A program made the translations under genes and the position numbers. A stretch of 64,000 bases of DNA from Burkholderiaceae bacterium 26 (GTDB lineage Bacteria > Pseudomonadota > Gammaproteobacteria > Burkholderiales > Burkholderiaceae): positions 124,001 through 188,000 of the forward strand of contig JYOB01000007.1 in assembly GCA_000955795.1 (NCBI GenBank). The letters are read 5' to 3'. Below, in pieces: positions 1 through 64,000 of this stretch (position 1 is its first letter; each line of letters starts with the position of its first letter). Under the pieces are notes generated by a model. That model did not search any database. It was not told the DNA's origin and worked only from the letters and a program-made list of their open reading frames with translations.

Positions 1-235
1 CAATGATGACGGGCACGTCGCTGTGCGCGGCTCGCAGTTCTTCCAGGAAGGTATGGCCCTCACCATCGGGCAGCCCGAGATCGAGCACGATGGCTTCGAA
101 GGTGTTGGTGGTGATCCATTTCTGCGCGTCGACCAGGCGGCGCACCCAGGTCGCGTTGTAGCCGGCCTGACGCAGCGCGCGGGCCAGCGCCGTGCCCAAC
201 GGCAAATCGTCTTCGATAAGGAGGATGGCGTTCAT
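1..235 (-). CDS. Response regulator, OmpR type, N-terminal part (cut by window edge)
   Basis: The reverse strand from the ATG at 235 reads through the window edge and gives 78 residues of a receiver domain. Visible features are the acidic pair in LLIEDD near residue 7-9, the phospho-acceptor Asp in IVLDLGLPDG near residue 53, and the start of the beta-4 strand (PVII). Family knowledge says such domains are phosphorylated by a sensor kinase. The sequence style resembles QseB/PmrA-type OmpR regulators, but the DNA-binding half is outside the window, so the subfamily is not established. It is divergent from mntH with a 233-bp gap. No strong Shine-Dalgarno is seen before this ATG. Confidence 0.85.
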   Translation of the reverse strand, partial: MNAILLIEDDLPLGTALARALRQAGYNATWVRRLVDAQKWITTNTFEAIVLDLGLPDGEGHTFLEELRAAHSDVPVII

Positions 236-468
236 GCGCGGGAATCTCGGCGGCGGTAATGACGGTAAACGGACAACCGGCGCGTGGAAAACAGGCGCCG
301 GCGAAGCTCGAAATCTACCGCAACGGACTGAGCTTTGCCTTAAATGTGTGGAGACACGTGACGAGAAAGTCGCCCCACCAACACATATCGGACGCGGTTT
401 CAGACGTGCGGCGTGGCGTTTAGCTATCATTCCGAAATTCCGATTGTATTTTCCTTAGCAACACGCGC

Positions 469-1788
469 ATGTTCCGCCTCCCCACGACCGCCACCGCCCC
501 GTTCTGCCCATCCGAGGTGCGCGGCACCGTTGCCGTGCCGCCAGGCTTGCCGCTGTGGAAGAAGCTGCTGCGTTTTGCGGGACCGGGGCTGCTGGTATCG
601 GTCGGCTATATGGACCCCGGCAACTGGGCGACTGACATCGAAGCCGGTTCGCGTTACGGCTATGCGTTGCTGTTCGTGGTGGTGCTCTCCAGCTTGGCGG
701 CCATGGTGCTGCAATGTCTGTCGGCGCGGCTGGGCATCGTCACCGGCATGGATCTGGCGCGCGCCTCCCGCAACCGCTATCAGCCCGGCGCATTGCGGGT
801 GCAATGGTTGCTGGCAGAGCTGTCCATCATTGCATGCGACCTGGCTGAGGTACTGGGCTGCGCGCTGGCCTTCCACCTGCTGCTGGGCGTGCCGATCCTT
901 TGGGGCGTGGCACTCACCGCGCTGGACACGCTGATCGTGCTGGGCCTGAAGGGCAAAAACTTCCGCCAGCTGGAAGCCATCGTGCTGGGGCTCATTCTCA
1001 CGATTGGGCTGTGCTACTTCGTTGAACTCGTGCTCATCAAGCCGCACTGGCCTGCGGTAGCGGCCGGGTTGATGCCCTCGTGGCAGGCCGTGAGCCAGCG
1101 CGAGCCGCTGTATCTGGCCATCGGCATCCTCGGCGCCACAGTGATGCCGCACAACCTGTACCTGCACTCATCCATCGTGCAGACGCGCATGACGGCCAAC
1201 ACCGAGGCGGCCAAGCGCGAGGCCATCGGCCTGTCGCGGCTGGACACCATCGCGTCGCTGGGCCTGGCGCTGCTGGTGAACGGCGCAATCCTGATCCTGG
1301 CGGCAGCGGCATTCAACGCGCACGGGCATCAAAACGTGGCCGACATCGAGGACGCCTACCACCTGCTGGAGCCCATTGTCGGAACGGCGCTGGCCGGGCT
1401 GCTGTTTGGCATCGCGTTGCTGGCGGCGGGGCAAAGCTCAACCTTTACCGGCACCATCGCGGGGCAGGTCCTGATGGAGGGCTTCCTCGACTTGCGCATC
1501 CCCTGCTGGCAGCGGCGTTTGATCACGCGGGCACTGGCGCTGGTCCCTGCGTTCATCGGCGTGGCGATGCTGGGTGACCACGCCATCGGCAAACTGCTTG
1601 TCATCAGCCAGGTGGTGCTCGGCCTGCAACTGCCGTTTGCGATGCTTCCGCTGATCCGCATGACGGGCGATCGCACGCTGATGGGCGTGTTTGTTAACAG
1701 CCGGTTAACGTCTTGGCTGGCGTGGGGGCTGTTCATCGTCATCAGCGTTGCCAATGTGTGGCTGGTGTGGCAAGTGCTGGCAGGCTGA
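469..1788 (+). CDS. mntH: NRAMP-family divalent metal (Mn2+/Fe2+) : H+ symporter
   Basis: 439 aa, the usual length for bacterial NRAMP proteins, with about eleven hydrophobic segments. The two metal-site signatures of the family are intact: DPGNW at residues 49-53 in TM1 and MPHN at 226-229 in TM6. Family members import Mn2+ (and other divalent metals) across the inner membrane with protons. It stands alone: divergent from the regulator fragment at 235, and followed 142 bp or more downstream by the GGDEF gene. A TATCAT hexamer at 424-429 could be a -10 element, but I see no convincing -35 element or metal-regulator box. Substrate preference cannot be read beyond the family level. Confidence 0.93.
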   Translation: MFRLPTTATAPFCPSEVRGTVAVPPGLPLWKKLLRFAGPGLLVSVGYMDPGNWATDIEAGSRYGYALLFVVVLSSLAAMVLQCLSARLGIVTGMDLARASRNRYQPGALRVQWLLAELSIIACDLAEVLGCALAFHLLLGVPILWGVALTALDTLIVLGLKGKNFRQLEAIVLGLILTIGLCYFVELVLIKPHWPAVAAGLMPSWQAVSQREPLYLAIGILGATVMPHNLYLHSSIVQTRMTANTEAAKREAIGLSRLDTIASLGLALLVNGAILILAAAAFNAHGHQNVADIEDAYHLLEPIVGTALAGLLFGIALLAAGQSSTFTGTIAGQVLMEGFLDLRIPCWQRRLITRALALVPAFIGVAMLGDHAIGKLLVISQVVLGLQLPFAMLPLIRMTGDRTLMGVFVNSRLTSWLAWGLFIVISVANVWLVWQVLAG

Positions 1789-2014
1789 GACACACATTGC
1801 GGGATTCCCCCCACTAAAAATCCGCGCACGGGGTTGCCTGCCGCCATTAGAATGCGCGCTTTGTTGCGCAATTCGGCCCCGCCCGCGCCCGCATCATCCC
1901 GTCGCGCCAGAGGGTCTCTCTTGCCCTGCCTTGAGCGCGAACCTGCCTACCGCCTCCGACCTGCCCGACGCACGCACACCCTCGCGTGACTATCAGGCGC
2001 GCCATTTTGTGCCG

Positions 2015-3031
2015 ATGATCATCGCGCTGAGCAAATGCGGCGTGCTCGGTTACGCCTTCGCGATCGTGCTGGGCTGGTCGGTCGGGCTACTGCATCGGCC
2101 GGAGCCGCTGCTTGCGCTGCTCCTGCTGCTGGTGGCGATCGTGGTGGTCGCACAGCGGTATCGGCACACCGGCATGTGGGGGCCGCTGGCGCTCACGCAC
2201 CTGCTGGCAGAGGAAGTGGCCATCATCGCGTTCGGTCATCAGGCGGGGCTCCAATGGGTACTGCCGGCGTTCTATCTGATGCCGCTTGCCACCAGCCCCG
2301 CGTGGCTCAACCAGCGCGACTTCTGCATCGCCATGGCGCTGTGCGCGGCCGGGCCCATCGTCGCGCTGCTGATCGCGCCAGAACCCCCCACGGCAATCCA
2401 CCACGGCTGGCTGGGATTGGTGCTCTATCTGCCAATCTGCATGGCTGCGGCCGCCGTCATTCACCACTACCTGCTGCGCGCCATGGCGCGGCACTTTGCG
2501 GCCGAACGCAGTCTGGCCGATCGGGCCAACACCGACCACCTGACCGGCATGCTCGCACGGCAACGCTTCTTCGAGCTGGGGACCTTTGCGGTAGAGCGCG
2601 CGCAACATCATGTCGAGCCGCTGTGCGCGCTCTACCTCGACGTCGATCACTTCAAATCCATCAACGATACGTGGGGACATGCCGCCGGTGACGAGGCACT
2701 CGTCGCGCTGTCTGATGCGCTGGCTGGCGTGCTGCGCCCGGCTGACCTGTTCGGCCGGCTGGGCGGTGACGAGTTTGCCGTGCTGCTGCCGGGTTGCGGC
2801 CTGACCGGCGCGCTTGCCGTGGTGGACAGGCTCAAGACGGCGGTGGCCGGCACGCAAACACCCGCGGGGCCGCTGACAGTGAGCGTGGGCGCCGCTCCGC
2901 TACGCCCCGGGCAGGACCTGGCACACCTGTTGGCCGATGCCGATCTCGGCCTGATGGAAGCCAAGCGTCAGGGCCGCAACCGCGTGTGCGTACCGACCGA
3001 CGCCGAGCCGAAGGCAGCGCTGCGGCAGTAA
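2015..3031 (+). CDS. Membrane-anchored diguanylate cyclase (GGDEF domain)
   Basis: About 338 aa from the ATG at 2015. The N-terminal half has five to six membrane segments; the C-terminal half is a GGDEF domain with an intact GGDEF signature. An RPAD I-site lies exactly five residues before it, so c-di-GMP synthesis with product inhibition is expected. The start is uncertain: an in-frame GTG at 2009 and a TTG at 1931 would add 2 or 28 residues, and codon bias between 1931 and 2015 looks coding, so the longer form is possible. No EAL or recognisable sensor domain. It lies 1.2 kb from the end of the nfr-like glycan operon, whose glycosyltransferase carries a c-di-GMP-binding-type domain; a functional link is inference only. 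Confidence 0.88.
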   Translation: MIIALSKCGVLGYAFAIVLGWSVGLLHRPEPLLALLLLLVAIVVVAQRYRHTGMWGPLALTHLLAEEVAIIAFGHQAGLQWVLPAFYLMPLATSPAWLNQRDFCIAMALCAAGPIVALLIAPEPPTAIHHGWLGLVLYLPICMAAAAVIHHYLLRAMARHFAAERSLADRANTDHLTGMLARQRFFELGTFAVERAQHHVEPLCALYLDVDHFKSINDTWGHAAGDEALVALSDALAGVLRPADLFGRLGGDEFAVLLPGCGLTGALAVVDRLKTAVAGTQTPAGPLTVSVGAAPLRPGQDLAHLLADADLGLMEAKRQGRNRVCVPTDAEPKAALRQ

Positions 3032-3085
3032 GGGCAGGCACGCTATGTGCGGCGCAGCATCCGTGTTTTCTGCACGGAGATGCCC

Positions 3086-4219
3086 ATGGAGTGGCTCAAC
3101 GCCCACACCTTCCTGCGCGTGCCGGCCCGCGATTGGGCCGCCGCCGCATTGACTGTGATCGCTGCATATGTGGTGCTGTCCAGTGTCTTGCACCTGATCT
3201 GCAACCGGTTTGACGCGCGCGCGCGCCGTACCGGCTACCGCTTCGACATTCTCGTCACAGCGGTGCTGCGCGATACGCATCCGCTGTTCATTGCGCTGGC
3301 CGCATTGCTCGCAGGTTCGTACTTCATCGATCTGCCAACGCGCATTGCCAACAAGCTCGACCACATCTGGTTCGTCATCATCGGTTTCCAGATTGCCCTG
3401 TGGCTCAATCGCGGCGTGAAGCTGTGGGCGCGTGACCGGCTGTCGACGCAGACCCACGCCACGCGCAACCCCGTGATCACGTCCATGACGGCGTGGGTGC
3501 TGCGCTTTGCGCTATGGTCAATGCTGCTGCTGGCCATTCTGGCCAACGTGGGCATCAACATCACGGCCTTCGTTGCCAGCCTGGGTGTGGGCGGCGTGGC
3601 GGTGGCGCTGGCGGTGCAAAACATCCTGAGTGACCTGTTTGCCTCGCTCGCCATCGGCCTGGATAAGCCGTTCGAGATCGGAGACTTCATCGTCTTCGAA
3701 TCGATTGCCGGCACAGTGCAGCACGTTGGCCTGAAGACCACGCGCATCCGCAGCCTGTCGGGCGAAGAGATCGTCGCTTCCAACACGGCGCTGCTCAAGA
3801 GCACGATTCACAATTACAAACGAATGTCGGAACGACGCATCGTCTTCACCTTTGGGGTGACCTACGATGCGCGCGCTGCGCAGCTGCAGAAGATTCCGGA
3901 CATCGTGCGCCATGCGGTGGAAGCCGCCGGCAACACGCGGTTTGATCGCGCGCACTTCAAGGAGTTTGGCGAGAACGCGCTGAACTTCGAGGTCGTGTAC
4001 TTCGTGACCGATCCGGACTTCAACCTCTATATGGATATTCAGCAACGTATCAACCTGACGATCCTGGAAGGGCTGGAAAATCTCGGCACCTCGTTCGCAC
4101 TGCCCACACGCACGATCCAACTCGTGCGTCGTGACGGCGAGCCGGTTGAACCCGAAGACCTGGCAGACCGAAAATCAACGGCAAACACCCAACGCGTCAG
4201 CGCGCGAGCTAGCGGCTGA
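3086..4219 (+). CDS. Small-conductance mechanosensitive channel family (MscS-like)
   Basis: 377 aa from the ATG at 3086, chosen because GGAG at 3076-3079 sits six bases upstream; the longer in-frame start at 3047 has no such site. Four hydrophobic segments precede the MscS core. The pore-lining stretch is rich in Gly and Ala (ASLGVGGVAVALAVQN) and is followed by the beta domain (FEIGDFIVFESIAGTVQHVG). Family members gate on membrane tension and release solutes during hypo-osmotic shock. The last 11 bp overlap the convergent glycosidase-like gene that ends at 4209. Confidence 0.9.
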   Translation: MEWLNAHTFLRVPARDWAAAALTVIAAYVVLSSVLHLICNRFDARARRTGYRFDILVTAVLRDTHPLFIALAALLAGSYFIDLPTRIANKLDHIWFVIIGFQIALWLNRGVKLWARDRLSTQTHATRNPVITSMTAWVLRFALWSMLLLAILANVGINITAFVASLGVGGVAVALAVQNILSDLFASLAIGLDKPFEIGDFIVFESIAGTVQHVGLKTTRIRSLSGEEIVASNTALLKSTIHNYKRMSERRIVFTFGVTYDARAAQLQKIPDIVRHAVEAAGNTRFDRAHFKEFGENALNFEVVYFVTDPDFNLYMDIQQRINLTILEGLENLGTSFALPTRTIQLVRRDGEPVEPEDLADRKSTANTQRVSARASG

Positions 4220-5087
4220 CCGCCACGGGCATGCTAAGGAACGCCGCATCGAGGCTGCGCCACAGCGGCCTTGAGCGCGGCACCATGTCCTGGCGGAAGT
4301 ACCACCAGAAGTAGCCGCCGACAAAGCGAGGATGCGTGACCGCGAGCCCGTAGTAATGCGCGACGAGCGCCGGCTTGCGTGCGGCATGTCGCGTCCCGAC
4401 TTCTCCAAAACCCAGCGCGGCATGCGAAAACAGTCCGCCTAGCCTAGTGAATACCGCGTTCCAATCGGGCGGAGGGATCTTGCAGTCGTCTTCATAGAAG
4501 CTGATGAAGACGTAATCGAGCCCATCGCGCAGGCGCAGCGGCACATTACGTTGCACCCACTCGAACATCGCGCGTGACGGCTGCTCGGCGCAGCCCTCGT
4601 TGTAGTACAGCGTGAGCGCCGTGCGGCCGCCGCCGGCTCTGATGACTTCATAGGCCGCCATGGTCTTGTCGATCACATCGCGTGTGGGCCCGGTCCATTC
4701 GCCGTTGATCTCGTTACCGATTTCCCAGACGTCGACGTTGCTGCCGAGCGTGTGCAGGTAAGCGGCGGCACGCTCGCGCAGTTGCGGTGCGGTGTATTGC
4801 TTGAGCGTGGAGGAATCCACCAGTTCGCCCATCACGTACGCGACGTCCCGGATGGCGGCCACCGCCCCAACGTAATGCGGCGCGTCCATGCCTTCGTCAA
4901 AGACGACGCGCACAGTAGGCGTGCGCGAGAGATGCGACAACGCGTCCACCACGGCAGGCACGTTGTCCACGGCGTCAACCGTCACGCCATACAACGGCAC
5001 AGCGCCGGCAGGCATTTCGCCCACCGGCCCTGCGGCCTCAGAGGATGCGCTCAATGCCAGCATGACAGTCGCCAGTAACAAGCGCAT
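4209..5087 (-). CDS. Exported glycoside-hydrolase-like protein (TIM-barrel type) of the glycan operon
   Basis: 292 aa starting at the ATG at 5087, with GTGAGG nine bases upstream. A signal peptide is clear (hydrophobic core, cleavage near ASSEAAG at residues 14-20). The mature part looks like a clan-A style (beta/alpha)8 glycosidase: WEIGNEING (Glu126 a likely acid/base) and GFGEVGT (Glu229 a likely nucleophile), with aromatic strands such as YVFISFYEDD and GGYFWWYF. The GH family cannot be assigned by eye. It is the last gene of the nfrB-like operon, 11 bp after the DUF2334 gene, so a role in trimming or releasing the exported polysaccharide is a reasonable inference. PelA- and PgaB-type export systems carry comparable hydrolases. 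Confidence 0.72.
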   Translation of the reverse strand: MRLLLATVMLALSASSEAAGPVGEMPAGAVPLYGVTVDAVDNVPAVVDALSHLSRTPTVRVVFDEGMDAPHYVGAVAAIRDVAYVMGELVDSSTLKQYTAPQLRERAAAYLHTLGSNVDVWEIGNEINGEWTGPTRDVIDKTMAAYEVIRAGGGRTALTLYYNEGCAEQPSRAMFEWVQRNVPLRLRDGLDYVFISFYEDDCKIPPPDWNAVFTRLGGLFSHAALGFGEVGTRHAARKPALVAHYYGLAVTHPRFVGGYFWWYFRQDMVPRSRPLWRSLDAAFLSMPVAVSR

Positions 5088-5098
5088 CCGCCTCACCG

Positions 5099-6811
5099 TC
5101 ACTTCACCGTGCTCGCGTCCGCCCAGGTGTACCCCATGCCGGTGATCCCGGTGATGATGGTCTGGAAGTCGGTATAGCCCGGCGTGCCAAGATCCGGCTC
5201 CAGCCAGAACGGATGGAAGAAGAACGAGGCAAAGCCGTCTCGTACCACCTGTGCATACGTCGCATTGGTCAGGATGTCCTGTGCGGTGTACGTCAGGCAT
5301 GACGACGGATCGATATTGCAGATGTTGTATTCCACGTTGCCCAAGTTTTCCGGAATGATGCGCTGGCTGTAGTAGTCCTTCTGAATGATGTAGGGGAAGA
5401 ACTGGCCGACCGAAAAATCATGTCCAGCGGTGGTCGAGTTCAAGGTCTGCGGGTTATCCGATGTGTAATACACCACGCGCTGATACGTGTTTTTGAAGTA
5501 CTGCGGCACCGCCTTGATGGACAACGGAGACGATTGATAGTGCGGCGCCTCCCAGGCAAACGGCGCATAGCCATTGAGCTGGAACTCCAGCAACCCCGAT
5601 GACAACCGCCCGGCTGCCCATTGCGTCGAGTCCTCGTTCACAGGCCGGTTCTGCGTGGCGAGCCAGAACTCGAAGTCGTTCGCGCTGACGGCGTTGATGA
5701 GGTTCGGGATGTTGCTGTACTGGTGCGTGTAGCCGTGCATCAGGATCTTCCCCCCACGTGGCAACGCATGGTTCAGCGCCGACTTGAGCCCCGTCGCGTT
5801 GACCAGGTGGATCGTCTGCGACACGCCGCCGTTGTAGACACCGTTCGGGTCCTTGTACAGCGGGATGGTAGCGATCGAGAACGGAATCTTCTTGCTGTAG
5901 AGGTAATCCGTCAGCGTGTTGATGGACGTCACGGTATTGGTGGCGTTGACGTCTTCCAGGCGCACCAGCGCGCGGTGCAGCGTAGGCGCGTTGGTACCCA
6001 GGATGTCATGCAGCATGTCGCACATCGCCAGGTAGCGGTCGCGTGGGCCGATATACGAGAACGGCATGTCGGCCACATACCAGAAATTGCCCGACCGCAT
6101 GATGTATGGCGCCGTTTCCTGCGTCACCGAATTCGTGATCGTCACCACGCTGCTCGCCTTGGTGGGGTCAGCCACGGAAGTCACGCCAATGTCAGGATCA
6201 GCGCTGATGGCGCCGGTCGTGGCATTGAAGGCGTAGTACTTGGTCATGGTCTGGTTCTTGTATGACACCGTATCGAAAAAGCCGGGGTTCGGCGCGCTCG
6301 TCGACGGTGCCGCGTTCATGCCGCGCAGACCGACAAAATTGATGCCGTAACGCGACGTGAACGGATACGCCGTGTTCCAGGCAAGTTCCCACAGGTTGTA
6401 TTTGAACCAAACCACGGTCTTCTGCGTGGTGGTCACATCTGAAAGGAACGCCGCCGGTATGGGGTTGTTGTAGTAACTCCCCATGTAGAAGATGGCGGTG
6501 TACTGCTCTGTCATGCCAGCCGTGTAGTTCTGCACGGGCAGCATGGTGATGGTGGTGTTGAAGTGCGCGAGCAGGTTGTACAGCATGATCGCGTACGCCT
6601 TGCCCAGATTGGTGTACTGGTCGTTGGGCGGCGCGTCGTACAGCACCAGCATCGGGGCCGGCGTGCTGGTTGTCGTTCCACCCACCGTCACGCAGATGGG
6701 CCCAAGGCCGATCGTGCAGGTTGCGGCCTGTGCTGGCGCTGTCAGCGATATGCCAAGCAGGCCGCCCGCAAAGACGAGCGCACACAGGAACTTACGTAGC
6801 AATGTCTTCAT
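5099..6811 (-). CDS. Exported DUF2334 protein (polysaccharide-deacetylase fold)
   Basis: 570 aa from the ATG at 6811, preferred over 6838 because GGAGAG lies five bases upstream and the protein then begins with a textbook signal peptide (MKTLLRK, hydrophobic core, AQA-A cleavage near residue 30). An N-terminal domain of about 240 residues comes first. The DUF2334/NodB-like part follows: RLEDVN (284-289), HGYTHQ (359-364), WEAPHY (420-425) and a late HPFW (533-536). Asp and His of these motifs are the expected metal ligands. Family knowledge links such proteins to removal of N-acetyl groups from surface glycans. Position in the operon with wecB and nfrB-like genes suggests it acts on the ManNAc- or HexNAc-type polymer in the periplasm. 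Confidence 0.82.
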   Translation of the reverse strand: MKTLLRKFLCALVFAGGLLGISLTAPAQAATCTIGLGPICVTVGGTTTSTPAPMLVLYDAPPNDQYTNLGKAYAIMLYNLLAHFNTTITMLPVQNYTAGMTEQYTAIFYMGSYYNNPIPAAFLSDVTTTQKTVVWFKYNLWELAWNTAYPFTSRYGINFVGLRGMNAAPSTSAPNPGFFDTVSYKNQTMTKYYAFNATTGAISADPDIGVTSVADPTKASSVVTITNSVTQETAPYIMRSGNFWYVADMPFSYIGPRDRYLAMCDMLHDILGTNAPTLHRALVRLEDVNATNTVTSINTLTDYLYSKKIPFSIATIPLYKDPNGVYNGGVSQTIHLVNATGLKSALNHALPRGGKILMHGYTHQYSNIPNLINAVSANDFEFWLATQNRPVNEDSTQWAAGRLSSGLLEFQLNGYAPFAWEAPHYQSSPLSIKAVPQYFKNTYQRVVYYTSDNPQTLNSTTAGHDFSVGQFFPYIIQKDYYSQRIIPENLGNVEYNICNIDPSSCLTYTAQDILTNATYAQVVRDGFASFFFHPFWLEPDLGTPGYTDFQTIITGITGMGYTWADASTVK

Positions 6812-6834
6812 GATGACTCTCCGACTCATGGCAA

Positions 6835-7287
6835 TCATGGGCGATAGAACGAGCCGTCCGCTTGGCGGTAGAGCCCGAGGTTGAAGTTGGGGCCACGATC
6901 GTGGCCACGGTCTGTACCTGCCGTCTCGTTTTCCGGCGTGCCGGGGCGGACTTCGGTCATGACCGCCGGGCGTGGCGGTGGGATGACCTGTCCGTTCTCG
7001 TCCATGACGCCATAACCGTAGGCGCGGCCGCCTCCAGTCACGGGCCTGGTTGTGATTGCTGCCACAACCGTGGGTTGCATGGGTTGCGCAGCCGTGGCCG
7101 TCGCCCTGGAAGACGCGGGCGCTGGGGCCTTCTTGTCTGGGTCAGTACCGGGACTGCCCTCGCCCGTCGCGCCGATCACGATGGCGGGCACGCCTCCATC
7201 ACCAGCCCACGGCGGCGCGACAATCAGCCACCCGGCAACAAGTGCGGAGGCAACCAACACACCGCCCCCGATTTGCTTCGCTTTCAT
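6835..7287 (-). CDS. Small unknown membrane-anchored protein of the glycan operon
   Basis: 150 aa from the ATG at 7287; AGGAGG is five bases upstream. One hydrophobic segment (residues about 8-26) is followed by a low-complexity linker rich in Ala, Pro, Thr and Gly. A short C-terminal part has a GYGVMDENGQVIPPPRP stretch and an aromatic end (FNLGLYRQADGSFYRP). I do not recognise a family. It begins 9 bp after wecB, and its stop (6835-6837) overlaps an alternative upstream start of the DUF2334 gene, so it is embedded in the operon. An anchor or linker protein of the export machinery is a guess from position only. Confidence 0.7.
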   Translation of the reverse strand: MKAKQIGGGVLVASALVAGWLIVAPPWAGDGGVPAIVIGATGEGSPGTDPDKKAPAPASSRATATAAQPMQPTVVAAITTRPVTGGGRAYGYGVMDENGQVIPPPRPAVMTEVRPGTPENETAGTDRGHDRGPNFNLGLYRQADGSFYRP

Positions 7288-7296
7288 CAAAGCCTC

Positions 7297-8556
7297 CTAA
7301 CCGTTCAGGCGGTGCTGGGTTGACGACCCTTGCGCGGTGGCACGCGCCGCTTCCAGATCGAAGATTTCGGCCTCGGTGGCCGGTTTGCGAATGAGTTGCG
7401 GGCCGCGCGCCACCATTTGTGGCTGTGTGGTGAAGGCTTTCTTCAGCGCATCGACAATGCGCCGACAGGCGTGGCCGTCGCCGTAGGGGTTGTGAGCCTG
7501 CGCCATGCGCGCGTATTCGGTGGTGTTGTTGAGCAGCGTTTCTGCTTCATCGACGATACGTTGCGTATCGGTGCCCACCAGCCGCGCGGTGCCCGATGCC
7601 ACGGCCTCCGGCCGCTCGGTGGTGTCGCGCGTCACGAGCACCGGCTTGCCCAGCGCGGGGGCCTCTTCCTGGATGCCGCCGGAATCGGTGACGATCAGGT
7701 AGGCGCGGTCCATCAGATAGACGAACGGCAGGTAGTCCTGCGGCGCAATCAGGTGAACGTTGTCATGGCCGGAGAGGATGGCGTTGACGGGCTGCTGCAC
7801 GTTCGGGTTCAGGTGCACCGGATACACAATCTGCACATCCGGATGACGCGCCGCCAGCACGCGCAGCGCCACGCAGAAGTTCTCGAACGGCTCGCCAAAG
7901 TTCTCGCGGCGATGGCCTGTCACCAGGATCATCCGACGCCCGGCCTCCAGGAACGGATAGCGCGCCGCCATCTGGGCGGACAGCGCGGCGTCGTCGTCCA
8001 GCCGTTGCTTTACGGCCAGCAGCGCATCGATGACAGTGTTGCCGGTGAGCGTGACCTGTTCGGGGTCGATGCCCTCATCCAGGAGGTTCTGACGAGATTC
8101 GGCCGTGGGCGCGAAGTGCCATGTGGTCACGGAATCGGTGACGCGCCGGTTCAGCTCTTCCGGCCATGGCGACCAGATGTTGCCGGTACGCAAACCCGCT
8201 TCCACATGCCCCACCGGAATGCGCCGGTAGAACGCGGCCAGGCTTGCCGCCAGCGTGGTCGTCGTGTCGCCGTGGACGAGCACGGCATCGGGCTTGTAGG
8301 CATCGAGCACGCCGTCGATGCCACCCAACACGTTGGACGTGATGTCGGACAGCGTCTGCCCGGGCCGCATCAGATTGAGATCAAACTCCGGAACGATGCC
8401 GAAGAGTTCCAGCACTTGATCCAGCATCTGTCGGTGCTGCGCGCTTACGCACACCGCCGACGTAAAGCCTGCCTCGGCCTGCAATGCCTGCACCAACGGC
8501 GCCATCTTGATGGCCTCCGGGCGCGTGCCGAACACGGTCAAGATCTTTCCCATCAT
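7297..8556 (-). CDS. wecB: UDP-N-acetylglucosamine 2-epimerase (non-hydrolysing)
   Basis: 419 aa from the ATG at 8556 (a second ATG follows at 8553), with GGGGAG about eight bases upstream. Family motifs are all present: [12 protein letters not shown] at the N-terminus, [17 protein letters not shown] and [17 protein letters not shown]. The enzyme interconverts UDP-GlcNAc and UDP-ManNAc in the cytoplasm. It is about 40 residues longer than typical WecB because of a C-terminal extension after the conserved core. In this operon it would supply UDP-ManNAc to the NfrB-like glycosyltransferase, as WecB does for the E. coli N4-receptor glycan. It is separated from the nfrA-like gene by 260 bp, so an internal promoter is possible. 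Confidence 0.93.
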
Positions 8557-8816
8557 CACTGCACTCCCCAGTCGTCTGCTCCGGCGCGCCCGCAAAGCGC
8601 AACAGGCACGTAGACGTGCGTGTCGCTTCCGACGCGAGGCAGACTTCGCCATTGAGCGAAGGCCGTGCCAACCGTCTCGCTTTGAGCCGCCATGGCGCTG
8701 CGACGCCATCCTTCGGATGCCGCTGCCGCTCCTCTTTGTTACCCGTTTCCCTCGGCGGTCAAAAACGTTTCATCTGCGACACCTCTGACTGGGGTCTGCT
8801 TGAATCCAGGACTGAC
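8557..8816. other. 260-bp intra-operon gap between nfrA-like gene and wecB
   Basis: No gene seen. It contains short hairpins, for example GCACGT-AG-ACGTGC at 8606-8619 and ATGGCG-N6-CGCCAT at 8692-8709. The unusual length inside an otherwise tight operon suggests an internal promoter, RNA processing or partial termination, none of which is shown by the sequence. Confidence 0.4.
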
Positions 8817-10550
8817 TTAGAACCAAAGAATGGCTCGCGCGACCACCCCCTTTGCTCGATCCGCGTGCGTCAACGGCAAGCGGTATTGCACGGTCAAATC
8901 CAGCCAACTGGCCGGCGCTGCGTAGTGCGACTCGCGAAACCAGTAGCGAAAGTTGATGCCTGGGCCAACACCCAGGGCAAGCCGCTGCCCGATCGCCTTG
9001 TTGTCGTGATCGCCCGCCAGAACGACATGCGGATAGACGGTCAGGCGATCGCTGATTGAGTTGAGCAACCACGTGTGTCCGTAGCGCATTTCAGTGCTGA
9101 CGATCATGCGGCCCTGGTTCAGGAAGTACGCGCCCTCGCCGTACACCTGCCAGGTCTGCCAGCGCGGTTTGGTGACCTGCAGGTCGAGCCCCTGATCGGT
9201 CGAAAAACCAATGCGCAGCAGCGTGTCGTTGGTTGTCAGTTGCCCGATGCGGAAGAGGCGTTCAGCGGTGAACACCAGGTTGATGTCCTTGATCGGCTTG
9301 TAGCGTGCGCCCACCGAGCCCTGCGCGGTTGGCAGGCCGGTGTTGCCGTTGCGGTCGTACACGCTGTCGTAGCCTCGCGCGAAGAGCTGGAAGATGCTGC
9401 CATCTCGATAGCCGATGCCCGGCGGCTGCCAGTAAACCTCCGCGCCAGCCTGTGCTGCGCTGACGGTGTTGGGCAGCCCAAACGCCGAAGTCTGATACGC
9501 GCCCGAGACCACCATGCCGACGGTGCGCTGCATCTGCTCGACTTCGCGCCGGTAGCCGAAGCGGCGGTCTGGCTGGAGGCGGTCGTCGCCGTTGCCACCG
9601 GTGTCGCTCTTGGCATCGGCATCGGCGTGGTCAAGGCTTTCCCGGAAGAGCTTGATGGCAGTCGGGTTGTCGCCCAGGCGCTTTGCTGCGTAGGCGGCAT
9701 CGGCGTAGTGGGTCCAGGTGCCCTCGCCCGTGGCGAAGCCACGCTGGAACGCTGCCAATGCAGCGCGGTCGTCACGCGCACGCAAGTGACTGTAGGCCTC
9801 GTTCAACTCGCGCTGGCCGATCACGCGCGGATCATTGGCGGACGTGGCTTCGCCCTGCGCTTCCGGCGCCATCGCCTGCGCGAGCAGCGCCTTGGCGTAG
9901 CGCTGGCGCGCCGGGTCCGTAGCGTGTTCGGCGGCCAGCGTGGCCGCCTGGGTTGCGCCATCCCGGTCGCCCAATTGCAGGCGTGACTGCGCGATGCGCA
10001 CTTGCACGTCGGCATCGGGGTCGTCCTTCATGCCGCTGAGCGCATCGAGCGCGGCCTGCGGATGCTTGGCGGAAAACGCGCTGTCCGACCAGGCCAGATG
10101 CAGGTTGCGCTGCTCCTGCGCGGTCCAGTCGGTGCCTTGCACGGCGCGCGCAAAGTCCCGTTCAGCGACAGCGGGGTCGTTGGCTTTCTGCGCGAGAAAC
10201 CCGTGCTGCGCGTATACGCGCGGCTCGTCTGGATACTTCTGCAGCAGCGCGTCGGCCTGCGCGCGTGCCGCACCGAGCTGGCCCTTCCGCGTGAGCACAT
10301 CCAGCAGCAGCAGGTTCAGTTGCAGGCTGTCAGGCTGCACGGCCAATGCCGCACGCGTGGCGGCTTCGGCATCGTCGAGCTTGTTGGCGTCGATGGCGTG
10401 ATAGGCCCGGTCGGCGCGAAAGTAGGCGTCGGGCTGCAACGGCGCAGGCTGCTCTGCCAGCGATACGCCGTGACACAGCGCCCACACTGCCGCGGCAATC
10501 GGCCAGCGCAGATGGCGCACGGTTAAACGGTTGGCTCTCTCTTGTGTCAT
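8817..10550 (-). CDS. nfrA: NfrA-like outer-membrane protein: TPR region plus NfrA C-terminal beta domain
   Basis: 577 aa. An N-terminal signal sequence (WPIAAAVWALCHGVSLAEQ) is followed by TPR-like helical repeats up to about residue 310 (for example YHAIDANKLDDAEAATRAAL). The C-terminal ~240 residues are aromatic and beta-rich, ending in a terminal Phe (ARAILWF) typical of outer-membrane barrels. This matches the layout of E. coli NfrA (phage N4 adsorption protein A), though that protein is near 990 aa and has more repeats. The start ATG overlaps the nfrB-like stop in an ATGA (10547-10550), so the two are translationally coupled. Expected role: outer-membrane export and/or display of the glycan made by the NfrB-like protein. 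Confidence 0.85.
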   Translation of the reverse strand: MTQERANRLTVRHLRWPIAAAVWALCHGVSLAEQPAPLQPDAYFRADRAYHAIDANKLDDAEAATRAALAVQPDSLQLNLLLLDVLTRKGQLGAARAQADALLQKYPDEPRVYAQHGFLAQKANDPAVAERDFARAVQGTDWTAQEQRNLHLAWSDSAFSAKHPQAALDALSGMKDDPDADVQVRIAQSRLQLGDRDGATQAATLAAEHATDPARQRYAKALLAQAMAPEAQGEATSANDPRVIGQRELNEAYSHLRARDDRAALAAFQRGFATGEGTWTHYADAAYAAKRLGDNPTAIKLFRESLDHADADAKSDTGGNGDDRLQPDRRFGYRREVEQMQRTVGMVVSGAYQTSAFGLPNTVSAAQAGAEVYWQPPGIGYRDGSIFQLFARGYDSVYDRNGNTGLPTAQGSVGARYKPIKDINLVFTAERLFRIGQLTTNDTLLRIGFSTDQGLDLQVTKPRWQTWQVYGEGAYFLNQGRMIVSTEMRYGHTWLLNSISDRLTVYPHVVLAGDHDNKAIGQRLALGVGPGINFRYWFRESHYAAPASWLDLTVQYRLPLTHADRAKGVVARAILWF

Positions 10551-12658
10551 GCCACACCTCCCGCAACAGATGGGTTCGGCCGCGGGTCTGGCCCAGGGGG
10601 CAGGTCCGGCGGCACAGGAATCGGGGGGATGGTGGAAGCCTCGGGTGCGGGTGCCGTGCCGGCTGCAACACCTGGGCCGGCGCCCGTCATGGATTCAACG
10701 GCCAGCATGGCCGAATGCGCCGCCGGGCCGAACACGACCGTGGTACGGCGGTTGGGATCGGCCATCTGCGCCAGCTCTGCCGACATTTCGTGATCGCACG
10801 CCATGAAGCACGCAACCTTGCGGCCGGCCGCACGGGCCAACTCTTCCAGCACTTCGCCGTCGGGTAACTCGGACACGGCGATGTTGAGCGAACCGTCTTC
10901 GCCAATCGAGAATGGCACCACGTGATGCCGCACAGCCAGGTCACGGGGCAGGCAATCGGCCAGCGCACCGAGCACCACGTTGGTCAGGCTTACGCGCGGC
11001 AGGTCAACCTGCTCGGCCAGCGCATCGGCCAACGTATCGGGCGTCACCAGGCCCTGCTCGATCAGCACTTGCCCAAGCCGCCGCCCGGTCTGGTGCTGAA
11101 TGGCGAGCGCGGCATCCAGCTGCTCCTGCGTGAGCACTTCCCACTTGACGAGCGTCTCGCCCAGCTTGCAACGCGTACGGCCCAGCGCGTCGTTCGACAG
11201 ATAGGTGTGCTGCGTCTTGTCCCAGGCGATGGGCTTGCCGGTCAGGCAGTAGATCAGGAAGATCTTCCACGCGCGGCACACCGAGAAGAAGTTGATGAAG
11301 TTGTTCACCACCAGCCGGGGCAAACACAGCACGCCTTGCAGCGGGCCATTGAGTCGGCCGACAAAGTACATGCGCTGCGCGAGCCGGTTGAACAGCAGCG
11401 CGGCATTGACAGCCAGCAGGTCCTGCATCCAGAAGCTGCCGACCACGAACGTGCCATCCGGAATCGTGACCACGCCTTTTGCCATCAGTGCGCCAAGCGC
11501 CAGATAGTTGAGCGAGAGGACATACGCCAGGATCGAGAACAGCGCCGTCAGCACGCCCTTGCGGTCCCGAAAGAACATGTAGCGGGTGATGAGATTGCCG
11601 TTCCAGCCCATCTGCAACCAGCCCTGGAACGCAATGCCGAGCACCCAGCGTGCGCGCTGGCGGTACGCCGTGCGGAACGTGCTCGGAAAGTACTCACGCG
11701 TGGCCAGCAGTTGCGGGCGTGCGCCCTTGCGCCGCCCAAAACGCCAGCGTGTGCGTGTCTTGCCCTGAGCGTCTTCAGTCGGCTCTGCGTTCTCGCAGAT
11801 CGGGAAATGCACGAATGCTTCACGCATGCCCAGTTCGCGCAGCCGGAAGCTGAAGTCGTAGTCTTCGGTGAGCGTGCTGGTGTTGAACGGAGAATCACCG
11901 CGCACCTTCATCACCGCCTCGATCGCACGGCGGCTGTAGCACAGCGCCACGCCCGCCCCGGGCACCGTGCCGGTCAGCGCCTGGCGCGCCACCAGGTCTT
12001 TCTGGTGTGTCTCGGAAAAATCATCCATGTACGTACCGGCCACCCACTCGTACCACTTGCGCTCAAGCGATAGCACCGGCAACTGCACGAGATCCTGATC
12101 GCGGATGAAGTAGTTGAAGTACTTCAGCTCCAGCGGGTGGATCACGTCTTCACAGTCGTGCATGATCACGCCCGCAAAGCGGATGCCGTGGCCTGCCTCG
12201 TGCCGGATGATGGTCTGGATGATGGTGTTCAGGCAGTCGGCCTTGCACGTCGGGCCATCGTGCGTGACGGCTGCGCGCACCACACGGCCCGGATAGCGCC
12301 GCACCATGCGCTCGACTTCGGTGGTGGTTTCCGCATCGTTGCGGTACGCACCGGCAAAGATGATGAAGCGCGTGTACTCCATCGTGGCCAGGGTGTTCTC
12401 GACCATCTTGGCGATGACGTCGTACTCCTTCCACGCCGGCACCATGATCGCGAGCCATTGCTCTTCGCGCTCGCGCAACGATTGCGCCGAGATCGTGACC
12501 GGTGTGCGCCCACGCTGCGGCCACAGCCACAGTTCCCGCACCCAGTAAAAGGCGTCCAGGAAAAAATCGTCGGCGGTGCTGATGAAGATGACGAGTGTGG
12601 TCGCCACCGTCAAGGTGTTGAGCAACGCCAGGTAAAGCTCCCATGGCAGATCGCTCAT
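10547..12658 (-). CDS. nfrB: NfrB-like inner-membrane glycosyltransferase (GT2) with C-terminal MshEN c-di-GMP-binding-type domain
   Basis: 703 aa from the ATG at 12658, with GGGGAG upstream. One TM lies at about 8-28. The GT2 catalytic core carries HDCED (167-171), TED (264-266) and QRARW (334-338), the processive-synthase signature. More TM helices lie between 365 and 475. Residues 497-550 form an MshEN motif: two 24-residue half-motifs separated by five residues, the second complete (RLGQVLIEQG, then LADALAEQ), the first with Glu where the central Gly usually sits. A Pro-rich tail ends the protein. In E. coli, NfrB is a c-di-GMP-activated glycosyltransferase that uses a WecB-derived precursor. 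The synteny here with wecB and an nfrA-like gene supports the same chemistry. Confidence 0.9.
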   Translation of the reverse strand: MSDLPWELYLALLNTLTVATTLVIFISTADDFFLDAFYWVRELWLWPQRGRTPVTISAQSLREREEQWLAIMVPAWKEYDVIAKMVENTLATMEYTRFIIFAGAYRNDAETTTEVERMVRRYPGRVVRAAVTHDGPTCKADCLNTIIQTIIRHEAGHGIRFAGVIMHDCEDVIHPLELKYFNYFIRDQDLVQLPVLSLERKWYEWVAGTYMDDFSETHQKDLVARQALTGTVPGAGVALCYSRRAIEAVMKVRGDSPFNTSTLTEDYDFSFRLRELGMREAFVHFPICENAEPTEDAQGKTRTRWRFGRRKGARPQLLATREYFPSTFRTAYRQRARWVLGIAFQGWLQMGWNGNLITRYMFFRDRKGVLTALFSILAYVLSLNYLALGALMAKGVVTIPDGTFVVGSFWMQDLLAVNAALLFNRLAQRMYFVGRLNGPLQGVLCLPRLVVNNFINFFSVCRAWKIFLIYCLTGKPIAWDKTQHTYLSNDALGRTRCKLGETLVKWEVLTQEQLDAALAIQHQTGRRLGQVLIEQGLVTPDTLADALAEQVDLPRVSLTNVVLGALADCLPRDLAVRHHVVPFSIGEDGSLNIAVSELPDGEVLEELARAAGRKVACFMACDHEMSAELAQMADPNRRTTVVFGPAAHSAMLAVESMTGAGPGVAAGTAPAPEASTIPPIPVPPDLPPGPDPRPNPSVAGGVA

Positions 12659-12735
12659 GGTTGCTCCCCTGCTCCCACCCGACGGGCGCGTTGCCAGTGT
12701 CCGGCGTACCTTCCGCCTTGCGCTGCGGCGCTCAT
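12655..12735 (-). CDS. Short leader ORF translationally coupled to nfrB-like gene (26 codons)
   Basis: An ATG at 12735 is preceded by a strong GGGGGAA Shine-Dalgarno. It opens 26 codons without interruption and stops in a TGA at 12655-12657 that overlaps the nfrB-like ATG (ATGA). The peptide is basic, with Arg-rich middle and Gly/Ala, and has no membrane segment or known motif. The combination of strong ribosome site and perfect stop/start overlap suggests a leader that controls nfrB translation by coupling. It could also be a chance reading frame in GC-rich DNA, so confidence is moderate. Confidence 0.5.
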   Translation of the reverse strand: MSAAAQGGRYAGHWQRARRVGAGEQP

Positions 12736-13349
12736 ACTTCCCCCAAGGTCTTTTCGACGTGCGACGCAACCGCTTTGCGCCGTGGCATCCGACCCAATCA
12801 CCTGCTGTCGATCGGGTTGATGCGTCGCCCTCTAGCCTGCTTCCGGTGGGGGAGAACGCGAGGACCATACCAACGCCCGCCAAAGCGCACGGCTATGCGG
12901 TGCAGCGCACCACAGACGTCTTCCAACACGCGCTGGATACGCCGGGTTGTTGCATGGGTGAACGCAAGATGCGGGCAGCGAGGGTGGCAAGATCAACGCC
13001 ACGGCATGCAACGCCATCTAATGGGCTGGGACATTCGTCCGGGCAGCGGACAAGGCCTCCCTACGAATGACGGAGGCACAGAGCGGTCAGGTGCAGGGTG
13101 TTTGGGTTAAGCGAGCGTGGAGCGCACCAGAGCGGCACGGTGCGCATGTTGCCGCATGCACTTCGGTTCGCAACGGGACGCGGCTCGCAAAGCCTTGTGC
13201 ATAAAGGATCCGCCAGAGGGATCTCACACCGCAGGCATGCCGACCACGCAGGCTGCCTAGGCGCGCGCTACGTTGTCGCGCGAATCGCAATCCAGGCCGA
13301 CAACATCGGCCCAAGCAATTCCGCAAATCGGTTACAGCGCTGAAACACG
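12736..13349. other. Long intergenic region upstream of the glycan operon
   Basis: About 610 bp between the leader ORF of the glycan operon and the chemoreceptor terminator. I see no supported gene: the longest reading frames here (up to 81 codons at 13098-13343) lack a good start site and family features. It should hold the operon promoter. I looked for a c-di-GMP riboswitch (GEMM-like core) on the minus strand and did not find one. Confidence 0.5.
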
Positions 13350-13372
13350 AAGCCGCGCTCGGGGCGCGGCTT
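13350..13372 (-). terminator. Hairpin terminator after the chemoreceptor gene
   Basis: A perfect 9-bp stem (AAGCCGCGC, loop of five, GCGCGGCTT) lies 28 bp after the stop at 13400. On the minus strand it is followed by a short TTT-containing stretch, so it is a plausible but not ideal rho-independent terminator. Confidence 0.65.
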
Positions 13373-13399
13373 GTTGAGATGAACGCTTCGACTTCTGCG

Positions 13400-15229
13400 T
13401 CAGAACTGTTCCCAGTCGTCGGCATCGTTGGAGACCGCAGCCAAGGCAAGCTTGCCAGGCTTGGGTTCGGCTGCCATGGCAGGCGCGCCCTTCGCGTTCT
13501 GAACCGGCGCAGCGGCCGGCCTGACCGGCGCAGCCGGGCGCTTGTGTGTGGCACGCACCGTCGCCACGGCAGGTTTGCGTGCCGCCGGTTTAGCAACCGG
13601 GCTGGGCACGGCAGATGTGGCCGACGCGGCAGGCGCCGCCTTTGCAACCACGGGCGCCAGCATAGGTTCAGTGTGCACACCCGCTGTAGGTAAGCGGAAC
13701 GACGCCACCGCCTCGCGCAGCACGCCGGCCTGCTCTTCCAGCGATTGAGCAGCAGCAGCAGCCTCTTCCACCAGCGCAGCGTTCTGCTGGGTCACCTCGT
13801 CCATCTGCGTGACGGCCTGGTTGACTTGCTCGATACCGGCGCTTTGCTCGTCCGATGCAGAACTGATTTCGCCCATGATGTCGGTCACGCGCTTGACTGC
13901 CACAACCACTTCGTCAATCACCGCGCCGGCTTCGGTCACCAGCGTCGAGCCGTTCTCAACGCGGCCAACCGAATCGCTGATCAACTCCTTGATCTCCTTG
14001 GCTGCCGTGGCCGAGCGCTGCGCCAGGCTGCGCACCTCACCCGCCACCACCGCAAAGCCGCGGCCCTGCTCGCCCGCGCGCGCGGCCTCCACGGCCGCGT
14101 TCAGCGCCAGAATGTTCGTCTGGAAGGCGATGCCTTCGATCACGCCGATGATGTCTGCGATCTTTTTGCTGCTGTCATTGATGCCCGACATCGTCTCGAT
14201 CACGCGGCCTACCACCTCACCGCCCTTGACGGCGATGTCCGATGCATTGCCCGCAAGCTGGCTGGCCTGACGCGCGTTGTCGGCGTTCTGGCGCACGATG
14301 CTCGTCAGCTCTTCCATGCTCGACGCCGTTTCTTCCAGCGACGAAGCCTGTTCTTCCGTGCGTTGCGACAGGTCCATGTTGCCGGCCGCAATCTGCTTGG
14401 TGGCGCTGGCGATGGATTCGCTGCCACCGCGCATCGTCACGATGGTACGGATCAGGCCATGCTGCATGTCGATGAGACCCTGCGTGAGCGCGCCCATTTC
14501 GTCTTTGCGGCTGACGGTGATGCGCTCGGTCAGGTTGCCCTGCGAGATCGCGCTGAAGTGGCCCAGCATCTTTGACAGCGGCACCGAAATCGCGCGATGC
14601 AGGCCGAATGCGCAGCCCAGCGCTGCAGCAATGCCCACCACGATGGCGCCGACGATCAGCATCAGAAATGCGTGCGAGCGAGCGACCGCGCCTTCGTAGG
14701 CCGTCTTGGCCTGCTCCGCCTGGCTGCGATCCAGCACGTCAACGGCCGCAGACAGCGCCACAAACTGCGGCGGGATGACCGTCATGACCACCTTGTCTGC
14801 GGCAGCGGCATCGTGCGCGCGCAGGGCGTTCATCAACGGCTCGATACCGTCGCGGAACAACGCGGCGCGTTTGGCTTCGACCTCGGCGGCCAGGCGCGCT
14901 TCCTCCGTCGTCATGGGCAGCGCCTTGTATTGCTTCCACGCGCCCTCCGACTTGGCGCGGTAAGCGTTGGCCTTCTCGATGATGGCCGGCACGTCGGCCG
15001 CATCCGGATGGAAAACCGCCCGATCGAGCGTCGTACGCACGATCGCGGCATTCAGCTGCGCCTTGCCCATCAGCGATGCCGAAGCGAGCTGATTGGAGTA
15101 GATCTCGTTGATATTTGCGTCGGAGGCGCGCATCCCGATCACGCCAATGGTGCCCGTAATCGTGAGCAGCAAGGCGAGCAGCGTCAGCGCTGCGTTGAGA
15201 CGGAAACGGATGGAAAGTCGATTGAGCAT
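13400..15229 (-). CDS. Methyl-accepting chemotaxis protein with CheR-tether pentapeptide
   Basis: 609 aa from the ATG at 15229 (GGTGA six bases upstream). TM1 (residues ~10-30) precedes a ~150-residue periplasmic four-helix-bundle type sensor (includes [14 protein letters not shown]). TM2 (~190-212) is followed by HAMP and a long coiled signalling domain with the hairpin tip [20 protein letters not shown], and methylation helices on both sides. The C-terminus, after an Ala/Pro-rich linker, ends in DWEQF, the xWxxF pentapeptide that tethers CheR and CheB in E. coli Tsr/Tar-type receptors. The ligand is unknown. It is a stand-alone gene, 90 bp downstream of the glycine-zipper lipoprotein gene. 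Confidence 0.95.
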
Positions 15230-15319
15230 GGGAATCACCGCGGGGTTATCGCCTCCGCTATATCGGTCGGCCCGCGCTGTTTCTGAAGCCAGCGCGGGCA
15301 CCTCCCATGCAGGATGTGG

Positions 15320-15997
15320 CTAGTAAGGCACTGCCATGTTGTTTTCGATGCGGGCGCGATCACCCACGCGCAGTCCGTTCGGGTTGTTTTGCGTGAGCGT
15401 CACGCGCGAGTTGTCGTTCAGCCGCATGGTCACGCGGTAGGTCTGGCCGACCACCGTGTTGCCTTCCACGGCGTTGCCCGCCATGGCGCCCGCCACCGCG
15501 CCGCCGATGGTGGCCACGGTGTTGCCGCGGCCGCCACCAACCTGGTGGCCAAGCAAGCCGCCCACCACGCCGCCGAGCACGGCACCTACGCCGCTCGACT
15601 GGCCGCGCACGGGCACGGCTTCGACGTATTCAACAACACCGTAACGGTTATCCGCGGGCGCTTGATAAGACTGATCGCCGTTGTTCGGATACGGCGAATA
15701 GTTCGGTTGCGAGTAAGTCGGCTGGGGCTGCGAATAGGTCGGCGCCGGCTGCTGCGGATAGGGCTGCGGCGCGTTCGGGTCATAGCTGCCGTAGCCGCTG
15801 CTGTAGGTGGTCGAGCCGATGCTGTTGCCGTAGGTATTGCTGCCCGCGGCATAACCCGCGCCATAGCCCGCGCCGTAACCGGGGTATGCCGGCGCAGTCA
15901 CGCAGCCTGTCAGCCCCGCTGCCACGGCAGCCAATGTGGCCACTGTCACCCAACGCGCTACGCGCCCTGCACGGTCCGACTTGTTCGTTGCTTGCAT
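15320..15997 (-). CDS. Outer-membrane lipoprotein with glycine-zipper domain
   Basis: 225 aa from the ATG at 15997. A lipoprotein signal with lipobox LTGC is followed by a Gly/Tyr/Ser and then a Tyr/Pro/Gln-rich low-complexity region (PQPYPQQPAPTYSQPQPTYS). A glycine-zipper hairpin (GGVVGGLLGHQVGGG and GGAVAGAMAGNAVEG) comes next, then a short beta-rich C-terminus (YRVTMRLNDNSRVTL). This architecture matches SlyB/17-kDa antigen-like envelope lipoproteins. A structural or stress-related role in the outer membrane is the family expectation. The low-complexity insert is longer than in SlyB. Confidence 0.85.
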   Translation of the reverse strand: MQATNKSDRAGRVARWVTVATLAAVAAGLTGCVTAPAYPGYGAGYGAGYAAGSNTYGNSIGSTTYSSGYGSYDPNAPQPYPQQPAPTYSQPQPTYSQPNYSPYPNNGDQSYQAPADNRYGVVEYVEAVPVRGQSSGVGAVLGGVVGGLLGHQVGGGRGNTVATIGGAVAGAMAGNAVEGNTVVGQTYRVTMRLNDNSRVTLTQNNPNGLRVGDRARIENNMAVPY

Positions 15998-16269
15998 GAT
16001 CAATCCCGTCTTGTGAACAAGGCGTCTGGGCCGGACCAGCAGTCTGCTCTGCGGCCTGCGGCCATGCGCCTCTTGCCGCAAAGTCTATGCCGCGGCCCTG
16101 CAAACCCGTGCAACCAAACCCGCTCATCGGTAACGGGGTGTAACCGCATGGCGGCCCTGGCTTTCAGCAAGGCGGCTGGGCGCGCGTTATCATCGCCAAG
16201 CGCCGTGCGGCGCACCTCCTTGCCGACCGGGCCTTGCTCCATTCATGCGGCTCGCCTCCTCTCCTGACC

Positions 16270-17202
16270 ATGCAACCGACCCTGCTGCTCCTCATTGCGA
16301 TGACGCCCGAGAACGTGGCGCAGATTGCTGAACATTTTCACGTCATCCATGCACCGACCCGCGCCGAACGCGATGCCGCCATCGCGCGCGAGGGCCAAAA
16401 CGTCCGCATCGTGCTGACCAATGGCTCGACGGGCCTGACCGGCGCAGAGATCGCCGCGATGCCCAAGCTGGAGCTCGCCTGCGCGCTGGGCGCTGGCTAC
16501 GAGAACATCGATGTGGAGGCCGCCCGCGCACGTGGCGTAGCGGTGGCCAACGGCGCCGGCACCAACGACGCCTGCGTGGCCGACCACGCCTTTGGCTTGC
16601 TGCTGGCGACCGTGCGTGGCATTCCCAAGCTGGATCGTTCCACACGCCACGGCGTCTGGCGCGACGACATTCCGCTGCAACCGGGTGTTTGCGGCAAGCG
16701 CCTGGGCATCGTCGGCCTGGGCACCATCGGGCTGCAGATCGCGCGCCGCGCTGCCGGTTTCGACATGCAGATCGGTTATCACAACCGCAAGCCGCGCGAC
16801 GGCGTGTCGTACCGCTACTTCGACGTGCTCAAGGACATGGCGGAGTGGGCGGACTTCCTGATCGTTGCCACGCCGGGCGGTGCGCAGACCAAGCACCTCG
16901 TCAACCAGACGATCCTGGAAGCGCTGGGCCCGAACGGCTACGTGGTCAACATTGCGCGCGGCAGCGTGGTCGATACGGCCGCGCTGGAAGCGGCCATCCG
17001 CTCGGGCAAGCTGGGTGGCGCAGGGCTGGATGTGTATGAGAGCGAGCCCAAGCCGCCGGCCGGGCTACTGGACCTGGAGCAGGTCGTGCTGACGCCGCAC
17101 ATTGCCGGCTGGTCGCCGGAATCGGTGCAGGCTACGGTGGATCGCTTTCTGGAGAACGCCCGCGGGCACCTGGCGGGCACAGGGGTGGTGTCCCCGGTGT
17201 AA
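16270..17202 (+). CDS. D-isomer-specific 2-hydroxyacid dehydrogenase (glyoxylate/hydroxypyruvate reductase type)
   Basis: 310 aa from the ATG at 16270. The Rossmann NAD(P) motif is GLGTIGLQIA. The catalytic triad is recognisable: Arg230 in NIARGSVVD, Glu in the YESEP stretch (257-259) and His277 in LTPHIAGWS. The enzyme reversibly reduces a 2-oxo acid to a D-2-hydroxy acid. The exact substrate (glyoxylate, hydroxypyruvate, or another) is not readable. It is convergent with the solute-binding protein gene 24 bp downstream and has no obvious operon partner. Confidence 0.9.
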   Translation: MQPTLLLLIAMTPENVAQIAEHFHVIHAPTRAERDAAIAREGQNVRIVLTNGSTGLTGAEIAAMPKLELACALGAGYENIDVEAARARGVAVANGAGTNDACVADHAFGLLLATVRGIPKLDRSTRHGVWRDDIPLQPGVCGKRLGIVGLGTIGLQIARRAAGFDMQIGYHNRKPRDGVSYRYFDVLKDMAEWADFLIVATPGGAQTKHLVNQTILEALGPNGYVVNIARGSVVDTAALEAAIRSGKLGGAGLDVYESEPKPPAGLLDLEQVVLTPHIAGWSPESVQATVDRFLENARGHLAGTGVVSPV

Positions 17203-17226
17203 GCCAGGAACACCACCATCACGCGA

Positions 17227-18483
17227 TTACGACGCCGGACGCTTCATCTGGCACGACGTCGGCTGGGCTGCAAGGTGCGGTTCCAGCGTGACGTCGGTAC
17301 GCCAGCCGTAGCCGGTGTTTTCCTGGTCGTACTTGATCTTCTTGCCGTCGGCCTTCACCCAGGTGGTCACGTACAGCGTCTGCTGCGCCTGGTGGTCGGT
17401 CTTGCGCATCTCGATCGGGCCGTTGAGGCCGTCGACCGTCATGCCTTCCATCACCTTGGCCACCTTGGCAGGCTCGGCTGAACCGCTGGTCTTGATGGCC
17501 TTGGCCAGGAAGGCGATGCCCGTGTAGACATCGGCGTTGAAGAAGTCGTCGTTGTACTTTTTCTTGAAGCCGTCGAGCACGGCGCTCGTCTTGGGGTTGC
17601 CGTCGTTCGGCGCGAAGTAGCTGATGACCTTCACGCGATCCGCGCCTGAGGCGCCCATCGCCGTAGGCACACCGGTGGTGCCGGCGTAGTACGTATAGAA
17701 ATTGGTGGTCAGGCCCGCATCTTTCGACGCGCGGATCAGCAGTGCCAGATCGCTCCCCCAGTTGCCGGTGATGACCGTATCGGCGCCGGACGCACGAATC
17801 TTCGCAACATACGGCGAGAAGTCCTTCACCTGCGCGAGCGGGTGCAGATCTTCACCCACCACCTGGATGTCCGGACGCTTGCGCTTGAGGTACTCCTTGG
17901 CCGCGCGCGCCACCTGGTGGCCGAACGAGTAGTTCTGGTTCAGCAGATAGACCTTCTTGATGTTCTGGTCCTTGGCGAGATAGCTCGTCAGGGCCTCCAT
18001 CTTCATGTCGGAGTTGGCATCCAGACGGAAGTGCCAGTAATTGCACTTGTTGTTCGTCATGTCCGGATCGACCGCCGCGTAGTTCAGATAGATGATCTCC
18101 TTGCCCGGGTTGCGGTCGTTGTACTTGGCGATGGCGTCCTGCAGCGCCATGCCCACGCTGGAGCCGTCGCCCTGCGCGACGTAGCGGATGCCCTGATCAG
18201 TGATCTGCTTGAGGATCGTCAGGCTTTCTTGCGGCGACACCTTGTTGTCAAAGCCGACGACTTCAAACTTGGTGCCGTTGCCGCTCCAATTCTGCTGGTT
18301 GGCCAGATCGGCCGCGTATTGCCAGCTGCGCAGCTGGTTCTGGCCCAGCGCGCCCATCAGCCCGGACAGCGGATCGATCCACGCGATCTTGACGGTCTCG
18401 GCGTGGACGGTGCTCGGGCAAAATGCGCCCGCGAATGTGCCAACTGCTGCCGCCGCGCACAGCGCGAGTCGGAATGCCTTCAT
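17227..18483 (-). CDS. Periplasmic solute-binding protein of an ABC transporter (branched-chain amino acid / LivJ type)
   Basis: 418 aa from the ATG at 18483 with AGGAGA upstream. A signal peptide is clear (MKAFRLALCAAAAVGTFAGA, cleavage near VHAET). The mature start VKIAWIDPLSGLMG and the segments YLLNQNYSFGHQVARAAKEYL and YYAGTTGVPTAMG are typical of type I periplasmic binding proteins of the Leu/Ile/Val-binding class. Members also bind amides, aromatics or urea. No permease or ATPase genes lie beside it, so it must share a transporter encoded elsewhere or act in sensing. It is divergent from a TetR gene, with a palindromic site between them. Confidence 0.9.
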   Translation of the reverse strand: MKAFRLALCAAAAVGTFAGAFCPSTVHAETVKIAWIDPLSGLMGALGQNQLRSWQYAADLANQQNWSGNGTKFEVVGFDNKVSPQESLTILKQITDQGIRYVAQGDGSSVGMALQDAIAKYNDRNPGKEIIYLNYAAVDPDMTNNKCNYWHFRLDANSDMKMEALTSYLAKDQNIKKVYLLNQNYSFGHQVARAAKEYLKRKRPDIQVVGEDLHPLAQVKDFSPYVAKIRASGADTVITGNWGSDLALLIRASKDAGLTTNFYTYYAGTTGVPTAMGASGADRVKVISYFAPNDGNPKTSAVLDGFKKKYNDDFFNADVYTGIAFLAKAIKTSGSAEPAKVAKVMEGMTVDGLNGPIEMRKTDHQAQQTLYVTTWVKADGKKIKYDQENTGYGWRTDVTLEPHLAAQPTSCQMKRPAS

Positions 18484-18590
18484 GCAAATGTCTCCTGATG
18501 TCTTATCGTTTGACGCCGTGCAGAAGGCATCGTCGAGCATGGTTCTTGCACTAAACCGCAAACCAAGGCTTACGGTAGCTCGATCCTTCC

Positions 18591-18610
18591 ATACACAAAC
18601 GTATGTGCAT
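18591..18610. promoter_or_regulatory. Imperfect palindrome in the SBP/tetR divergent region, candidate TetR operator
   Basis: The 20-mer ATACACAAACGTATGTGCAT is a 16/20 palindrome centred on ACGT. It lies 108 bp upstream of the solute-binding-protein gene and 103 bp upstream of the tetR-type gene, where a divergent regulator would bind. Assignment to this TetR is inference. Confidence 0.45.
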
Positions 18611-18681
18611 GGTAGGAGTGCGTTTGTTGCCGTGTCAACCCGCGCAAACCTGGGGGGCTCAGCACGATTTAAGCGCTGGAC

Positions 18682-18699
18682 AGCCCCGTCAGCGGGGCT
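18682..18699. promoter_or_regulatory. Stem-loop just upstream of the tetR-type start
   Basis: Perfect 7-bp stem AGCCCCG-TCAG-CGGGGCT ending 13 bp before the ATG at 18713. It has no U-tract, so it is unlikely to be a terminator, but it could affect ribosome access to the tetR-type message. Confidence 0.35.
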
Positions 18700-18712
18700 A
18701 GAATCCGCCTTC

Positions 18713-19378
18713 ATGCCAAAGCCATCCCCGCAGATCGACGAACACGACGAAGCCGTCGAAGTCGATGCCGATTCCGCCTCCCCTGCCGCGCCGCGTGCAC
18801 AGCTCACGCCTGACGACTGGGTGCGCGCCGCCACCGACCTGCTTGTGACAAAGAGCATCGATGCCGTGCGCGTGGATGTGCTCGCCAAGCAGCTGGACGT
18901 GACGCGCGGCAGCTTCTACTGGCACTTCAAGAACCGCGACGATCTGCTGCACCAGGTATTGCAGGACTGGAGCGAGCGCACGCGCGTGGGCCCCAAGCTG
19001 GAGCGGCAAAACCCGTCGGTGCAGGGGCTCGTGCGCGATCTGCTCGCACTGCCGTTTCGCGGACGCAGCGCCCGCCGCACGGCCATGATCGAATTCGCCA
19101 TCCGTGCCTGGGCGCGGCGCGACCCGATGGCGCAAGAAGCCGTCGAAGCCGTCGACGAACATCGTATGGATTACTACGTCCAGCATTTCCAGGCGATCGG
19201 CTTCGCGCGCAAGGACGCCAAAACGCGCGCCTTCATGCTGTACGCCTACCAACTTTCCGAAGCCTCGCTCTGGCACCAGGGCAGCAAGCCCGACAAGGAC
19301 GCGCGCCGCCGCTTCTTTGAAGACACGCTGCTCGCGGGCGCACCCTCTGACGGTTCGGCGGCGCCGTCGCGGGAATAA
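18713..19378 (+). CDS. TetR/AcrR-family transcriptional regulator
   Basis: 221 aa from the ATG at 18713. An acidic N-terminal arm of about 30 residues precedes the TetR DNA-binding domain; its helix-turn-helix is VDVLAKQLDVTRGSFYWHF, with the characteristic FYWHFKNRDDLL. The ligand-binding half is variable and does not indicate an effector. The gene is divergent from the solute-binding-protein gene and 41 bp upstream of an MFS transporter gene, so control of one or both is likely. Confidence 0.9.
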   Translation: MPKPSPQIDEHDEAVEVDADSASPAAPRAQLTPDDWVRAATDLLVTKSIDAVRVDVLAKQLDVTRGSFYWHFKNRDDLLHQVLQDWSERTRVGPKLERQNPSVQGLVRDLLALPFRGRSARRTAMIEFAIRAWARRDPMAQEAVEAVDEHRMDYYVQHFQAIGFARKDAKTRAFMLYAYQLSEASLWHQGSKPDKDARRRFFEDTLLAGAPSDGSAAPSRE

Positions 19379-19419
19379 ATCGTGCTGCATCGGGCGCATT
19401 CCACTTTGAGTGCGCCGCG

Positions 19420-20865
19420 ATGCCCGAATCGCCAGCCTTTCACACATCCGACCTGCCCAGCCGGCTCGATCGCCTGCCCTGGAGCCGCTTTCACACGCGC
19501 GTGGTCATTGCGCTGGGTATTACGTGGCTGCTAGACGGCCTGGAGGTGACGCTGGCCGGCGCTGTGGCGGGCGCCCTCAAGCAAAGCCCCTCGCTGCATC
19601 TCACCAACGCGCAGGTCGGCATTGCCAGCAGCGCATACCTGGTCGGTGCGGTGTTCGGCGCACTGCTGTTCGGCTGGATGACGGATCGACTGGGCCGTCG
19701 CAAGCTGTTCTTCATCACGTTGGGCGTCTACATCCTGGCCACGCTGGCGACAGCGTTTTCGTGGAGCTTCGCCAGCCTCGTCGTGTTTCGCGTGCTCACA
19801 GGCGCAGGCATCGGCGGTGAATACGCGGCCATCAACTCGACCATCCAGGAGCTGACGCCGGCACGCGTGCGCGGCTGGACGGATCTCGCCATCAACGGCA
19901 CGTTCTGGATCGGTGCCGCGTTGGGCGCAGGCGCATCGTTGTGGCTGCTGGACCCAGCGCACATGAGCATCGACACCGGCTGGCGGCTGTGCTTCTTCAT
20001 CGGCGCCCTGCTGGGGCTCATCATTCTGGTGATGCGTTTCTGGATTCCGGAAAGCCCGCGCTGGCTCATCACGCGCGGCCGGCACGAAGAAGCGCAAACC
20101 ATCGTGCAGGACATCGAAAGCGAAATCGCCGCGCGCGGCCATCGCTTCGATACCGCGCCGCTGCCTGCATTGCGCATGCGCAGCCGCAGCCATCCACGCT
20201 TGATGGAAGTCGCGCGCGTCCTGTTCGTGCAGCACCGGCAACGCGCGCTGGTGGGCCTCGCGCTGATGGCGGCACAGGCTTTTTTCTACAACGCGATTTT
20301 CTTCACCTACGCGCTGGTGCTGACCGATTTCTATGACGTGCCCGCAACGAAGGTCGGCACATATCTGCTGCCGTTCGCACTGGGCAATTTTCTCGGGCCG
20401 CTGCTGCTGGGGCGGCTGTTTGACGTGGTGGGCCGGCGCACGATGATTGCCACGACCTACGCCATCAGCGGCGTGCTGTTGCTGGTGAGCGGCGCGCTCT
20501 TCAAGGCGGGTGTGCTCGATGGCACCACGCAGACCATCGCGTGGACCGTGGTGTTCTTCTTTGCATCGGCCGCCGCCAGCTCGGCGTACCTGACGGTGAG
20601 CGAAACCTTTCCGCTCGAGGTGCGCGCGCTGGCCATCGCGCTGTTCTATGCCGTGGGCACGGGGCTTGGCGGCGTGGCCGGGCCTGCGCTGTTCGGCTGG
20701 CTGATCGATACGCACTCGCGCGGTGCCGTGTTCGGCGGCTATGCGTTCGGCGCGGTGCTGATGTTGCTTGCGGCCGCGGTGCAGGCTTGCTGGGGGACGG
20801 CTGCCGAACGCAAACCGCTAGAACACGTGGCTGCGCCGCTGTCGGTTGACGACAGCCCGGCTTGA
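19420..20865 (+). CDS. MFS transporter (metabolite:H+ symporter class)
   Basis: 481 aa with 12 predicted membrane segments. TM1 carries WLLDGLEVTLAG. The MFS signature between TM2 and TM3 is present (GWMTDRLGRRKLFF), with the related GRLFDVVGRRTM in the second half. A PESPRWL motif follows TM6, as in sugar- and organic-acid-type families. The substrate cannot be read. It follows the TetR gene by 41 bp in the same direction and may be its target. Confidence 0.88.
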   Translation: MPESPAFHTSDLPSRLDRLPWSRFHTRVVIALGITWLLDGLEVTLAGAVAGALKQSPSLHLTNAQVGIASSAYLVGAVFGALLFGWMTDRLGRRKLFFITLGVYILATLATAFSWSFASLVVFRVLTGAGIGGEYAAINSTIQELTPARVRGWTDLAINGTFWIGAALGAGASLWLLDPAHMSIDTGWRLCFFIGALLGLIILVMRFWIPESPRWLITRGRHEEAQTIVQDIESEIAARGHRFDTAPLPALRMRSRSHPRLMEVARVLFVQHRQRALVGLALMAAQAFFYNAIFFTYALVLTDFYDVPATKVGTYLLPFALGNFLGPLLLGRLFDVVGRRTMIATTYAISGVLLLVSGALFKAGVLDGTTQTIAWTVVFFFASAAASSAYLTVSETFPLEVRALAIALFYAVGTGLGGVAGPALFGWLIDTHSRGAVFGGYAFGAVLMLLAAAVQACWGTAAERKPLEHVAAPLSVDDSPA

Positions 20866-20960
20866 TCTGCGCCAAACCGGCGCCACGCGCGTCGCCGCCG
20901 GTCGCCTATATACTTTCGCGCAGCGCTTTCCCGTGCATTTCCCGCTTATTGGAGACACCC

Positions 20961-21395
20961 ATGCCTGACGCGACTTACGACAACCAGAATATCTTCGCCA
21001 AGATCCTGCGCGGCGAGCTGCCCTGCATCAAGGTGTACGAAGACGACCACACGCTTGCCTTCATGGACATCATGCCGCAGGCCGACGGCCACGTGCTGGT
21101 GTTGCCCAAGGAAGGCGCGGCAGAGCTGTTCGACCTGTCGGACGGTGCCGCATCGGCCGCCATCCGCACCACGCGCAAGCTGGCGCGCGCCGTGCGTGCT
21201 GCGTTCACGCCGCCGGGCATCGCAGTCTTCCAGCTCAATGGCAGCGCTGCAGGGCAGACGGTGCCGCACGTGCACTTTCACGTGCTGCCGCGCTACAGCG
21301 ATACCCCGCTGCAACCGCACGCCCGCGTGCAGGCCGACAGCGACAAGCTCAAGGCCCACGCCGAGAAGATCATCGCCGCACTGCAAGCGGAATAA
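20961..21395 (+). CDS. HIT-family nucleotide-binding hydrolase
   Basis: 144 aa from the ATG at 20961 with TTGGAG upstream. The histidine triad is complete: VPHVHFHVLP, with His103, His105 and His107. The N-terminal NIFAKILRGELPC and the DIMPQADGHVLVLPK stretch are typical of the Hint/PKCI-like branch, which hydrolyses nucleoside phosphoramidates or related adenylates. Convergent with the czcA-type gene 9 bp away. Confidence 0.93.
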   Translation: MPDATYDNQNIFAKILRGELPCIKVYEDDHTLAFMDIMPQADGHVLVLPKEGAAELFDLSDGAASAAIRTTRKLARAVRAAFTPPGIAVFQLNGSAAGQTVPHVHFHVLPRYSDTPLQPHARVQADSDKLKAHAEKIIAALQAE

Positions 21396-21404
21396 GCGCC
21401 ACCG

Positions 21405-24400
21405 TCACGGCGCAGCAGACGGCACTGCCGAATCTGCCTGCGCCGTGGCGCCCGCCCGTCCATCCTCCCGTCGGTAGGCCAGCCGGTACAGCACCGGCAA
21501 CACCAGCAGCGTCAGCGCCGTCGACGACAGAATCCCGCCAATCACCACCGTCGCCAGCGGCCGCTGCACCTCTGCGCCCGTGCCGGTTGCCAGCGCCATC
21601 GGCACGAAGCCGAGCGACGCCACCAGCGCCGTCATCAGCACCGGGCGCAAGCGTGTGAGCGCACCCTCACGCACGGCCTCGTCGACCGACTTGCCGCTCT
21701 CGCGCAGGCTGCGGATGAAGCTCAGCATCACCAGCCCGTTGAGCACTGCCACGCCCGAGAGCGCGATGAAGCCCACCGCCGCTGAGATCGACAGCGGAAT
21801 ACCGCGCAACGCCAGCGCCAGAATGCCGCCCGACAGCGCAAACGGAATGCCCGAGAACACGAGCAAACCATCCTTCAGATTGCCGAACATCATGAACAGC
21901 AGCGTGAGCACCATGGCCAGCGCCAGCGGCACCACGATCTGCAGGCGCTCAGTGGCTGACTGCAGCTGTTCGAACTGCCCGCCCCACGCCATCCAGTAAC
22001 CGGCCGGCAGACGCACCTGCGCATCGAGCACCGCCTGCGCCTCTTCCACAAACGAGGCAATGTCGCGCCCGCGCACATTGGCGCTGACGACAATGCGGCG
22101 CTTGCCATCTTCGCGGCTGACCTGGTTGGGGCCGGTGACTTCGTTAAGCGTGGCCACATCGGACAGGGGCACGTAGCCCTGGCCATTGGGTAACGCCAGC
22201 GGCAAGCGGCCCAGTGCAGCCGGATCGCTGCGTGAGGTTTCCGGCAGCCGCACGACAATGCCAAAACGACGGTCGCCCTGGAACACCGTGCCCGCGTCCT
22301 TGCCGCCGATGGCTGCGGACACCGTGTCCTGAATCGCGCCGATGGAGAGGCCGTAGCGCGCAGCCTTGTCACGATCGATATCGACGTTCAGGAACGGCAG
22401 CCCGCCGGTCTGTTCGATCTTCACCTCCGCTGCGCCTGTCAGCTTGCCGAGCTGCGCTGCAATGATCCTGGCCTGCGCTTCCAGCACGCCCATGTCGTCG
22501 CCGAAGAGCTTGACGGCCACATCGCTGCGTACGCCGGAGATCAATTCGTTGAAGCGCAACTGAATCGGCTGCGAGAACTCGTATGCATTGCCGGGCAGCG
22601 CTTCCACCGTGGCACGAATGTCGGCGAGCAACTGATCCTGGTTGCGGCGTTTGCCGTCGGGGCCGGCAGGCCAGTCGCGCTCGGGCTTGAGCATGATGTA
22701 GCCGTCGGAGATGCTGGGCGGCATCACGTCGGTCGCGACTTCGGCCGTGCCGGTGCGCGCGAAGACACGCTCGATCTCGGGAAACTTCGCCTTGAGCGTG
22801 CGCTCGATCTGCATCTGCATGTCCAGCGATTGCGCCAGGCCCGTGCCCGGCACGCGCATCGCCTGGATGGAGAAATCGCCCTCGTTCAGGTTGGGGACGA
22901 ACTCCGCGCCCAGGCGGGTGGCGGCCACCAGAGAGACCGATACGGCCACCGCTGCAAACGTCAGCACCACGGCCGGCGCGCCCAAGACGCGCTCAAGCAG
23001 CGGCGCGTATATACGGCGCGCCCAGCCCATCAAGCGGTTCTCTTTCTCGGCCACGCGTTCGCCAATGAACAGCGCCACGGCAGCCGGCACAAACGTGATG
23101 GAGAGAATCATGGCCGCGGCCAGGGCTAGCACGACCGTGATCGCCATGGGGTGGAACATCTTGCCCTCCACACCCGAGAGCGCAAAGATCGGCAGGTACA
23201 CCACCATGATGATGAGTTGGCCATACAGCAGCGGGCGACGTGCTTCTCGGGCGGCTTCGAACACCTCTTCAAAGCGCTCGGCGCGCGTGAGCGGCCGACC
23301 ACGTGATTCCTGCGCATGCGCAAGGCGCCGCACGCAGTTCTCGACGATCACCACGGCGCCGTCAACGATGATGCCAAAATCCAGTGCGCCCAAACTCATC
23401 AGGTTGGCGCTCACCTTGGCCGACACCATGCCGCTGAACGTCATCAGCATCGACAGCGGAATCACCAGAGCCGTCAACACGGCTGCACGCAGGTTGCCCA
23501 GGAAGAGGAACAGCACTGCCATCACCAGAATCGCGCCTTCCAGCAGGTTCTTCTTGACCGTGGCGATGGCCTTGTCGACGAGCACTGTGCGGTCGTACAC
23601 CGATTCCACGCGAATGCCCGCCGGCAGCGTCTTGCGAATCTCCTGCATACGCTTGTCCACGGCCTGCGAAACGGTGCGGCTGTTCTCACCCATCAACAAG
23701 AACGCCGTGCCCAGCACCACCTCGCGCCCATTGCCGGTGGCCGCGCCCGTGCGCAGCTCGCTGCCGCTTTCGATGGTGGCGACGTCGCGCAAGCGCACCG
23801 GCGTGCCGTTGGGGCTGGCGAGCACCACGTTGCCGATGTCGGCCGCATCACGCAACTGACCGGGCGCGCGCACAAGGTATTGCTCGCCCTTGCGTTCGAT
23901 ATAACCAGCGCCGATGTTGGCGTTGTTGCGCTCAAGCGCGGCCACCACATCGGCCAACGTGAGCTTGTACGAAGCCAGGCGTTCCGGGCTTGTTGCCACC
24001 AGGAATTCCTTTGCGAAGCCGCCGATGGTGTTGACTTCCGTCACGCCCGGCACGTTGCGGATCTGCGGACGGATCACCCAGTCCTGCAACTCGCGCAAGT
24101 CTGCGGGGGTGTAGGCAGTGCCGTCGGGCTTGCGTGCGTTGGCATCGGCCTCCACGGTCCACAGGTAGATTTCGCCCAGGCCGGTGGAGACGGGCCCCAT
24201 GCTTGGCGAAATGCCATCGGGCAATTGCTCCTTCGCGGCCTGCAGGCGCTCGCTCACCAGTTGGCGCGCGAAGTAGATGTCGGTGCCTTCCTTGAAGATC
24301 ACCGTCACCTGCGACAGGCCGTAGCGCGAGAGCGAGCGCGTCTGCTCCAGCTTCGGCAAGCCGGCCATGGCAGTTTCCAGCGCATAGGTAATGCGCTGTT

Positions 24401-24584
24401 CAGTCTCCAACGGCGAGTAACCCGGTGCCGGGGTGTTGATCTGCACCTGCACGTTGGTGATGTCGGGCACCGCATCGATGGACAGGCGCGTATAGCTGTA
24501 CGCGCCAAACGCGGCGGCCGCCAGCACGGCCAGCAGCACCAGCCAGCGCTGCGCGATGACGGTGCGCAAGAGGCGTTCAAACAT
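21405..24584 (-). CDS. czcA: Heavy-metal efflux RND pump, inner-membrane component (CzcA type)
   Basis: 1059 aa, normal for HME-RND pumps. Twelve TM segments and two large periplasmic loops are apparent (VPDITNVQVQINTPAPG near residue 40). In TM4 the motif DFGIIVDGAVVIVEN fits the HME1 consensus (DFG, then DGA, then EN) associated with Co2+/Zn2+/Cd2+ exporters rather than the Cu+/Ag+ class. It forms an operon with the periplasmic adaptor (11 bp upstream) and TolC-family gene. It is proton-driven, exporting metal from the periplasm or cytosol to the outside. Confidence 0.93.
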   Translation of the reverse strand: MFERLLRTVIAQRWLVLLAVLAAAAFGAYSYTRLSIDAVPDITNVQVQINTPAPGYSPLETEQRITYALETAMAGLPKLEQTRSLSRYGLSQVTVIFKEGTDIYFARQLVSERLQAAKEQLPDGISPSMGPVSTGLGEIYLWTVEADANARKPDGTAYTPADLRELQDWVIRPQIRNVPGVTEVNTIGGFAKEFLVATSPERLASYKLTLADVVAALERNNANIGAGYIERKGEQYLVRAPGQLRDAADIGNVVLASPNGTPVRLRDVATIESGSELRTGAATGNGREVVLGTAFLLMGENSRTVSQAVDKRMQEIRKTLPAGIRVESVYDRTVLVDKAIATVKKNLLEGAILVMAVLFLFLGNLRAAVLTALVIPLSMLMTFSGMVSAKVSANLMSLGALDFGIIVDGAVVIVENCVRRLAHAQESRGRPLTRAERFEEVFEAAREARRPLLYGQLIIMVVYLPIFALSGVEGKMFHPMAITVVLALAAAMILSITFVPAAVALFIGERVAEKENRLMGWARRIYAPLLERVLGAPAVVLTFAAVAVSVSLVAATRLGAEFVPNLNEGDFSIQAMRVPGTGLAQSLDMQMQIERTLKAKFPEIERVFARTGTAEVATDVMPPSISDGYIMLKPERDWPAGPDGKRRNQDQLLADIRATVEALPGNAYEFSQPIQLRFNELISGVRSDVAVKLFGDDMGVLEAQARIIAAQLGKLTGAAEVKIEQTGGLPFLNVDIDRDKAARYGLSIGAIQDTVSAAIGGKDAGTVFQGDRRFGIVVRLPETSRSDPAALGRLPLALPNGQGYVPLSDVATLNEVTGPNQVSREDGKRRIVVSANVRGRDIASFVEEAQAVLDAQVRLPAGYWMAWGGQFEQLQSATERLQIVVPLALAMVLTLLFMMFGNLKDGLLVFSGIPFALSGGILALALRGIPLSISAAVGFIALSGVAVLNGLVMLSFIRSLRESGKSVDEAVREGALTRLRPVLMTALVASLGFVPMALATGTGAEVQRPLATVVIGGILSSTALTLLVLPVLYRLAYRREDGRAGATAQADSAVPSAAP

Positions 24585-24595
24585 GGCGCCTCCTT

Positions 24596-25786
24596 TTAGT
24601 GGCCGTGGTCGGCGGACTTGCCGGCTTCGGCCTTCAGCACGTAGCTGTTGGCTGCGGCGTAGTGCGTGCCGGCGGGAAGACCCTCCAGGATTTCCGTCCA
24701 GCTGCCGTCAGTGCGACCTGTCTTGACGGGACGCACTTCAAAGCCGGTCGGCACGGGCACGAACACCGACGGCTTGTCATCCACGGTCTGCACGGCATCG
24801 GCGCGCACAGCCACGGGCACCTGCACACGCCCCGATTCGACCGACACGTTGACGAACATGCCTGGGCGCCATGCCAGCTTGGGATTGTCGAGCGTCACGC
24901 GGGCGGGCGCGGTGCGGGTCTGCTCGCCCAGCAGTGCGCCAACGTACGAAACCTTGCCTTGCACGGCGGTGCCGGTGGCCGTGGCGCGCACGGTGGCCAA
25001 GGCGTTGGCCGTGACCGCCTCCAGATCCTTGGCAGTAACGGAGAAATCCGCCCAGACGGTGCGCAGGTCAGCCACGGTAAACACGGCCGTTTCCGCCTGC
25101 ACCGCTTCGCCCTGCGACAAGTGCTTGGCCACCACCACGCCATCAAACGGTGCACGCAGCTCGAAACGATTCAACGCCGAACCGGCTGGCGCGGCACCAA
25201 TGGCCGTCAGCTTTTGGCGAGCGTTGTCTGCCGCAATGCGGGCTTCCTGCAGCGATGTGCGCGCCTGCTGGTAATCCTGTTCGGCGGCGATGCCCTGCTC
25301 CCACAAGCGCTTTTCGCGCGTGTGCGTTTCCTGTGCGAGCGCAAGGCGTTGCTGGGCCGCCTGTAGTTCGCTGCGTTGATCCGACAGTGCGGGGCTGGAC
25401 AGCACGGCCAGCAGTTGGCCGCGCGCCACCGGTTGGCCAAGCTCCACCGCTACCTTCTCCGCCACGCCCGCCACACGCGGCACCACGTGCGCGGTGCGGT
25501 CTTCGTTCAGGCGAATTTCACCGGGCAGGACAACCTCCGTTCGCAACTCGGCAGCGCCTGCGGTTTCCACGCCGATCTTTGCATTGGCGATGGCGTCTGC
25601 CGTCATGGCCAGCGTTTCGGCGTGGGGTGCCTCGGCCTGCTCGGCGGCGGCCGGTGCCGGTGCCGCCTCGGCCTCGGACGTCGCAGCCTGGCGCGCACCC
25701 ATGCCGAACCACAGCCCGGCAGCGGCCAGCGCACCCAGCACGACGATGAGCGCGATGGCGCGCCGTTGTTTCGGTGGAAGTGTCAT
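24596..25786 (-). CDS. czcB: RND efflux periplasmic adaptor (CzcB type, membrane-fusion protein)
   Basis: 396 aa. One N-terminal membrane anchor (ALIVVLGALAAAGLWFGMG) precedes a lipoyl/barrel-sandwich segment (AHVVPRVAGVAEKVAVELGQPVARGQLL), an alpha-hairpin (residues ~140-200) and beta-barrel parts. The C-terminus is His-containing (ADHGH), which may help metal handling as in other HME adaptors. It lies between czcC- and czcA-type genes with short spacers and should bridge the pump and the outer-membrane channel. Confidence 0.92.
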   Translation of the reverse strand: MTLPPKQRRAIALIVVLGALAAAGLWFGMGARQAATSEAEAAPAPAAAEQAEAPHAETLAMTADAIANAKIGVETAGAAELRTEVVLPGEIRLNEDRTAHVVPRVAGVAEKVAVELGQPVARGQLLAVLSSPALSDQRSELQAAQQRLALAQETHTREKRLWEQGIAAEQDYQQARTSLQEARIAADNARQKLTAIGAAPAGSALNRFELRAPFDGVVVAKHLSQGEAVQAETAVFTVADLRTVWADFSVTAKDLEAVTANALATVRATATGTAVQGKVSYVGALLGEQTRTAPARVTLDNPKLAWRPGMFVNVSVESGRVQVPVAVRADAVQTVDDKPSVFVPVPTGFEVRPVKTGRTDGSWTEILEGLPAGTHYAAANSYVLKAEAGKSADHGH

Positions 25787-25810
25787 GTCAGCGGAAAGAA
25801 AGAGGCCGCA

Positions 25811-27082
25811 CTACCGGCCGAGGATGCGATCGATACCGGCGGCCGCCTGATGCGCGCGGGACAGCGCGGCCAGGTATTGCGCGCGCGCCTGGAACAGCGT
25901 GCGCTGGGCGTCCAGCACATCGAGAAAATTGAACTTGCCGGCATCAAAGCCGATGCGTGCGGCGTCATACGCGCGCTGCGCACCGGGCAACACGTCTTGC
26001 CGCAGCGACTGCACGGCGGCGCGGGCCGCGTCGAGCCGCGCTACGTCCTGCGCGAGCGTGGCGTTCTGCTCAAGCTGCAGGGCGCGATAGTCTTCAAACG
26101 CCTTGTCGGCCAAACGCTGTGCTTCGAGCTGGCTGCCCTGGTTACGATCAAACAGCGGCAAGGGCACAGCAATGCCGAGCACCGCCATGTTGTTGTTCGC
26201 GGCGCTGTCGCGCTTGGCGCCCACCGTGAGCGTCACATCGGGCACGCGCTTGCTGCGCTCCACGTTGGCGAGCGCCTGGCGCCGGTCGATCTCCAGACGG
26301 GCGCGGATGGCGCGGGGTGAGTTTTCCAGCGTGCCGGTCACTTGGCGTGCCTCTGGCGGCACGACGGGCAACGTCTCTGCGCTGCCATCGGCTTGGGGCG
26401 CCGCAGAAGGCGAGCCCCAGAAGGCCGCCAATGCGCGCTGGGCGACCAGCAGCTCGGCATTCGCGTCACGCAGTTCGATGGCGGCACTCGCGCGGGCCAC
26501 GCCAGCCTTGGTTTGCTCCACCGGCGACACTTTTCCCGCCTGCACACGCCGCGCTGCGGCGGATTCGGCCTGGGCCGCCAACGCATCCGACGCCTGCGCG
26601 AGCGCCAGGCGCTCCTGCGCAATCACCAGGTCGAAGAAGGCCCGCGTGACATCCGCACGCAACTCGGCCTGCAGCACGGCGGCATCTTGCGCCGTGGCGT
26701 CTCGGGCGATTTCTGCGGCGCGCGTACGGGCACCGCGCTTGCCGCCGAGTTCCAATGGGATATTCAGTTGCGCCGTCATCGTGGCGCGGTCGCGACGAAC
26801 GTCTTCTGTCGTGAAGGCGGCTTCAGGATTGCGCAGCCGGCGGGCTTGGTCGAGCGCGCCTTCACTGGCGGCCACTTCATGGCCGGCTGCGGCCAGCGCC
26901 GGATGCGACTGCACCGCGCGTTCAACGGCTTGCTGCAGCGTCACGCGTTCGGATGACGCAGCCGCAGGCCCGCCTGGCATAGAAAGCGCCACTGGCGCGA
27001 CGGGGTCAGTCGCCGCTGCGGTGGCCAGCGGGGCAGCCAGAAGACACAAAAGGACCGCCCCGGCGGGCTGGAAACAACGCAT
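25811..27082 (-). CDS. czcC: TolC-family outer-membrane channel of the metal efflux system (CzcC type)
   Basis: 423 aa with a signal peptide (VLLCLLAAPLATAAA). The mature protein shows the two long coiled-coil repeats of the outer-membrane efflux protein family (VTLQQAVERAVQSHPALAAAGHE and a second copy around ARLEIDRRQALANVERSKRVP). The start codon overlaps the preceding repeat-protein stop in TAATG, so the small repeat protein and czcC are translationally coupled. The channel completes a CzcCBA-like tripartite exporter. Confidence 0.92.
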   Translation of the reverse strand: MRCFQPAGAVLLCLLAAPLATAAATDPVAPVALSMPGGPAAASSERVTLQQAVERAVQSHPALAAAGHEVAASEGALDQARRLRNPEAAFTTEDVRRDRATMTAQLNIPLELGGKRGARTRAAEIARDATAQDAAVLQAELRADVTRAFFDLVIAQERLALAQASDALAAQAESAAARRVQAGKVSPVEQTKAGVARASAAIELRDANAELLVAQRALAAFWGSPSAAPQADGSAETLPVVPPEARQVTGTLENSPRAIRARLEIDRRQALANVERSKRVPDVTLTVGAKRDSAANNNMAVLGIAVPLPLFDRNQGSQLEAQRLADKAFEDYRALQLEQNATLAQDVARLDAARAAVQSLRQDVLPGAQRAYDAARIGFDAGKFNFLDVLDAQRTLFQARAQYLAALSRAHQAAAGIDRILGR

Positions 27083-27429
27083 TACGCAATCGCGCCGTCG
27101 GTGTACGGATCGCGTGCGCCAGTCTTTGCACCATCGGTGTAGGGGTCACGGGCGCCGACGCGAGCCTCGAGCACCGTTTGTGCTGCACCGTCCGTGTACG
27201 CATCGCGGGCGCCGGTTTTGCCGCCATCGGTGTAGGGGTCACGCGTACCGGACTTGGCGCCATCGGTGTACGGGTCACGCGCGCCGGCCTTGGCCAGCGG
27301 CGCGGCCATCGACTTGATCTGCGGAGCGCAGCAGGCACCCTGATTGTCTTGCGCGGCCCCGGCCGTGCCGGTTGCCAGCATTGCGGCCAGTGCAGCCAGG
27401 GGAAGCACACGTTGGAATCGGATCGACAT
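27082..27429 (-). CDS. Small exported protein with five DPYTDGA repeats, first gene of the czcCBA-type operon
   Basis: 115 aa from the ATG at 27429 with AAGGAG upstream. A signal peptide (LPLAALAAMLATGTAGAA) is followed by a Cys pair (GACCAPQ) and then five copies of a 12-residue unit G-A/T-R-D-P/A-Y-T-D-G-A/G; a seven-residue insert separates copies 3 and 4. I do not recognise a characterised family. The regular Asp/Tyr/Thr spacing and Cys pair, and the coupling to a metal exporter, make periplasmic metal binding an attractive but untested guess. A paralogue with the same repeat core lies at 57713-58180. Confidence 0.85.
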   Translation of the reverse strand: MSIRFQRVLPLAALAAMLATGTAGAAQDNQGACCAPQIKSMAAPLAKAGARDPYTDGAKSGTRDPYTDGGKTGARDAYTDGAAQTVLEARVGARDPYTDGAKTGARDPYTDGAIA

Positions 27430-27527
27430 GAGAATCTCCTTCAAAAGGCCTGACATCAGCAAACAGGAAGGGGGGCGATGTCAGTGGGGCCAGTCTAGGG
27501 AGCGGTGCACCACGCGGGCATGACTCG

Positions 27528-27549
27528 AAGATGACAAACTTGTCATCTT
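27528..27549. promoter_or_regulatory. CusR/CopR-type operator between efflux operon and two-component genes
   Basis: A perfect 10-bp inverted repeat, AAGATGACAA-N2-TTGTCATCTT, in the divergent promoter region. From memory it fits the published E. coli CusR box (AAAATGACAA-N2-TTGTCATTTT) at all but one position per arm. It sits 98 bp upstream of the repeat-protein/efflux operon and 73 bp upstream of the response regulator, so the regulator at 27623 probably binds here and drives both transcripts. Confidence 0.88.
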
Positions 27550-27622
27550 TGTGCCGCCGCCGGGGGTTTTGGCATATCGTGGCGGCACTGGCGGATGCAT
27601 CAAGCGCGCGCCATTTTTCATC

Positions 27623-28297
27623 ATGCGACTGCTGATTGTTGAAGACGAGCCCAAGGCGGGCGACTACCTGCTCAAGGGACTGACGGAATCCGGCTTTGTG
27701 GCCGACCTCGCCCGCACGGGCCCTGATGGTCTCTTCCAGGCCATGGAGCATGACTACGACCTGATCGTGCTCGACATCATGCTGCCCGGCATGGACGGTT
27801 GGCAGGTGCTGCAGGAACTGCGCCGCCGCAAGAGCACGCCGGTGCTGTGCTTGACCGCACGCGACGAACTGGCCGACCGCCTGAAAGGCCTGGAGCTGGG
27901 CGCGGACGATTACCTCGTCAAACCCTTCGCCTTTGCCGAGCTGGTAGCGCGTGTGCGCACCATCCTACGGCGCGGCCCGCTGCGCGAAAGCGAGATCCTC
28001 GAAATTGCCGACCTGACGATCGACACGATCAAACGCCGCGTGACACGCGCAGGACAACGCATTGACCTGACCGCCAAGGAATACGCGCTGCTGCATCTGC
28101 TGGCACGCCGCACGGGGGAGGTGCTGTCGCGATCGCTGATCGCCTCGCAGGTGTGGGATGTGAATTTCGACAGCAACACCAACGTGGTGGATGTGTCGAT
28201 CCGGCGGCTGCGTGCCAAGGTGGACGACCCGTTCGAGCACAAGCTGATCCACACGTTGCGCGGGATGGGCTACGTGCTGGACGCGGTGGATCGCTGA
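27623..28297 (+). CDS. Heavy-metal response regulator, OmpR family (CusR/CzcR/IrlR type)
   Basis: 224 aa from the ATG at 27623 ([16 protein letters not shown], the usual start of this subfamily). Receiver domain with phospho-acceptor Asp51 (IVLDIMLPG) and Lys in the VKPFAF motif. The C-terminal winged helix has the recognition region [15 protein letters not shown]. Its stop overlaps the kinase start (TGATG at 28295-28299). The neighbouring CusR-like box and divergent czcCBA-type operon identify its probable targets. Whether the signal is Cu, Zn, Cd or Co cannot be decided from sequence. Confidence 0.93.
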
Positions 28298-29715
28298 TGA
28301 GGCCGCTGATGCGCTGGCCTGCATCGCTTGCCGGCAGGCTTGTGCTGGCGTTTGTGGTGGTGGCATCCGTCACGCTCACGGCGGCCGGCACGTATCTGTA
28401 CTTCGCGCTCAACGCGCAACTGCGCGTGGCTGACGATGCAATGCTGCTCGGCAAGATCACGCAGCTTCGCCATTTGGCCAGTGAGGCGCTCAACGCCGAC
28501 GATCTGGCGCGCACCGCGCACCGCTATACCGATGTGGTGTCGGGCCACGATGGGCTGATCCTGCGCATTGCTACGCCCGAAGGCCGCACGCTCGTTGAGG
28601 TGAACCCCGAGGGCGAACAGGTGACGATGCCGCCGGTGGTTGCGGCTGCGGTGCCGCCGTCAGAGTCTTCCGTACAGACTTGGACGTCGATGGCGGGCAT
28701 GGCCTCGCGCGCCGTGGCCGCGGAAGCATGGCTGGGGCAGAACACCGCAAAAGTCATCGTGCTGGTGGCGCAGGATGGCGACAGCCGTGCAGCATTGCTG
28801 ACCAAATACCAGCGCCACATCGTGTTTGCCGTGATTGGCGGCGTGGCTGCCGTGGCGCTGCTGAGCCTGCTGCTCGTGCGGGGCACGCTGCGCGGGTTGG
28901 CGCGCATCGGCAGTCAGGCAGCGGCCGTGGTGCCGAGCCAGCTCGACACGCGTCTCACGCTGCAGGGGGCGCCGCGCGAGTTGGCGGACTTGCTGGCATC
29001 GCTCAACGCCATGCTCACGCGCCTGCAGGATGGTTTTGCACGGCTCTCGCAGTTCTCGGCAGACCTGGCGCATGACTTCCGCACACCGCTGGCCAATCTG
29101 GTGGGCCAAACTGAAGTGACGCTCGCCCACCCGCGCACGGTCGAGGAATACCGCAGCGTGCTCGAATCCAACCTGGAGGAATACGCGCGCCTGTCGCACA
29201 TGATCGAAGACATGCTGTTCCTGGCACGCGCGGACCACGCACGCGTGGCGCTGGCCATCGCGCCGCTGGATGCACGGCACGAGGTGCAGGTGCTGGTCGA
29301 CTACTTCGAGGCGGTAGCTGCTGACCGGAACATCACAATCGACGTGCGCGGCGATGCGCAACTGCGCGCGGATGCGACGTTGCTGCGCCGGGCGATCAAC
29401 AACCTGCTCGACAACGCCCTGCGTCACACACCCGCCGGAGCGCGCATCGACGTAGCGATCGAGTTGATGCCGCAGGGCATCGCAATTACCGTGGGCAACC
29501 CCGGGGCAGGCATTCCGGCCACCGCCCTGCCGCTGCTGTTCGAGCGGTTCTATCGGGGCGACCCCTCACGAGCGCAATCTGGTGCGCAGTCAAGCCAGTC
29601 CACTGGGTTGGGACTGGCTATCGTCAAAACCATCATGGACCTGCACGGCGGTAGCGTGCAGGCCAGCAGCCCGCCGGGTGGGCGGACCGAGTTCCGGCTC
29701 GTGTTTCCGGCTTGA
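28297..29715 (+). CDS. Heavy-metal sensor histidine kinase (CusS/CzcS type)
   Basis: 472 aa; start ATG overlaps the regulator stop. TM1 (residues ~8-35), a periplasmic sensor of about 130 residues, TM2 (~170-190), HAMP, then HisKA with the phospho-accepting His259 in ADLAHDFRTPLANL. The ATPase domain has the N-box (NNLLDNALRH, Asn near 368) and a G-box (STGLGLAIVKTI). Family members sense periplasmic metal and phosphorylate the partner regulator. Convergent with the DUF2917 gene 8 bp away. Confidence 0.93.
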   Translation: MRPLMRWPASLAGRLVLAFVVVASVTLTAAGTYLYFALNAQLRVADDAMLLGKITQLRHLASEALNADDLARTAHRYTDVVSGHDGLILRIATPEGRTLVEVNPEGEQVTMPPVVAAAVPPSESSVQTWTSMAGMASRAVAAEAWLGQNTAKVIVLVAQDGDSRAALLTKYQRHIVFAVIGGVAAVALLSLLLVRGTLRGLARIGSQAAAVVPSQLDTRLTLQGAPRELADLLASLNAMLTRLQDGFARLSQFSADLAHDFRTPLANLVGQTEVTLAHPRTVEEYRSVLESNLEEYARLSHMIEDMLFLARADHARVALAIAPLDARHEVQVLVDYFEAVAADRNITIDVRGDAQLRADATLLRRAINNLLDNALRHTPAGARIDVAIELMPQGIAITVGNPGAGIPATALPLLFERFYRGDPSRAQSGAQSSQSTGLGLAIVKTIMDLHGGSVQASSPPGGRTEFRLVFPA

Positions 29716-29723
29716 CGCGAGGC

Positions 29724-30086
29724 TTAGGTGCCAATCCGCTGTGCCGACGGCGTACGCGCAGCATCTTGCCCGTCGTCGCGCAGAATCTGCCGATACGCAG
29801 CCACCACCAGCAAACCGATGAAGCGCAGCAGGCGGCGCGGGGCGTTGATGTCTTCGGTCACGGCAAAGCGCGCCGGCGTGCCGTCAACCGGTTCACCGGA
29901 AAGCCAGAAGCGCACGCCCGCCGGTACATCGATCGACTGGCCTGGCTTGAGCCAGATGTCCTGCCGCTGATGCTCTTGCGTGACCCACAACAGCCCGGCT
30001 TGTGCGGCGATGGTTTGGGCCCGTGCCGACCGCCAGCTCACCGGCACGCCTGGCCGGTCCAGTTCGAAGATTCTGATTTCACGCAT
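29724..30086 (-). CDS. DUF2917 small protein
   Basis: 120 aa from the ATG at 30086. A beta-rich cupin-like core (AGLLWVTQEHQRQDIWLKPGQSIDVPAG) is typical of DUF2917, a family frequent in Burkholderiaceae with no established function. A helix follows (RLLRFIGLLVVAAYRQIL). It is divergent from the tauD-like gene, and the shared 253-bp spacer contains the GAACAGT operator cluster, so both may be under the MocR regulator at 33116. Confidence 0.82.
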   Translation of the reverse strand: MREIRIFELDRPGVPVSWRSARAQTIAAQAGLLWVTQEHQRQDIWLKPGQSIDVPAGVRFWLSGEPVDGTPARFAVTEDINAPRRLLRFIGLLVVAAYRQILRDDGQDAARTPSAQRIGT

Positions 30087-30181
30087 GATTGAGACTCCTG
30101 TGCCGGGGTTCGTGGTGGATTTTTATGGGGACTGCGGATCGGCACGGTTCCATCTTGCGCGGCAGCTCAAGCCGTTGACAT

Positions 30182-30234
30182 GAACAGTTGTGAACAGTTT
30201 GGCTGAACTGTTCAGCATCTTTCGCGAACAGTTC
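30182..30234. promoter_or_regulatory. GAACAGT operator cluster upstream of tauD-like gene
   Basis: GAACAGTT at 30182-30189 and again at 30192-30199 (10-bp pitch), an inverted GAACTGTTC at 30205-30213, and a further GAACAGTTC at 30226-30234. The first three elements have the same order and spacing as a cluster upstream of mocR (33057-33088), which argues for one regulator binding both. Confidence 0.8.
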
Positions 30235-30339
30235 AGTGCAGTGACGGACAGAACTGCATTTGGATATGTCAAACCGTTCGTTTTCCGTTGGGCGCCGGCT
30301 GGCTAGCATGGTCCATCGCCCATTCCTGACGGAGCTGCC

Positions 30340-31297
30340 ATGCCACACGACCACAACGCCGCCATCGACACCACGTTTGGCACCCTGCGCGTACGCCGGG
30401 TGGCCGGCCACATCGGCGGGGGAGGTGCTCGATCTCAAGCTCGGCGCGGATCTGACGGAAGACGCGTTTGCGAGCCTGTATGCCGCGCTGCTCAAATACA
30501 AGGTGTTGTTCTTTCGCGACCAGCAGCATCTGGACGACGACCGGCATCAGGCCTTTGGCAAGCGCTTCGGCCGCATCGTCGCCCACCCGACCGTGCCGGC
30601 ACCCACCGGCACACAACTATTTGAACTCGACGCATCAAAAGGCGGTGGCCGTGCCGATTCCTGGCACACCGACGTGACGTTTCTCGATGCGTTTCCGAAG
30701 GTGTCGATCCTGCGCGCGGTGACGATTCCCGCTTACGGCGGCGACACCGTCTGGGCCAACACGGCCCGCGCCTACGAGCAATTGCCCGACCCGCTCAAGC
30801 AGCTTGCCGAGCAACTCTGGGCCGTGCACACCAACGATTACGACTACGGCGCCGAACGCACGCAGATCGACGGCGCACGCCTGCGCCATCACCGCGAGGT
30901 GTTTACCGCCTCGGTATATGAAGCCTCGCACCCGGTGGTGCACGTGCACCCCGAGACCAGCGAACGCGCCCTGCTGCTGGGGCATTTCGTCAAGCGCTTC
31001 ACCGGCTTGGCGGGCAGCGAATCGACGCGGCTGTTCGAACTGCTGCAGAACCGCGTGACGCGGCTGGACCACACCGTGCGCTGGCAATGGCGCCAGCACG
31101 ACGTCGCCATCTGGGACAACCGCGCCACGCAGCACTACGCCATCAACGATTACGGCAACCAGCCGCGCTTGGTACGTCGCGTGACCGTGCACGGCGACAC
31201 AGCCATCTCAGTAGACGGCAGCCGCAGCACGCAACTGCGCCGCCCCGAAGCCACCAACGACGCGCACATCGACACGCTGGTGGCGGCCTCGCACTGA
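30340..31297 (+). pseudogene. tauD: TauD/TfdA-type 2-oxoglutarate dioxygenase gene with a one-base frameshift
   Basis: The natural start is the ATG at 30340 (GGAG six bases upstream). It gives a normal TauD N-terminus up to HIGG, then the frame breaks: the rest, beginning EVLDLKLGADL, is in another frame to the stop at 31297. Removing one G from the five-G run at 30418-30422 restores one ORF of about 318 residues. The catalytic part is intact: the HxD of WHTDVTF, the distal His in ATQHYAINDY and the Arg in LVRRVTVHGD. Members hydroxylate taurine or other sulfonates and related substrates. The downstream frame is also open back to an ATG at 30260, which would give a foreign N-terminus. Real mutation or consensus error cannot be separated here. 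Confidence 0.8.
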
Positions 31298-31299
31298 GA

Positions 31300-32814
31300 T
31301 CAGGCCCCGGCCGCCTGCTGCACCAACCGGTGGTAGAACCGGATCAGCTCCACCAGATTGGCCTCGGTGATCCGCTCGTTGGTGCCGTGAAAGCGCGGCA
31401 AGTCTTCCGGCTTGGCGCGCACCGGCGAGAACCGATACACATGGTCGGCAATCTCGATCATGTGACGCGAATCCGTCGCACCGATCATCAGCCCGGGCGC
31501 CACGACCGTACCCGGGAACAGTTCGCGCACCGTCTTGTTGATCAACTGATACGACGCCGATTGCGTGGGCGACACCGGCGAGGCCTCGCTCGAACCGGGC
31601 AGGCGGCTCAGTTCGAACTTGCCGTTGGGCGCTGCCGCCTTGGCGGCATCTTCCACGTGCGCGGTGACGGATGCGATGGTGTCGCCGGGCAGCAGGCGAA
31701 AGTTGACCGTGGCCTCGGCGCGGCCGGGCAGCACGTTGTCCTTGTTGCCAGCCTGCACGATGGTCAGCGCGGTGGTGGTACGCAGCATGGCGTTGGAGCT
31801 GGCCGACGCTTCCAGCTGCTTCTGCACCAGCGGCCCGAACAGCCACAGGTTGGACAGCGCCACGCGGCTGAAACCCTGCATCTCAGGCGCCAGCGTTGCA
31901 AACATCTCCTGTGCAACACCGCGAATGCCGGCGGGCAATTGATCGTCATCCAGCCGCTTGAGCGTGGCGCTCATCATGGCGATGGCGCTCTGCCCGTGCG
32001 GCGGCGGCATCGACGAATGCCCCGGCGTGGCCCCGACCTTGAGCTGCACGGAGAGAAAGCCCTTCTCTGCCACGCCGATCAGCGCCGCAGGTTTGGTGAG
32101 CCCCGGCAGCACGCCTTCGGTAATCAGCAGGCCTTCGTCAATCACGAAGTCGAGACGCTCGCCGCGCGATTTGAGCAGCGCGGCGATCTGCTTGGCGCCG
32201 CGCTCACCGCCCACTTCCTCATCGGCGCCAAAGGCCAGGTGGATGGTGCGGCGTGGCTTGAAGCCGCTGGCGGCCAGCAGCTCGATGGCCTCCATCTGCG
32301 AGATCAGGTTGCCCTTGTCGTCCCACGCGCCACGGCCCCAGACCATGCCGTCTTTCACCACGCCGTCGAAGGGCGGCTGGGTCCAGTCGCCTTCGGTGCC
32401 GGGGGCGATGGGCACGACGTCCTGGTGCGCCATCAGCATGATGGGCTTTAGCGACGGGTCGGAGCCCTTCCAGGTGTAGAGCAACGCAAAGTCGCCCACT
32501 TGCTCACGCTGCAGCACGGCATGTGCCTTGGGATAGCGCACCTCAAGCATGGCGTGCAACTGGCGGAACTGGTCGGCGTTCAGTTGCGCATCGGTCGCGC
32601 TCGACACGGTGCGTGCGCGTACGGCTTCGGCCAGGTGCGCCGCAGCGGCTGGGCCATCTACTGCGACCGGCGTGACAGCGGGCACATCGAGCTGGCGCGA
32701 GCCGTGCCGCCACGTGTTGAACGCCACGTAAGCGGCCACCAACACCACAACCGCAATGACCAGGCGCAACAGCCGCCCGATGACGGCTCCACGGCGTTTG
32801 AACGACGTACGCAT
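31300..32814 (-). CDS. M20-family metallopeptidase, membrane-anchored (CPS1-like carboxypeptidase)
   Basis: 504 aa from the ATG at 32814 with GGAGAGGAG upstream. An N-terminal membrane anchor (RLLRLVIAVVVLVAAYVAF) is followed by the M20 di-zinc site: MAHQDVVP, GRGAWDDKGN, and the catalytic/ligand Glu pair in GADEEVGG. The dimerisation domain is inserted before the C-terminal ligand His (RHMIEIADHVYRF). It most resembles the carboxypeptidase-S branch acting on peptides or N-acyl amino acids. It ends 2 bp from the convergent tauD-like gene. Confidence 0.9.
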   Translation of the reverse strand: MRTSFKRRGAVIGRLLRLVIAVVVLVAAYVAFNTWRHGSRQLDVPAVTPVAVDGPAAAAHLAEAVRARTVSSATDAQLNADQFRQLHAMLEVRYPKAHAVLQREQVGDFALLYTWKGSDPSLKPIMLMAHQDVVPIAPGTEGDWTQPPFDGVVKDGMVWGRGAWDDKGNLISQMEAIELLAASGFKPRRTIHLAFGADEEVGGERGAKQIAALLKSRGERLDFVIDEGLLITEGVLPGLTKPAALIGVAEKGFLSVQLKVGATPGHSSMPPPHGQSAIAMMSATLKRLDDDQLPAGIRGVAQEMFATLAPEMQGFSRVALSNLWLFGPLVQKQLEASASSNAMLRTTTALTIVQAGNKDNVLPGRAEATVNFRLLPGDTIASVTAHVEDAAKAAAPNGKFELSRLPGSSEASPVSPTQSASYQLINKTVRELFPGTVVAPGLMIGATDSRHMIEIADHVYRFSPVRAKPEDLPRFHGTNERITEANLVELIRFYHRLVQQAAGA

Positions 32815-33056
32815 TTGTCTCCTCTCCTTTGAAGGTGCATGGCCTTCGCCCGATTTTCATGCGCCGGGCGTAAGGCGCCAGTATCGCCGCAGTCGCTTGT
32901 ATTCGGTGGGCTTCCGAATGCGGCCTCAAAACGCGCGAAAGAAAGGGCGGGCTCCCCTTTTTACGGAGCCAGCCCGGCGCATCGTCCCGAGGAGAATGTG
33001 ACCCGCCGCGTGATAACCCGCACCATCGCGTTCCGGCGTGTTTGGCTACAATGCCT
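32815..33056. other. Intergenic region upstream of mocR and the M20 gene, with a strong hairpin
   Basis: No gene seen. It holds an inverted repeat, GGGCGGGCTCC at 32945-32955 and GGAGCCAGCCC at 32965-32975 (10 of 11 pairs). On the minus strand this is followed by a T-rich TTTCTTTC. It lies between two divergent genes, so a terminator has no obvious parent transcript; it could belong to an antisense or leader RNA. Confidence 0.4.
33047..33052 (+). promoter_or_regulatory. Candidate -10 element of mocR
   Basis: TACAAT at 33047-33052 is a near-consensus -10. A start of transcription about seven bases further would fall on the first GAACAGT element, which suggests autorepression. No strong -35 is visible. 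Confidence 0.45.
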
Positions 33057-33088
33057 GAACAGTACTGAACAGTTGGCCGCATCTGTTC
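33057..33088. promoter_or_regulatory. GAACAGT operator cluster upstream of mocR
   Basis: GAACAGTA at 33057-33064 and GAACAGTT at 33067-33074 (10-bp pitch), then an inverted ATCTGTTC at 33081-33088. The distance from the second direct element to the end of the inverted one is the same as in the cluster upstream of the tauD-like gene. Confidence 0.8.
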
Positions 33089-33115
33089 ATAAGCTTCCAG
33101 ACCAGCCTCCACGCC

Positions 33116-34534
33116 ATGAAACTCCTCATTGATGCCACCACCCGCGTGCCGATTGCCGACCAGATCGTGGCCGGCGTGCAGGCGTGGATCCGAGACAACG
33201 ACGTGCGGCCCGGGGCCAAGCTGCCGTCGATCCGGCAACTGGCTGCCGATTACGGCATCAGCCGCTTCCCCGTGATCGAGGCGTACGACCGATTGGTCTC
33301 GCTGGGCCTGCTGGATTCGCGCCACGGCTCCGGCTTCTATGTGGCCGAGAGCAACCTGACCGGGCGCGACGGGCGCGGCTGGTCAGACCCGCGCCGGGCA
33401 GAGGCCGAGTCCAAACACATCTTCGAGCAGTTCAGTTACCCCGATGGCATGCTCAAGCTCGGCGGCGGCTTCGTGCCGGCCGACTGGCGCGATGTCGACG
33501 GCCTGACGCAGGCCATCCGCCAGGTCTCTCGCACCGACACACACGCGGTGATCGACTACTCCTCGCCACTTGGCAACATGGCGCTGCGCCATCAGGTCAT
33601 GATGCGGGCACGCCAGCTTGGCATCCAGGCGGAACTGCCCAATGTGTTGATCACCGCCGGCACGAGCCAGGCGATCGACCTTGTGATGCGGCACCTGCTC
33701 AAACCCGGCGACACGGTGTTTGTGGAAGACCCGGGCTACTACACCGTGTTCGGCCTACTGCGTTTGCATGGTGTGAAGCTGGTCGGCATTCCGCGCCGGA
33801 GCGACGGGCCCGACGTGGAAGTCACGGAAGCGATGCTGCGCGAACACCGGCCCAAGCTGTTCTTCATCAATAGCGTGCTGCAGAACCCGACCGGCTCGGT
33901 CGTGTCGCCGCCGGTCGCGTTTCGGCTGCTTGAGCTGGCGCGGCGCCACGGTTTCACGTTTCTGGAAGACGACATCTTTGCCGACCTGCAGGCCGATCCG
34001 ACCGCGCGGCTGGCAACGCTGGACCAGCTCGACCAAGTGATCTACGTGGGCGGGTTTTCCAAGACGGTGTCGGCGTCGCTGCCGGTGGGCTACCTGATTG
34101 CCAAGCGCGAGCTGGTGCATGACCTGACCAACGTGAAGATGCTCACCAGCGTGGGCGGCTCGCGCTTTGCCGAGGCCGTGGTGAGCACGTTGCTTGAGCG
34201 CGGCGCCTATCGCAAATATGTGGAGCGGCTGCGCCAGCGCGCGGGTGACTCCGTCATCGCGTCGCTCGACGTGCTGGCCGATGCCGGCTGGGAAGTGTTT
34301 CACCATCCGTCGGGTGGCAACTTCCTGTGGGCGCGGGTGCCGCATGTGGAGGATTCGCGCGATCTGGCGGCCACCGCAGAGAAGCACGGCGTGACGTTGG
34401 CGCCCGGGCATTACTTCCGCCCGAACCTGGAGGTATCGCCGTGGGTGCGCATCAATAGCGCGTATGCAACGGAACCGCGTGCGGTGGCGTTCCTGCAGGA
34501 GGCAGGCAAACGGGCCACCCGCAAGCGCGCATAG
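33116..34534 (+). CDS. MocR-type regulator: GntR winged helix fused to PLP aminotransferase fold
   Basis: 472 aa. The N-terminal GntR DNA-binding domain (residues ~1-75) has GAKLPSIRQLAADYGISRFPVIEAYDRL. The rest is a fold-type I aminotransferase domain; the PLP lysine is Lys316 in GGFSKTVSASLP, with LFFINSVLQNPTG and LEDDIFADL before it. MocR proteins sense PLP adducts of amines or amino acids. TauR, a taurine-responsive member, controls taurine genes in other proteobacteria. The shared operator upstream of this gene and of a tauD-like gene supports a TauR-like role, but the effector is unproven. Confidence 0.92.
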   Translation: MKLLIDATTRVPIADQIVAGVQAWIRDNDVRPGAKLPSIRQLAADYGISRFPVIEAYDRLVSLGLLDSRHGSGFYVAESNLTGRDGRGWSDPRRAEAESKHIFEQFSYPDGMLKLGGGFVPADWRDVDGLTQAIRQVSRTDTHAVIDYSSPLGNMALRHQVMMRARQLGIQAELPNVLITAGTSQAIDLVMRHLLKPGDTVFVEDPGYYTVFGLLRLHGVKLVGIPRRSDGPDVEVTEAMLREHRPKLFFINSVLQNPTGSVVSPPVAFRLLELARRHGFTFLEDDIFADLQADPTARLATLDQLDQVIYVGGFSKTVSASLPVGYLIAKRELVHDLTNVKMLTSVGGSRFAEAVVSTLLERGAYRKYVERLRQRAGDSVIASLDVLADAGWEVFHHPSGGNFLWARVPHVEDSRDLAATAEKHGVTLAPGHYFRPNLEVSPWVRINSAYATEPRAVAFLQEAGKRATRKRA

Positions 34535-34595
34535 ACGCTGCGCTGGCATGACGGTTGCGGCAGGCTTGCCATCTGCTCTCACTCAGGAGCCCGTT

Positions 34596-35033
34596 ATGCC
34601 CTCCGACAAGTTCCGTTCTGCCCGCCCGCCGCTGCAAGAAGCCGGCAAGGCAGGCAGCACCTATGTTCAAGGCCCCAGCCCAGCCGACCCCGTGCAGCAG
34701 GCATCACAGCGCATCCGCTCTGTGGATGCCGCCGGCACCGAAGCCTCCGGCAGCACCATCGACGCCGACGGCAAAAGCCAGGAGGCGGTCAAAGACTCAT
34801 CGCCGTGGCAAGACAACGTCATCTACTCCAACGCGTCGCTGGCCAACACCAGGCCCGAGCCTGATCCGGAAGCGCCGATTGCCGGCATCGACAGCCGCCG
34901 CAGCCACGGACAGCCAACGGTAGCGCCCGACAGCGGACACAAGCTCGTGCACCGCGGAGTGGTTGACGAGACCGTGCGCAACGGCACGCGCGCGGCGCAG
35001 CGATTTTCTTTGGAAGACGACGAGCAACCTTAG
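34596..35033 (+). CDS. Hypothetical hydrophilic, probably disordered protein
   Basis: 145 aa from the ATG at 34596 with CAGGAG upstream. No signal peptide, membrane segment or Cys. It is rich in Ser, Ala, Pro, Asp and Glu, with segments such as TYVQGPSPADPVQQASQRIR and SPWQDNVIYSNASLANTRPE. I do not recognise a family; composition suggests an intrinsically disordered, possibly stress-related protein. It stands 61 bp after mocR in the same direction. Confidence 0.65.
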   Translation: MPSDKFRSARPPLQEAGKAGSTYVQGPSPADPVQQASQRIRSVDAAGTEASGSTIDADGKSQEAVKDSSPWQDNVIYSNASLANTRPEPDPEAPIAGIDSRRSHGQPTVAPDSGHKLVHRGVVDETVRNGTRAAQRFSLEDDEQP

Positions 35034-35076
35034 CCTGGTGCGCTGCCCCCCTCTGTCACGGCACCCGTTACCCCGC

Positions 35077-35811
35077 TCAGGTATTTGAATCCCCCGCGCG
35101 CGGGCTGAAGGTGCGCGGAAAAACGACCGGCGCGCCGCGGTCAATCAGCCGGTAGCCCTTGGCGGGGCGGTACGAATCGCCTTCTGCCACGCCGGCCTCT
35201 TCCAGAAAATTGGCCGACAGCATTCGGGTGCGGAAGCCGCTTTTGTCGACCGGACGGCCGAGCACGATCTCATACATGCGCTGCAACTGCGGCAGCGAGA
35301 ACGGCTCAGCCAGCAGAAACGCCGGCAGCGACGTGTATTCGACCTTGCTGCGCAGACGCTCGACGGCAGTGCGCAGGATCTCCGCGTGGTCGAAGGCCAG
35401 CTCTGGCGCGCGCAGTACATCGTCCACCGCAAACCATGCCACGTCAGCCGCATTGGCGCCCTTGGCAAGCATCACGCCCTGCGCCGGCATCAACGCAAAG
35501 TAGACGTGCGTGGCCGACCAGCCGCGCGGGTCGCGCGTGGCCCCGCCCCAACTGCCCAACTGCTCCAGATACGGGCTGCCCACGCCGGTCTTCTCCAGCA
35601 GCTTGCGGCGCGCGCAGTCTTCCAGCGTGGCATCGACGGCCGTATCGACAAATCCGCCGGGCAGCGCCCATGCGCCGGGAAAGGGCTCCCCTTCCGCATT
35701 GGGGCGCTGGACGAGCAGCACGCGCAATACGTCATCCAGCACCGTGAAGATGACGACATCCACGGTGGTGAACGGCAGTGGGAAGGACTTGGCAGACGAT
35801 CGGGTGGCCAT
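35077..35811 (-). CDS. nrtR: NrtR-family transcriptional regulator (Nudix fold plus winged helix)
   Basis: 244 aa from the ATG at 35811. The N-terminal ~150 residues are a Nudix domain (VLLVQRPNAEGEPFPGAWALPGGFV), but the Nudix box is degenerate (CARRKLLEKTG instead of REUxEExG), as expected for the non-catalytic, ADP-ribose-sensing NrtR type. The C-terminal ~80 residues form a winged helix with the conserved FSLPQLQRMYEIVLGRPVDKSGFRTR style. NrtR represses NAD-metabolism genes. It is divergent from the SPFH/NAD-kinase-like operon, with a perfect palindrome between them. Confidence 0.9.
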   Translation of the reverse strand: MATRSSAKSFPLPFTTVDVVIFTVLDDVLRVLLVQRPNAEGEPFPGAWALPGGFVDTAVDATLEDCARRKLLEKTGVGSPYLEQLGSWGGATRDPRGWSATHVYFALMPAQGVMLAKGANAADVAWFAVDDVLRAPELAFDHAEILRTAVERLRSKVEYTSLPAFLLAEPFSLPQLQRMYEIVLGRPVDKSGFRTRMLSANFLEEAGVAEGDSYRPAKGYRLIDRGAPVVFPRTFSPRAGDSNT

Positions 35812-35846
35812 GGCGGATCACAAATTTCTTGACGGCCTCAATAGTA

Positions 35847-35886
35847 AGTTGTATTGTCCAACCCATACAAGTTGTACTGTACAACT
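35847..35886. promoter_or_regulatory. NrtR operator: one perfect and one degenerate palindrome
   Basis: AGTTGTAC-T-GTACAACT at 35870-35886 is a perfect 8+1+8 palindrome. A weaker copy (AGTTGTATTGTCCAAC) lies at 35847-35862. Both lie between nrtR and the SPFH gene; the strong one ends 23 bp before the SPFH start codon. Binding by the adjacent NrtR is the natural reading. Confidence 0.75.
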
Positions 35887-35909
35887 CAAACACAAAAAGG
35901 GAGGTCACC

Positions 35910-36953
35910 ATGTTCGGCATCCGTTTCATCAAGTCGCAGCCCACCGTTCACCTCATGCAGTTCCGCGCCGGCAAGGTCGTGCGCGAAGGCTCGGGCCTCT
36001 CGTTCTTCTATTACGGCCCGACAACCACGCTGGTGGCCGTGCCGGTGGCCAGCCAGGACCGCCCGTTCATCCTTGAACTGGTGACAGCCGATTTCCAGAG
36101 CGTGACCGTGCAGGGTCAGGTGACATACCGCATCAGCGACCCGCGCCGCACCGCCGCGATGATGGATTTCTCGCTCGCCAGGAACGGCCAGAGCTACGTG
36201 TCGGAAGACCCGAAGCGCCTGGGCGACCGCGTGGCGCAGCAAGTGGAAGTGATCGTGCAGCAGGCCGTGCAGGCGATGGAGCTGAAGGCAGCGCTGCGCG
36301 CATCGGCGGCCATCGCGCGCACCGCACAAGCCGAACTGGCGGCGCAGCCTGAAATTGCTGCGTTGGGGCTGGAGATCCTGGGCGTGTCCGTCATGGCGGT
36401 CAAGCCGACGCCCGACATCGCCCGCGCGCTGGAAGCCGAAGCGCGTGAATCCAACCTCAAGGCCGCGGACGACGCCGTCTATTTGCGCCGCATGTCGGCC
36501 GTGGAAAACGAACGCGCCATCCGCCAGAACGAGCTGGACACCGACATCGCCGTCGAGCAGAAGAAGCGTCAGATTCGCGAGACGCAGATGGAAGCCAAGG
36601 CCACGTTGATGCGCAAGGAGAATGCCCTGCGCAACGAGCAGATGGCCGCCGATGTGGAACTCGAAGGTCAGCGCAAGGCCTTCGTGGCCGGCCAGGCCGA
36701 GAACAGCCGCACGCTGGCCGAAGCCGAGGCTTACCGCGTGGCCGCCGTCATGCAGGCGCTGGAAAAGGCCGACCCGCGCATCGTCAACGCGCTTGCAGCA
36801 GCCGGCATGCAGCCTGGCCAGCTCATCGCACAGGCCTTTGGCGGCATTGCCGAACGTGCCGAACGCATCGGCCAGCTCAACGTGTCGCCAGAACTGCTGC
36901 AAGGGCTGATGAACGCCACCGCCACCAATGCCACTGCAAGGGCCGCATCATGA
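35910..36953 (+). CDS. SPFH/Band-7 domain protein
   Basis: 347 aa from the ATG at 35910 (AGGGAGG upstream). The N-terminal ~200 residues match an SPFH fold (FILELVTADFQSVTVQGQVTYRI, then GLEILGVSVMAVKP). A long charged coiled coil follows (residues ~195-290), then a short helical tail. There is no clear N-terminal TM, so it may be peripheral or cytosolic, unlike classical stomatins. Its stop overlaps the start of the NAD-kinase-like gene (ATGA at 36950-36953), so the two are made together, under likely NrtR control. Confidence 0.85.
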   Translation: MFGIRFIKSQPTVHLMQFRAGKVVREGSGLSFFYYGPTTTLVAVPVASQDRPFILELVTADFQSVTVQGQVTYRISDPRRTAAMMDFSLARNGQSYVSEDPKRLGDRVAQQVEVIVQQAVQAMELKAALRASAAIARTAQAELAAQPEIAALGLEILGVSVMAVKPTPDIARALEAEARESNLKAADDAVYLRRMSAVENERAIRQNELDTDIAVEQKKRQIRETQMEAKATLMRKENALRNEQMAADVELEGQRKAFVAGQAENSRTLAEAEAYRVAAVMQALEKADPRIVNALAAAGMQPGQLIAQAFGGIAERAERIGQLNVSPELLQGLMNATATNATARAAS

Positions 36954-37882
36954 GCACCGATGGCCGCAAGGTCGTGCTGGTCACGCGCCGCACCCGGCTT
37001 GAAGAGCTGGTGGCGCGCCACCACACGCTGGCGCAGGCAAAGTTCTATCTCGAACACCTGGGCGCCGACTTTTCCGACTACGTGGCCGAGAACGCCGCCT
37101 ACGCGCGCAGCCTCGAAATCACCGTGCGCGCGCTGGAAGCCTGGGGCCGCTACCAGGTGGTGGACCGCGGCTACCTGCCCAACTTCATCTTTGCGCCGGA
37201 CGACATCATCGTGGCGCTTGGGCAAGATGGGCTGGTCGCCAACTCGATGAAGTATCTCGACGGCCAGCCGCTGATCGGCCTGAACCCCGAGCCCGGCCGC
37301 TGGGACGGCGTGCTGCTGCCCTTCGAGCCGAAAGACCTTGGTACCGTGCTAGCCGACGTGGCGCGCGACAAGCGCCCCACCAAAGCCGTGACGATGGCCG
37401 AAGCGCGTCTGTCCGACGGACAGGTGCTGCGCGCCGTCAACGACCTCTTCATCGGCCCGCGCACGCATGCGTCTGCGCTGTATGAAATCGAGCTGGGCGA
37501 GCGGCGCGAAGCGCAATCGTCGTCGGGGATCATCGTCGCCACGGGGTTGGGTTCAACGGCGTGGCTGAAGAGCATCGTGACGGGTTCGATGGGCGTTGCG
37601 CGCGCCATGCATGCGGGCGCCGATGGCTTCCGCTACGAACCCGAACCGTGGGACGCCCCGCAACTGACGTTCGCCGTGCGCGAGCCGTTTCCGAGCCGCG
37701 CATCGCAGGCCACGCTCGTGTTCGGGCATGTGGACGCGGATCAACCGCTCAAACTGCGCTCGCGCATGCCCGAGAACGGCGTGATCTTTTCCGACGGCAT
37801 GGAGGCGGATTACCTGCGCTTTACCGCCGGCATGGAAGCGACGATTTCCGTGGCGGCCACGCAAGGGCGATTGGCGGTTTGA
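36950..37882 (+). CDS. NAD-kinase-like / diacylglycerol-kinase-superfamily protein
   Basis: 310 aa. The pattern of the NAD+/ATP-NAD kinase fold is recognisable but altered: GQDG at residues 91-94 in place of GGDG, GLNPEPGRWDG in place of the usual GxNxGxLGFL, NDLFIGP at the NE/D position, and SSGIIVATGLGSTAW in place of the DGLxxSTPTGSTAY site. The catalytic-type Asp of GQDG is kept. Translationally coupled to the SPFH gene and divergent from nrtR. NAD(H) or ADP-ribose binding or kinase activity is likely; the true substrate is unknown, and a second, canonical NAD kinase gene should exist elsewhere. Confidence 0.75.
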   Translation: MSTDGRKVVLVTRRTRLEELVARHHTLAQAKFYLEHLGADFSDYVAENAAYARSLEITVRALEAWGRYQVVDRGYLPNFIFAPDDIIVALGQDGLVANSMKYLDGQPLIGLNPEPGRWDGVLLPFEPKDLGTVLADVARDKRPTKAVTMAEARLSDGQVLRAVNDLFIGPRTHASALYEIELGERREAQSSSGIIVATGLGSTAWLKSIVTGSMGVARAMHAGADGFRYEPEPWDAPQLTFAVREPFPSRASQATLVFGHVDADQPLKLRSRMPENGVIFSDGMEADYLRFTAGMEATISVAATQGRLAV

Positions 37883-37891
37883 ATGAAAAAA

Positions 37892-37912
37892 GGCGGCCGG
37901 ACCAGGGCCGCC
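37892..37912 (-). terminator. Terminator of the enoyl-CoA hydratase operon
   Basis: Perfect 7-bp stem GGCGGCC-N7-GGCCGCC in the 49-bp gap between convergent genes. On the minus strand it is followed directly by TTTTTT, a good rho-independent terminator; in the + direction it may also serve the NAD-kinase-like transcript. Confidence 0.8.
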
Positions 37913-37931
37913 GAAGGAGACACCGCCGCGC

Positions 37932-38711
37932 TCAGTGCGCCACGGCGTTGAAATTGGGCGGCCGTCGATCGACGAACGCCCGGAAGGCTTCATGCGCCTC
38001 CGGAGACTTCAGGCGCTGCGCAAAGCAGGCGCTCTCTGCATCCATCTGCTGCTTGAGCAGTTCGGCATCGCGCATCAGGCGCTTGGTTTCGGTCAGGGCG
38101 CCCAGCGGCTGGCGCGCCAATCGCGCCGCAATGGCCTCCGCCTCCGTGCCGAGCTGATACAACGGCACCACCCGATTCGCCAAGCCCCACGCGAGCGCCG
38201 ATTCCGCGCTCACCGCATCGCCCAGCGCGAACATCTCGAACACGCGCACATGGCCCAGGCGCGCGGGCATCAGCAGGCTCGATGCCGCTTCCGGCACCAG
38301 CGCCAGATTGACGAACGGCGTGGAAAGTTGTGCGTTGTCCGCCAAGAGCACGAAGTCGCAATGCAGCAGCATGGTCGTGCCGATACCGACCGCGCGGCCC
38401 TGCACTGCCGCCACCAGCGGGCGCGTGGCGCGCGCCAGTGCATGCAGGAAGCGGATGACGTTGCGCTCGCCATCGCCCTTGCCGCCGGTCATGGCAATCG
38501 ATGCGAATTCGCCGATGTCGTTGCCGGCGGAGAACATGTCGCCTTCTGCGCGCAGCAGCACCACGCGCACGGCGTTGTCGCGCTCGGCAGCGTCCAGCGC
38601 ATCGGCTAGCGCACCGTACATTGCATCGGTCATGGCGTTCTTCTTGTCAGCGCGTGCCAGGGTGAGCGTTAGCACGCCATCGGCGTTGCGGCTCTGGATG
38701 TGTTCACTCAT
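37932..38711 (-). CDS. Enoyl-CoA hydratase/isomerase family protein
   Basis: 259 aa. Crotonase fold with the oxyanion-hole stretch MFSAGNDIGEF and the second motif VQGRAVGIGTTMLLHCD. The active-site region LVPEAASSLLMPARLG carries the Glu typical of hydratases/isomerases. Its start overlaps the marR stop (38708-38711, ATGA), placing it third in a hydrolase-marR-hydratase operon. The acyl-CoA substrate is not determined. Confidence 0.88.
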   Translation of the reverse strand: MSEHIQSRNADGVLTLTLARADKKNAMTDAMYGALADALDAAERDNAVRVVLLRAEGDMFSAGNDIGEFASIAMTGGKGDGERNVIRFLHALARATRPLVAAVQGRAVGIGTTMLLHCDFVLLADNAQLSTPFVNLALVPEAASSLLMPARLGHVRVFEMFALGDAVSAESALAWGLANRVVPLYQLGTEAEAIAARLARQPLGALTETKRLMRDAELLKQQMDAESACFAQRLKSPEAHEAFRAFVDRRPPNFNAVAH

Positions 38712-39142
38712 TGCTCGTCTCCGGTGGGGAACTTGGTTTGCAGGCTGGCGAGCCAGCGTGCGACAACATCGATCTCGGCGTCGGTAAAGCCTTCGGTCAG
38801 CCGCGCGTTCAGTTCGGCCAGGCCGTTGCGTGTTTCTGCCAAGGCTTCACGTCCGGCGGGCGTGATCCAGAGCTGCCAGGCACGGCCATCCTTGGCATCG
38901 GCGCGGCGCTCGATCAGGCCGGCGTCGACTGAGCGATCGACCAGGCCGCTCATCGCGGACGGGCCGAGGTCCAACGCCGCGCCGGCTTCGCGCATCAACG
39001 CGCCGTCGTTCTTCTCCAGGAAGAACAGCAGGCCGGACTGCGCGGCGGTCACGCCCTCGCCAGTGCGCGATTGAATCCAGCGCTGCAGGCGGCGTTGCCC
39101 AACGCTGATCAGATAGACAAGGCGGCGATCAGGCGCGGTCAT
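38708..39142 (-). CDS. MarR-family transcriptional regulator
   Basis: 144 aa. Winged-helix core with GAALDLGPSAMSGLVDRSVDAGLIERRADAKDGRAWQLWITPAGREAL, the recognition helix and wing of MarR proteins (shown as one region, residues ~50-100). Both ends overlap neighbours by ATGA, so it is co-translated with the hydrolase and hydratase. A 20-bp inverted repeat at the operon start is its probable operator. MarR proteins usually release DNA on binding an aromatic or acyl-CoA ligand. Confidence 0.9.
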   Translation of the reverse strand: MTAPDRRLVYLISVGQRRLQRWIQSRTGEGVTAAQSGLLFFLEKNDGALMREAGAALDLGPSAMSGLVDRSVDAGLIERRADAKDGRAWQLWITPAGREALAETRNGLAELNARLTEGFTDAEIDVVARWLASLQTKFPTGDEQ

Positions 39143-40026
39143 GCGGCCACCGCTTCAGCGCGCGTGGCGGCGGCACGCTCGCTCAGCCAATCCACCAGAC
39201 CCGGCCACAGCGTGGCGGCAAACTGTGAGCGGAAGAAGCCCATGTGCCCCACCGCGCCACCGGCCTGCGCCGGCGCGATCTGCCGGCGTTCGACCCACGT
39301 GTTCGTGAAATGCATCGTCAACGCGTTGATGGCGGCGGGCGTAGCCCACGGGTCGTCGTCAAAGCCATAGACGAGCACGGGATGCGTCACGCTGTTGAAG
39401 CGCTCGATGGCGCCGAGCGTCGGGTCGTCGAAGAAGTAGCGCTGCATGCCGGCCCATGCGCCCCATTCGATGGCGACGCCGCCGGGCAGGTCTTCGCCCA
39501 GGCCCATGCGTTTGCCGGGCACGTAACCGATCAGCCGCGCCATCAGCGGCCCAACGCCGCGCAGGATCAGCTCCACGCGCCAGCGCTCGCCGCGTTGACG
39601 GATGAAGCGCGAGTTGCCCGTGTGGCAGGCCACCTGCACGACGCCCGCGACATCCCAGTCTGCGCAGCACAGGCCGATGGCGTGACCGCCCACCGAATGC
39701 CCGACCGCGAGTTGCGGCAGCTCCGGGTAACGTGCCCTTGCCCATCGCATCACGCCTTCGGCGTCGAGCAGTGCCCAGTCGCGCATGCGGGCAGCAAAGC
39801 GGCGCAGGCTCTTCGGCCGCGATGCGCCGATGCCGCGGTAGTCATACGTGATGGCATGAAACCCGCGTTCCGCCAGGAACTGGGCAAAGGCTTGATAGAT
39901 GCGTTGCGGCACGCCCGTGGCCGGATGCATGACCACCACGCCCTGCGGCGTGCCAGCGGCCCTCCAGAGCATGGCGCCCAGCGGGTAGCCGTCGGTGGCG
40001 GGAATGGTGTGCGGTGTGCTGTCCAT
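39139..40026 (-). CDS. Alpha/beta-hydrolase family protein
   Basis: 295 aa from the ATG at 40026, no signal peptide. The nucleophile elbow is GHSVGG. The N-terminal HPATGVPQRIYQAFAQFLAERGF and YDYRGIGASRPKSL are typical of a bacterial hydrolase group with unassigned substrates. A late Asp (YGFDDDPW) and His (GHMGFF) complete a likely triad. It is the first gene of the three-gene operon; its start codon lies 3 bp from the long inverted repeat that marR should bind. Confidence 0.85.
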   Translation of the reverse strand: MDSTPHTIPATDGYPLGAMLWRAAGTPQGVVVMHPATGVPQRIYQAFAQFLAERGFHAITYDYRGIGASRPKSLRRFAARMRDWALLDAEGVMRWARARYPELPQLAVGHSVGGHAIGLCCADWDVAGVVQVACHTGNSRFIRQRGERWRVELILRGVGPLMARLIGYVPGKRMGLGEDLPGGVAIEWGAWAGMQRYFFDDPTLGAIERFNSVTHPVLVYGFDDDPWATPAAINALTMHFTNTWVERRQIAPAQAGGAVGHMGFFRSQFAATLWPGLVDWLSERAAATRAEAVAA

Positions 40027-40028
40027 GA

Positions 40029-40083
40029 CGTCGACTTAGTTCGCATACGAAGTGTTTTACTTTGTATGCGAACTAAATCGACG
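40029..40083. promoter_or_regulatory. Long inverted repeat, probable MarR operator
   Basis: Two 20-bp arms (40029-40048 and 40064-40083), 19 of 20 bases complementary, separated by 15 bp. The core arm is TTAGTTCGCATAC. It begins 3 bp upstream of the hydrolase start codon, so binding would block transcription or early elongation. Confidence 0.75.
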
Positions 40084-40112
40084 TGTCAACGACGGAAAGA
40101 TAAAGTACTTGC

Positions 40113-40139
40113 TTAACTATTCGGAGTCGCTATAGTTAA
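40113..40139. promoter_or_regulatory. Inverted repeat upstream of arsR-type gene
   Basis: TTAACTAT and ATAGTTAA with an 11-bp spacer, ending 4 bp before the start codon at 40144. Probable operator of the ArsR-type regulator encoded directly downstream; its position over the leader suggests autorepression. Confidence 0.6.
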
Positions 40140-40143
40140 CCAC

Positions 40144-40500
40144 ATGCTTAACCATGACACTTCCCTCGATCTCGCCTTCCAGGCGCTGGCAGACGGCAAC
40201 CGGCGCGCGATGCTGGTGCAGCTTGTGCGCGGACCGGCGTCTGTGAGCGAACTCGCCCAGCCTCTGGATATCTCGTTGCCTGCCGTGATGCAGCACCTCT
40301 CGGTGCTGGAGAACTCCGGTCTCGTGCGATCGGAAAAGGTGGGCCGCGTGCGTACTTGCCGTATCGAACCCGAGGCGCTGAGCCTCGCAGAGCAGTGGAT
40401 CAACCAACGGCGCCTGGAATGGGAGCAACACTTCGACCGACTCGGCGCCTATCTGGACACCCTCAAAACCCAAGGAGACGTACATGACGACGACCATTGA
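40144..40500 (+). CDS. ArsR-family regulator paired with SRPBCC protein
   Basis: 118 aa winged helix (LADGNRRAMLVQLVRGPASVSELAQPLDISLPAVMQHLSVLENSGLV, residues ~15-60). No Cys metal site is present, so it belongs to the non-metal ArsR group that is often encoded with an AHSA1/SRPBCC protein. It overlaps that gene by 17 bp. The upstream inverted repeat at 40113-40139 is the candidate operator. Confidence 0.9.
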   Translation: MLNHDTSLDLAFQALADGNRRAMLVQLVRGPASVSELAQPLDISLPAVMQHLSVLENSGLVRSEKVGRVRTCRIEPEALSLAEQWINQRRLEWEQHFDRLGAYLDTLKTQGDVHDDDH

Positions 40501-41443
40501 CCGCCCCGCCGGCACGACCCTGCGCCCCCTCGTGATCTCGCGCACCTTTCCCGTATCCCGCGACTGGGTCTTCAAGGCTTGGAGCACCGCCGAGCACATC
40601 AAGCGCTGGTTCTGCCCGACGCACTACACGGTGCCCGACGCGACAGTGGAGTTTCGCGTGGGCGGCAAGTTCGATGTGTGCATGCGCTCGCCCGAGGGGC
40701 AAGACCACTGGTCGCGCGGACACTTTCTGGAGATCGTGCCGAACGCGCGCCTGGTGATCGACATGAGCGTCGTTGACGGCGACAACCACCCGCTGATGAA
40801 CGCCCACACCGTCGTCACCTTTGCCGAGGAATGCGGTGGCACACGCATGGAAGTCACGCAGACCCACACGCCGCTCGCCCCGATTGCCGAGATGATGATC
40901 AAGGGCGCAGCCGAAGGCTGGAAGCAGACGCTGGACAAGCTGGAGCGCGAAGCCGCAAGCGTGCCGGTGGCCGATGGCATCCAGCGCTCGGTGGTGCATG
41001 CCACCTTCACGGTGGAGCGCACGTACGACGCGCCGCGCTCGCGCGTGTTCAAGGCCCTCACAGACCCGGCCGCCAAGGCCAAGTGGTTTGCCGGCGGCAA
41101 CGGCTACACCTTGCTCGTGCGTGAGATGGATGCCACGCCCGGCGGCCGCGAAGTCGTCAAGGGCCGGTGGGACAGCGGTGTCGTGTCCAGTTTTGAAGCG
41201 CTGTATCACGACGTCATCCCCAACGAGCGGGTCGTCTATTCGTACGTGATGCACCTGGATGATCGCAAGATTTCCGCCTCGCTCGCCACGTTGGAATTGC
41301 GTGAGCCGAAGGACGGTTCGGGCGGCACGCACCTCGTGATGACCGAGCAAGGCGCCTTCCTGGATGGCTACGACGATTCCGGATCGCGTGAGCGCGGCAC
41401 GCAATTCCTGCTCGACATGCTCGGCAATTCGCTCAAGGACTGA
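40484..41443 (+). CDS. Tandem SRPBCC (AHSA1-type) protein
   Basis: 319 aa from the ATG at 40484, with AAGGAGA upstream inside the arsR-type gene. Two START-like SRPBCC domains are joined: the first at ~15-155 (ISRTFPVSRDWVFKAWSTAEHIKRWF), the second at ~165-315 (VERTYDAPRSRVFKALTDPAAKAKWF). Single-domain AHSA1 proteins of ~150 aa are the norm, so this is a fusion or duplication. These folds bind hydrophobic ligands in a deep cavity. Partner ArsR genes suggest a small-molecule response, ligand unknown. Its 3' end overlaps the convergent 41-aa ORF by 11 bp. Confidence 0.88.
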   Translation: MTTTIDRPAGTTLRPLVISRTFPVSRDWVFKAWSTAEHIKRWFCPTHYTVPDATVEFRVGGKFDVCMRSPEGQDHWSRGHFLEIVPNARLVIDMSVVDGDNHPLMNAHTVVTFAEECGGTRMEVTQTHTPLAPIAEMMIKGAAEGWKQTLDKLEREAASVPVADGIQRSVVHATFTVERTYDAPRSRVFKALTDPAAKAKWFAGGNGYTLLVREMDATPGGREVVKGRWDSGVVSSFEALYHDVIPNERVVYSYVMHLDDRKISASLATLELREPKDGSGGTHLVMTEQGAFLDGYDDSGSRERGTQFLLDMLGNSLKD

Positions 41444-41558
41444 GCATCTGCAATACGTCGCGCGTGACGGCCGCCAAGGTGACCGCCGCGCCGACAATCA
41501 ACACTGCCGCCCACAACACGCCGCCCAGGTGCGCCAGAAGCGCCTGGCGCGGCGTCAT
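41433..41558 (-). CDS. 41-aa single-pass membrane protein coupled to the tautomerase gene
   Basis: The ATG at 41558 overlaps the tautomerase stop in an ATGA (41555-41558). 41 codons follow to a TGA at 41433-41435. The peptide has a short polar start, a hydrophobic stretch of about 20 residues (VLWAAVLIVGAAVTLAAV) and a charged/polar end, as in small membrane proteins. It overlaps the convergent SRPBCC gene by 11 bp. No family is recognised. Coupling plus a clean TM segment supports a real gene; short length keeps confidence moderate. Confidence 0.55.
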   Translation of the reverse strand: MTPRQALLAHLGGVLWAAVLIVGAAVTLAAVTRDVLQMLSP

Positions 41559-41938
41559 TGCGCGTACTGCGCGATACCGTTGCCGAACGACCAGTTCTCG
41601 GGCAGCACCTCCACCAGATTGATGAACACATCTTCGGGCCGCACGCCGGGCTTGTCGCCCAGCAGCTCGACGATGCGGCGATAGAGCGCCTGCTTCTGCT
41701 CACGGTTGCGCGTGTTGTTGGCGGTGATCTGGATGATCACAACGTCGTCGCTGCGCGCGATTCCGAAGTAGGTCGGGCTGACGCTAAAGGTGCTCGCGTC
41801 GTGCTCGGTGAGCGTCATGAAGCGATCGTCTTCCGGCACGTTGAACGTCTCGCGCATGGCGCGATAGACGCCGTCGAAAATGGTCTGGCGATAAGCGGCT
41901 GGCTTGCCGCGCCGCAGTGACACCTGAACGAGAGGCAT
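41555..41938 (-). CDS. Tautomerase-superfamily protein
   Basis: 127 aa from the ATG at 41938 with AAGGAG upstream. After Met removal Pro1 would be the catalytic base (MPLVQVSLRRGKP). Its length and the FNVPEDDRFMTLTEHDAS region fit the long (~130 aa) tautomerases related to malonate-semialdehyde decarboxylase/cis-CaaD rather than the 62-aa 4-OT. Substrate unknown. It is divergent from a LysR gene, with a 10-bp inverted repeat in the gap. Confidence 0.88.
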   Translation of the reverse strand: MPLVQVSLRRGKPAAYRQTIFDGVYRAMRETFNVPEDDRFMTLTEHDASTFSVSPTYFGIARSDDVVIIQITANNTRNREQKQALYRRIVELLGDKPGVRPEDVFINLVEVLPENWSFGNGIAQYAQ

Positions 41939-42010
41939 GGTCCACTCCTTGGTTTGCAGTGATCACAGCATGCCTCACATTGATCATTGAAAAAAGACAT
42001 CCTAAGATAT

Positions 42011-42039
42011 TTCAATCATTCGATTTCAAAATGATTGAA
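42011..42039. promoter_or_regulatory. LysR-type binding site between tautomerase and lysR genes
   Basis: Perfect 10-bp inverted repeat TTCAATCATT-N9-AATGATTGAA directly upstream of the lysR ATG at 42042. This fits a recognition site for an autoregulated LysR protein controlling the divergent tautomerase gene. A second, smaller TTGATCATTGA element lies nearer that gene (about 41980-41990). Confidence 0.72.
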
Positions 42040-42041
42040 CC

Positions 42042-42896
42042 ATGAAGATGCTGGATCTGGAGGCCGTCCAGGCGTTCGTGCTGACCGCCGATCTGAAGAG
42101 CTTCACGCGCGCGGCAGAGGCTATGGATTCCACGCAATCCGCCGTGAGCCTGAAGATCAAACGGCTGGAAGATGCACTGGGCCGCCGGCTTCTGGAGCGC
42201 ACGCCGCGCCTGGTGCGGCTGTCGCAGGATGGCGCGGCGTTTCTCGCGGCAGCGCGTGACTTGGTCGCGGCGCACGAAGGCGCGCTCGGCGCATTTGGCG
42301 CGGAACGGCGGCGGCTGTCGGTCGGAATCAGCCATCACATCGTCGGGGCCGAGCTGCCACGTCTGCTGCGTCAGATGGGCCTGGCCGAACCGGCGTTGAC
42401 GCTGGAAATCCGCATCGGCAGTTCGTGGGAGATTCTCGACATTTTCGAGAGCGGCGCGTTGGACGCCGCCATCGTGCTCCGCCACGACAACCGCCGCACC
42501 GACGGCGAAGTCCTCATGGAAGAGCCCTTCGGCTGGATGGCCGCGCCCGACTTCGAGCACCGCGCCGGCGAGCCAATCCGCTTGGCGAATCAAGCTGATA
42601 CGTGCCGCATACGGCAGATGGCAGTCGCCACGCTGGAAGGCGCGAGCATTGCCTGGCAGGAGGTGTTTGTGGGCGGCGGCGTGGCCACCATCGGGGCAGC
42701 CGTGGCAGCAGGCTTGGCCGTGGCGGCGCTCAGCCGCCGCGTGGCGCCACCCGGCACGGTGGACATGGGCGAAGCGCTCGGTCTGCCCCCGCTTCCACCA
42801 CGCAGCGTGGTGGTGCATTCGCGTTTGACCGATCCTGTGGCGAAGAAGGCGCTACGCACGTTCGCGTCCACCTTGCGGGCCACGGCGGGGCGTTAG
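42042..42896 (+). CDS. LysR-family transcriptional regulator
   Basis: 284 aa. N-terminal LysR helix-turn-helix (FVLTADLKSFTRAAEAMDSTQSAVSLKIKRLEDALGRRLLER, residues ~10-52), then an effector-binding domain with a first half around residues 85-160 (ISHHIVGAELPRLLRQMG). The effector is unknown. The inverted repeat overlapping its leader suggests that it represses itself and controls the divergent tautomerase/41-aa membrane protein genes. Confidence 0.92.
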   Translation: MKMLDLEAVQAFVLTADLKSFTRAAEAMDSTQSAVSLKIKRLEDALGRRLLERTPRLVRLSQDGAAFLAAARDLVAAHEGALGAFGAERRRLSVGISHHIVGAELPRLLRQMGLAEPALTLEIRIGSSWEILDIFESGALDAAIVLRHDNRRTDGEVLMEEPFGWMAAPDFEHRAGEPIRLANQADTCRIRQMAVATLEGASIAWQEVFVGGGVATIGAAVAAGLAVAALSRRVAPPGTVDMGEALGLPPLPPRSVVVHSRLTDPVAKKALRTFASTLRATAGR

Positions 42897-42969
42897 CCGA
42901 TAGCCATAGGCGCACATTTGCGCAATCGCTGCACCGCGCGGCGCCTGCGGGGCGACTATGCTTTGCCCC

Positions 42970-43809
42970 ATGAAACCGCGCACTGAACACGATTACCACC
43001 GCCGCATCGCCCGCGTGATCGAAGCGATCCTGGCCGACCCTGCCGCCCCACACACGGTGCAGAGCCTGGCGGCGGTAGCGCACCTGTCGCCGTTTCACTT
43101 TCATCGCATCTACCGCGCGCTCACCGGCGAAGGCGTGTTCGAGACCGTCCAGCGCCTGCGGCTGGCGCAGGCTGCGCACCGTTTGAGCGGCGCAGAAGAT
43201 TCCGTCACCGATGTCGCACTCAATGTCGGCTATGGCAGCCCGCAGGCCTTCGCCCGCGCTTTCCGTGAATTCACCGGCATAAGCCCGCGCGCGTTCCAGA
43301 CCCGGCAGCAGGCGTTGAATGTGCGCAGCACCGAGACCGCAGACCTGCCGCCCATCGAGCTGATCGAACAGCCGCCTCTGCACGCGCTCTGCCTACGCCA
43401 CGACGGCCCCGTTGCGACCATTCGCCAGACGTTTGTCATGCTGCGGCAACTGCTTGGCATCGATATGGAATCGGCGGATGCGCCTGACCGCATTGGCATT
43501 TGCTATGGCGACCCGGAAACGCCTGGCTCGTTCGAATACTTCGCGGGCGTGATCCTCGATACGCCGCGCGCAATGACCGGCCGCTTGCTGCCGATGCGCA
43601 TCGAAGACGGTCTCTACGCTTGCCACCGGCTGATCGGCCCTTACGCGCTGATCGCGCCCACCATGCAGGCGCTCTACGGCGGCTGCCTCCCCAGCTACGG
43701 CTTCGAACCGGACGACCGGCCGGCGCTTGAGTTGTATCGCAGCCCAGGGCGGCACCACCCGCCGCGCGCCTGCGTGACTGACCTGATGATTCCCATCCGC
43801 AAGGAGTAA
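42970..43809 (+). CDS. AraC-family regulator with GyrI-like effector domain
   Basis: 279 aa from the ATG at 42970. The N-terminal ~110 residues hold two AraC helix-turn-helix motifs (VQSLAAVAHLSPFHFHRIYRALTGEGVF and VTDVALNVGYGSPQAFARAFREFTG). The C-terminal ~155 residues form a GyrI/AraC_E_bind domain (RIGICYGDPETPGSFEYFAGVI), as in Rob/SoxS-type or BmrR-like ligand sensors. It is followed after 2 bp by an exported hydrolase gene, so they form an operon. Confidence 0.92.
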   Translation: MKPRTEHDYHRRIARVIEAILADPAAPHTVQSLAAVAHLSPFHFHRIYRALTGEGVFETVQRLRLAQAAHRLSGAEDSVTDVALNVGYGSPQAFARAFREFTGISPRAFQTRQQALNVRSTETADLPPIELIEQPPLHALCLRHDGPVATIRQTFVMLRQLLGIDMESADAPDRIGICYGDPETPGSFEYFAGVILDTPRAMTGRLLPMRIEDGLYACHRLIGPYALIAPTMQALYGGCLPSYGFEPDDRPALELYRSPGRHHPPRACVTDLMIPIRKE

Positions 43810-43811
43810 AG

Positions 43812-44924
43812 ATGCTGCATCGTTGCCTTGCCGCCGCGCTGGCGGCCTTTGTCATGGGCGCCGCGTATGCCGGTGCCGCAGACGAGCCCGCTACGCCTTA
43901 TCACGTGGGCGAAACCACACGCGCGTTCCACCCCCAGGCTGAGCGCCATTGGCGTGGGGCACGCACGCAGGCGCTCATCACCAACGTCTGGTATCCGGTG
44001 GACGTTTCTGTGCCGGAGGTGTTGCACAACATCGATGCGCTGGGCCGGTCGCCCTTTCACATGCAGCCATCTGCGGGCGAAGCGCCGCTCGCGTCAACGC
44101 ATGCGCAATATCCGCTGGTGCTGCTTTCGCACGGCACGGGCGGCACGGCAGCAAGCCTCGATTGGATGGCCGCAGCGCTGGCAGCGAACGGCTACATCGT
44201 CGCGGGCGTGAATCACCCGGGCAACACGGCGCTGGAACCGCTCACGCACGACGGCTTCATGCTGTGGTGGGAGCGCGCCACCGATGTGAGTGAAGTGTTG
44301 GATGGCGTTCTCGCCGACCCCGTATTGGGCGCGCATATCGACCGCACGCGCATCGGCGCAGTGGGCTTTTCGTTGGGCGGCTATACCGTGCTGGAGCTGG
44401 CCGGCGCGCGCACGGATGTTCCGGCCTTCATGGCGTTCTGCGGCTCGCCGCAGGCCGATGCGATCTGCCATCCGCCCGAGATGGCACGTGCGCAGATCAA
44501 CCCGGCTGCAGACACAACGAGGACACCGCAAACGGAAGCATCCCTCGCCCGCTCCGGTGCGTCCTACCGCGACGCACGCATCAAGGCCGTCTTTGCGATG
44601 GCTCCCGCAGTGGGCATGGCGATGGATGCCACATCGCTCGGCAACATCAGCATTCCGGTCTCACTGATGGCCGGAGACGCGGATGTCACCGTGCCCGTCG
44701 ACACCAACGTGCGCCGTGTCGCCAAGCTGTTGCCCAAGGCGGATCTACTGCTAGTGCCGGGCGCGTCGCATTACACGTTCATGGATACCTGCCTGCCTGG
44801 CGGTGAGGCCCATGTGCCGCTGCTGTGCAAGGACAACCCCGGCGTGGATCGTGACGCGGTGCATGCCCAGGCCGTGCGCCGGGCGCTGGACTTTTTCGGG
44901 GCGACGCTACCCGGTCCAATCTGA
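43812..44924 (+). CDS. Exported alpha/beta hydrolase (dienelactone-hydrolase / PAF-acetylhydrolase-like)
   Basis: 370 aa with AAGGAG upstream inside the end of the araC gene. A signal peptide (LAAALAAFVMGAAYAGA) precedes the hydrolase core. The motifs are LLSHGTGGTAAS near the oxyanion region, the nucleophile elbow GFSLGG, an Asp in MAGDADVTVPV and His in GASHYTFMD. Four Cys in the C-terminal part (for example DTCLPGGEAHVPLLC) could form disulfides. Substrate unknown; ester or lactone hydrolysis in the periplasm is expected. Confidence 0.85.
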   Translation: MLHRCLAAALAAFVMGAAYAGAADEPATPYHVGETTRAFHPQAERHWRGARTQALITNVWYPVDVSVPEVLHNIDALGRSPFHMQPSAGEAPLASTHAQYPLVLLSHGTGGTAASLDWMAAALAANGYIVAGVNHPGNTALEPLTHDGFMLWWERATDVSEVLDGVLADPVLGAHIDRTRIGAVGFSLGGYTVLELAGARTDVPAFMAFCGSPQADAICHPPEMARAQINPAADTTRTPQTEASLARSGASYRDARIKAVFAMAPAVGMAMDATSLGNISIPVSLMAGDADVTVPVDTNVRRVAKLLPKADLLLVPGASHYTFMDTCLPGGEAHVPLLCKDNPGVDRDAVHAQAVRRALDFFGATLPGPI

Positions 44925-44952
44925 GCGTCGCCCGCCAGTCGACGTCGATCGA

Positions 44953-46074
44953 TTATTGCTTCTGCACCGCCACGCTACCGATCGAATAGCCCGCGCCAAA
45001 CGAGCAGATCATGCCCAAGTCGCCGGACTTCAGGTCGGCACGATGACGGTGGAACGCAATGATGGAACCCGCCGATGCGGTGTTCGCAAACTCATCCAGA
45101 ATGACCGGCGCCTCATCCGCCGACGCATCGTGCCCAAGCAGGCGCCTGCCGATCAGCTGGTTCATCGCCAGGTTGGCCTGATGCAGCCAGAAGCGGCGCA
45201 CGTCGGCCGGGGCATGGCCCAGTTGCTGCAGATGGCCAGCAATATGTTCAGCGGCCATCGGGCAGACTTCCTTGAAGACCTTGCGGCCTTCCTGGCGGAA
45301 AAGCTGATCGCGATCGTCCGGGTTGCGGTCTTCGCTGCGCGAGAGGTAGCCGGCGTTGTTGCGGATGTTGTTGGAAAAGCTCGTCGCGCACTTGGTGCCG
45401 AGCACACGCCAGGCGTCGGTGGAACGCGTGTCTTCTGCGCGCTCGACCAGCACGGCCGTGCACACGTCACCGAAGATGAAGTGGCAGTCGCGGTCTTTCC
45501 AATCGAGGTGGCCGGAGGTGATTTCCGGGCTCACCACCAGCGCGGCGCGCGCCGTGCCGCTGCGCACGGCATTGATGGCCTGTTCCAGCCCGAAGGTGGC
45601 CGACGAACACGCGACGTTCATGTCGAACGCGTAGCCGCCCGCGCCAATGCCGTTCTGAATCTCCACGCCCAGTGCCGGATACGGACGCTGGAAGTTGGAC
45701 GTCGCGCACAGCAGCATGTCGACGTCGGCGGCATCACGGCCGGCAGCAGCCAATGCATCGCGCGCGGCCGCCACGCCAATTTCGGCTTGCAGCGACAGCG
45801 CCTCATCGGGGCGCCGCGTCAGACGCGGGCGCATGCGCGTCGGGTCCAGCACGCCGGCCTTGTCGATCACGTAGCGCTGGCGAATACCCGAAGCCTTCTC
45901 GATGAACTCCGCCGACGACTCCGCCAGCGCCGTCAGCTCGCCCGCGGCAATCGCTGCGGCGTGCTGCGCGTTGTAGAGCTGCGCGTAAGTGTTGTAGGAG
46001 GCGACCAGCTCCTCGTTGGTGATGACCTCGGGCGCGACCCACAGGCCCGTGCCGCTGATGACGACGTCGTGCAT
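44953..46074 (-). CDS. Beta-ketoacyl-ACP synthase III family protein (FabH-like)
   Basis: 373 aa. Thiolase-fold condensing enzyme with catalytic Cys in NVACSSATFG, His in WLHQANLAMN and Asn in FANTASAGS, the FabH triad. It is longer than canonical FabH (about 317 aa) because of an N-terminal insert (residues ~25-60) and other loops. It resembles secondary KAS III enzymes of Ralstonia that work beside the main FabH or in special acyl-chain synthesis; the exact role is not readable. Monocistronic. Confidence 0.9.
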   Translation of the reverse strand: MHDVVISGTGLWVAPEVITNEELVASYNTYAQLYNAQHAAAIAAGELTALAESSAEFIEKASGIRQRYVIDKAGVLDPTRMRPRLTRRPDEALSLQAEIGVAAARDALAAAGRDAADVDMLLCATSNFQRPYPALGVEIQNGIGAGGYAFDMNVACSSATFGLEQAINAVRSGTARAALVVSPEITSGHLDWKDRDCHFIFGDVCTAVLVERAEDTRSTDAWRVLGTKCATSFSNNIRNNAGYLSRSEDRNPDDRDQLFRQEGRKVFKEVCPMAAEHIAGHLQQLGHAPADVRRFWLHQANLAMNQLIGRRLLGHDASADEAPVILDEFANTASAGSIIAFHRHRADLKSGDLGMICSFGAGYSIGSVAVQKQ

Positions 46075-46245
46075 ACCCGGAATTTGTTAATTTTTCGTGG
46101 CGGCGACGATAGCACATCGGCCGGGCAACGCGGGGCGCGGGATGTGGTCGTTTACGTCTAGTTTGGCCTTGCGCTGCCGAGCGCACATGCCCAGACGCCG
46201 CCCCAACTCCGCGCCGCAGCACTGGCACAGCCAGCAAAACAAAAC

Positions 46246-46270
46246 GGGTGACAGCACCGCTCTGTCACCC
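46246..46270 (-). terminator. Terminator after the glutamate carboxypeptidase gene
   Basis: Perfect 9-bp stem GGGTGACAG-N7-CTGTCACCC in the gap between two leftward genes. On the minus strand it is followed by GTTTTGTTTT, a good U-tract, so it should end the carboxypeptidase transcript before the FabH-like gene. Confidence 0.85.
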
Positions 46271-46300
46271 GCCCTTTGTTGCGTACCGCCGGCGTGGAGC

Positions 46301-47524
46301 TTACTTGCTCGCAGCAAGCTCCATGATCATGCGCGATAGCAGATAGAGACGCGGCACGACGCTCTCCACCTCTGCGTATTCCTCCGGCGTGTGAATGCCG
46401 CCGCCAACGATGCCGAAGCCATCAAGCGTGGGCGTGCCGACACCGGCCGACAGGCTCGAATCGGCCGCGCCGCCGCTGCCTTCGAGCGTCAGCTTGCGCC
46501 CGATCTCGCCGTAGATGGCTTGCGCCTTGGCGGCAAGCTGGTCCGACGCAGCATTGCGCGGCATCGGGGGGAAGCCTCGCACCAGCGACGTCTTCACCTC
46601 TGTATCGGGGATCAGCTTGTTGGCCGACACGCGCGTCATGTCGCGTTCCACGCGGTCGAATTCCTCCGGCACAGCCACGCGCACGTCTGCATAGGCCGTT
46701 GCATGGTCGGGAATGACGTTGGTTGCGTCGCCCGCCTTGAGCACGGTCACGTTGAAGGTCGTCTGCTTGGCGCTGTCGCCCAACTTGCCGAGCTGCAACA
46801 CCTGGTGCGCCAATTCGTTGGCGGCGTTGCGGCCCGACTCCGGTGCCACACCGGCGTGCGCGGCCTTGCCTTTGATGTCGATCTCCGCCGTGCCGCTGCC
46901 CTTGCGCCACACGACCAGCCCATCGGCGGGTCGACCAGGCTCCAGATTGAGCGTCACGTCATGCTGCTTGGCCTCGCGCTCGATCAACGCGCGCGTGCCC
47001 TTTGAGCCGGTTTCCTCGTTGGTGTTGAGCAGCAGCGTGACTTGCCCGTATTGCTTGAAGTCGAGCTGCTGAAGAATCTTCATCGCGTACAAACCCGCCA
47101 CCACGCCGCCCTTGTCGTCCATCACGCCGGGGCCGTAGGCGCGCTTGTCCTTGATGGTGAACGGCTTGGCACGGGCCGTGCCGTCTTTGAAAACGGTGTC
47201 CATGTGGGCCATCAGCAGAATGCGCGTCTTCCCAGTGCCCTTCCAGGTGGCGAGGATGTTGTTGCCGACTGCCGGCGCGGCGGACACCGTTTCCACCTGG
47301 GCGCCGGCCTTGCGCAGTTCATCGGTGACGATGCTGCCCATTTGGCTGAGCCCCGCTTCGTTGCCCGTTCCCGAATCGATGTTCACCAGGCGCTCAAGCA
47401 GGTGCAGTGCGTCGCCACGGTAACCCTCTGCGGCGGACAGCACCTTGGGATTGGCATCGGCAGCGCAGGACAAACCTGAGGCACACAACAGCAGCGCAGC
47501 AACGGCAAGGCGGGATGGTTTCAT
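46301..47524 (-). CDS. M20-family glutamate carboxypeptidase (CPG2-like), exported
   Basis: 407 aa from the ATG at 47524. A signal peptide (LAVAALLLCASGLSCAA) is followed by the M20 catalytic domain: LMAHMDTVF, GPGVMDDKGG and the Glu pair in LNTNEETGS, with a dimerisation domain (AEIDIKGKAAHAGVAP). The C-terminal ligand His lies in GGGIHTPEEYAE. It cleaves C-terminal Glu from N-acyl or pteroyl substrates (family knowledge). The gene stands alone, followed by a strong terminator. Confidence 0.92.
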   Translation of the reverse strand: MKPSRLAVAALLLCASGLSCAADANPKVLSAAEGYRGDALHLLERLVNIDSGTGNEAGLSQMGSIVTDELRKAGAQVETVSAAPAVGNNILATWKGTGKTRILLMAHMDTVFKDGTARAKPFTIKDKRAYGPGVMDDKGGVVAGLYAMKILQQLDFKQYGQVTLLLNTNEETGSKGTRALIEREAKQHDVTLNLEPGRPADGLVVWRKGSGTAEIDIKGKAAHAGVAPESGRNAANELAHQVLQLGKLGDSAKQTTFNVTVLKAGDATNVIPDHATAYADVRVAVPEEFDRVERDMTRVSANKLIPDTEVKTSLVRGFPPMPRNAASDQLAAKAQAIYGEIGRKLTLEGSGGAADSSLSAGVGTPTLDGFGIVGGGIHTPEEYAEVESVVPRLYLLSRMIMELAASK

Positions 47525-47779
47525 ACGGGACCTTTGTAGCGGAGTGGCAAAACGGCCATTACACACAAGATCGGTGCTTGCGGGGGCGGCCATGTTGCGC
47601 GAGGCGCACGGGTGGCACCCGCAGCTTGCTCTGGCAGACAAGTCATGCAGGGGCGGCGGGAGGCGCGATCAAGCACCGGCCCAACTATTCATTGCATGCA
47701 TTACCGGTCATTCAAAGAATAAATTTCACAAATAATGCACGCCCCGCTAATCTGATCCCTTTGATTTGGCGAGCAGACG

Positions 47780-48454
47780 ATGGCAGAGCTTTATCTCGTA
47801 CGGCACGGACAGGCCTCGTTTGGCGCGGCAGATTACGACCGGCTCTCCGAACGCGGCGAGCAGCAGAGCGTCTGGCTTGGTGAATATTTCGCGCGACATG
47901 ACATCGTTTTTGATCGCGTCATCTGCGGCACATTGCGCCGCCATGAGCAGACCGTCGACGGCATCCTGCGCGGCATGGGCGGTTCGGGCACAGCGTACGA
48001 GCAGCACGCCGGGCTGAACGAATACGACTTCCAGGGGCTCTTTGCCGCGCTCGGCGAAGATTTTCCGGAACTGACGCAGTTGGCCTCGGGCTCGATGCGC
48101 GATCACTACCGGGCGCTCAAGCAGGTGCTGCATCTGTGGTCGGACGACAAGATTCGCGGGCCGTTGCCCGAGACCTGGGCCGCCTTCCAGCAGCGCGTGG
48201 CCGATGCGCGCGCGGCCATCCAGGCCGGCGGCGGCCAGCGTGTGCTGGCGATCAGTTCCGGCGGCCCAATTGCGGTGACCGCGCAGCAGGTGCTGGTCGC
48301 ACCGCCCACGAGCGCCATCGCGTTGAATCTGCAGATCCGCAACAGCAGCGTCTCGCAGTATTTCTTCAACGCCGAATCGTTCCAGTTGGCCACCTTCAAC
48401 GGCGTACCGCATCTGGACGACCCGGCGCGACGCGCTTTCCAGACATACGGCTGA
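47780..48454 (+). CDS. Histidine phosphatase family protein
   Basis: 224 aa. The N-terminal phospho-His motif is LVRHGQASFGA, with a second His region near SSGGPIAVTAQQ where the usual GH is replaced by SG. The replacement raises the possibility of altered activity. Broad-acid phosphatase/phosphoglycerate-mutase-like family. It is 47 bp upstream of an SDR gene in the same direction. Confidence 0.88.
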   Translation: MAELYLVRHGQASFGAADYDRLSERGEQQSVWLGEYFARHDIVFDRVICGTLRRHEQTVDGILRGMGGSGTAYEQHAGLNEYDFQGLFAALGEDFPELTQLASGSMRDHYRALKQVLHLWSDDKIRGPLPETWAAFQQRVADARAAIQAGGGQRVLAISSGGPIAVTAQQVLVAPPTSAIALNLQIRNSSVSQYFFNAESFQLATFNGVPHLDDPARRAFQTYG

Positions 48455-48501
48455 TCGCCCAGGCGGACGCCCAAAACACATAACCATCGGAGGAGCACAA
48501 C

Positions 48502-49266
48502 ATGAGCACGAACTTGTTCGACCTGACCGGAAAGATTGCCCTGGTCACCGGCGCCAGCCGCGGAATTGGCGAAGAGATTGCCAAGCTGCTTGCAGAACAA
48601 GGCGCGCACGTGATCGTGTCGAGCCGCAAGCTGGGCGACTGCGAAGCCGTGGCAGAACGCATACGCGAAGCCGGCGGGAAGGCAGAAGCCCTCGCCTGCC
48701 ACGTCGGGCGCATGGAAGACATTGCCGCGGCGTTCGACACCATCCGCCGCACGCACGGCCGGCTCGACATTCTCATCAACAACGCGGCGGCCAACCCGCA
48801 CTTCGGCCACATCCTCGACACGGATCTGGCGGCGTACGAGAAGACTGTTGAGGTGAACATCCGCGGCTACTTCTTCATGTCGGTCGAAGCCGGCAAGATG
48901 ATGAAGGCGCAGGGCGGCGGCGCGATCGTCAATACCGCGTCAGTCAATGCACTGCACCCGGGCGACAAACAGGGCATCTACTCCATCACCAAGGCCGCCG
49001 TGGCCCACATGACACGCGCCTTCGCCAAGGAATGCGGGCCGTTCGGCATTCGCGTCAATGCGCTGCTGCCGGGCCTGACCAAGACCAAGTTCGCAGGCGC
49101 CCTGTTTGAAGACAAGGCCACGTACGACCGCTGGATCAGCGAGATCCCGATGCGCCGCCACGCCGAGCCGCGCGAGATGGCCGGCACGGTGCTTTACCTC
49201 GTGTCGGATGCTGCGAGCTACACCAACGGCGAGTGCATCGTCGTCGATGGCGGCATGACGGTCTGA
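48502..49266 (+). CDS. Short-chain dehydrogenase/reductase
   Basis: 254 aa from the ATG at 48502 with GGAGGAG upstream. Classical SDR motifs: cofactor site TGASRGIGEEI, NNAAANPHFG, catalytic Ser in NTASVNALH and YSITK for Tyr/Lys. The Asn at the start of the active-site helix is present. NAD(P)H-dependent oxidation or reduction of an unknown substrate. Middle gene of a phosphatase-SDR-metallo-beta-lactamase run, a combination seen in acyl/short-chain metabolism loci. Confidence 0.92.
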   Translation: MSTNLFDLTGKIALVTGASRGIGEEIAKLLAEQGAHVIVSSRKLGDCEAVAERIREAGGKAEALACHVGRMEDIAAAFDTIRRTHGRLDILINNAAANPHFGHILDTDLAAYEKTVEVNIRGYFFMSVEAGKMMKAQGGGAIVNTASVNALHPGDKQGIYSITKAAVAHMTRAFAKECGPFGIRVNALLPGLTKTKFAGALFEDKATYDRWISEIPMRRHAEPREMAGTVLYLVSDAASYTNGECIVVDGGMTV

Positions 49267-49295
49267 CACCGGCCCAGCCACGCGGAGCAAGCGAG

Positions 49296-50210
49296 ATGGC
49301 GACCCTGCCCCATGCAACGACGGCGCGTGCCGACTTCGGCCGCGTGTCGGTGTTTTTCGGCGAGAAAAGCGGGAAATATCCCGACGGCAACCAGGTCCTC
49401 ATCCGCGGCTCGGATACGCTGGCCGCGTTCGACACGCCGCTCGTCTCCAACCACATCGGCCCCGAGTTCGACGCGACCGAGCTGGTGGTGATGGGGCACG
49501 TGCATGAAGACCACATGGCGGGTCTGCATCGGCTGCCCCGCGCGACGGTGTACGTGCATGAAGCCGATCTGGCCGCCGCCCAAAGTTGGGAGGGGATGGT
49601 CACCACGTACGGCCTGGACGATGCGACCGCGCCAGCCATGCTGGAAAAGCTGCAGCGCGAATTTTTCTATGCGCCGCGCCCCGATGCGCTGGGCTATGAA
49701 GACGGTGCGCGGTGGGACCTGGGCGATACGCACGTCCGCGCGTTTCACATGCCCGGCCACACCGCCGGCCACACCGTTCTGCTGGTCGAGCCCGAAGGCG
49801 TGGCGTTCATCGGCGACATCGACCTGACCGGCTTCGGCCCTTACTACGGCGACGCCTGCTCAAGCCTGCGTCATTTCCGCCGCAGTCTGGCGCGCCTGCC
49901 GGACATTCCCGCCAAGGTGTGGGTCACGTCGCACCATCGCGGCATCTACACCGACCGCGAGCACTTTCTGCGCGACCTGGCGGCCTATACGGCCAAGCTC
50001 GATGATCGTGAAGAGCGCCTGCTGGCCATGCTGCGCGAATCCCCCAAGACACTGGCGCAATTGGTGGAGCAGCGCCTGCTGTATCCGCCGGGCTACGAGG
50101 CGTTGTGGGTCGTCAGCGCGGAAACCCGCACGATTTCCCAGCACCTGGCCGAACTGCAGGCCGATGGGCGGGTGCAGGTGGACGGATACGGCATGTACCG
50201 GGTCGACTGA
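49296..50210 (+). CDS. Metallo-beta-lactamase-fold hydrolase with C-terminal winged-helix-like tail
   Basis: 304 aa from the ATG at 49296. Zinc motif HVHEDH (GHVHEDHMAG), later His in MPGHTAGHT, Asp in FIGDIDLTG and final His in TSHHRG. The last ~60 residues (SPKTLAQLVEQRLLYPPGYE and then QHLAELQADGRVQVDG) look like the winged-helix segment found at the end of LACTB2/glyoxalase-II-like hydrolases. Substrate unknown, plausibly a thioester or lactone. 29 bp after the SDR gene. Confidence 0.88.
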   Translation: MATLPHATTARADFGRVSVFFGEKSGKYPDGNQVLIRGSDTLAAFDTPLVSNHIGPEFDATELVVMGHVHEDHMAGLHRLPRATVYVHEADLAAAQSWEGMVTTYGLDDATAPAMLEKLQREFFYAPRPDALGYEDGARWDLGDTHVRAFHMPGHTAGHTVLLVEPEGVAFIGDIDLTGFGPYYGDACSSLRHFRRSLARLPDIPAKVWVTSHHRGIYTDREHFLRDLAAYTAKLDDREERLLAMLRESPKTLAQLVEQRLLYPPGYEALWVVSAETRTISQHLAELQADGRVQVDGYGMYRVD

Positions 50211-50268
50211 GGCGCCCATGACGGTGGTGCGGCGCGCCCGCAACATCGCCCTTGAAATCTGTGGATAC

Positions 50269-50303
50269 CTGTATATATTTACAGTAACTGTAAATTTATA
50301 CAG
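50269..50303. promoter_or_regulatory. 35-bp near-perfect palindrome upstream of a 90-aa orphan gene
   Basis: Two 16-bp arms (50269-50284 and 50288-50303, 15 of 16 complementary) around a TAA centre. The inner 19 bp, ATTTACAGT-A-ACTGTAAAT, are perfect. It ends 8 bp before the ATG at 50312. It is strikingly AT-rich in a GC-rich region and looks like a strong operator; the cognate regulator is unknown. Confidence 0.7.
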
Positions 50304-50311
50304 CACTCACC

Positions 50312-50584
50312 ATGGACGACCTGATCCGCATCGAAAACGAGTACGACCGCCAGACGGTGCTCTGGCTGCGCGAGCGCCTGGGTGAACAGGCGCTGAACGA
50401 AGTCGTGTTGCGCATGGACGGCCGCGGGCGGCCATATGCGTCGGAAGTCTGCCGCACGCTGGGCCTGACGCCGCCGCCGCGCAGGCGGGCGACACCGCGC
50501 GCGCGACCGCTCAACCGGGCCGTTGGCGAGGCATATCTGGCCGCTATTCGCGGCATCCTAGGCGGCGGGCACGCAGCGGCGTAA
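50312..50584 (+). CDS. Small unknown protein behind a strong palindromic operator
   Basis: 90 aa. Helical N-terminal half (RIENEYDRQTVLWLRERLGEQALNEV), a middle with CRTLGL and an Arg/Pro-rich stretch (PPPRRRATPRARPLNR), then a final helix. No membrane segment. The helix pattern with VCRTLGLTPP could be a helix-turn-helix, so the protein may bind the palindrome that precedes it; this is only suggestive. Convergent with the downstream LysR gene. Confidence 0.65.
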   Translation: MDDLIRIENEYDRQTVLWLRERLGEQALNEVVLRMDGRGRPYASEVCRTLGLTPPPRRRATPRARPLNRAVGEAYLAAIRGILGGGHAAA

Positions 50585-50595
50585 GCCGGCGTGCG

Positions 50596-51462
50596 CTAAT
50601 CCGCAAGCGTGGCGGCCGTTTCTTCGCGCAACCAAGCGAGCCACGCGCCGGCCGCGCTGTCGGCAGCGATAGGCGCATCGGCCAGCAGGTAATAGCCCGA
50701 GCCGTCACGCCGGAACCCTTCGGGCGCAATCAGCCGCCCATCTTTCAGGTCATCACCGGCCATCAGCTTTGACGCGATGGCCGTGCCCTGCCCCGCCAGG
50801 GCCGCCTGCAAGCTCAGATAGAAATGTTCGTAGCGTGCCTCGGGCAATCGACCGCGCGGCCGCGCCGTGCTGCTGGCCCGCCACCACGCCTGCCATGCGT
50901 CTGGGCGCGTGGCGGTATGCAGCAGCCGTCGGCGCGCGGCGATATCCGCTTGCGGGGCGTGCACCGGGCCGATCCATTCGTCGCAAATGGCCGCCGCATG
51001 CACGTGTGCGGGCCATGCAAAGTCATCGCGGCGCACTGCGACGTCCACTCCGGTGCGAGCGAAATCGATGGGGCCACCCGCCGCAAACAGATGCACCTGG
51101 ATAGCCGGATGCCGCGCTTGAAAACGCGACAGCCGCGGAATCAACCACCGCATCGCCAGCGTCGGCTCGCACGACACGACCAGCGCTGAAGACGTGGCCC
51201 GACGAGCAATCCGATCGATGCTATCTGTGAGAATCGCGAACGCATCGGTGGCAGCCACATGCAACTGTTCGCCCGCAGGCGTCAGGAAGACCGCGCGGTT
51301 GCGCCGCTCAAACAAATCCACCCCTAACGATGCTTCCAGCTGCCGTACCTGTCGGCTCACAGCGCCATGCGTAACGTGCAATTCCTGCGCCGCACGCACG
51401 AAGCTGCCATGCCGGGCGGCAGCTTCAAACACACGCAGGGTATTCAGCGGAGGCATTGCCAT
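50596..51462 (-). CDS. LysR-family regulator, GcvA-like
   Basis: 288 aa. LysR helix-turn-helix (FVRAAQELHVTHGAVSRQVRQLEASLGVDLFER, residues ~20-55) and a substrate-binding domain with the GcvA/AmpR-like style (PTLAMRWLIPRLSRFQARHP). It is divergent from a LysE-type exporter gene (101-bp gap), the classical arrangement of an amino-acid-responsive LysR activating an exporter. Confidence 0.92.
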   Translation of the reverse strand: MAMPPLNTLRVFEAAARHGSFVRAAQELHVTHGAVSRQVRQLEASLGVDLFERRNRAVFLTPAGEQLHVAATDAFAILTDSIDRIARRATSSALVVSCEPTLAMRWLIPRLSRFQARHPAIQVHLFAAGGPIDFARTGVDVAVRRDDFAWPAHVHAAAICDEWIGPVHAPQADIAARRRLLHTATRPDAWQAWWRASSTARPRGRLPEARYEHFYLSLQAALAGQGTAIASKLMAGDDLKDGRLIAPEGFRRDGSGYYLLADAPIAADSAAGAWLAWLREETAATLAD

Positions 51463-51563
51463 CTGTCAGTTTTTCTCACCTAAAAACGGCATCATAAATC
51501 GATTTTCAGCGATGACGGACGCATCCAGAATCGGCGCATCCTCACTTTGCGATTGCGCCCGAC

Positions 51564-52190
51564 ATGACCGAACTCTTTGCTGTTGCCGTCATCACCATCC
51601 TGGCCGTCATCAGTCCGGGCGCGGACTTTGCCATGGTCACGCGCAACAGCCTGCTGCATGGGCGGCGCGCGGGCGTGCTCTGCGCGCTGGGCATTGCGCT
51701 GGGCGTACAGGTGCACGTGTTCTACACGATGTTCGGCGTGGGGCTGCTGATTGCGCATGCGCCAGCGCTTCTGCAGGGCATCAAGCTGGTGGGCGCGGCG
51801 TACCTGGTGTGGGTTGGCTGGAAGACGCTGTCGGCCAAGGCGTTGCCCAACGGTGAGGCAACCGCCCACGGCACCAGCACGCCGACGCTATCGACCCTCG
51901 CCGCGCTGCGCATGGGCTTTCTAACCAATGCGCTCAATCCAAAAACGACGCTGTTCGTGGTCAGCACGTACACGCAGGTCGTTCACGCTGGCACACCGCT
52001 GGCCGCGCAGTTCGGCTACGGCGTGTTCATGTCGGCGGCGCACGCGGTGTGGTTTGCGTTGGTGGCGGCGGTGTTTGCGTCGGGTGCGTTGCGACGTTCG
52101 CTGCTGGCGCGGCAGCGCATCGTGGACCGCGTGATTGGCGTGATCCTGATCGGGTTGGGATTGGCGCTGGGGCTCGCGCGGCTTGCGTGA
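51564..52190 (+). CDS. LysE/RhtB-family amino-acid exporter
   Basis: 208 aa with six hydrophobic segments. The N-terminal family motif SPGADFAMVTRNSLLHGRRAG is present, with NALNPKTTLFVVSTYTQ later. Family members export Lys, Arg, Thr, homoserine lactones or other small metabolites. The adjacent divergent LysR gene is its probable activator. Confidence 0.92.
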   Translation: MTELFAVAVITILAVISPGADFAMVTRNSLLHGRRAGVLCALGIALGVQVHVFYTMFGVGLLIAHAPALLQGIKLVGAAYLVWVGWKTLSAKALPNGEATAHGTSTPTLSTLAALRMGFLTNALNPKTTLFVVSTYTQVVHAGTPLAAQFGYGVFMSAAHAVWFALVAAVFASGALRRSLLARQRIVDRVIGVILIGLGLALGLARLA

Positions 52191-52370
52191 TGTCACGCAC
52201 GGCGGCCTGCCCATGCCTGCGCCCATGCCGTCTGTCCCAGGTCTTCTGCTGCATTAACAGGCGCCAGCCTGTTTGAGACAGTGCCCTCGCGCCCTGCCCA
52301 TCGCCACGCAGCGATGAACGCCACCGCGCAAACCTGACTCGCAGCACAACCTCACACCTGGAGTGCAACC

Positions 52371-53426
52371 ATGCAATGGAATCGCGCCTTCACTGACCTC
52401 ATCCGCAACGGCCGCGCAGCTTACTGGGGCAACTGGACGCTCGCCCCCACCATCAGAACCGGCGCCGTCGGTTTTGTGTCGCCCGACACCGGCGACTTCA
52501 CGCCCGTCAAGCCTGAAACGCCGGGCGTGGCCATCAGCACGCGCACCGTCCCAAACCAATGGAAGCTGTCGACCAACAACGTCCACCGCACCGAGACCAA
52601 CGTCAAGCTCGATGGCTCGGCCACCGATCCTGAAAGCGGCACCAAGATCAACGCGGGCGTGGAAGTGAAATGGGAGTTCTCGTCGGTCGGGTCGATCGCC
52701 TCGGAATTCGGCATTGCCTCGGAGTCGTACATCAACGACCTCACGCAGCTCACGCGGCCCGAGACGATCAAGTGGCTGGCCGAGCAGGCGCAGTCCGTCA
52801 GCATGGGCTCGGGCGGCAACATCGCGCAGGGCTTCGGTGTGGTGACCAGCGTGATCCTGGCCAACAGCGGGCTGAACGTCGGCTCGCAAGACAACAACTC
52901 GTCGTTCTCGATCACGGGCTCGGCAGGTGCCGTGCATGACATGCTCGGCAGCGCGACGGGCAAGGGATCGTTCGTGTCGGTCAACCAGACCAAGAGCGTC
53001 GATCAGCACCTGTGGCCGTTCGAGCCGGGCAAGCAGGCGCCGGCGCCCATTCCGGTGGCCTACACGTTTGCGTCGTTCGACGGCAATCTGCTGATCCCCA
53101 ACTGGATCACGCGCCTGGGCGGCTTCGAGATCTACTTCAACAACAAGCCGGGCTGCACGTACGTCACGCACATCAAGCTGCGCTACAACACACCGCAAGG
53201 CCCGCGCAGCGACGAGTTCTCGCTCAGCGGCGGCATCTCCAAGACGGTCGCGAACATCCCGCTCAACGCCACCGATATTCAGGTCGACGTGAAGTTCCAG
53301 GGCGTCGTGAACAGCGACAACTACGCGTTCCGCTGGCCCAGCCCGCTCGGCCAATGGCTGACCGGCCGGCGCGAGATCGAGATGACCGGCGTGTGGCCGG
53401 GCCCGACCCACGCTATCGAGAAGTAA
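52371..53426 (+). CDS. Unknown 351-aa protein, beta-rich, no signal peptide
   Basis: I do not recognise a family. The sequence is Gly/Ser/Asn-rich and beta-prone, for example VHRTETNVKLDGSATDPES, GGNIAQGFGVVTSVILANSG and LPLNATDIQVDVKFQG-like stretches. Aromatic motifs occur at both ends (AYWGNWTLAPTIRTG near the start, FRWPSPLGQWLTGRREIEM at the end). A segment of about 40 residues in the middle is amphipathic (residues ~130-200), as in pore-forming or lectin-like proteins, but this is weak. Without signal peptide it would be cytosolic or secreted by a non-Sec route. It is monocistronic; no neighbour indicates function. Confidence 0.8.
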   Translation: MQWNRAFTDLIRNGRAAYWGNWTLAPTIRTGAVGFVSPDTGDFTPVKPETPGVAISTRTVPNQWKLSTNNVHRTETNVKLDGSATDPESGTKINAGVEVKWEFSSVGSIASEFGIASESYINDLTQLTRPETIKWLAEQAQSVSMGSGGNIAQGFGVVTSVILANSGLNVGSQDNNSSFSITGSAGAVHDMLGSATGKGSFVSVNQTKSVDQHLWPFEPGKQAPAPIPVAYTFASFDGNLLIPNWITRLGGFEIYFNNKPGCTYVTHIKLRYNTPQGPRSDEFSLSGGISKTVANIPLNATDIQVDVKFQGVVNSDNYAFRWPSPLGQWLTGRREIEMTGVWPGPTHAIEK

Positions 53427-53439
53427 CGCCGAAAGCAAA

Positions 53440-53472
53440 GCGGCGGAGCGCCCGGGAGGGGACGTCCGCCGC
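53440..53472 (+). terminator. Hairpin after the 351-aa orphan gene
   Basis: GCGGCGGA at 53440-53447 pairs with TCCGCCGC at 53465-53472 across a 17-base loop, 14 bp after the stop. There is no U-tract, so termination is possible but unproven. Confidence 0.4.
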
Positions 53473-53500
53473 GTTGCATCTGCACGCGATGTGTGGCGCG

Positions 53501-54742
53501 TTACACCGCCTGCTGGCGCTTGCGCTCGATATCCGGCAGGAACACCGTCAGCAAGCCGATGAGCGGCAGGAACGAGCAAAGGTGGTAGACGTTGTAGATG
53601 TCGGTTGCGTCAGCCAGCTTGCCGAGCACCGCGGCGCCAATGCCGCCCAGCCCGAACGCGAATCCGAAGAACAGGCCCGACACCATCCCGACTTTGCCGG
53701 GAATCAGCTCCTGCGCATACACGAGGATGGCCGAGAACGCCGAGGCCAACACCAGCCCGATGATCACCGTCAGCACCGCGGTCCAGAACAGGTTGGCGTA
53801 CGGCAGCAACAGCGTGAACGGCGCCACGCCCAGGATCGACACCCAGATCACGACCTTGCGGCCCACGCGGTCACCAATCGGCCCGCCCACGATCGTGCCG
53901 ACCGCCACCGAGAACAGGAAGAGGAACAGGAACAGCTGCGACGTCTGTGCCGACAGCTGGAACTTGGTGATCAGGAAAAACGTGTAATAGCTGTTCAGGC
54001 TCGCCAGATAGAAGTACTTGGAGAACAGCAGCACGACCAGCAGCGTCATCGCAAACGCCACCTGCTTACCCGACAGCTTGACCGCGGCATGCGCCCGGCC
54101 ACCCGCCTTGCGACCATGGCCCGCGGCACGTTCACGCTTGTACCAGCCGCCTACGTGGTAAAGCACGAAGATGGCGATCAGCGCCGCGATCGAAAACCAC
54201 GCCAGGCTGTGCTGCCCATACGGCATGATGATGATTGCCGCGAGCAACGGACCCATCGCGCTGCCCACATTGCCGCCCACCTGGAACAGCGACTGCGCCA
54301 GCCCATGACGGCCGCCCGACGCCATACGCGCCACACGCGACGATTCCGGATGGAAGATCGACGAGCCCGTGCCCACCAGCGCCGCCGCCAGCAGCACCGT
54401 GCCAAAGTTGGGCGCCATCGACAGCAGCACCAGCCCCACCAGCGTGAAGCCCATGCCCACCGACAGCGAATACGGCTTCGGATGCTTGTCGGTATACAGC
54501 CCGACCATCGGCTGCAGCAGCGACGCCGTGATCTGGTACGTGAGCGTGATCAGCCCGATCTGCGAGAAATCGAGGTGGAAGTTGCCCTTGAGCAGCGGAT
54601 AGATCGCCAGGATCAACGACTGCATCATGTCGTTGAGGAAGTGCGCGAAGCTGATGGCGCCGATCACGCCAAAGCCGGTCTTGTCGGCCTGCGCGGCGGG
54701 GGCTGCCGATGCAGCGGCCGTGCCGTTTGCGGTGGTTTGCAT
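53501..54742 (-). CDS. MFS transporter, fosmidomycin-resistance (Fsr) type
   Basis: 413 aa from the ATG at 54742, twelve TM segments. The N-terminal region GAISFAHFLNDMMQSLILAIYPLLKGNFHLDFSQIGLITL (residues ~28-68) is characteristic of Fsr-type drug exporters: SFAHFLND is the signature stretch. TDKHPKPYSLS lies in the TM2-3 loop and GDRVGRKVV in the second half. Expected role: proton-driven export of fosmidomycin or other toxic compounds. The region upstream to 55489 carries no firm gene. Confidence 0.9.
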   Translation of the reverse strand: MQTTANGTAAASAAPAAQADKTGFGVIGAISFAHFLNDMMQSLILAIYPLLKGNFHLDFSQIGLITLTYQITASLLQPMVGLYTDKHPKPYSLSVGMGFTLVGLVLLSMAPNFGTVLLAAALVGTGSSIFHPESSRVARMASGGRHGLAQSLFQVGGNVGSAMGPLLAAIIIMPYGQHSLAWFSIAALIAIFVLYHVGGWYKRERAAGHGRKAGGRAHAAVKLSGKQVAFAMTLLVVLLFSKYFYLASLNSYYTFFLITKFQLSAQTSQLFLFLFLFSVAVGTIVGGPIGDRVGRKVVIWVSILGVAPFTLLLPYANLFWTAVLTVIIGLVLASAFSAILVYAQELIPGKVGMVSGLFFGFAFGLGGIGAAVLGKLADATDIYNVYHLCSFLPLIGLLTVFLPDIERKRQQAV

Positions 54743-55189
54743 GATGGTTTGGGGTAACGAGGATGAGGCGAGGAAGCGCTCAATCTTGCGCCTAAACGGT
54801 GCAGGCGTGTTACCGCAAATTCGACAACGATTAACGCAAACCGGACAATTTACTGTCGGGGCAAAAGCGTCAGCCCGCGCGGCGCCATTTCCACCAAAAC
54901 ACCGGCCATCTTCCCGCAAACCCTTGCCCAGCTTGCCCTGGCAGGCAGCTAACGTGTTAGCCATTTTCGCGCGCGGAGCTACTCCGTTCGGAGCATGGCC
55001 GCTCAGGAGACGCTTTCTATACTCGCCAGCATGGACTGCAACACGACGCCGGAAGCAAGCGCAAGGCGCCAGTGCCGACAGCCTGACGGAACCCGCTGCG
55101 TGAGCAACTTCACACGCACAACGATCCGCAAACCGAACCGATGACCAGCATCGACGATGCCGCACATCGGCCAACATGGGAGGGGAGCC

Positions 55190-55408
55190 ATGATGATCCT
55201 GCTAACGGGAACGCTATGCCGCGCGATGGGAGACCTTTTTTATCAGGCCTTGCTCGACGACCGGGTCGTCTGCTGCTTCGTCACGTCCGAAGCCGTGGAT
55301 GTCACCGGCAACGCCACGCGCCCGCCGCCCGCTTCGTTCCCGTGTACCGACCCTCGGCTCGCTGACGTCTCTCGGTCAGCGAGTTATTGCGCGCCCCTCG
55401 TCCCGTAG
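55190..55408 (+). CDS. Possible 72-aa ORF of unknown function
   Basis: ATG ATG at 55190 has a very strong GGGAGGGGAG ribosome site. Translation gives 72 residues with a hydrophobic start (MILLTGTLCRAMGDLFYQALL) and then a Cys/Pro/Ser-rich tail that coincides with two hairpins. Codon bias in the tail is poor, and the stop falls inside the second hairpin loop, so this may be an RNA element rather than a gene. Confidence 0.25.
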   Translation: MMILLTGTLCRAMGDLFYQALLDDRVVCCFVTSEAVDVTGNATRPPPASFPCTDPRLADVSRSASYCAPLVP

Positions 55409-55420
55409 GGCGCGCTCTTT
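55391..55420 (+). terminator. Terminator-like hairpin with T-tract, + strand
   Basis: GCGCGCCC at 55391-55398 pairs with GGGCGCGC at 55410-55417; the + strand continues TCTTTTC. A second perfect 9-bp hairpin (CTCGCTGAC / GTCAGCGAG, 55360-55368 and 55377-55385) precedes it. Together they could end a short + strand transcript. Confidence 0.5.
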
Positions 55421-55489
55421 TCTGCCGATGCCGTCAGCGCGGGGGCGCTGGCGGGTCACCCTGCACCTCAACCCCACACGAGAAACGTC

Positions 55490-56527
55490 TCAGCCGATCA
55501 GCTCGGCGTCCGTCAGCTCACGCTTCAAATAGGCGTACAGCACCGGCGCGGCAATCACGCCACCCAAACCAAACAACGCCTCCATCACGATCAGCGCGAG
55601 GATCAGCTCCCACGCGCGCGCATCGATGCGGCTGCCGATGATGCGCGCGTTCACGAAGTACTCCAGCTTATGCACCACCACCAGAAAGATGAGCGATGCC
55701 ACCGCCAGCTCCAACGATGCGGTCACGCTCATCACTACGATGGCCGTGTTCGAGATGAGGTTGCCCGCAACCGGAATCAGCCCCGCCACGAAGGTCAGCA
55801 GGATCAGCGATTTGGAATACGGCACGTGCTGCCCGAACAGCGGCAGCGCACCCAGCAGGTAGATGGCGGCGAGCGCCGTGTTGAGCGCGGAGATTTTCAC
55901 CTGCGCAAACACCACGGCTTCGAACGCGTCGGTCAACCGGCTCAGCCGGCCCACCAGTGCTTCGGCCAACGGCTTGTGGTGCTCGGGGTCAAGCGTATCC
56001 GACCACGCCACCATCGCCCCCAGGATCAGCCCGACCAGCATCAATGCGCTGGCACGCAACCCGTCAATACCGAGGGTCGACACCTGATGGCCATGTTCCT
56101 TGATCATCTGCACAAGCTGCACACGCAGCTCGGTCACCGATTGCGGAACGTAATTGACCACCGCCGCCGGCAACGATTCCCGCACGTTGTCGAGCACGTC
56201 GGCAATGCGCGTAAGCATGCCTTCGAGCCCATGCCCGTGCTCGACCAAGCGGCCGATCCCGATGCCAAACCCTGCAAGAATGAGAGCGGCGATCACGGAC
56301 ACACAGATCACCGCAATCGACTTCGCGCGCTGGGACAGCCTGCTGCGCTCGCGTAAGCGAGCCTCCAGCTTGCGCGCCAATGCGTAGACGAGAAAGCCGG
56401 CAATGGCGGCCGGCAACAGGTGCAGCCACAGCACGGCCGCAATCATCGCCGCCACCAGCACGTAACTGACAGCGTTGATGGAGCGAGTGGGTGCGCTGGG
56501 AGGAAGCTCGGGAGGCAGCATCGTCAT
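55490..56527 (-). CDS. AI-2E-family (PerM/TqsA-type) membrane protein
   Basis: 345 aa from the ATG at 56527. Seven or eight hydrophobic segments with the family architecture: two N-terminal TMs, an amphipathic cytosolic/periplasmic region (residues ~75-165), and the C-terminal cluster including GLIPVAGNLISNTAIVVMS and the ending EALFGLGGVIAAPVLYAYLKREL. The family was named for autoinducer-2 export, but many members transport other solutes or Na+. It overlaps the DUF1345 gene by ATGA (56524-56527). Confidence 0.88.
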   Translation of the reverse strand: MTMLPPELPPSAPTRSINAVSYVLVAAMIAAVLWLHLLPAAIAGFLVYALARKLEARLRERSRLSQRAKSIAVICVSVIAALILAGFGIGIGRLVEHGHGLEGMLTRIADVLDNVRESLPAAVVNYVPQSVTELRVQLVQMIKEHGHQVSTLGIDGLRASALMLVGLILGAMVAWSDTLDPEHHKPLAEALVGRLSRLTDAFEAVVFAQVKISALNTALAAIYLLGALPLFGQHVPYSKSLILLTFVAGLIPVAGNLISNTAIVVMSVTASLELAVASLIFLVVVHKLEYFVNARIIGSRIDARAWELILALIVMEALFGLGGVIAAPVLYAYLKRELTDAELIG

Positions 56528-57198
56528 GAAAACAGGCCTGCAGCAATGTTGATGGAGAGGGCGAGGATGCTCGTATTGAAGAAGAACGACAGCAGCGATT
56601 GCCCCAGCACCGCGCGCCGCATTGCACGCGAACGAATGCTGATATCGGCCGTCTGGCTGGCGACCGCGATCGTAAAGGAGAAGTAGAGAAAATCCCAATA
56701 ATCGGGCTCGAGCTGCTCATCGGGAAACTGCAGCGGGGGCTCGTGGGGCGCACGGTAATACAGATGCGCGTAGTGCACCGTGAACATCATCGGCACCATG
56801 AGCCACGCGCCCAGCACCGTGATACCGGTGAACAGGTAGTGCGACGACTGCGCATGCCCCGCCGACTTGGCCGTCGCGAGTTCAAACGCAATGGCCACCA
56901 TGCTGGCCACCACGCCCAAGCAGACCACCGCCAGCACGGCCGAGGCACGCTCGTCTTCACGGCGGGCGACGGCGCGGATGCGGTGTGGGTCTGCACCCAG
57001 CATCATCAACGTGATCAGGATGAGGTACGCCCACACGGCGATGTCCCAGCCGAGCAGCAGGCGCGCAAGCCACCCGTGCGCTGGCACAACAACGACCGCT
57101 ATAGCGCCCAGCGCAAACGCAGACAGCAGGCGCGGCCGTGTTGCCGCAAAGCGGGAAACCTGGGAAATCTCGGAGGACTTGTCTTGCGGGTTCACATG
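56524..57198 (-). CDS. DUF1345 integral membrane protein
   Basis: 224 aa from a GTG at 57198 (GAGG five bases upstream); an ATG at 57261 would add 21 residues without a ribosome site or conserved-looking sequence. Five hydrophobic segments, with the family-typical FTVHYAHLYYR, EPDYWDFLYFSFTIAVASQTADISIRSRAMRR (residues ~165-196) and a closing TM. Function unknown for the family. Translationally coupled to the AI-2E-type gene. Confidence 0.85.
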   Translation of the reverse strand, partial: HVNPQDKSSEISQVSRFAATRPRLLSAFALGAIAVVVVPAHGWLARLLLGWDIAVWAYLILITLMMLGADPHRIRAVARREDERASAVLAVVCLGVVASMVAIAFELATAKSAGHAQSSHYLFTGITVLGAWLMVPMMFTVHYAHLYYRAPHEPPLQFPDEQLEPDYWDFLYFSFTIAVASQTADISIRSRAMRRAVLGQSLLSFFFNTSILALSINIAAGLFS

Positions 57199-57282
57199 CG
57201 CCTCAGGTGCGTGCTCGGGATGTTCACACAAGGCCGGCACCGCCAGCCGATGAGGCGACATGGTAGCCGCTTCAGCGCAGCA

Positions 57283-57588
57283 TCAGGTTGGCGAGAACAT
57301 TGAAGCAAACGAGCGCTTGCAGCGCTCCCGCAGGCGCTCGTGCGTTGAGAGCTGCTCTGCGATGACGGTGGCTTCCGGATACACGCGGCACATGCCGATC
57401 ATGGCGGTTTCAAGCGACCCCTGCGAGCCGGCCTGGAACTGGAATTGCTCCAGCACCGTGTCATCGGCATCGCGCACGGTGATCTGGAATGGGCCCGGCG
57501 TGACGGTCACACAGCCGGCCAGCATGGCGGCCGCGGCCAGCGTAAGGCCCAGGAGGGAGCGGGTCGGACGACGGAAACGAATCATCAT
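57283..57588 (-). CDS. Small lipoprotein of unknown function
   Basis: 101 aa (ATG at 57588; second ATG at 57585), with AGGAAG upstream. Signal with lipobox LAGC (AAAAMLAGCVTV, lipidated Cys near residue 26), then a compact beta/alpha domain (PFQITVRDADDTVLEQFQFQAGSQGSLETA). No known family recognised. It lies downstream of a strong terminator, so it has its own promoter. Confidence 0.72.
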   Translation of the reverse strand: MMIRFRRPTRSLLGLTLAAAAMLAGCVTVTPGPFQITVRDADDTVLEQFQFQAGSQGSLETAMIGMCRVYPEATVIAEQLSTHERLRERCKRSFASMFSPT

Positions 57589-57667
57589 GGCTTCCTGGTT
57601 GCGATGAGAGTAAGACGCCGCAATGGCAACTCGGTTCGCAATCATCGCGCTTCCCGGTGACGCAAAC

Positions 57668-57696
57668 AAAAACGCCCGCAGTGTGCGGGCGTTTTT
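57668..57696 (-). terminator. Bidirectional rho-independent terminator
   Basis: Perfect 13-bp stem AAAAACGCCCGCA-N3-TGCGGGCGTTTTT, 17 bp after the repeat-protein stop. The five T residues on each strand make it work in both directions. It separates the repeat protein from the small lipoprotein gene. Confidence 0.95.
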
Positions 57697-57712
57697 GCGG
57701 GACGAACCAGGC

Positions 57713-58180
57713 TCAGGCCACGGCGCCTTCGGTGTACGGGTCAAACTTGCCGCCAGCCTTGGCGCCTTCAGTATAGGTATCGAACTTGCCGGCACGGGCG
57801 AGTGCGCCTTCCGTGTACGGATCAAACTTGCTACCGGCCTTGGCACCTTCGGTGTACGTATCGAACTTGCCGGCACGGGCCAGTGCGCCTTCCGTGTACG
57901 GATCGAACTTGCTGCCGGCCTTGGCGCCTTCGGTGTACGTATCGAACTTGCCGGCACGGGCCAGTGCGCCTTCCGTGTACGGATCGAACTTGCTGCCGGC
58001 TTTGGCGCCTTCCGTGTACGGATCGAACTTGTCGCCAGCCTTAGCGCCATCCGAATACACGTCGAAACGTTGGCTGACCTGCGCAGCACCTTGCGTGTAC
58101 ACGTCAAACTTGGCTGCTGCCAGGGCCGGCACACTTGCCAGGGCGATCAGGGCAGCAATCAGGGTACGTTGGGCTTTCAT
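57713..58180 (-). CDS. Exported protein with ten FDxYT(E/D/Q)GA repeats
   Basis: 155 aa from the ATG at 58180 with GGAGAAG upstream. A signal peptide (ALIALASVPALAAA) is followed almost entirely by ten copies of an FD-V/P/T-Y-T/S-E/D/Q-G-A core, joined by alternating linkers KAGSK and LARAGK. No Cys. The core is shared with the czc-operon protein at 27082-27429 (RDPYTDGA), so they are paralogues by repeat type. Function unknown. The regular spacing of acidic and Tyr residues would suit a metal-binding, scaffold or adhesin-like repeat, without direct evidence. Confidence 0.85.
   Translation of the reverse strand: MKAQRTLIAALIALASVPALAAAKFDVYTQGAAQVSQRFDVYSDGAKAGDKFDPYTEGAKAGSKFDPYTEGALARAGKFDTYTEGAKAGSKFDPYTEGALARAGKFDTYTEGAKAGSKFDPYTEGALARAGKFDTYTEGAKAGGKFDPYTEGAVA
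57781..58023 (-). repeat. Three tandem 81-bp repeats inside the FDxYTEGA gene
   Basis: Units at 57781-57861, 57862-57942 and 57943-58023 are nearly identical at the DNA level and encode 27 residues (two repeat cores plus two linkers). Such identity indicates recent duplication and a likely length polymorphism among strains. Confidence 0.88.
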
Positions 58181-58600
58181 GATGTCTTCTCCAGATGGGC
58201 GCAGCGCGTCGGGCAGGTGATCCGGGCATTTCCGGGATCTTCTTTTTCGCTGCGGCGCCGCATTCGATGAAGTCATCGTAGGCGAGCCTGTTCAGACAAT
58301 AAATGTCGCGACAGACAATTTATTGTTGCGATATGTGAAATTAAGGGAAAACCCGCATCAACAGTGGCTTTGCGGCTTGCAGCAAAGGCTAGCGGGTTTA
58401 TTTGCGCAAACCAAGAATGTGACTTTTTCACCCAAAGTCAGCGTTGTGCGGCTTTCGAACGGGTTTTATTGTTGCGCTCTGACGCATCGCATCATGGTTG
58501 CGAGACCCGCACAGATTGTCATTTCCCGATACAAACGCGCACAGGTTGGCGAAAGACTCTGTGTCACACTGCCTGGCATTCGCTTTCAAACCCACCCACG
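58181..58600. other. AT-rich intergenic region upstream of the repeat-protein gene
   Basis: About 420 bp without a firm gene. It has lower GC than the surroundings and holds a composite inverted repeat: ACAATAAAT (58296-58304) and ATTTATTGT (58318-58326), with the perfect palindrome TGTCGCGACA at 58304-58313 between them. This should contain the promoter/operator of the leftward repeat-protein gene, and the promoter of the small lipoprotein gene at 58601. Confidence 0.6.
58296..58326. promoter_or_regulatory. Composite palindrome upstream of the FDxYTEGA gene
   Basis: 9-bp arms ACAATAAAT / ATTTATTGT flanking TGTCGCGACA, 116 bp upstream of the start codon at 58180. Likely a regulator-binding site; the regulator is unknown. 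Confidence 0.5.
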
Positions 58601-58768
58601 ATGAAACGCCTTCTGCTCGCTGTGTCCTTGCTTGTTGCTGCATGCCTTTCCGGCTGCGGCGTGGTGGCCGCGCCATGCCGCGTGGCGTCGGCAGGCCTGA
58701 AGATGGTGCCGCTGGTGGGGCATGTGGCGGCCGCGCCCACTGATGCCTGCGCCGACATCATCGATTGA
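58601..58768 (+). CDS. Small lipoprotein (55 aa)
   Basis: 55 aa from the ATG at 58601. Lipoprotein signal with lipobox LSGC (AACLSGCGVV, lipidated Cys near 19), then a short mature part with two more Cys (APCRVASAG and DACADIID). It resembles very small Burkholderiaceae lipoproteins of unknown function. No ribosome site is obvious, which lowers confidence slightly. Confidence 0.7.
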   Translation: MKRLLLAVSLLVAACLSGCGVVAAPCRVASAGLKMVPLVGHVAAAPTDACADIID

Positions 58769-58897
58769 GCGCAATGACCAATAGCCTCTGAATTGGGCTC
58801 AGAACTTTGATGCGTTCCGGAAGAATCAACGCCGGCCCTCTCGACTACTCTGGTTTTTTGCTGAATCTCTTTGATTGGTTCAGCTGGCGCCCTCACC

Positions 58898-59446
58898 TCA
58901 CAAGGCCCGCTGCATCAGCAAACAATCCAGCCAGCGCCCAAACTTGTAGCCCACCGCCTCCAGCACGCCCACCTCGCGAAACCCGCAGCGCGCGTGCAAC
59001 TTGGCTGACCCCGGATTTTCGCGGCCGCCGCCCACCACCCCCACCATCTGCTTGAAACCGCGCGTCTGGCATTCGCGGATGAGCGCCTCCAGCAGCAACG
59101 TCCCAACGCCCCGCCCTTGCGCTGCGGTGTCGAGATAGATGGAATCTTCCACCGTGTGGCGATACGCGGGCCGGGCGCGATGCGGGCCGGCGTACGCATA
59201 GCCGAGCAGCACGCCGTCGGCTTCAGCCACAACATATGGCATACCGGCATCCTGCAGTGCGTGAAAGCGGCGCGTCATCTCGGGCAGATCGGGGGCGTCG
59301 ATCTCAAAACTGGCGGTGCCGGTCTGCACGTGGTGTGCGTAGATGACGACGATGGTCGGCAAATCCGCCACGGTAGCCGGACGAATAGCGATGGCACCTG
59401 ATTCGTGCACGGAAGCGGCAGCGTCGATGGGCATTGCAGAAGACAT
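58898..59446 (-). CDS. GNAT N-acetyltransferase, phosphinothricin-acetyltransferase-like
   Basis: 182 aa from the ATG at 59446; a longer reading frame extends to 59509. GNAT fold with acetyl-CoA loop AAQGRGVGTLLLEAL and the Pat/Bar-style segments GYAYAGPHRARPAYRHTVEDSIYLD and NPGSAKLHARCGF. Family members acetylate small amines, including L-methionine sulfoximine/sulfone; natural substrates are often unclear. Single gene, divergent from the DedA-type gene. Confidence 0.88.
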   Translation of the reverse strand: MSSAMPIDAAASVHESGAIAIRPATVADLPTIVVIYAHHVQTGTASFEIDAPDLPEMTRRFHALQDAGMPYVVAEADGVLLGYAYAGPHRARPAYRHTVEDSIYLDTAAQGRGVGTLLLEALIRECQTRGFKQMVGVVGGGRENPGSAKLHARCGFREVGVLEAVGYKFGRWLDCLLMQRAL

Positions 59447-59606
59447 GGCGGCAGGTTTCAGAAGCGGTATGAAGCGTTCATTGTCACGCCAATTCCACAC
59501 GAACCGCATATCGCCGAGCGCATTCCGGTGACATGGCTATCGGGCGGCGCCGGAATGCGGTAACTTGGCAGACGCTTTCGCCCCCGCCCGCCGCGCCCCT
59601 CCTGCC

Positions 59607-60584
59607 ATGCATGACCTGTTTCCCCTGATCGCCGAATACGGTGCGTTTGCCGTGTTCCTCAATGTGCTGCTGACGCAAGCCGGTGCGCCGCTGCCGGCCG
59701 TGCCAACGCTGTTGGTGGCCGGCGCGCTTACGTTCCATGGACCGCTCTACCTGATGGAGCTGGCGCCCGCCGCCGTGTCCGGCGCACTCCTGGGCGACGG
59801 CCTGTGGTACTTCGCAGGCAAGCGCTATGGCCGGCACGTCATGGCACTACTGTGCCGCGTGTCGCTATCGCCCGATTCGTGCGTGCGACGCACGCGCACG
59901 CAGTTCGAGCGCTGGGGCGCGCCGATGCTGCTCATTGCGAAATTCGTTCCGGGTTTGTCGACGGTATCGTCTGCGCTGCTGGGCACGATGCGCACGCCGT
60001 TCAGCACGTTTGCGCTGTACAACCTGGTGGGCTCGGCAGTTTGGGCAACGCTCTGGCTGATGCTGGGCCGCGTGGCGCATGACAGCATCGACCAGGCGCT
60101 GCACCAGCTTGACCAACTCGGCACGCGAGCCGTACTGCTGATCGCGTTGCTTGCCGCGGTGTATGTGGCTGCGCGCTGGCTGCAGCGCTGGCGCTTTCGC
60201 AAGATGCTGGAGATGGCGCGCATCTCGCCCGATGAGCTGCACGCACTGATTGAATCAGGCGCGGCTCCCGTCATCATCGACGTGCGCGCCGACAGCTCGC
60301 GCATGCTGCAGCCGCAGCGCATTCCGGGGGCGATGCTGTACGACATGTCCGCCAGCCACCGCGCGATCGAGATCGAAGGCCCCGACCGGGAGATCATCAT
60401 CTACTGCGCCTGCCCCAACGAGGCGTCTGCCGTGATGCTGGCGCGCACGCTGATGGGACGCGGCTTCAAGCGCGTGCGTCCGCTGCATGGCGGTATCGAT
60501 GCGTGGGTGGCACGCGGCTACGGCGTGGAGCACGTGGTGTCGGTCACGCCCGCCACACTGGCAACGGCCGAGGCAGGCGCCTGA
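59607..60584 (+). CDS. DedA/VTT-domain membrane protein fused to a rhodanese domain
   Basis: 325 aa from the ATG at 59607. The N-terminal ~200 residues are a DedA/SNARE-associated (VTT) domain with four to five TMs and the family stretch FERWGAPMLLIAKFVPGLSTVSSALLG. The C-terminal ~105 residues are a rhodanese domain (APVIIDVRADSSRMLQPQRIPGAMLYD) with the active-site loop YCACPNEAS, whose Cys is retained. DedA proteins act in membrane lipid (undecaprenyl-phosphate, phospholipid) movement; the rhodanese may transfer sulfur or sense redox. This fusion is known in several proteobacteria. Confidence 0.9.
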   Translation: MHDLFPLIAEYGAFAVFLNVLLTQAGAPLPAVPTLLVAGALTFHGPLYLMELAPAAVSGALLGDGLWYFAGKRYGRHVMALLCRVSLSPDSCVRRTRTQFERWGAPMLLIAKFVPGLSTVSSALLGTMRTPFSTFALYNLVGSAVWATLWLMLGRVAHDSIDQALHQLDQLGTRAVLLIALLAAVYVAARWLQRWRFRKMLEMARISPDELHALIESGAAPVIIDVRADSSRMLQPQRIPGAMLYDMSASHRAIEIEGPDREIIIYCACPNEASAVMLARTLMGRGFKRVRPLHGGIDAWVARGYGVEHVVSVTPATLATAEAGA

Positions 60585-60954
60585 GGCTTTCCCACGTAGC
60601 GGCTCAACGAAGCCCGCACACAAAAACAAAAAGCGCACCTCGCGGTGCGCTCTCCCGTAAGTACGGCAAACATGCGGTGCGCCAGCCCCCCGGCTCGGAC
60701 ACCCCGCATCGGTCCGTGTGCATCCGTCCGAGGACGGATGTGGCGAAATGATCCCCGTTTGATCCCTTCTTCGCCAGTCGGACTTGACCCCCTTGTTATT
60801 CATTTGCAACGCTGCCGCGCCAAACCTGTGCGCGGCGTGCTCGCGTGGTTATTTCCCGTCCTTCTTTCGTTGCCTTGCGGCTGGCCATTTATGCATGGCA
60901 CTCCTACGTACTAACGGCCGGCTGGCCTCAAACTTTAGGCGGCGCCGGTCATCG
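60585..60954. other. 370-bp region downstream of fliK and the DedA-rhodanese gene
   Basis: No gene supported. It holds the fliK-side terminator (60632-60651) and another perfect hairpin, CATCCGTC-CGAG-GACGGATG at 60721-60740. Both genes point into this region, so it is a shared termination zone. Confidence 0.5.
60632..60651 (-). terminator. Terminator of the flagellar fliIJK transcript
   Basis: Perfect 8-bp stem AGCGCACC-TCGC-GGTGCGCT; on the minus strand it is followed by TTTTTGTTTTTGTG, a strong U-tract. It lies about 300 bp after the fliK stop. Confidence 0.85.
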
Positions 60955-62574
60955 TCAGGCGAATGTATCGATCGCACCTTCGTGGCTGGACACACGGCGC
61001 GGCGTCACCGTCAGCGTATCGGTGCGGTCTTGCGAGCCGCCGTTGCCATAACGGTTGCCGCTGCCCCCGTTGCCCGAACCGCTGCCCTGGTTTTGCGCCG
61101 ACGAGCCTTGTGATGCGCTCTGCTGCTGGCTGAAGTCGCCCGTGCTGACGGACGTTTGCGCAAGCTGCATCCCGCCTTGCTGCATGGCGTCGCGCAGGCG
61201 CGGCATGGCGTCCTGCACGAGTTCGGCCACGGCTTGGTGCTGGCAGACAAAGCTCGCGTTGACAGCGCCGTTGTCGACTTCCAGCTTGACGTGCATGCCG
61301 CCCAGCTCGGCCGGATTCAACTGCAGCTCGGCTGACGATTGGCGATGCACTTGCATGAAGGCGAGCTGGCTGGCCATGCTCTGCGGCCATGCAGCATCGC
61401 CAAAGGTGGGCAGCGTGTGCACTTGCTGCGGCGTGATCGCTGCCCCTGCCGCAGCGCCTGCGTTGGCGCCGCCCACCGCAAAGGTCGGTGCGGCCATGCT
61501 CGCGTCGCCATTGGCGCGCGACAGCACGCCCTGGAACTGCATACCGTTGCCCTGCGCATTGGCTTGCGTGCCGGGGTTATCCGAATTACCGGTGTTGCCG
61601 CCATTGCTGGCGTGGCTGGTGGCATCGGCCATGGCGGCGGCGGGCGTTTGCGTGGTGGCGTTGTGTGCGCTCAAATCGCTGCGACGCGGCAGGCCGCGGT
61701 CGGTATCGGCGCTTTTTGCAGGCGACGTGCTGCCGAGTTGGCGCACGGCGGCCGGCGTGTTGTCGGCAACGGCGCGCGTGCGGGCCATGGTCTGGGCCAG
61801 CGTGCCGCTGTCGGGCAGTGCGGTGGCAGGCGGCGTCGGCGTGTTTGCGGCGTTGGCTTTGGCGTCCTTGGCGGCGGGCAAACCAGCTTGGCCGACCTGT
61901 GCCGTCGTGGCCGGGTCTGCGGCGTCCTGCATCCCGTTGGCAGCCGCAGTTGCGGCGGCCAGTGCCGCGGCGTCAGTTGAGGACGATTTGCCAGCAGCCG
62001 GCGTCGTCGCGTCGGCATCGGCGCTGGTATTCGATTGGCCTGCGGGCTGGGCAAGCGGCTGTTGCGCGGTTGCGGCCTGCTGCGCAGCCTGGCGGGCGGC
62101 CTCGATCTGCGCCGCCAGTTGTGCAGCCGGATCGACCACGGCCTGCTGCGCAGCGGTATCGAGATCCTTGGCGTTGGCAGGCTGCGCCGGCTTGGCGTTG
62201 GCCGTATCGACGGTGCCGCTGGCCGGCGTGGTAACAGCTTGCGCCGGCGTGTTGGCATCGGCCGGTTTCGCATCCTGATCGTTGCGCGCGGCGCCGGTGC
62301 GTGCGACATCCTTGCGGGCGATATCGGCACGGCGGCTGGCATCGTCGGCGGCGGATTGTGCATCGGCGCGACGGCGCGCGGCGTCCTGAGCCAGGCGGTC
62401 CGACAACAGGTTGCCGAAGGTATCAGTGCCCGACGAGGAGGCCTGTGTCTTGTCGGCGGCGGCAGTATTGCCGGCCGACAGCATGGCGCCCAGGTCCTTG
62501 GCGGCGGCGTTGGGGGTGGCACTCAAGCCCACGTTGACTCCATCTTGCGACTGCGTGTTCGCGTTGGTCTTCAA
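60955..62574 (-). CDS. fliK: Flagellar hook-length control protein FliK
   Basis: 539 aa. The start is a TTG at 62574 that overlaps the fliJ stop (TTGA); no better start exists nearby, and coupling supports it. The N-terminal ~400 residues are low-complexity, rich in Ala, Thr, Asp and Gln, as in the ruler part of FliK. The C-terminal domain is conserved: LQLNPAELGGMHVKLEVDNG, followed by VAELVQDAMPRLRDAM, the Flg_hook signature that switches export specificity at the right hook length. Confidence 0.9.
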   Translation of the reverse strand: MKTNANTQSQDGVNVGLSATPNAAAKDLGAMLSAGNTAAADKTQASSSGTDTFGNLLSDRLAQDAARRRADAQSAADDASRRADIARKDVARTGAARNDQDAKPADANTPAQAVTTPASGTVDTANAKPAQPANAKDLDTAAQQAVVDPAAQLAAQIEAARQAAQQAATAQQPLAQPAGQSNTSADADATTPAAGKSSSTDAAALAAATAAANGMQDAADPATTAQVGQAGLPAAKDAKANAANTPTPPATALPDSGTLAQTMARTRAVADNTPAAVRQLGSTSPAKSADTDRGLPRRSDLSAHNATTQTPAAAMADATSHASNGGNTGNSDNPGTQANAQGNGMQFQGVLSRANGDASMAAPTFAVGGANAGAAAGAAITPQQVHTLPTFGDAAWPQSMASQLAFMQVHRQSSAELQLNPAELGGMHVKLEVDNGAVNASFVCQHQAVAELVQDAMPRLRDAMQQGGMQLAQTSVSTGDFSQQQSASQGSSAQNQGSGSGNGGSGNRYGNGGSQDRTDTLTVTPRRVSSHEGAIDTFA

Positions 62575-63035
62575 TTGCCGCCCTGTGCCGCACGCATGCG
62601 GATCACCTTGGCGGCGTGTTCGTCGTTGTCGCGCTGGGCTCGGCGTTCTTCGTCCAGGCGCTGCTCTTCAATGTGGCGCTGGCGCAGGATGTCGAACGAC
62701 TGCTCGCGGCGCTGCTTTTCCAGCCAGTTGGCACGGCTCATCGCAAGCTGCTGCTCCAGCGCGTTGATGGTGCCCTTCTGCTGGTGCACGGCATTGCCCA
62801 GGCGGTCGATAAAGGCCGCGTAGTTGCGCAGGCGCGTGATGTCCATGCCGCCTTCGGCGGTGCTCAGCATTTGCTGGTGATAGTTGTTGCGGTAGTCAGA
62901 CAACAGCGCCAGCTTTTGCGTGGCGGCCTCGCGCGTGTTCATCAGGCGGCCGACTTCCTGCGTGGCTTTCTCGGTGTCCTTCTGGGCCAGTTCCAGCACG
63001 GTTTCGAGGCGGAACGGCTTGTTCATGGTGGTCAT
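62571..63035 (-). CDS. fliJ: Flagellar export chaperone FliJ
   Basis: 154 aa, almost wholly helical coiled coil (PFRLETVLELAQKDTEKATQEVGRLMNTRE at the start), the expected length for FliJ. FliJ couples the FliI ATPase to the export gate. Stop overlaps the fliK start; 108 bp follow the fliI stop. Start is the ATG at 63035 (an in-frame ATG at 63026 is an alternative). Confidence 0.92.
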   Translation of the reverse strand: MTTMNKPFRLETVLELAQKDTEKATQEVGRLMNTREAATQKLALLSDYRNNYHQQMLSTAEGGMDITRLRNYAAFIDRLGNAVHQQKGTINALEQQLAMSRANWLEKQRREQSFDILRQRHIEEQRLDEERRAQRDNDEHAAKVIRMRAAQGGN

Positions 63036-63143
63036 CGGTAGACCCTCCAGCTTCCCGTTACATCAACCCATCGGACGCAAACCCGGCGGCTTTAGCCCCC
63101 GGCTTGCACAACGCTCGCGGCTTCACAGTGTCAAGCGGGCACA

Positions 63144-64000
63144 TCACGCCAGCACTCCCTGCATCTTCTCCAGCGTGTGCTCGCGGCTTTCGTTCTCGAA
63201 CATGCCCTGCTGCAGGAACGCTTCCATGTCGGGGTAGCGCGCGATGGCCTGGTCGGTCACCGGGTCGCTGCCACGTGCGTAGGCGCCCACGGCAATCAGG
63301 TCGCGGTTGCGCTGGTAGCGGGCATAGAGCTGCTTGAAGCGGCGGGCCGTGTCGAGCTGCTCGCGCGGCACGATGGCCGACATCACGCGGCTGATCGACT
63401 GTTCGATATCGATGGCCGGGTAGTGGCCCTGCTCGGCCAGCTTGCGCGAGAGCACAAAGTGACCGTCCAGAATGGCGCGCGCCGCATCGGCAATCGGATC
63501 CTGCTGGTCATCGCCTTCGGCCAGCACGGTGTAGAACGCGGTGATGGAGCCGCCGCGCCCGTTGGCATCCACCATGCCGTTACCGGCACGCTCGACCAGC
63601 GCGGGCAGCTTGGCAAACGCCGAGGGCGGATAGCCCTTGGTGGCCGGCGGCTCACCGATGGCCAGGGCGATCTCGCGCTGCGCCATCGCATAGCGCGTAA
63701 GCGAATCGACGATCAGCAGCACGTTGCAGCCGCGGTCGCGGAAGTACTCGGCAATCGTGTGGGCGTAAGCGGCGCCCTGCAGACGCATCAGTGGCGAGGT
63801 GTCGGCCGGTGCGGCCACCACGGCCGAGCGTGCCATGCCTTCGTCCCCAAGGATCTCGTCGATGAATTCCTTCACTTCGCGGCCGCGCTCGCCGATCAGC
63901 CCCACCACCACCACGTCGGCTTCGGTATAGCGGGCCATCATGCCCAGCAACACGCTCTTGCCCACGCCGGAGCCGGCGAACAGACCCAGACGCTGGCCCT
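63144..64000 (-). CDS. fliI: Flagellar export ATPase FliI, C-terminal part (cut by window edge)
   Basis: 285 codons of the 3' part. The Walker A loop (FAGSGVGKS) lies at the window edge, followed by [16 protein letters not shown], Walker B region [19 protein letters not shown] and the C-terminal helical domain. F1-beta-like ATPase powering the flagellar type III export apparatus. Its upstream part and fliH should lie beyond 64000. It heads the fliI-fliJ-fliK order typical for beta-proteobacteria. Confidence 0.95.

What the first reader, a model, noticed from the sequence alone, without database searches (positions are those of the whole stretch)
4209..12735. Expanded NfrAB-WecB type glycan operon with its own deacetylase and glycosidase
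Seen: leftward nfrB-like GT2 with MshEN domain, nfrA-like TPR/outer-membrane protein, wecB, a small anchor protein, an exported DUF2334 deacetylase-type protein and an exported TIM-barrel glycosidase-like protein, with tight spacing and two ATGA-type overlaps. Known: in E. coli the nfrA, nfrB and wecB products make a c-di-GMP-controlled exopolysaccharide that serves as phage N4 receptor, with wecB encoded elsewhere. Inference: here the full pathway, including precursor supply and periplasmic modification/cleavage, is in one operon, like pel or pga systems. This would be a little-described secreted (ManNAc-containing?) polysaccharide, and a phage-receptor candidate.
Basis: partly seen in the sequence, partly recalled or inferred. 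Interest (0 to 1): 0.85.

Follow-up and report, generated by a model that had tools for sequence, protein, structure and literature searches.

The report
Nfr surface-sugar operon with trimming enzymes
A Ralstonia-group bacterium carries, in one gene row, the machinery for making and exporting a surface sugar polymer of the kind phage N4 uses to enter E. coli, together with two extra exported proteins that probably strip acetyl groups from the polymer and cut it, and relatives suggest that this extended kit is widespread.

Summary
Six minus-strand genes (window 4209-12658) encode an NfrB-type GT2 synthase with an MshEN (c-di-GMP) domain, an NfrA-type porin, WecB, a small anchored protein, a DUF2334 protein and a TIM-barrel protein. 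The order is identical in 12 of 12 genus loci fetched whole. The Nfr-WecB linkage is already published (PMC8669469, PMC8669472). My searches found nothing in print on the DUF2334 or glycosidase partners, but figures and supplements were not seen.

New here: DUF2334 recurs beside Nfr genes in 63 of 80 loci of Burkholderiales and some other bacteria. In a sample of 299 family genomes, 41 of 42 with it carry one NfrB type, and 0 of 257 without it do. Its low-confidence model resembles PelA's middle and deacetylase domains, but sequence profiles do not link it to PelA. The last gene looks like a clan GH-A glycosidase with both candidate catalytic glutamates invariant in 16 of 16 rows.

Best reading: a c-di-GMP-switched, ManNAc-based exopolysaccharide that is deacetylated and trimmed in the periplasm. 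Activities, sugar and any phage-receptor role are inferred or untested.

The parts
10547..12658 (-). nfrB-type GT2 synthase with C-terminal MshEN domain (703 aa)
   Evidence: Pfam GT2 families and MshEN 44.5 bits (cut-off 23.1); NF012033 1149.8 bits and c-di-GMP_motif NF053729 67.9 bits (cut-off 38); 38% identity to E. coli NfrB over 614 aa with DxD, TED and QxxRW kept; MshEN region matches c-di-GMP-type MshE/PilB/PilF structures
8817..10550 (-). nfrA-type TPR + outer-membrane barrel protein (577 aa)
   Evidence: NfrA_C PF13283 163.9 bits (cut-off 25) plus weak TPR matches; 22% identity over 318 aa to E. coli NfrA
8554..8816 (-). conserved 263-nt non-coding gap before wecB
   Evidence: aligned in 10 genus sequences, 81% mean column identity; no Rfam match; function unknown
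7297..8553 (-). wecB, UDP-GlcNAc 2-epimerase (418 aa)
   Evidence: TIGR00236 515.7 bits (cut-off 210); Epimerase_2 419 bits
6835..7287 (-). small protein with an N-terminal membrane-anchor-like segment (150 aa)
   Evidence: no Pfam or NCBIfam match; kept in 12 of 12 genus loci; segment judged by eye
5099..6811 (-). exported DUF2334 protein, candidate polymer deacetylase (570 aa)
   Evidence: PF10096 142.5 bits (cut-off 26); fold model (mean pLDDT 54.5) resembles CE4-type deacetylases and PelA; E286, D287, H359, H363, H533 in 43 of 43 rows
4209..5087 (-). exported TIM-barrel protein, candidate clan GH-A glycosidase (292 aa)

Best explanation
The operon is a complete, extended Nfr-type exopolysaccharide system. 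WecB turns UDP-GlcNAc into UDP-ManNAc. NfrB, switched on by c-di-GMP at its MshEN domain, polymerises ManNAc (alone or with another sugar) and passes the chain through the inner membrane. In the periplasm the DUF2334 protein removes acetyl groups (most likely N-acetyl) from part of the chain, giving a partly cationic polymer, and the GH-A protein cuts the chain to control length or to clear chain that strays in the periplasm. The small anchored protein holds or guides these enzymes. NfrA's TPR part receives the processed chain and its barrel lets it out. It thus works like the Pel and PNAG systems, with synthase and porin of the Nfr kind and with deacetylase and hydrolase as separate proteins. 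Shown here: gene content, conservation, co-occurrence, kept active-site residues, fold resemblance. Taken from E. coli papers: c-di-GMP control and need for WecB. Inferred: sugar identity, de-N-acetylation, cutting, role of the small protein.
For: Families and motifs. Order kept in 12 of 12 genus loci. The same parts re-arranged in Trinickia, Burkholderia, Paraburkholderia, Pararobbsia and Collimonas loci, which argues for function rather than inertia. DUF2334 beside nfrB/nfrA in 63 of 80 loci, 55 of those 63 on the same strand within 400 nt of another system gene. Family sample of 299: 42 genomes with DUF2334, 41 of them with the window-type NfrB, the 42nd (G007) with a fragment of it at a contig edge; 0 of the other 257; glycosidase in 41 of 42 and in no genome without DUF2334. 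Class sample of 369: NfrB in 7, DUF2334 in 7, both in 4 (own included), in all 4 within 10 kb. DUF2334 fold: Foldseek first hit PelA 9cgy, E 1.6e-5. Glycosidase: E126 just after strand 4 and E229 in strand 7, the clan GH-A layout (the clan rule itself is recalled).
Against: No activity was tested. The DUF2334 model has mean pLDDT 54.5; its PelA match superposes badly as a whole (rmsd 13.1; TM 0.34/0.25) and ranks 41st by Z (12.5) behind single-domain deacetylases (best 16.2); profile-profile comparison with PelA-type frames gave E 0.34. Its motif 1 reads RLED, not the CE4 TFDD or the PelA HxDxD layout. Positions 421 and 424 vary (E in 36 of 43, H in 39 of 43), including several Nfr-linked copies. 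17 of 80 DUF2334 loci have no nfr gene nearby. The glycosidase fold list also holds other TIM barrels (KDO8P synthases, GH18, GH20). One genus genome lacks the system.
Confidence: 0.68

Rival explanations
1. The DUF2334 and GH proteins are present but are not de-N-acetylase and endo-glycosidase of this polymer: DUF2334 removes O-acetyl groups or only binds the chain, and the GH-A protein is a binding or clearing factor.
For: Motif 1 is RLED and motif-3 positions vary; YbcH (DUF4434) seems to replace or accompany the GH protein in other loci (57 of 63 linked loci have one or the other), as a scaffold could.
Against: Candidate metal-binding and acid residues are in 43 of 43 rows and both candidate glutamates in 16 of 16.
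Confidence: 0.2
2. The two enzymes act mainly on some other envelope or foreign polysaccharide and share the operon for common regulation.
For: Unlinked second copies exist: the own genome has two more DUF2334 genes and a GH relative next to a GH114 protein; 17 of 80 loci are unlinked.
Against: 11 of those 17 come from record titles that also gave a linked locus in the same list; the family-level co-occurrence with one NfrB type is almost perfect.
Confidence: 0.08
3. An ordinary Nfr cluster; the extra genes are neighbours carried along and nothing new is made.
For: Nfr-WecB clusters and variable accessory genes are already in print (PMC8669469, PMC8669472).
Against: The extra genes stay with nfr genes despite rearrangement and in distant families.
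Confidence: 0.04

Closest known systems
E. coli nfrBA-ybcH with wecB (N4 glycan receptor, NGR)
   Same: GT2-MshEN synthase (38% identity over 614 aa), NfrA-type porin, WecB supply
   Different: wecB inside the operon; no YbcH (Pfam DUF4434) found in the 12 genus loci but a DUF2334 and a GH-A-like protein, for which the E. coli operon region shows no gene; NfrA is shorter (577 against 990 aa)
Achromobacter-type nfr cluster with BcsB and O-acetyltransferases (PMC8669472), seen here as L036-L042
   Same: wecB, NfrB and NfrA together
   Different: BcsB and, in 3 of the 6 tree rows of this clade, AlgX- and MBOAT-type genes in place of DUF2334/GH; the NfrB is 45-48% identical to the window's
Pel system (PelA)
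   Same: PelA combines a TIM-type hydrolase, an alpha/beta domain and a deacetylase (PMC12022489, section 4 part 1); the DUF2334 model aligns 49-570 on PelA 280-774
   Different: hydrolase is a separate protein of another fold family; GT2 synthase of Nfr type; deacetylase motif 1 differs; no significant profile similarity. The own genome has a separate GH114 frame of 1052 aa, a PelA candidate
Pga/PNAG system (PgaB)
   Same: deacetylase plus glycosidase plus TPR porin logic (recalled; PMC5933820 seen only in a listing)
   Different: PgaB fuses the two activities; synthase and porin are Nfr type here

Membership tests
Nfr/NGR exopolysaccharide system | GT2 synthase with DxD, TED, QxxRW and a C-terminal MshEN domain | tested here: met
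Nfr/NGR exopolysaccharide system | TPR plus NfrA_C outer-membrane protein, adjacent to the synthase gene | tested here: met
   PF13283 163.9 bits; 4-nt overlap
Nfr/NGR exopolysaccharide system | WecB-type epimerase available | tested here: met
   three copies in the genome
Nfr/NGR exopolysaccharide system | YbcH (DUF4434) auxiliary protein in the operon (its loss in E. coli gave only a partial effect, PMC8669469 passages) | tested here: not met
   YbcH-like queries gave no hit in 12 of 12 genus loci
Nfr/NGR exopolysaccharide system | c-di-GMP binding and activation | not testable with these tools
   domain present only
NCBIfam NF008411 (E. coli NfrB equivalog) | score over 1170 bits | tested here: not met
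   560.3 bits
NCBIfam NF012033 (PRK15489 glycosyl transferase family protein) | score over 537 bits | tested here: met
   1149.8 bits
N4 phage receptor | phages with N4-like receptor proteins that adsorb by way of the polymer | not testable with these tools
   no Ralstonia or Burkholderia name in the tally of 118 gp65-like records
PelA / CE21 | fold of the alpha/beta plus deacetylase domains | tested here: inconclusive
   first Foldseek hit, but low-confidence model and poor superposition
PelA / CE21 | sequence-profile similarity to PelA | tested here: not met
   hhalign E 0.34 against six PelA-type frames, (shallow alignments, so weak test)
PelA / CE21 | motif 1 with His-x-Asp-x-Asp (PaPelA H526, D528, D530; PMC12022489) | tested here: not met
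   R284-L-E286-D287, R/E/D in 43 of 43 rows
NodB/CE4-type deacetylase | HxxxH metal motif | tested here: met
   H359 and H363 in 43 of 43 rows
NodB/CE4-type deacetylase | TFDD motif 1 and Arg motif 3 (recalled) | tested here: not met
   RLED and WExPHY in the window protein
NodB/CE4-type deacetylase | (beta/alpha)7 deacetylase fold | tested here: inconclusive
Clan GH-A glycoside hydrolase | barrel with acid/base Glu after strand 4 (preceded by Asn) and nucleophile Glu at strand 7 (recalled rule) | tested here: met
   N125-E126 after strand 120-125, E229 in strand 224-231; both Glu in 16 of 16 rows
Clan GH-A glycoside hydrolase | assignment to one GH family by sequence | tested here: inconclusive
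   no Pfam match for the window protein; 3 of 16 relatives match GH53 weakly (best 4.7e-4)
Clan GH-A glycoside hydrolase | catalytic activity | not testable with these tools
   -

The most novel reading that the evidence does not exclude
Nfr-type glycans are at root partly de-N-acetylated ManNAc polymers, processed by DUF2334 and a glycosidase; E. coli's three-gene system is a stripped-down branch that lost the deacetylase, and NGR phages, which carry glycan-deacetylase tailspikes (stated in PMC8669472), do from outside what the lost host enzyme does from inside. Burkholderiales that de-acetylate the chain themselves would then be shielded from, or opened to, a different set of phages than lineages that O-acetylate it.
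Probability: 0.2. Interest if true: 0.85.

Novelty: new variant of a known kind. Interest (0 to 1): 0.6.

Why it matters
The chemical nature of the N4 glycan receptor polymer was still unknown in the two 2021 papers, and my later searches did not bring up a paper that settles it. A conserved deacetylase and glycosidase that travel with its synthase are natural probes: what they cut and release would tell the sugar, its acetylation and perhaps its linkage. The comparison also suggests that one synthase-porin core has been fitted with different periplasmic finishing kits (DUF2334 with GH or YbcH; BcsB with O-acetyltransferases), and gives the uncharacterised family DUF2334 a concrete context.

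Tried and rejected
PelA homology by sequence: hhalign of the 43-row DUF2334 alignment with six GH114-containing frames gave E 0.34; rejected as proof. A first attempt took the wrong frames and was redone. PDB sequence searches with the DUF2334 protein, its profile, the GH protein and its profile gave nothing credible. Which GH-A family the glycosidase belongs to: undecided. Families missing from the VIA lists are not excluded.

A sigma-54-like box in the nfrA-wecB gap (window 8656-8670, one mismatch): the pattern is expected by chance about 10 times in the window, so it is not claimed as a promoter. Rfam found nothing in window 1-20000. Promoter and terminator scans were at chance level.

Phage angle: DUF2334 and the GH protein have no match in 50,697 phage records. 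N4 gp65-like proteins occur in 118 records, none with Ralstonia or Burkholderia as first word of the name; for the 60 kDa N4 protein two of the names in the tally were not shown, so no such statement is made.

The neighbour of the second DUF2334 copy (L054) was first thought a synthase by its size; its sequence looks like a beta-propeller repeat protein by eye and it was dropped.

Full report
WHAT IS THERE. The window lies in a 5.68-Mb genome. Its genus is Ralstonia: contig lengths of genus genomes G005, G012 and G015 equal those of records titled Ralstonia. The synthase scores 1149.8 bits with NF012033 (cut-off 537) and 560.3 with the E. coli NfrB equivalog (cut-off 1170, not met). Against E. 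coli NfrB from K-12 it is 38% identical over 614 residues, and the alignment shows HDCEDV/HDAEDV, LTEDYD and QRARW kept. Its MshEN region matches PilF, PilB and MshE structures, among them the V. cholerae-type MshE entry 5htl, E 4.9e-9. In the first of the two MshEN-type motifs the usual Gly is replaced, as it also is in E. coli NfrB (motif recalled). c-di-GMP binding of the E. coli protein (Kd about 1 uM) is from PMC8669469 (passages). NfrA, WecB and DUF2334 match their families clearly; the small and the last protein match none.

CONSERVATION. Twelve genus loci fetched whole all show nfrB-nfrA-wecB-small-DUF2334-GH in this order; of the remaining three genus genomes two have the set at contig breaks and one has no match to nfrB, DUF2334 or GH. 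In Trinickia, Burkholderia, Paraburkholderia and Pararobbsia the parts are present but re-ordered or on opposite strands, most often with a YbcH-like gene added.

LINKAGE FROM THE DUF2334 SIDE. A scan of named genomes with the DUF2334 alignment gave 106 relatives, of which the best 80 loci were kept. With my own profiles, 63 of 80 have nfrB and/or nfrA (or the MshEN part) on the fetched stretch, which is up to 10 kb on each side; of these 63, wecB is seen in 48, GH in 28, YbcH in 47, BcsB in 12, and GH or YbcH in 57; in 55 of 63 DUF2334 lies on the same strand within 400 nt (between stop-to-stop frames) of another system gene. Of the 17 others, 10 have no partner, 5 the small gene only, 1 wecB only, 1 YbcH only; several stretches are short, and 11 of the 17 come from record titles that also gave a linked locus. 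The 80 loci are not 80 independent genomes, and the set was chosen by DUF2334.

LINKAGE WITHOUT THAT BIAS. In 299 genomes of the family, DUF2334 was found in 42, the GH protein in 41 and any NfrB at E 1e-80 in 93. The window-type NfrB (58% or more identical) is in 41; all 41 have DUF2334; the 42nd DUF2334 genome, G007, has a window-type NfrB fragment at a contig edge. None of the 257 others has it; Fisher p 8e-50, which ignores kinship. The 52 genomes with only other NfrB types have no DUF2334. The GH protein is in 41 of the 42 (not in G075). In 369 genomes drawn from the class, NfrB (E 1e-60) is in 7, DUF2334 (E 1e-30) in 7, both in 4 with the own genome, and in all 4 the two lie within 10 kb. 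A fifth, G453, has DUF2334 beside YbcH and nfrA on a 4.6-kb contig; G358 and G436 show no partner on short stretches. So about half of NfrB loci (4 of 7 here) have DUF2334: it is common, not universal.

TREE. A tree of 74 NfrB GT domains (84 before near-duplicates were dropped; the window's own sequence was not included, its 91-98% identical genus relatives were) puts the Ralstonia operon type in a clade of 30 rows (100/100), all with DUF2334 and 28 with GH. E. coli NfrB sits, with one other row lacking DUF2334, beside seven DUF2334-linked Burkholderiales rows (100/97). Six rows with BcsB, three of them also with AlgX- and MBOAT-type genes, form a clade without DUF2334 (99/93). The label needs 5 changes against 10.5 in shuffles. 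One locus (L147) has DUF2334 together with an AlgX-type gene, so the two finishing kits are not strictly exclusive. Because most rows were picked through DUF2334, the suggestion that E. coli lost the gene is only a lead.

MECHANISM. See Best explanation. The strongest steps are synthesis and export (Nfr type, by family and motifs); the weakest are the sugar and the kind of deacetylation. ManNAc rests on the E. coli genetics (PMC8669472 sections 9 and 11, PMC8669469 passages) and on wecB in 48 of 63 linked loci. Against a simple reading of wecB adjacency, this genome has two other wecB-type genes.

WHAT IS IN PRINT. PMC8669469 (passages only) reports NfrB homologues in 406 species beyond E. coli, frequent wecB and DGC linkage and an alginate-type acetyltransferase cluster in Simplicispira. 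PMC8669472 (passages, sections 9 and 11) reports the Achromobacter cluster with BcsB and O-acetyltransferases. Neither set of passages mentions DUF2334 or a glycosidase; figures and supplements were not seen, so such genes may be drawn there. DUF2334 occurs in one paper of the library (listing only) and in none together with exopolysaccharide; NfrB with Burkholderia gave two papers (listing only); YbcH with NfrA three (listing only); the biofilm-operon survey PMC7112194 has no nfr term or DUF2334 in its main text. Subscription papers and preprints are largely not held.

VERDICT. A real and well-conserved operon and a new variant of a known system. The extension by DUF2334 and a GH-A-type protein is the news; the phage-receptor claim for this host is open.

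Noticed in passing
window 8554-8816: Conserved non-coding gap between nfrA and wecB in 10 aligned genus sequences, with an invariant TGGCACGGCCTTCGCT stretch read on the minus strand; sigma-54-like, but the pattern is at chance level in the window.
   Followed up: partly
window about 1868-4219, + strand: A GGDEF protein and an MscS-type channel converge on the operon's end. MscS is there in 12 of 12 genus loci; the GGDEF gene is next to it in 10 of 12, displaced by about 4 kb in L035 and off the stretch in L034. A candidate local c-di-GMP source.
   Followed up: partly
window 13400-15301, - strand: A methyl-accepting chemotaxis protein gene upstream of nfrB, found in 12 of 12 genus loci.
   Followed up: no
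L054 (G000:C5), L055 (G000:C44): Two more DUF2334 genes in the own genome, 83% and 67% identical, outside any nfr cluster; the first follows a copy of the small gene.
   Followed up: partly
L079, about 7324-11067 (G000:C9): A second GH-A-type protein (40% identical) lies about 2 kb from a GH114 protein in the own genome; similarly close pairs show in other genus genomes.
   Followed up: no
L190 (G000:C9:85481): A 1052-aa frame with a GH114 domain followed by a 1348-aa frame: probably a separate pel locus in the same genome (second frame not annotated).
   Followed up: partly
L083 (CP099603.1): Comamonadaceae plasmid with wecB, a GT2 without MshEN, a small gene, DUF2334, an NfrA_C protein and DUF4434 in a row, with an EAL-domain gene nearby.
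   Followed up: partly
L084 (NZ_CP091982.1): Burkholderia vietnamiensis plasmid with a lone DUF2334 gene between two diguanylate cyclase genes.
   Followed up: no
L128, 9989-15376: Three DUF2334 frames in tandem inside an nfr cluster of a Burkholderiales MAG.
   Followed up: no
L141, 910-2526: In Paraburkholderia franconis the GH-like stretch reads in one frame with a LuxR-type domain, and DUF2334 is split over two frames; possibly a decayed locus.
   Followed up: no
L036-L038 (G006, G004, G014): Three genus genomes carry a second, BcsB-type nfr system beside the one described.
   Followed up: partly
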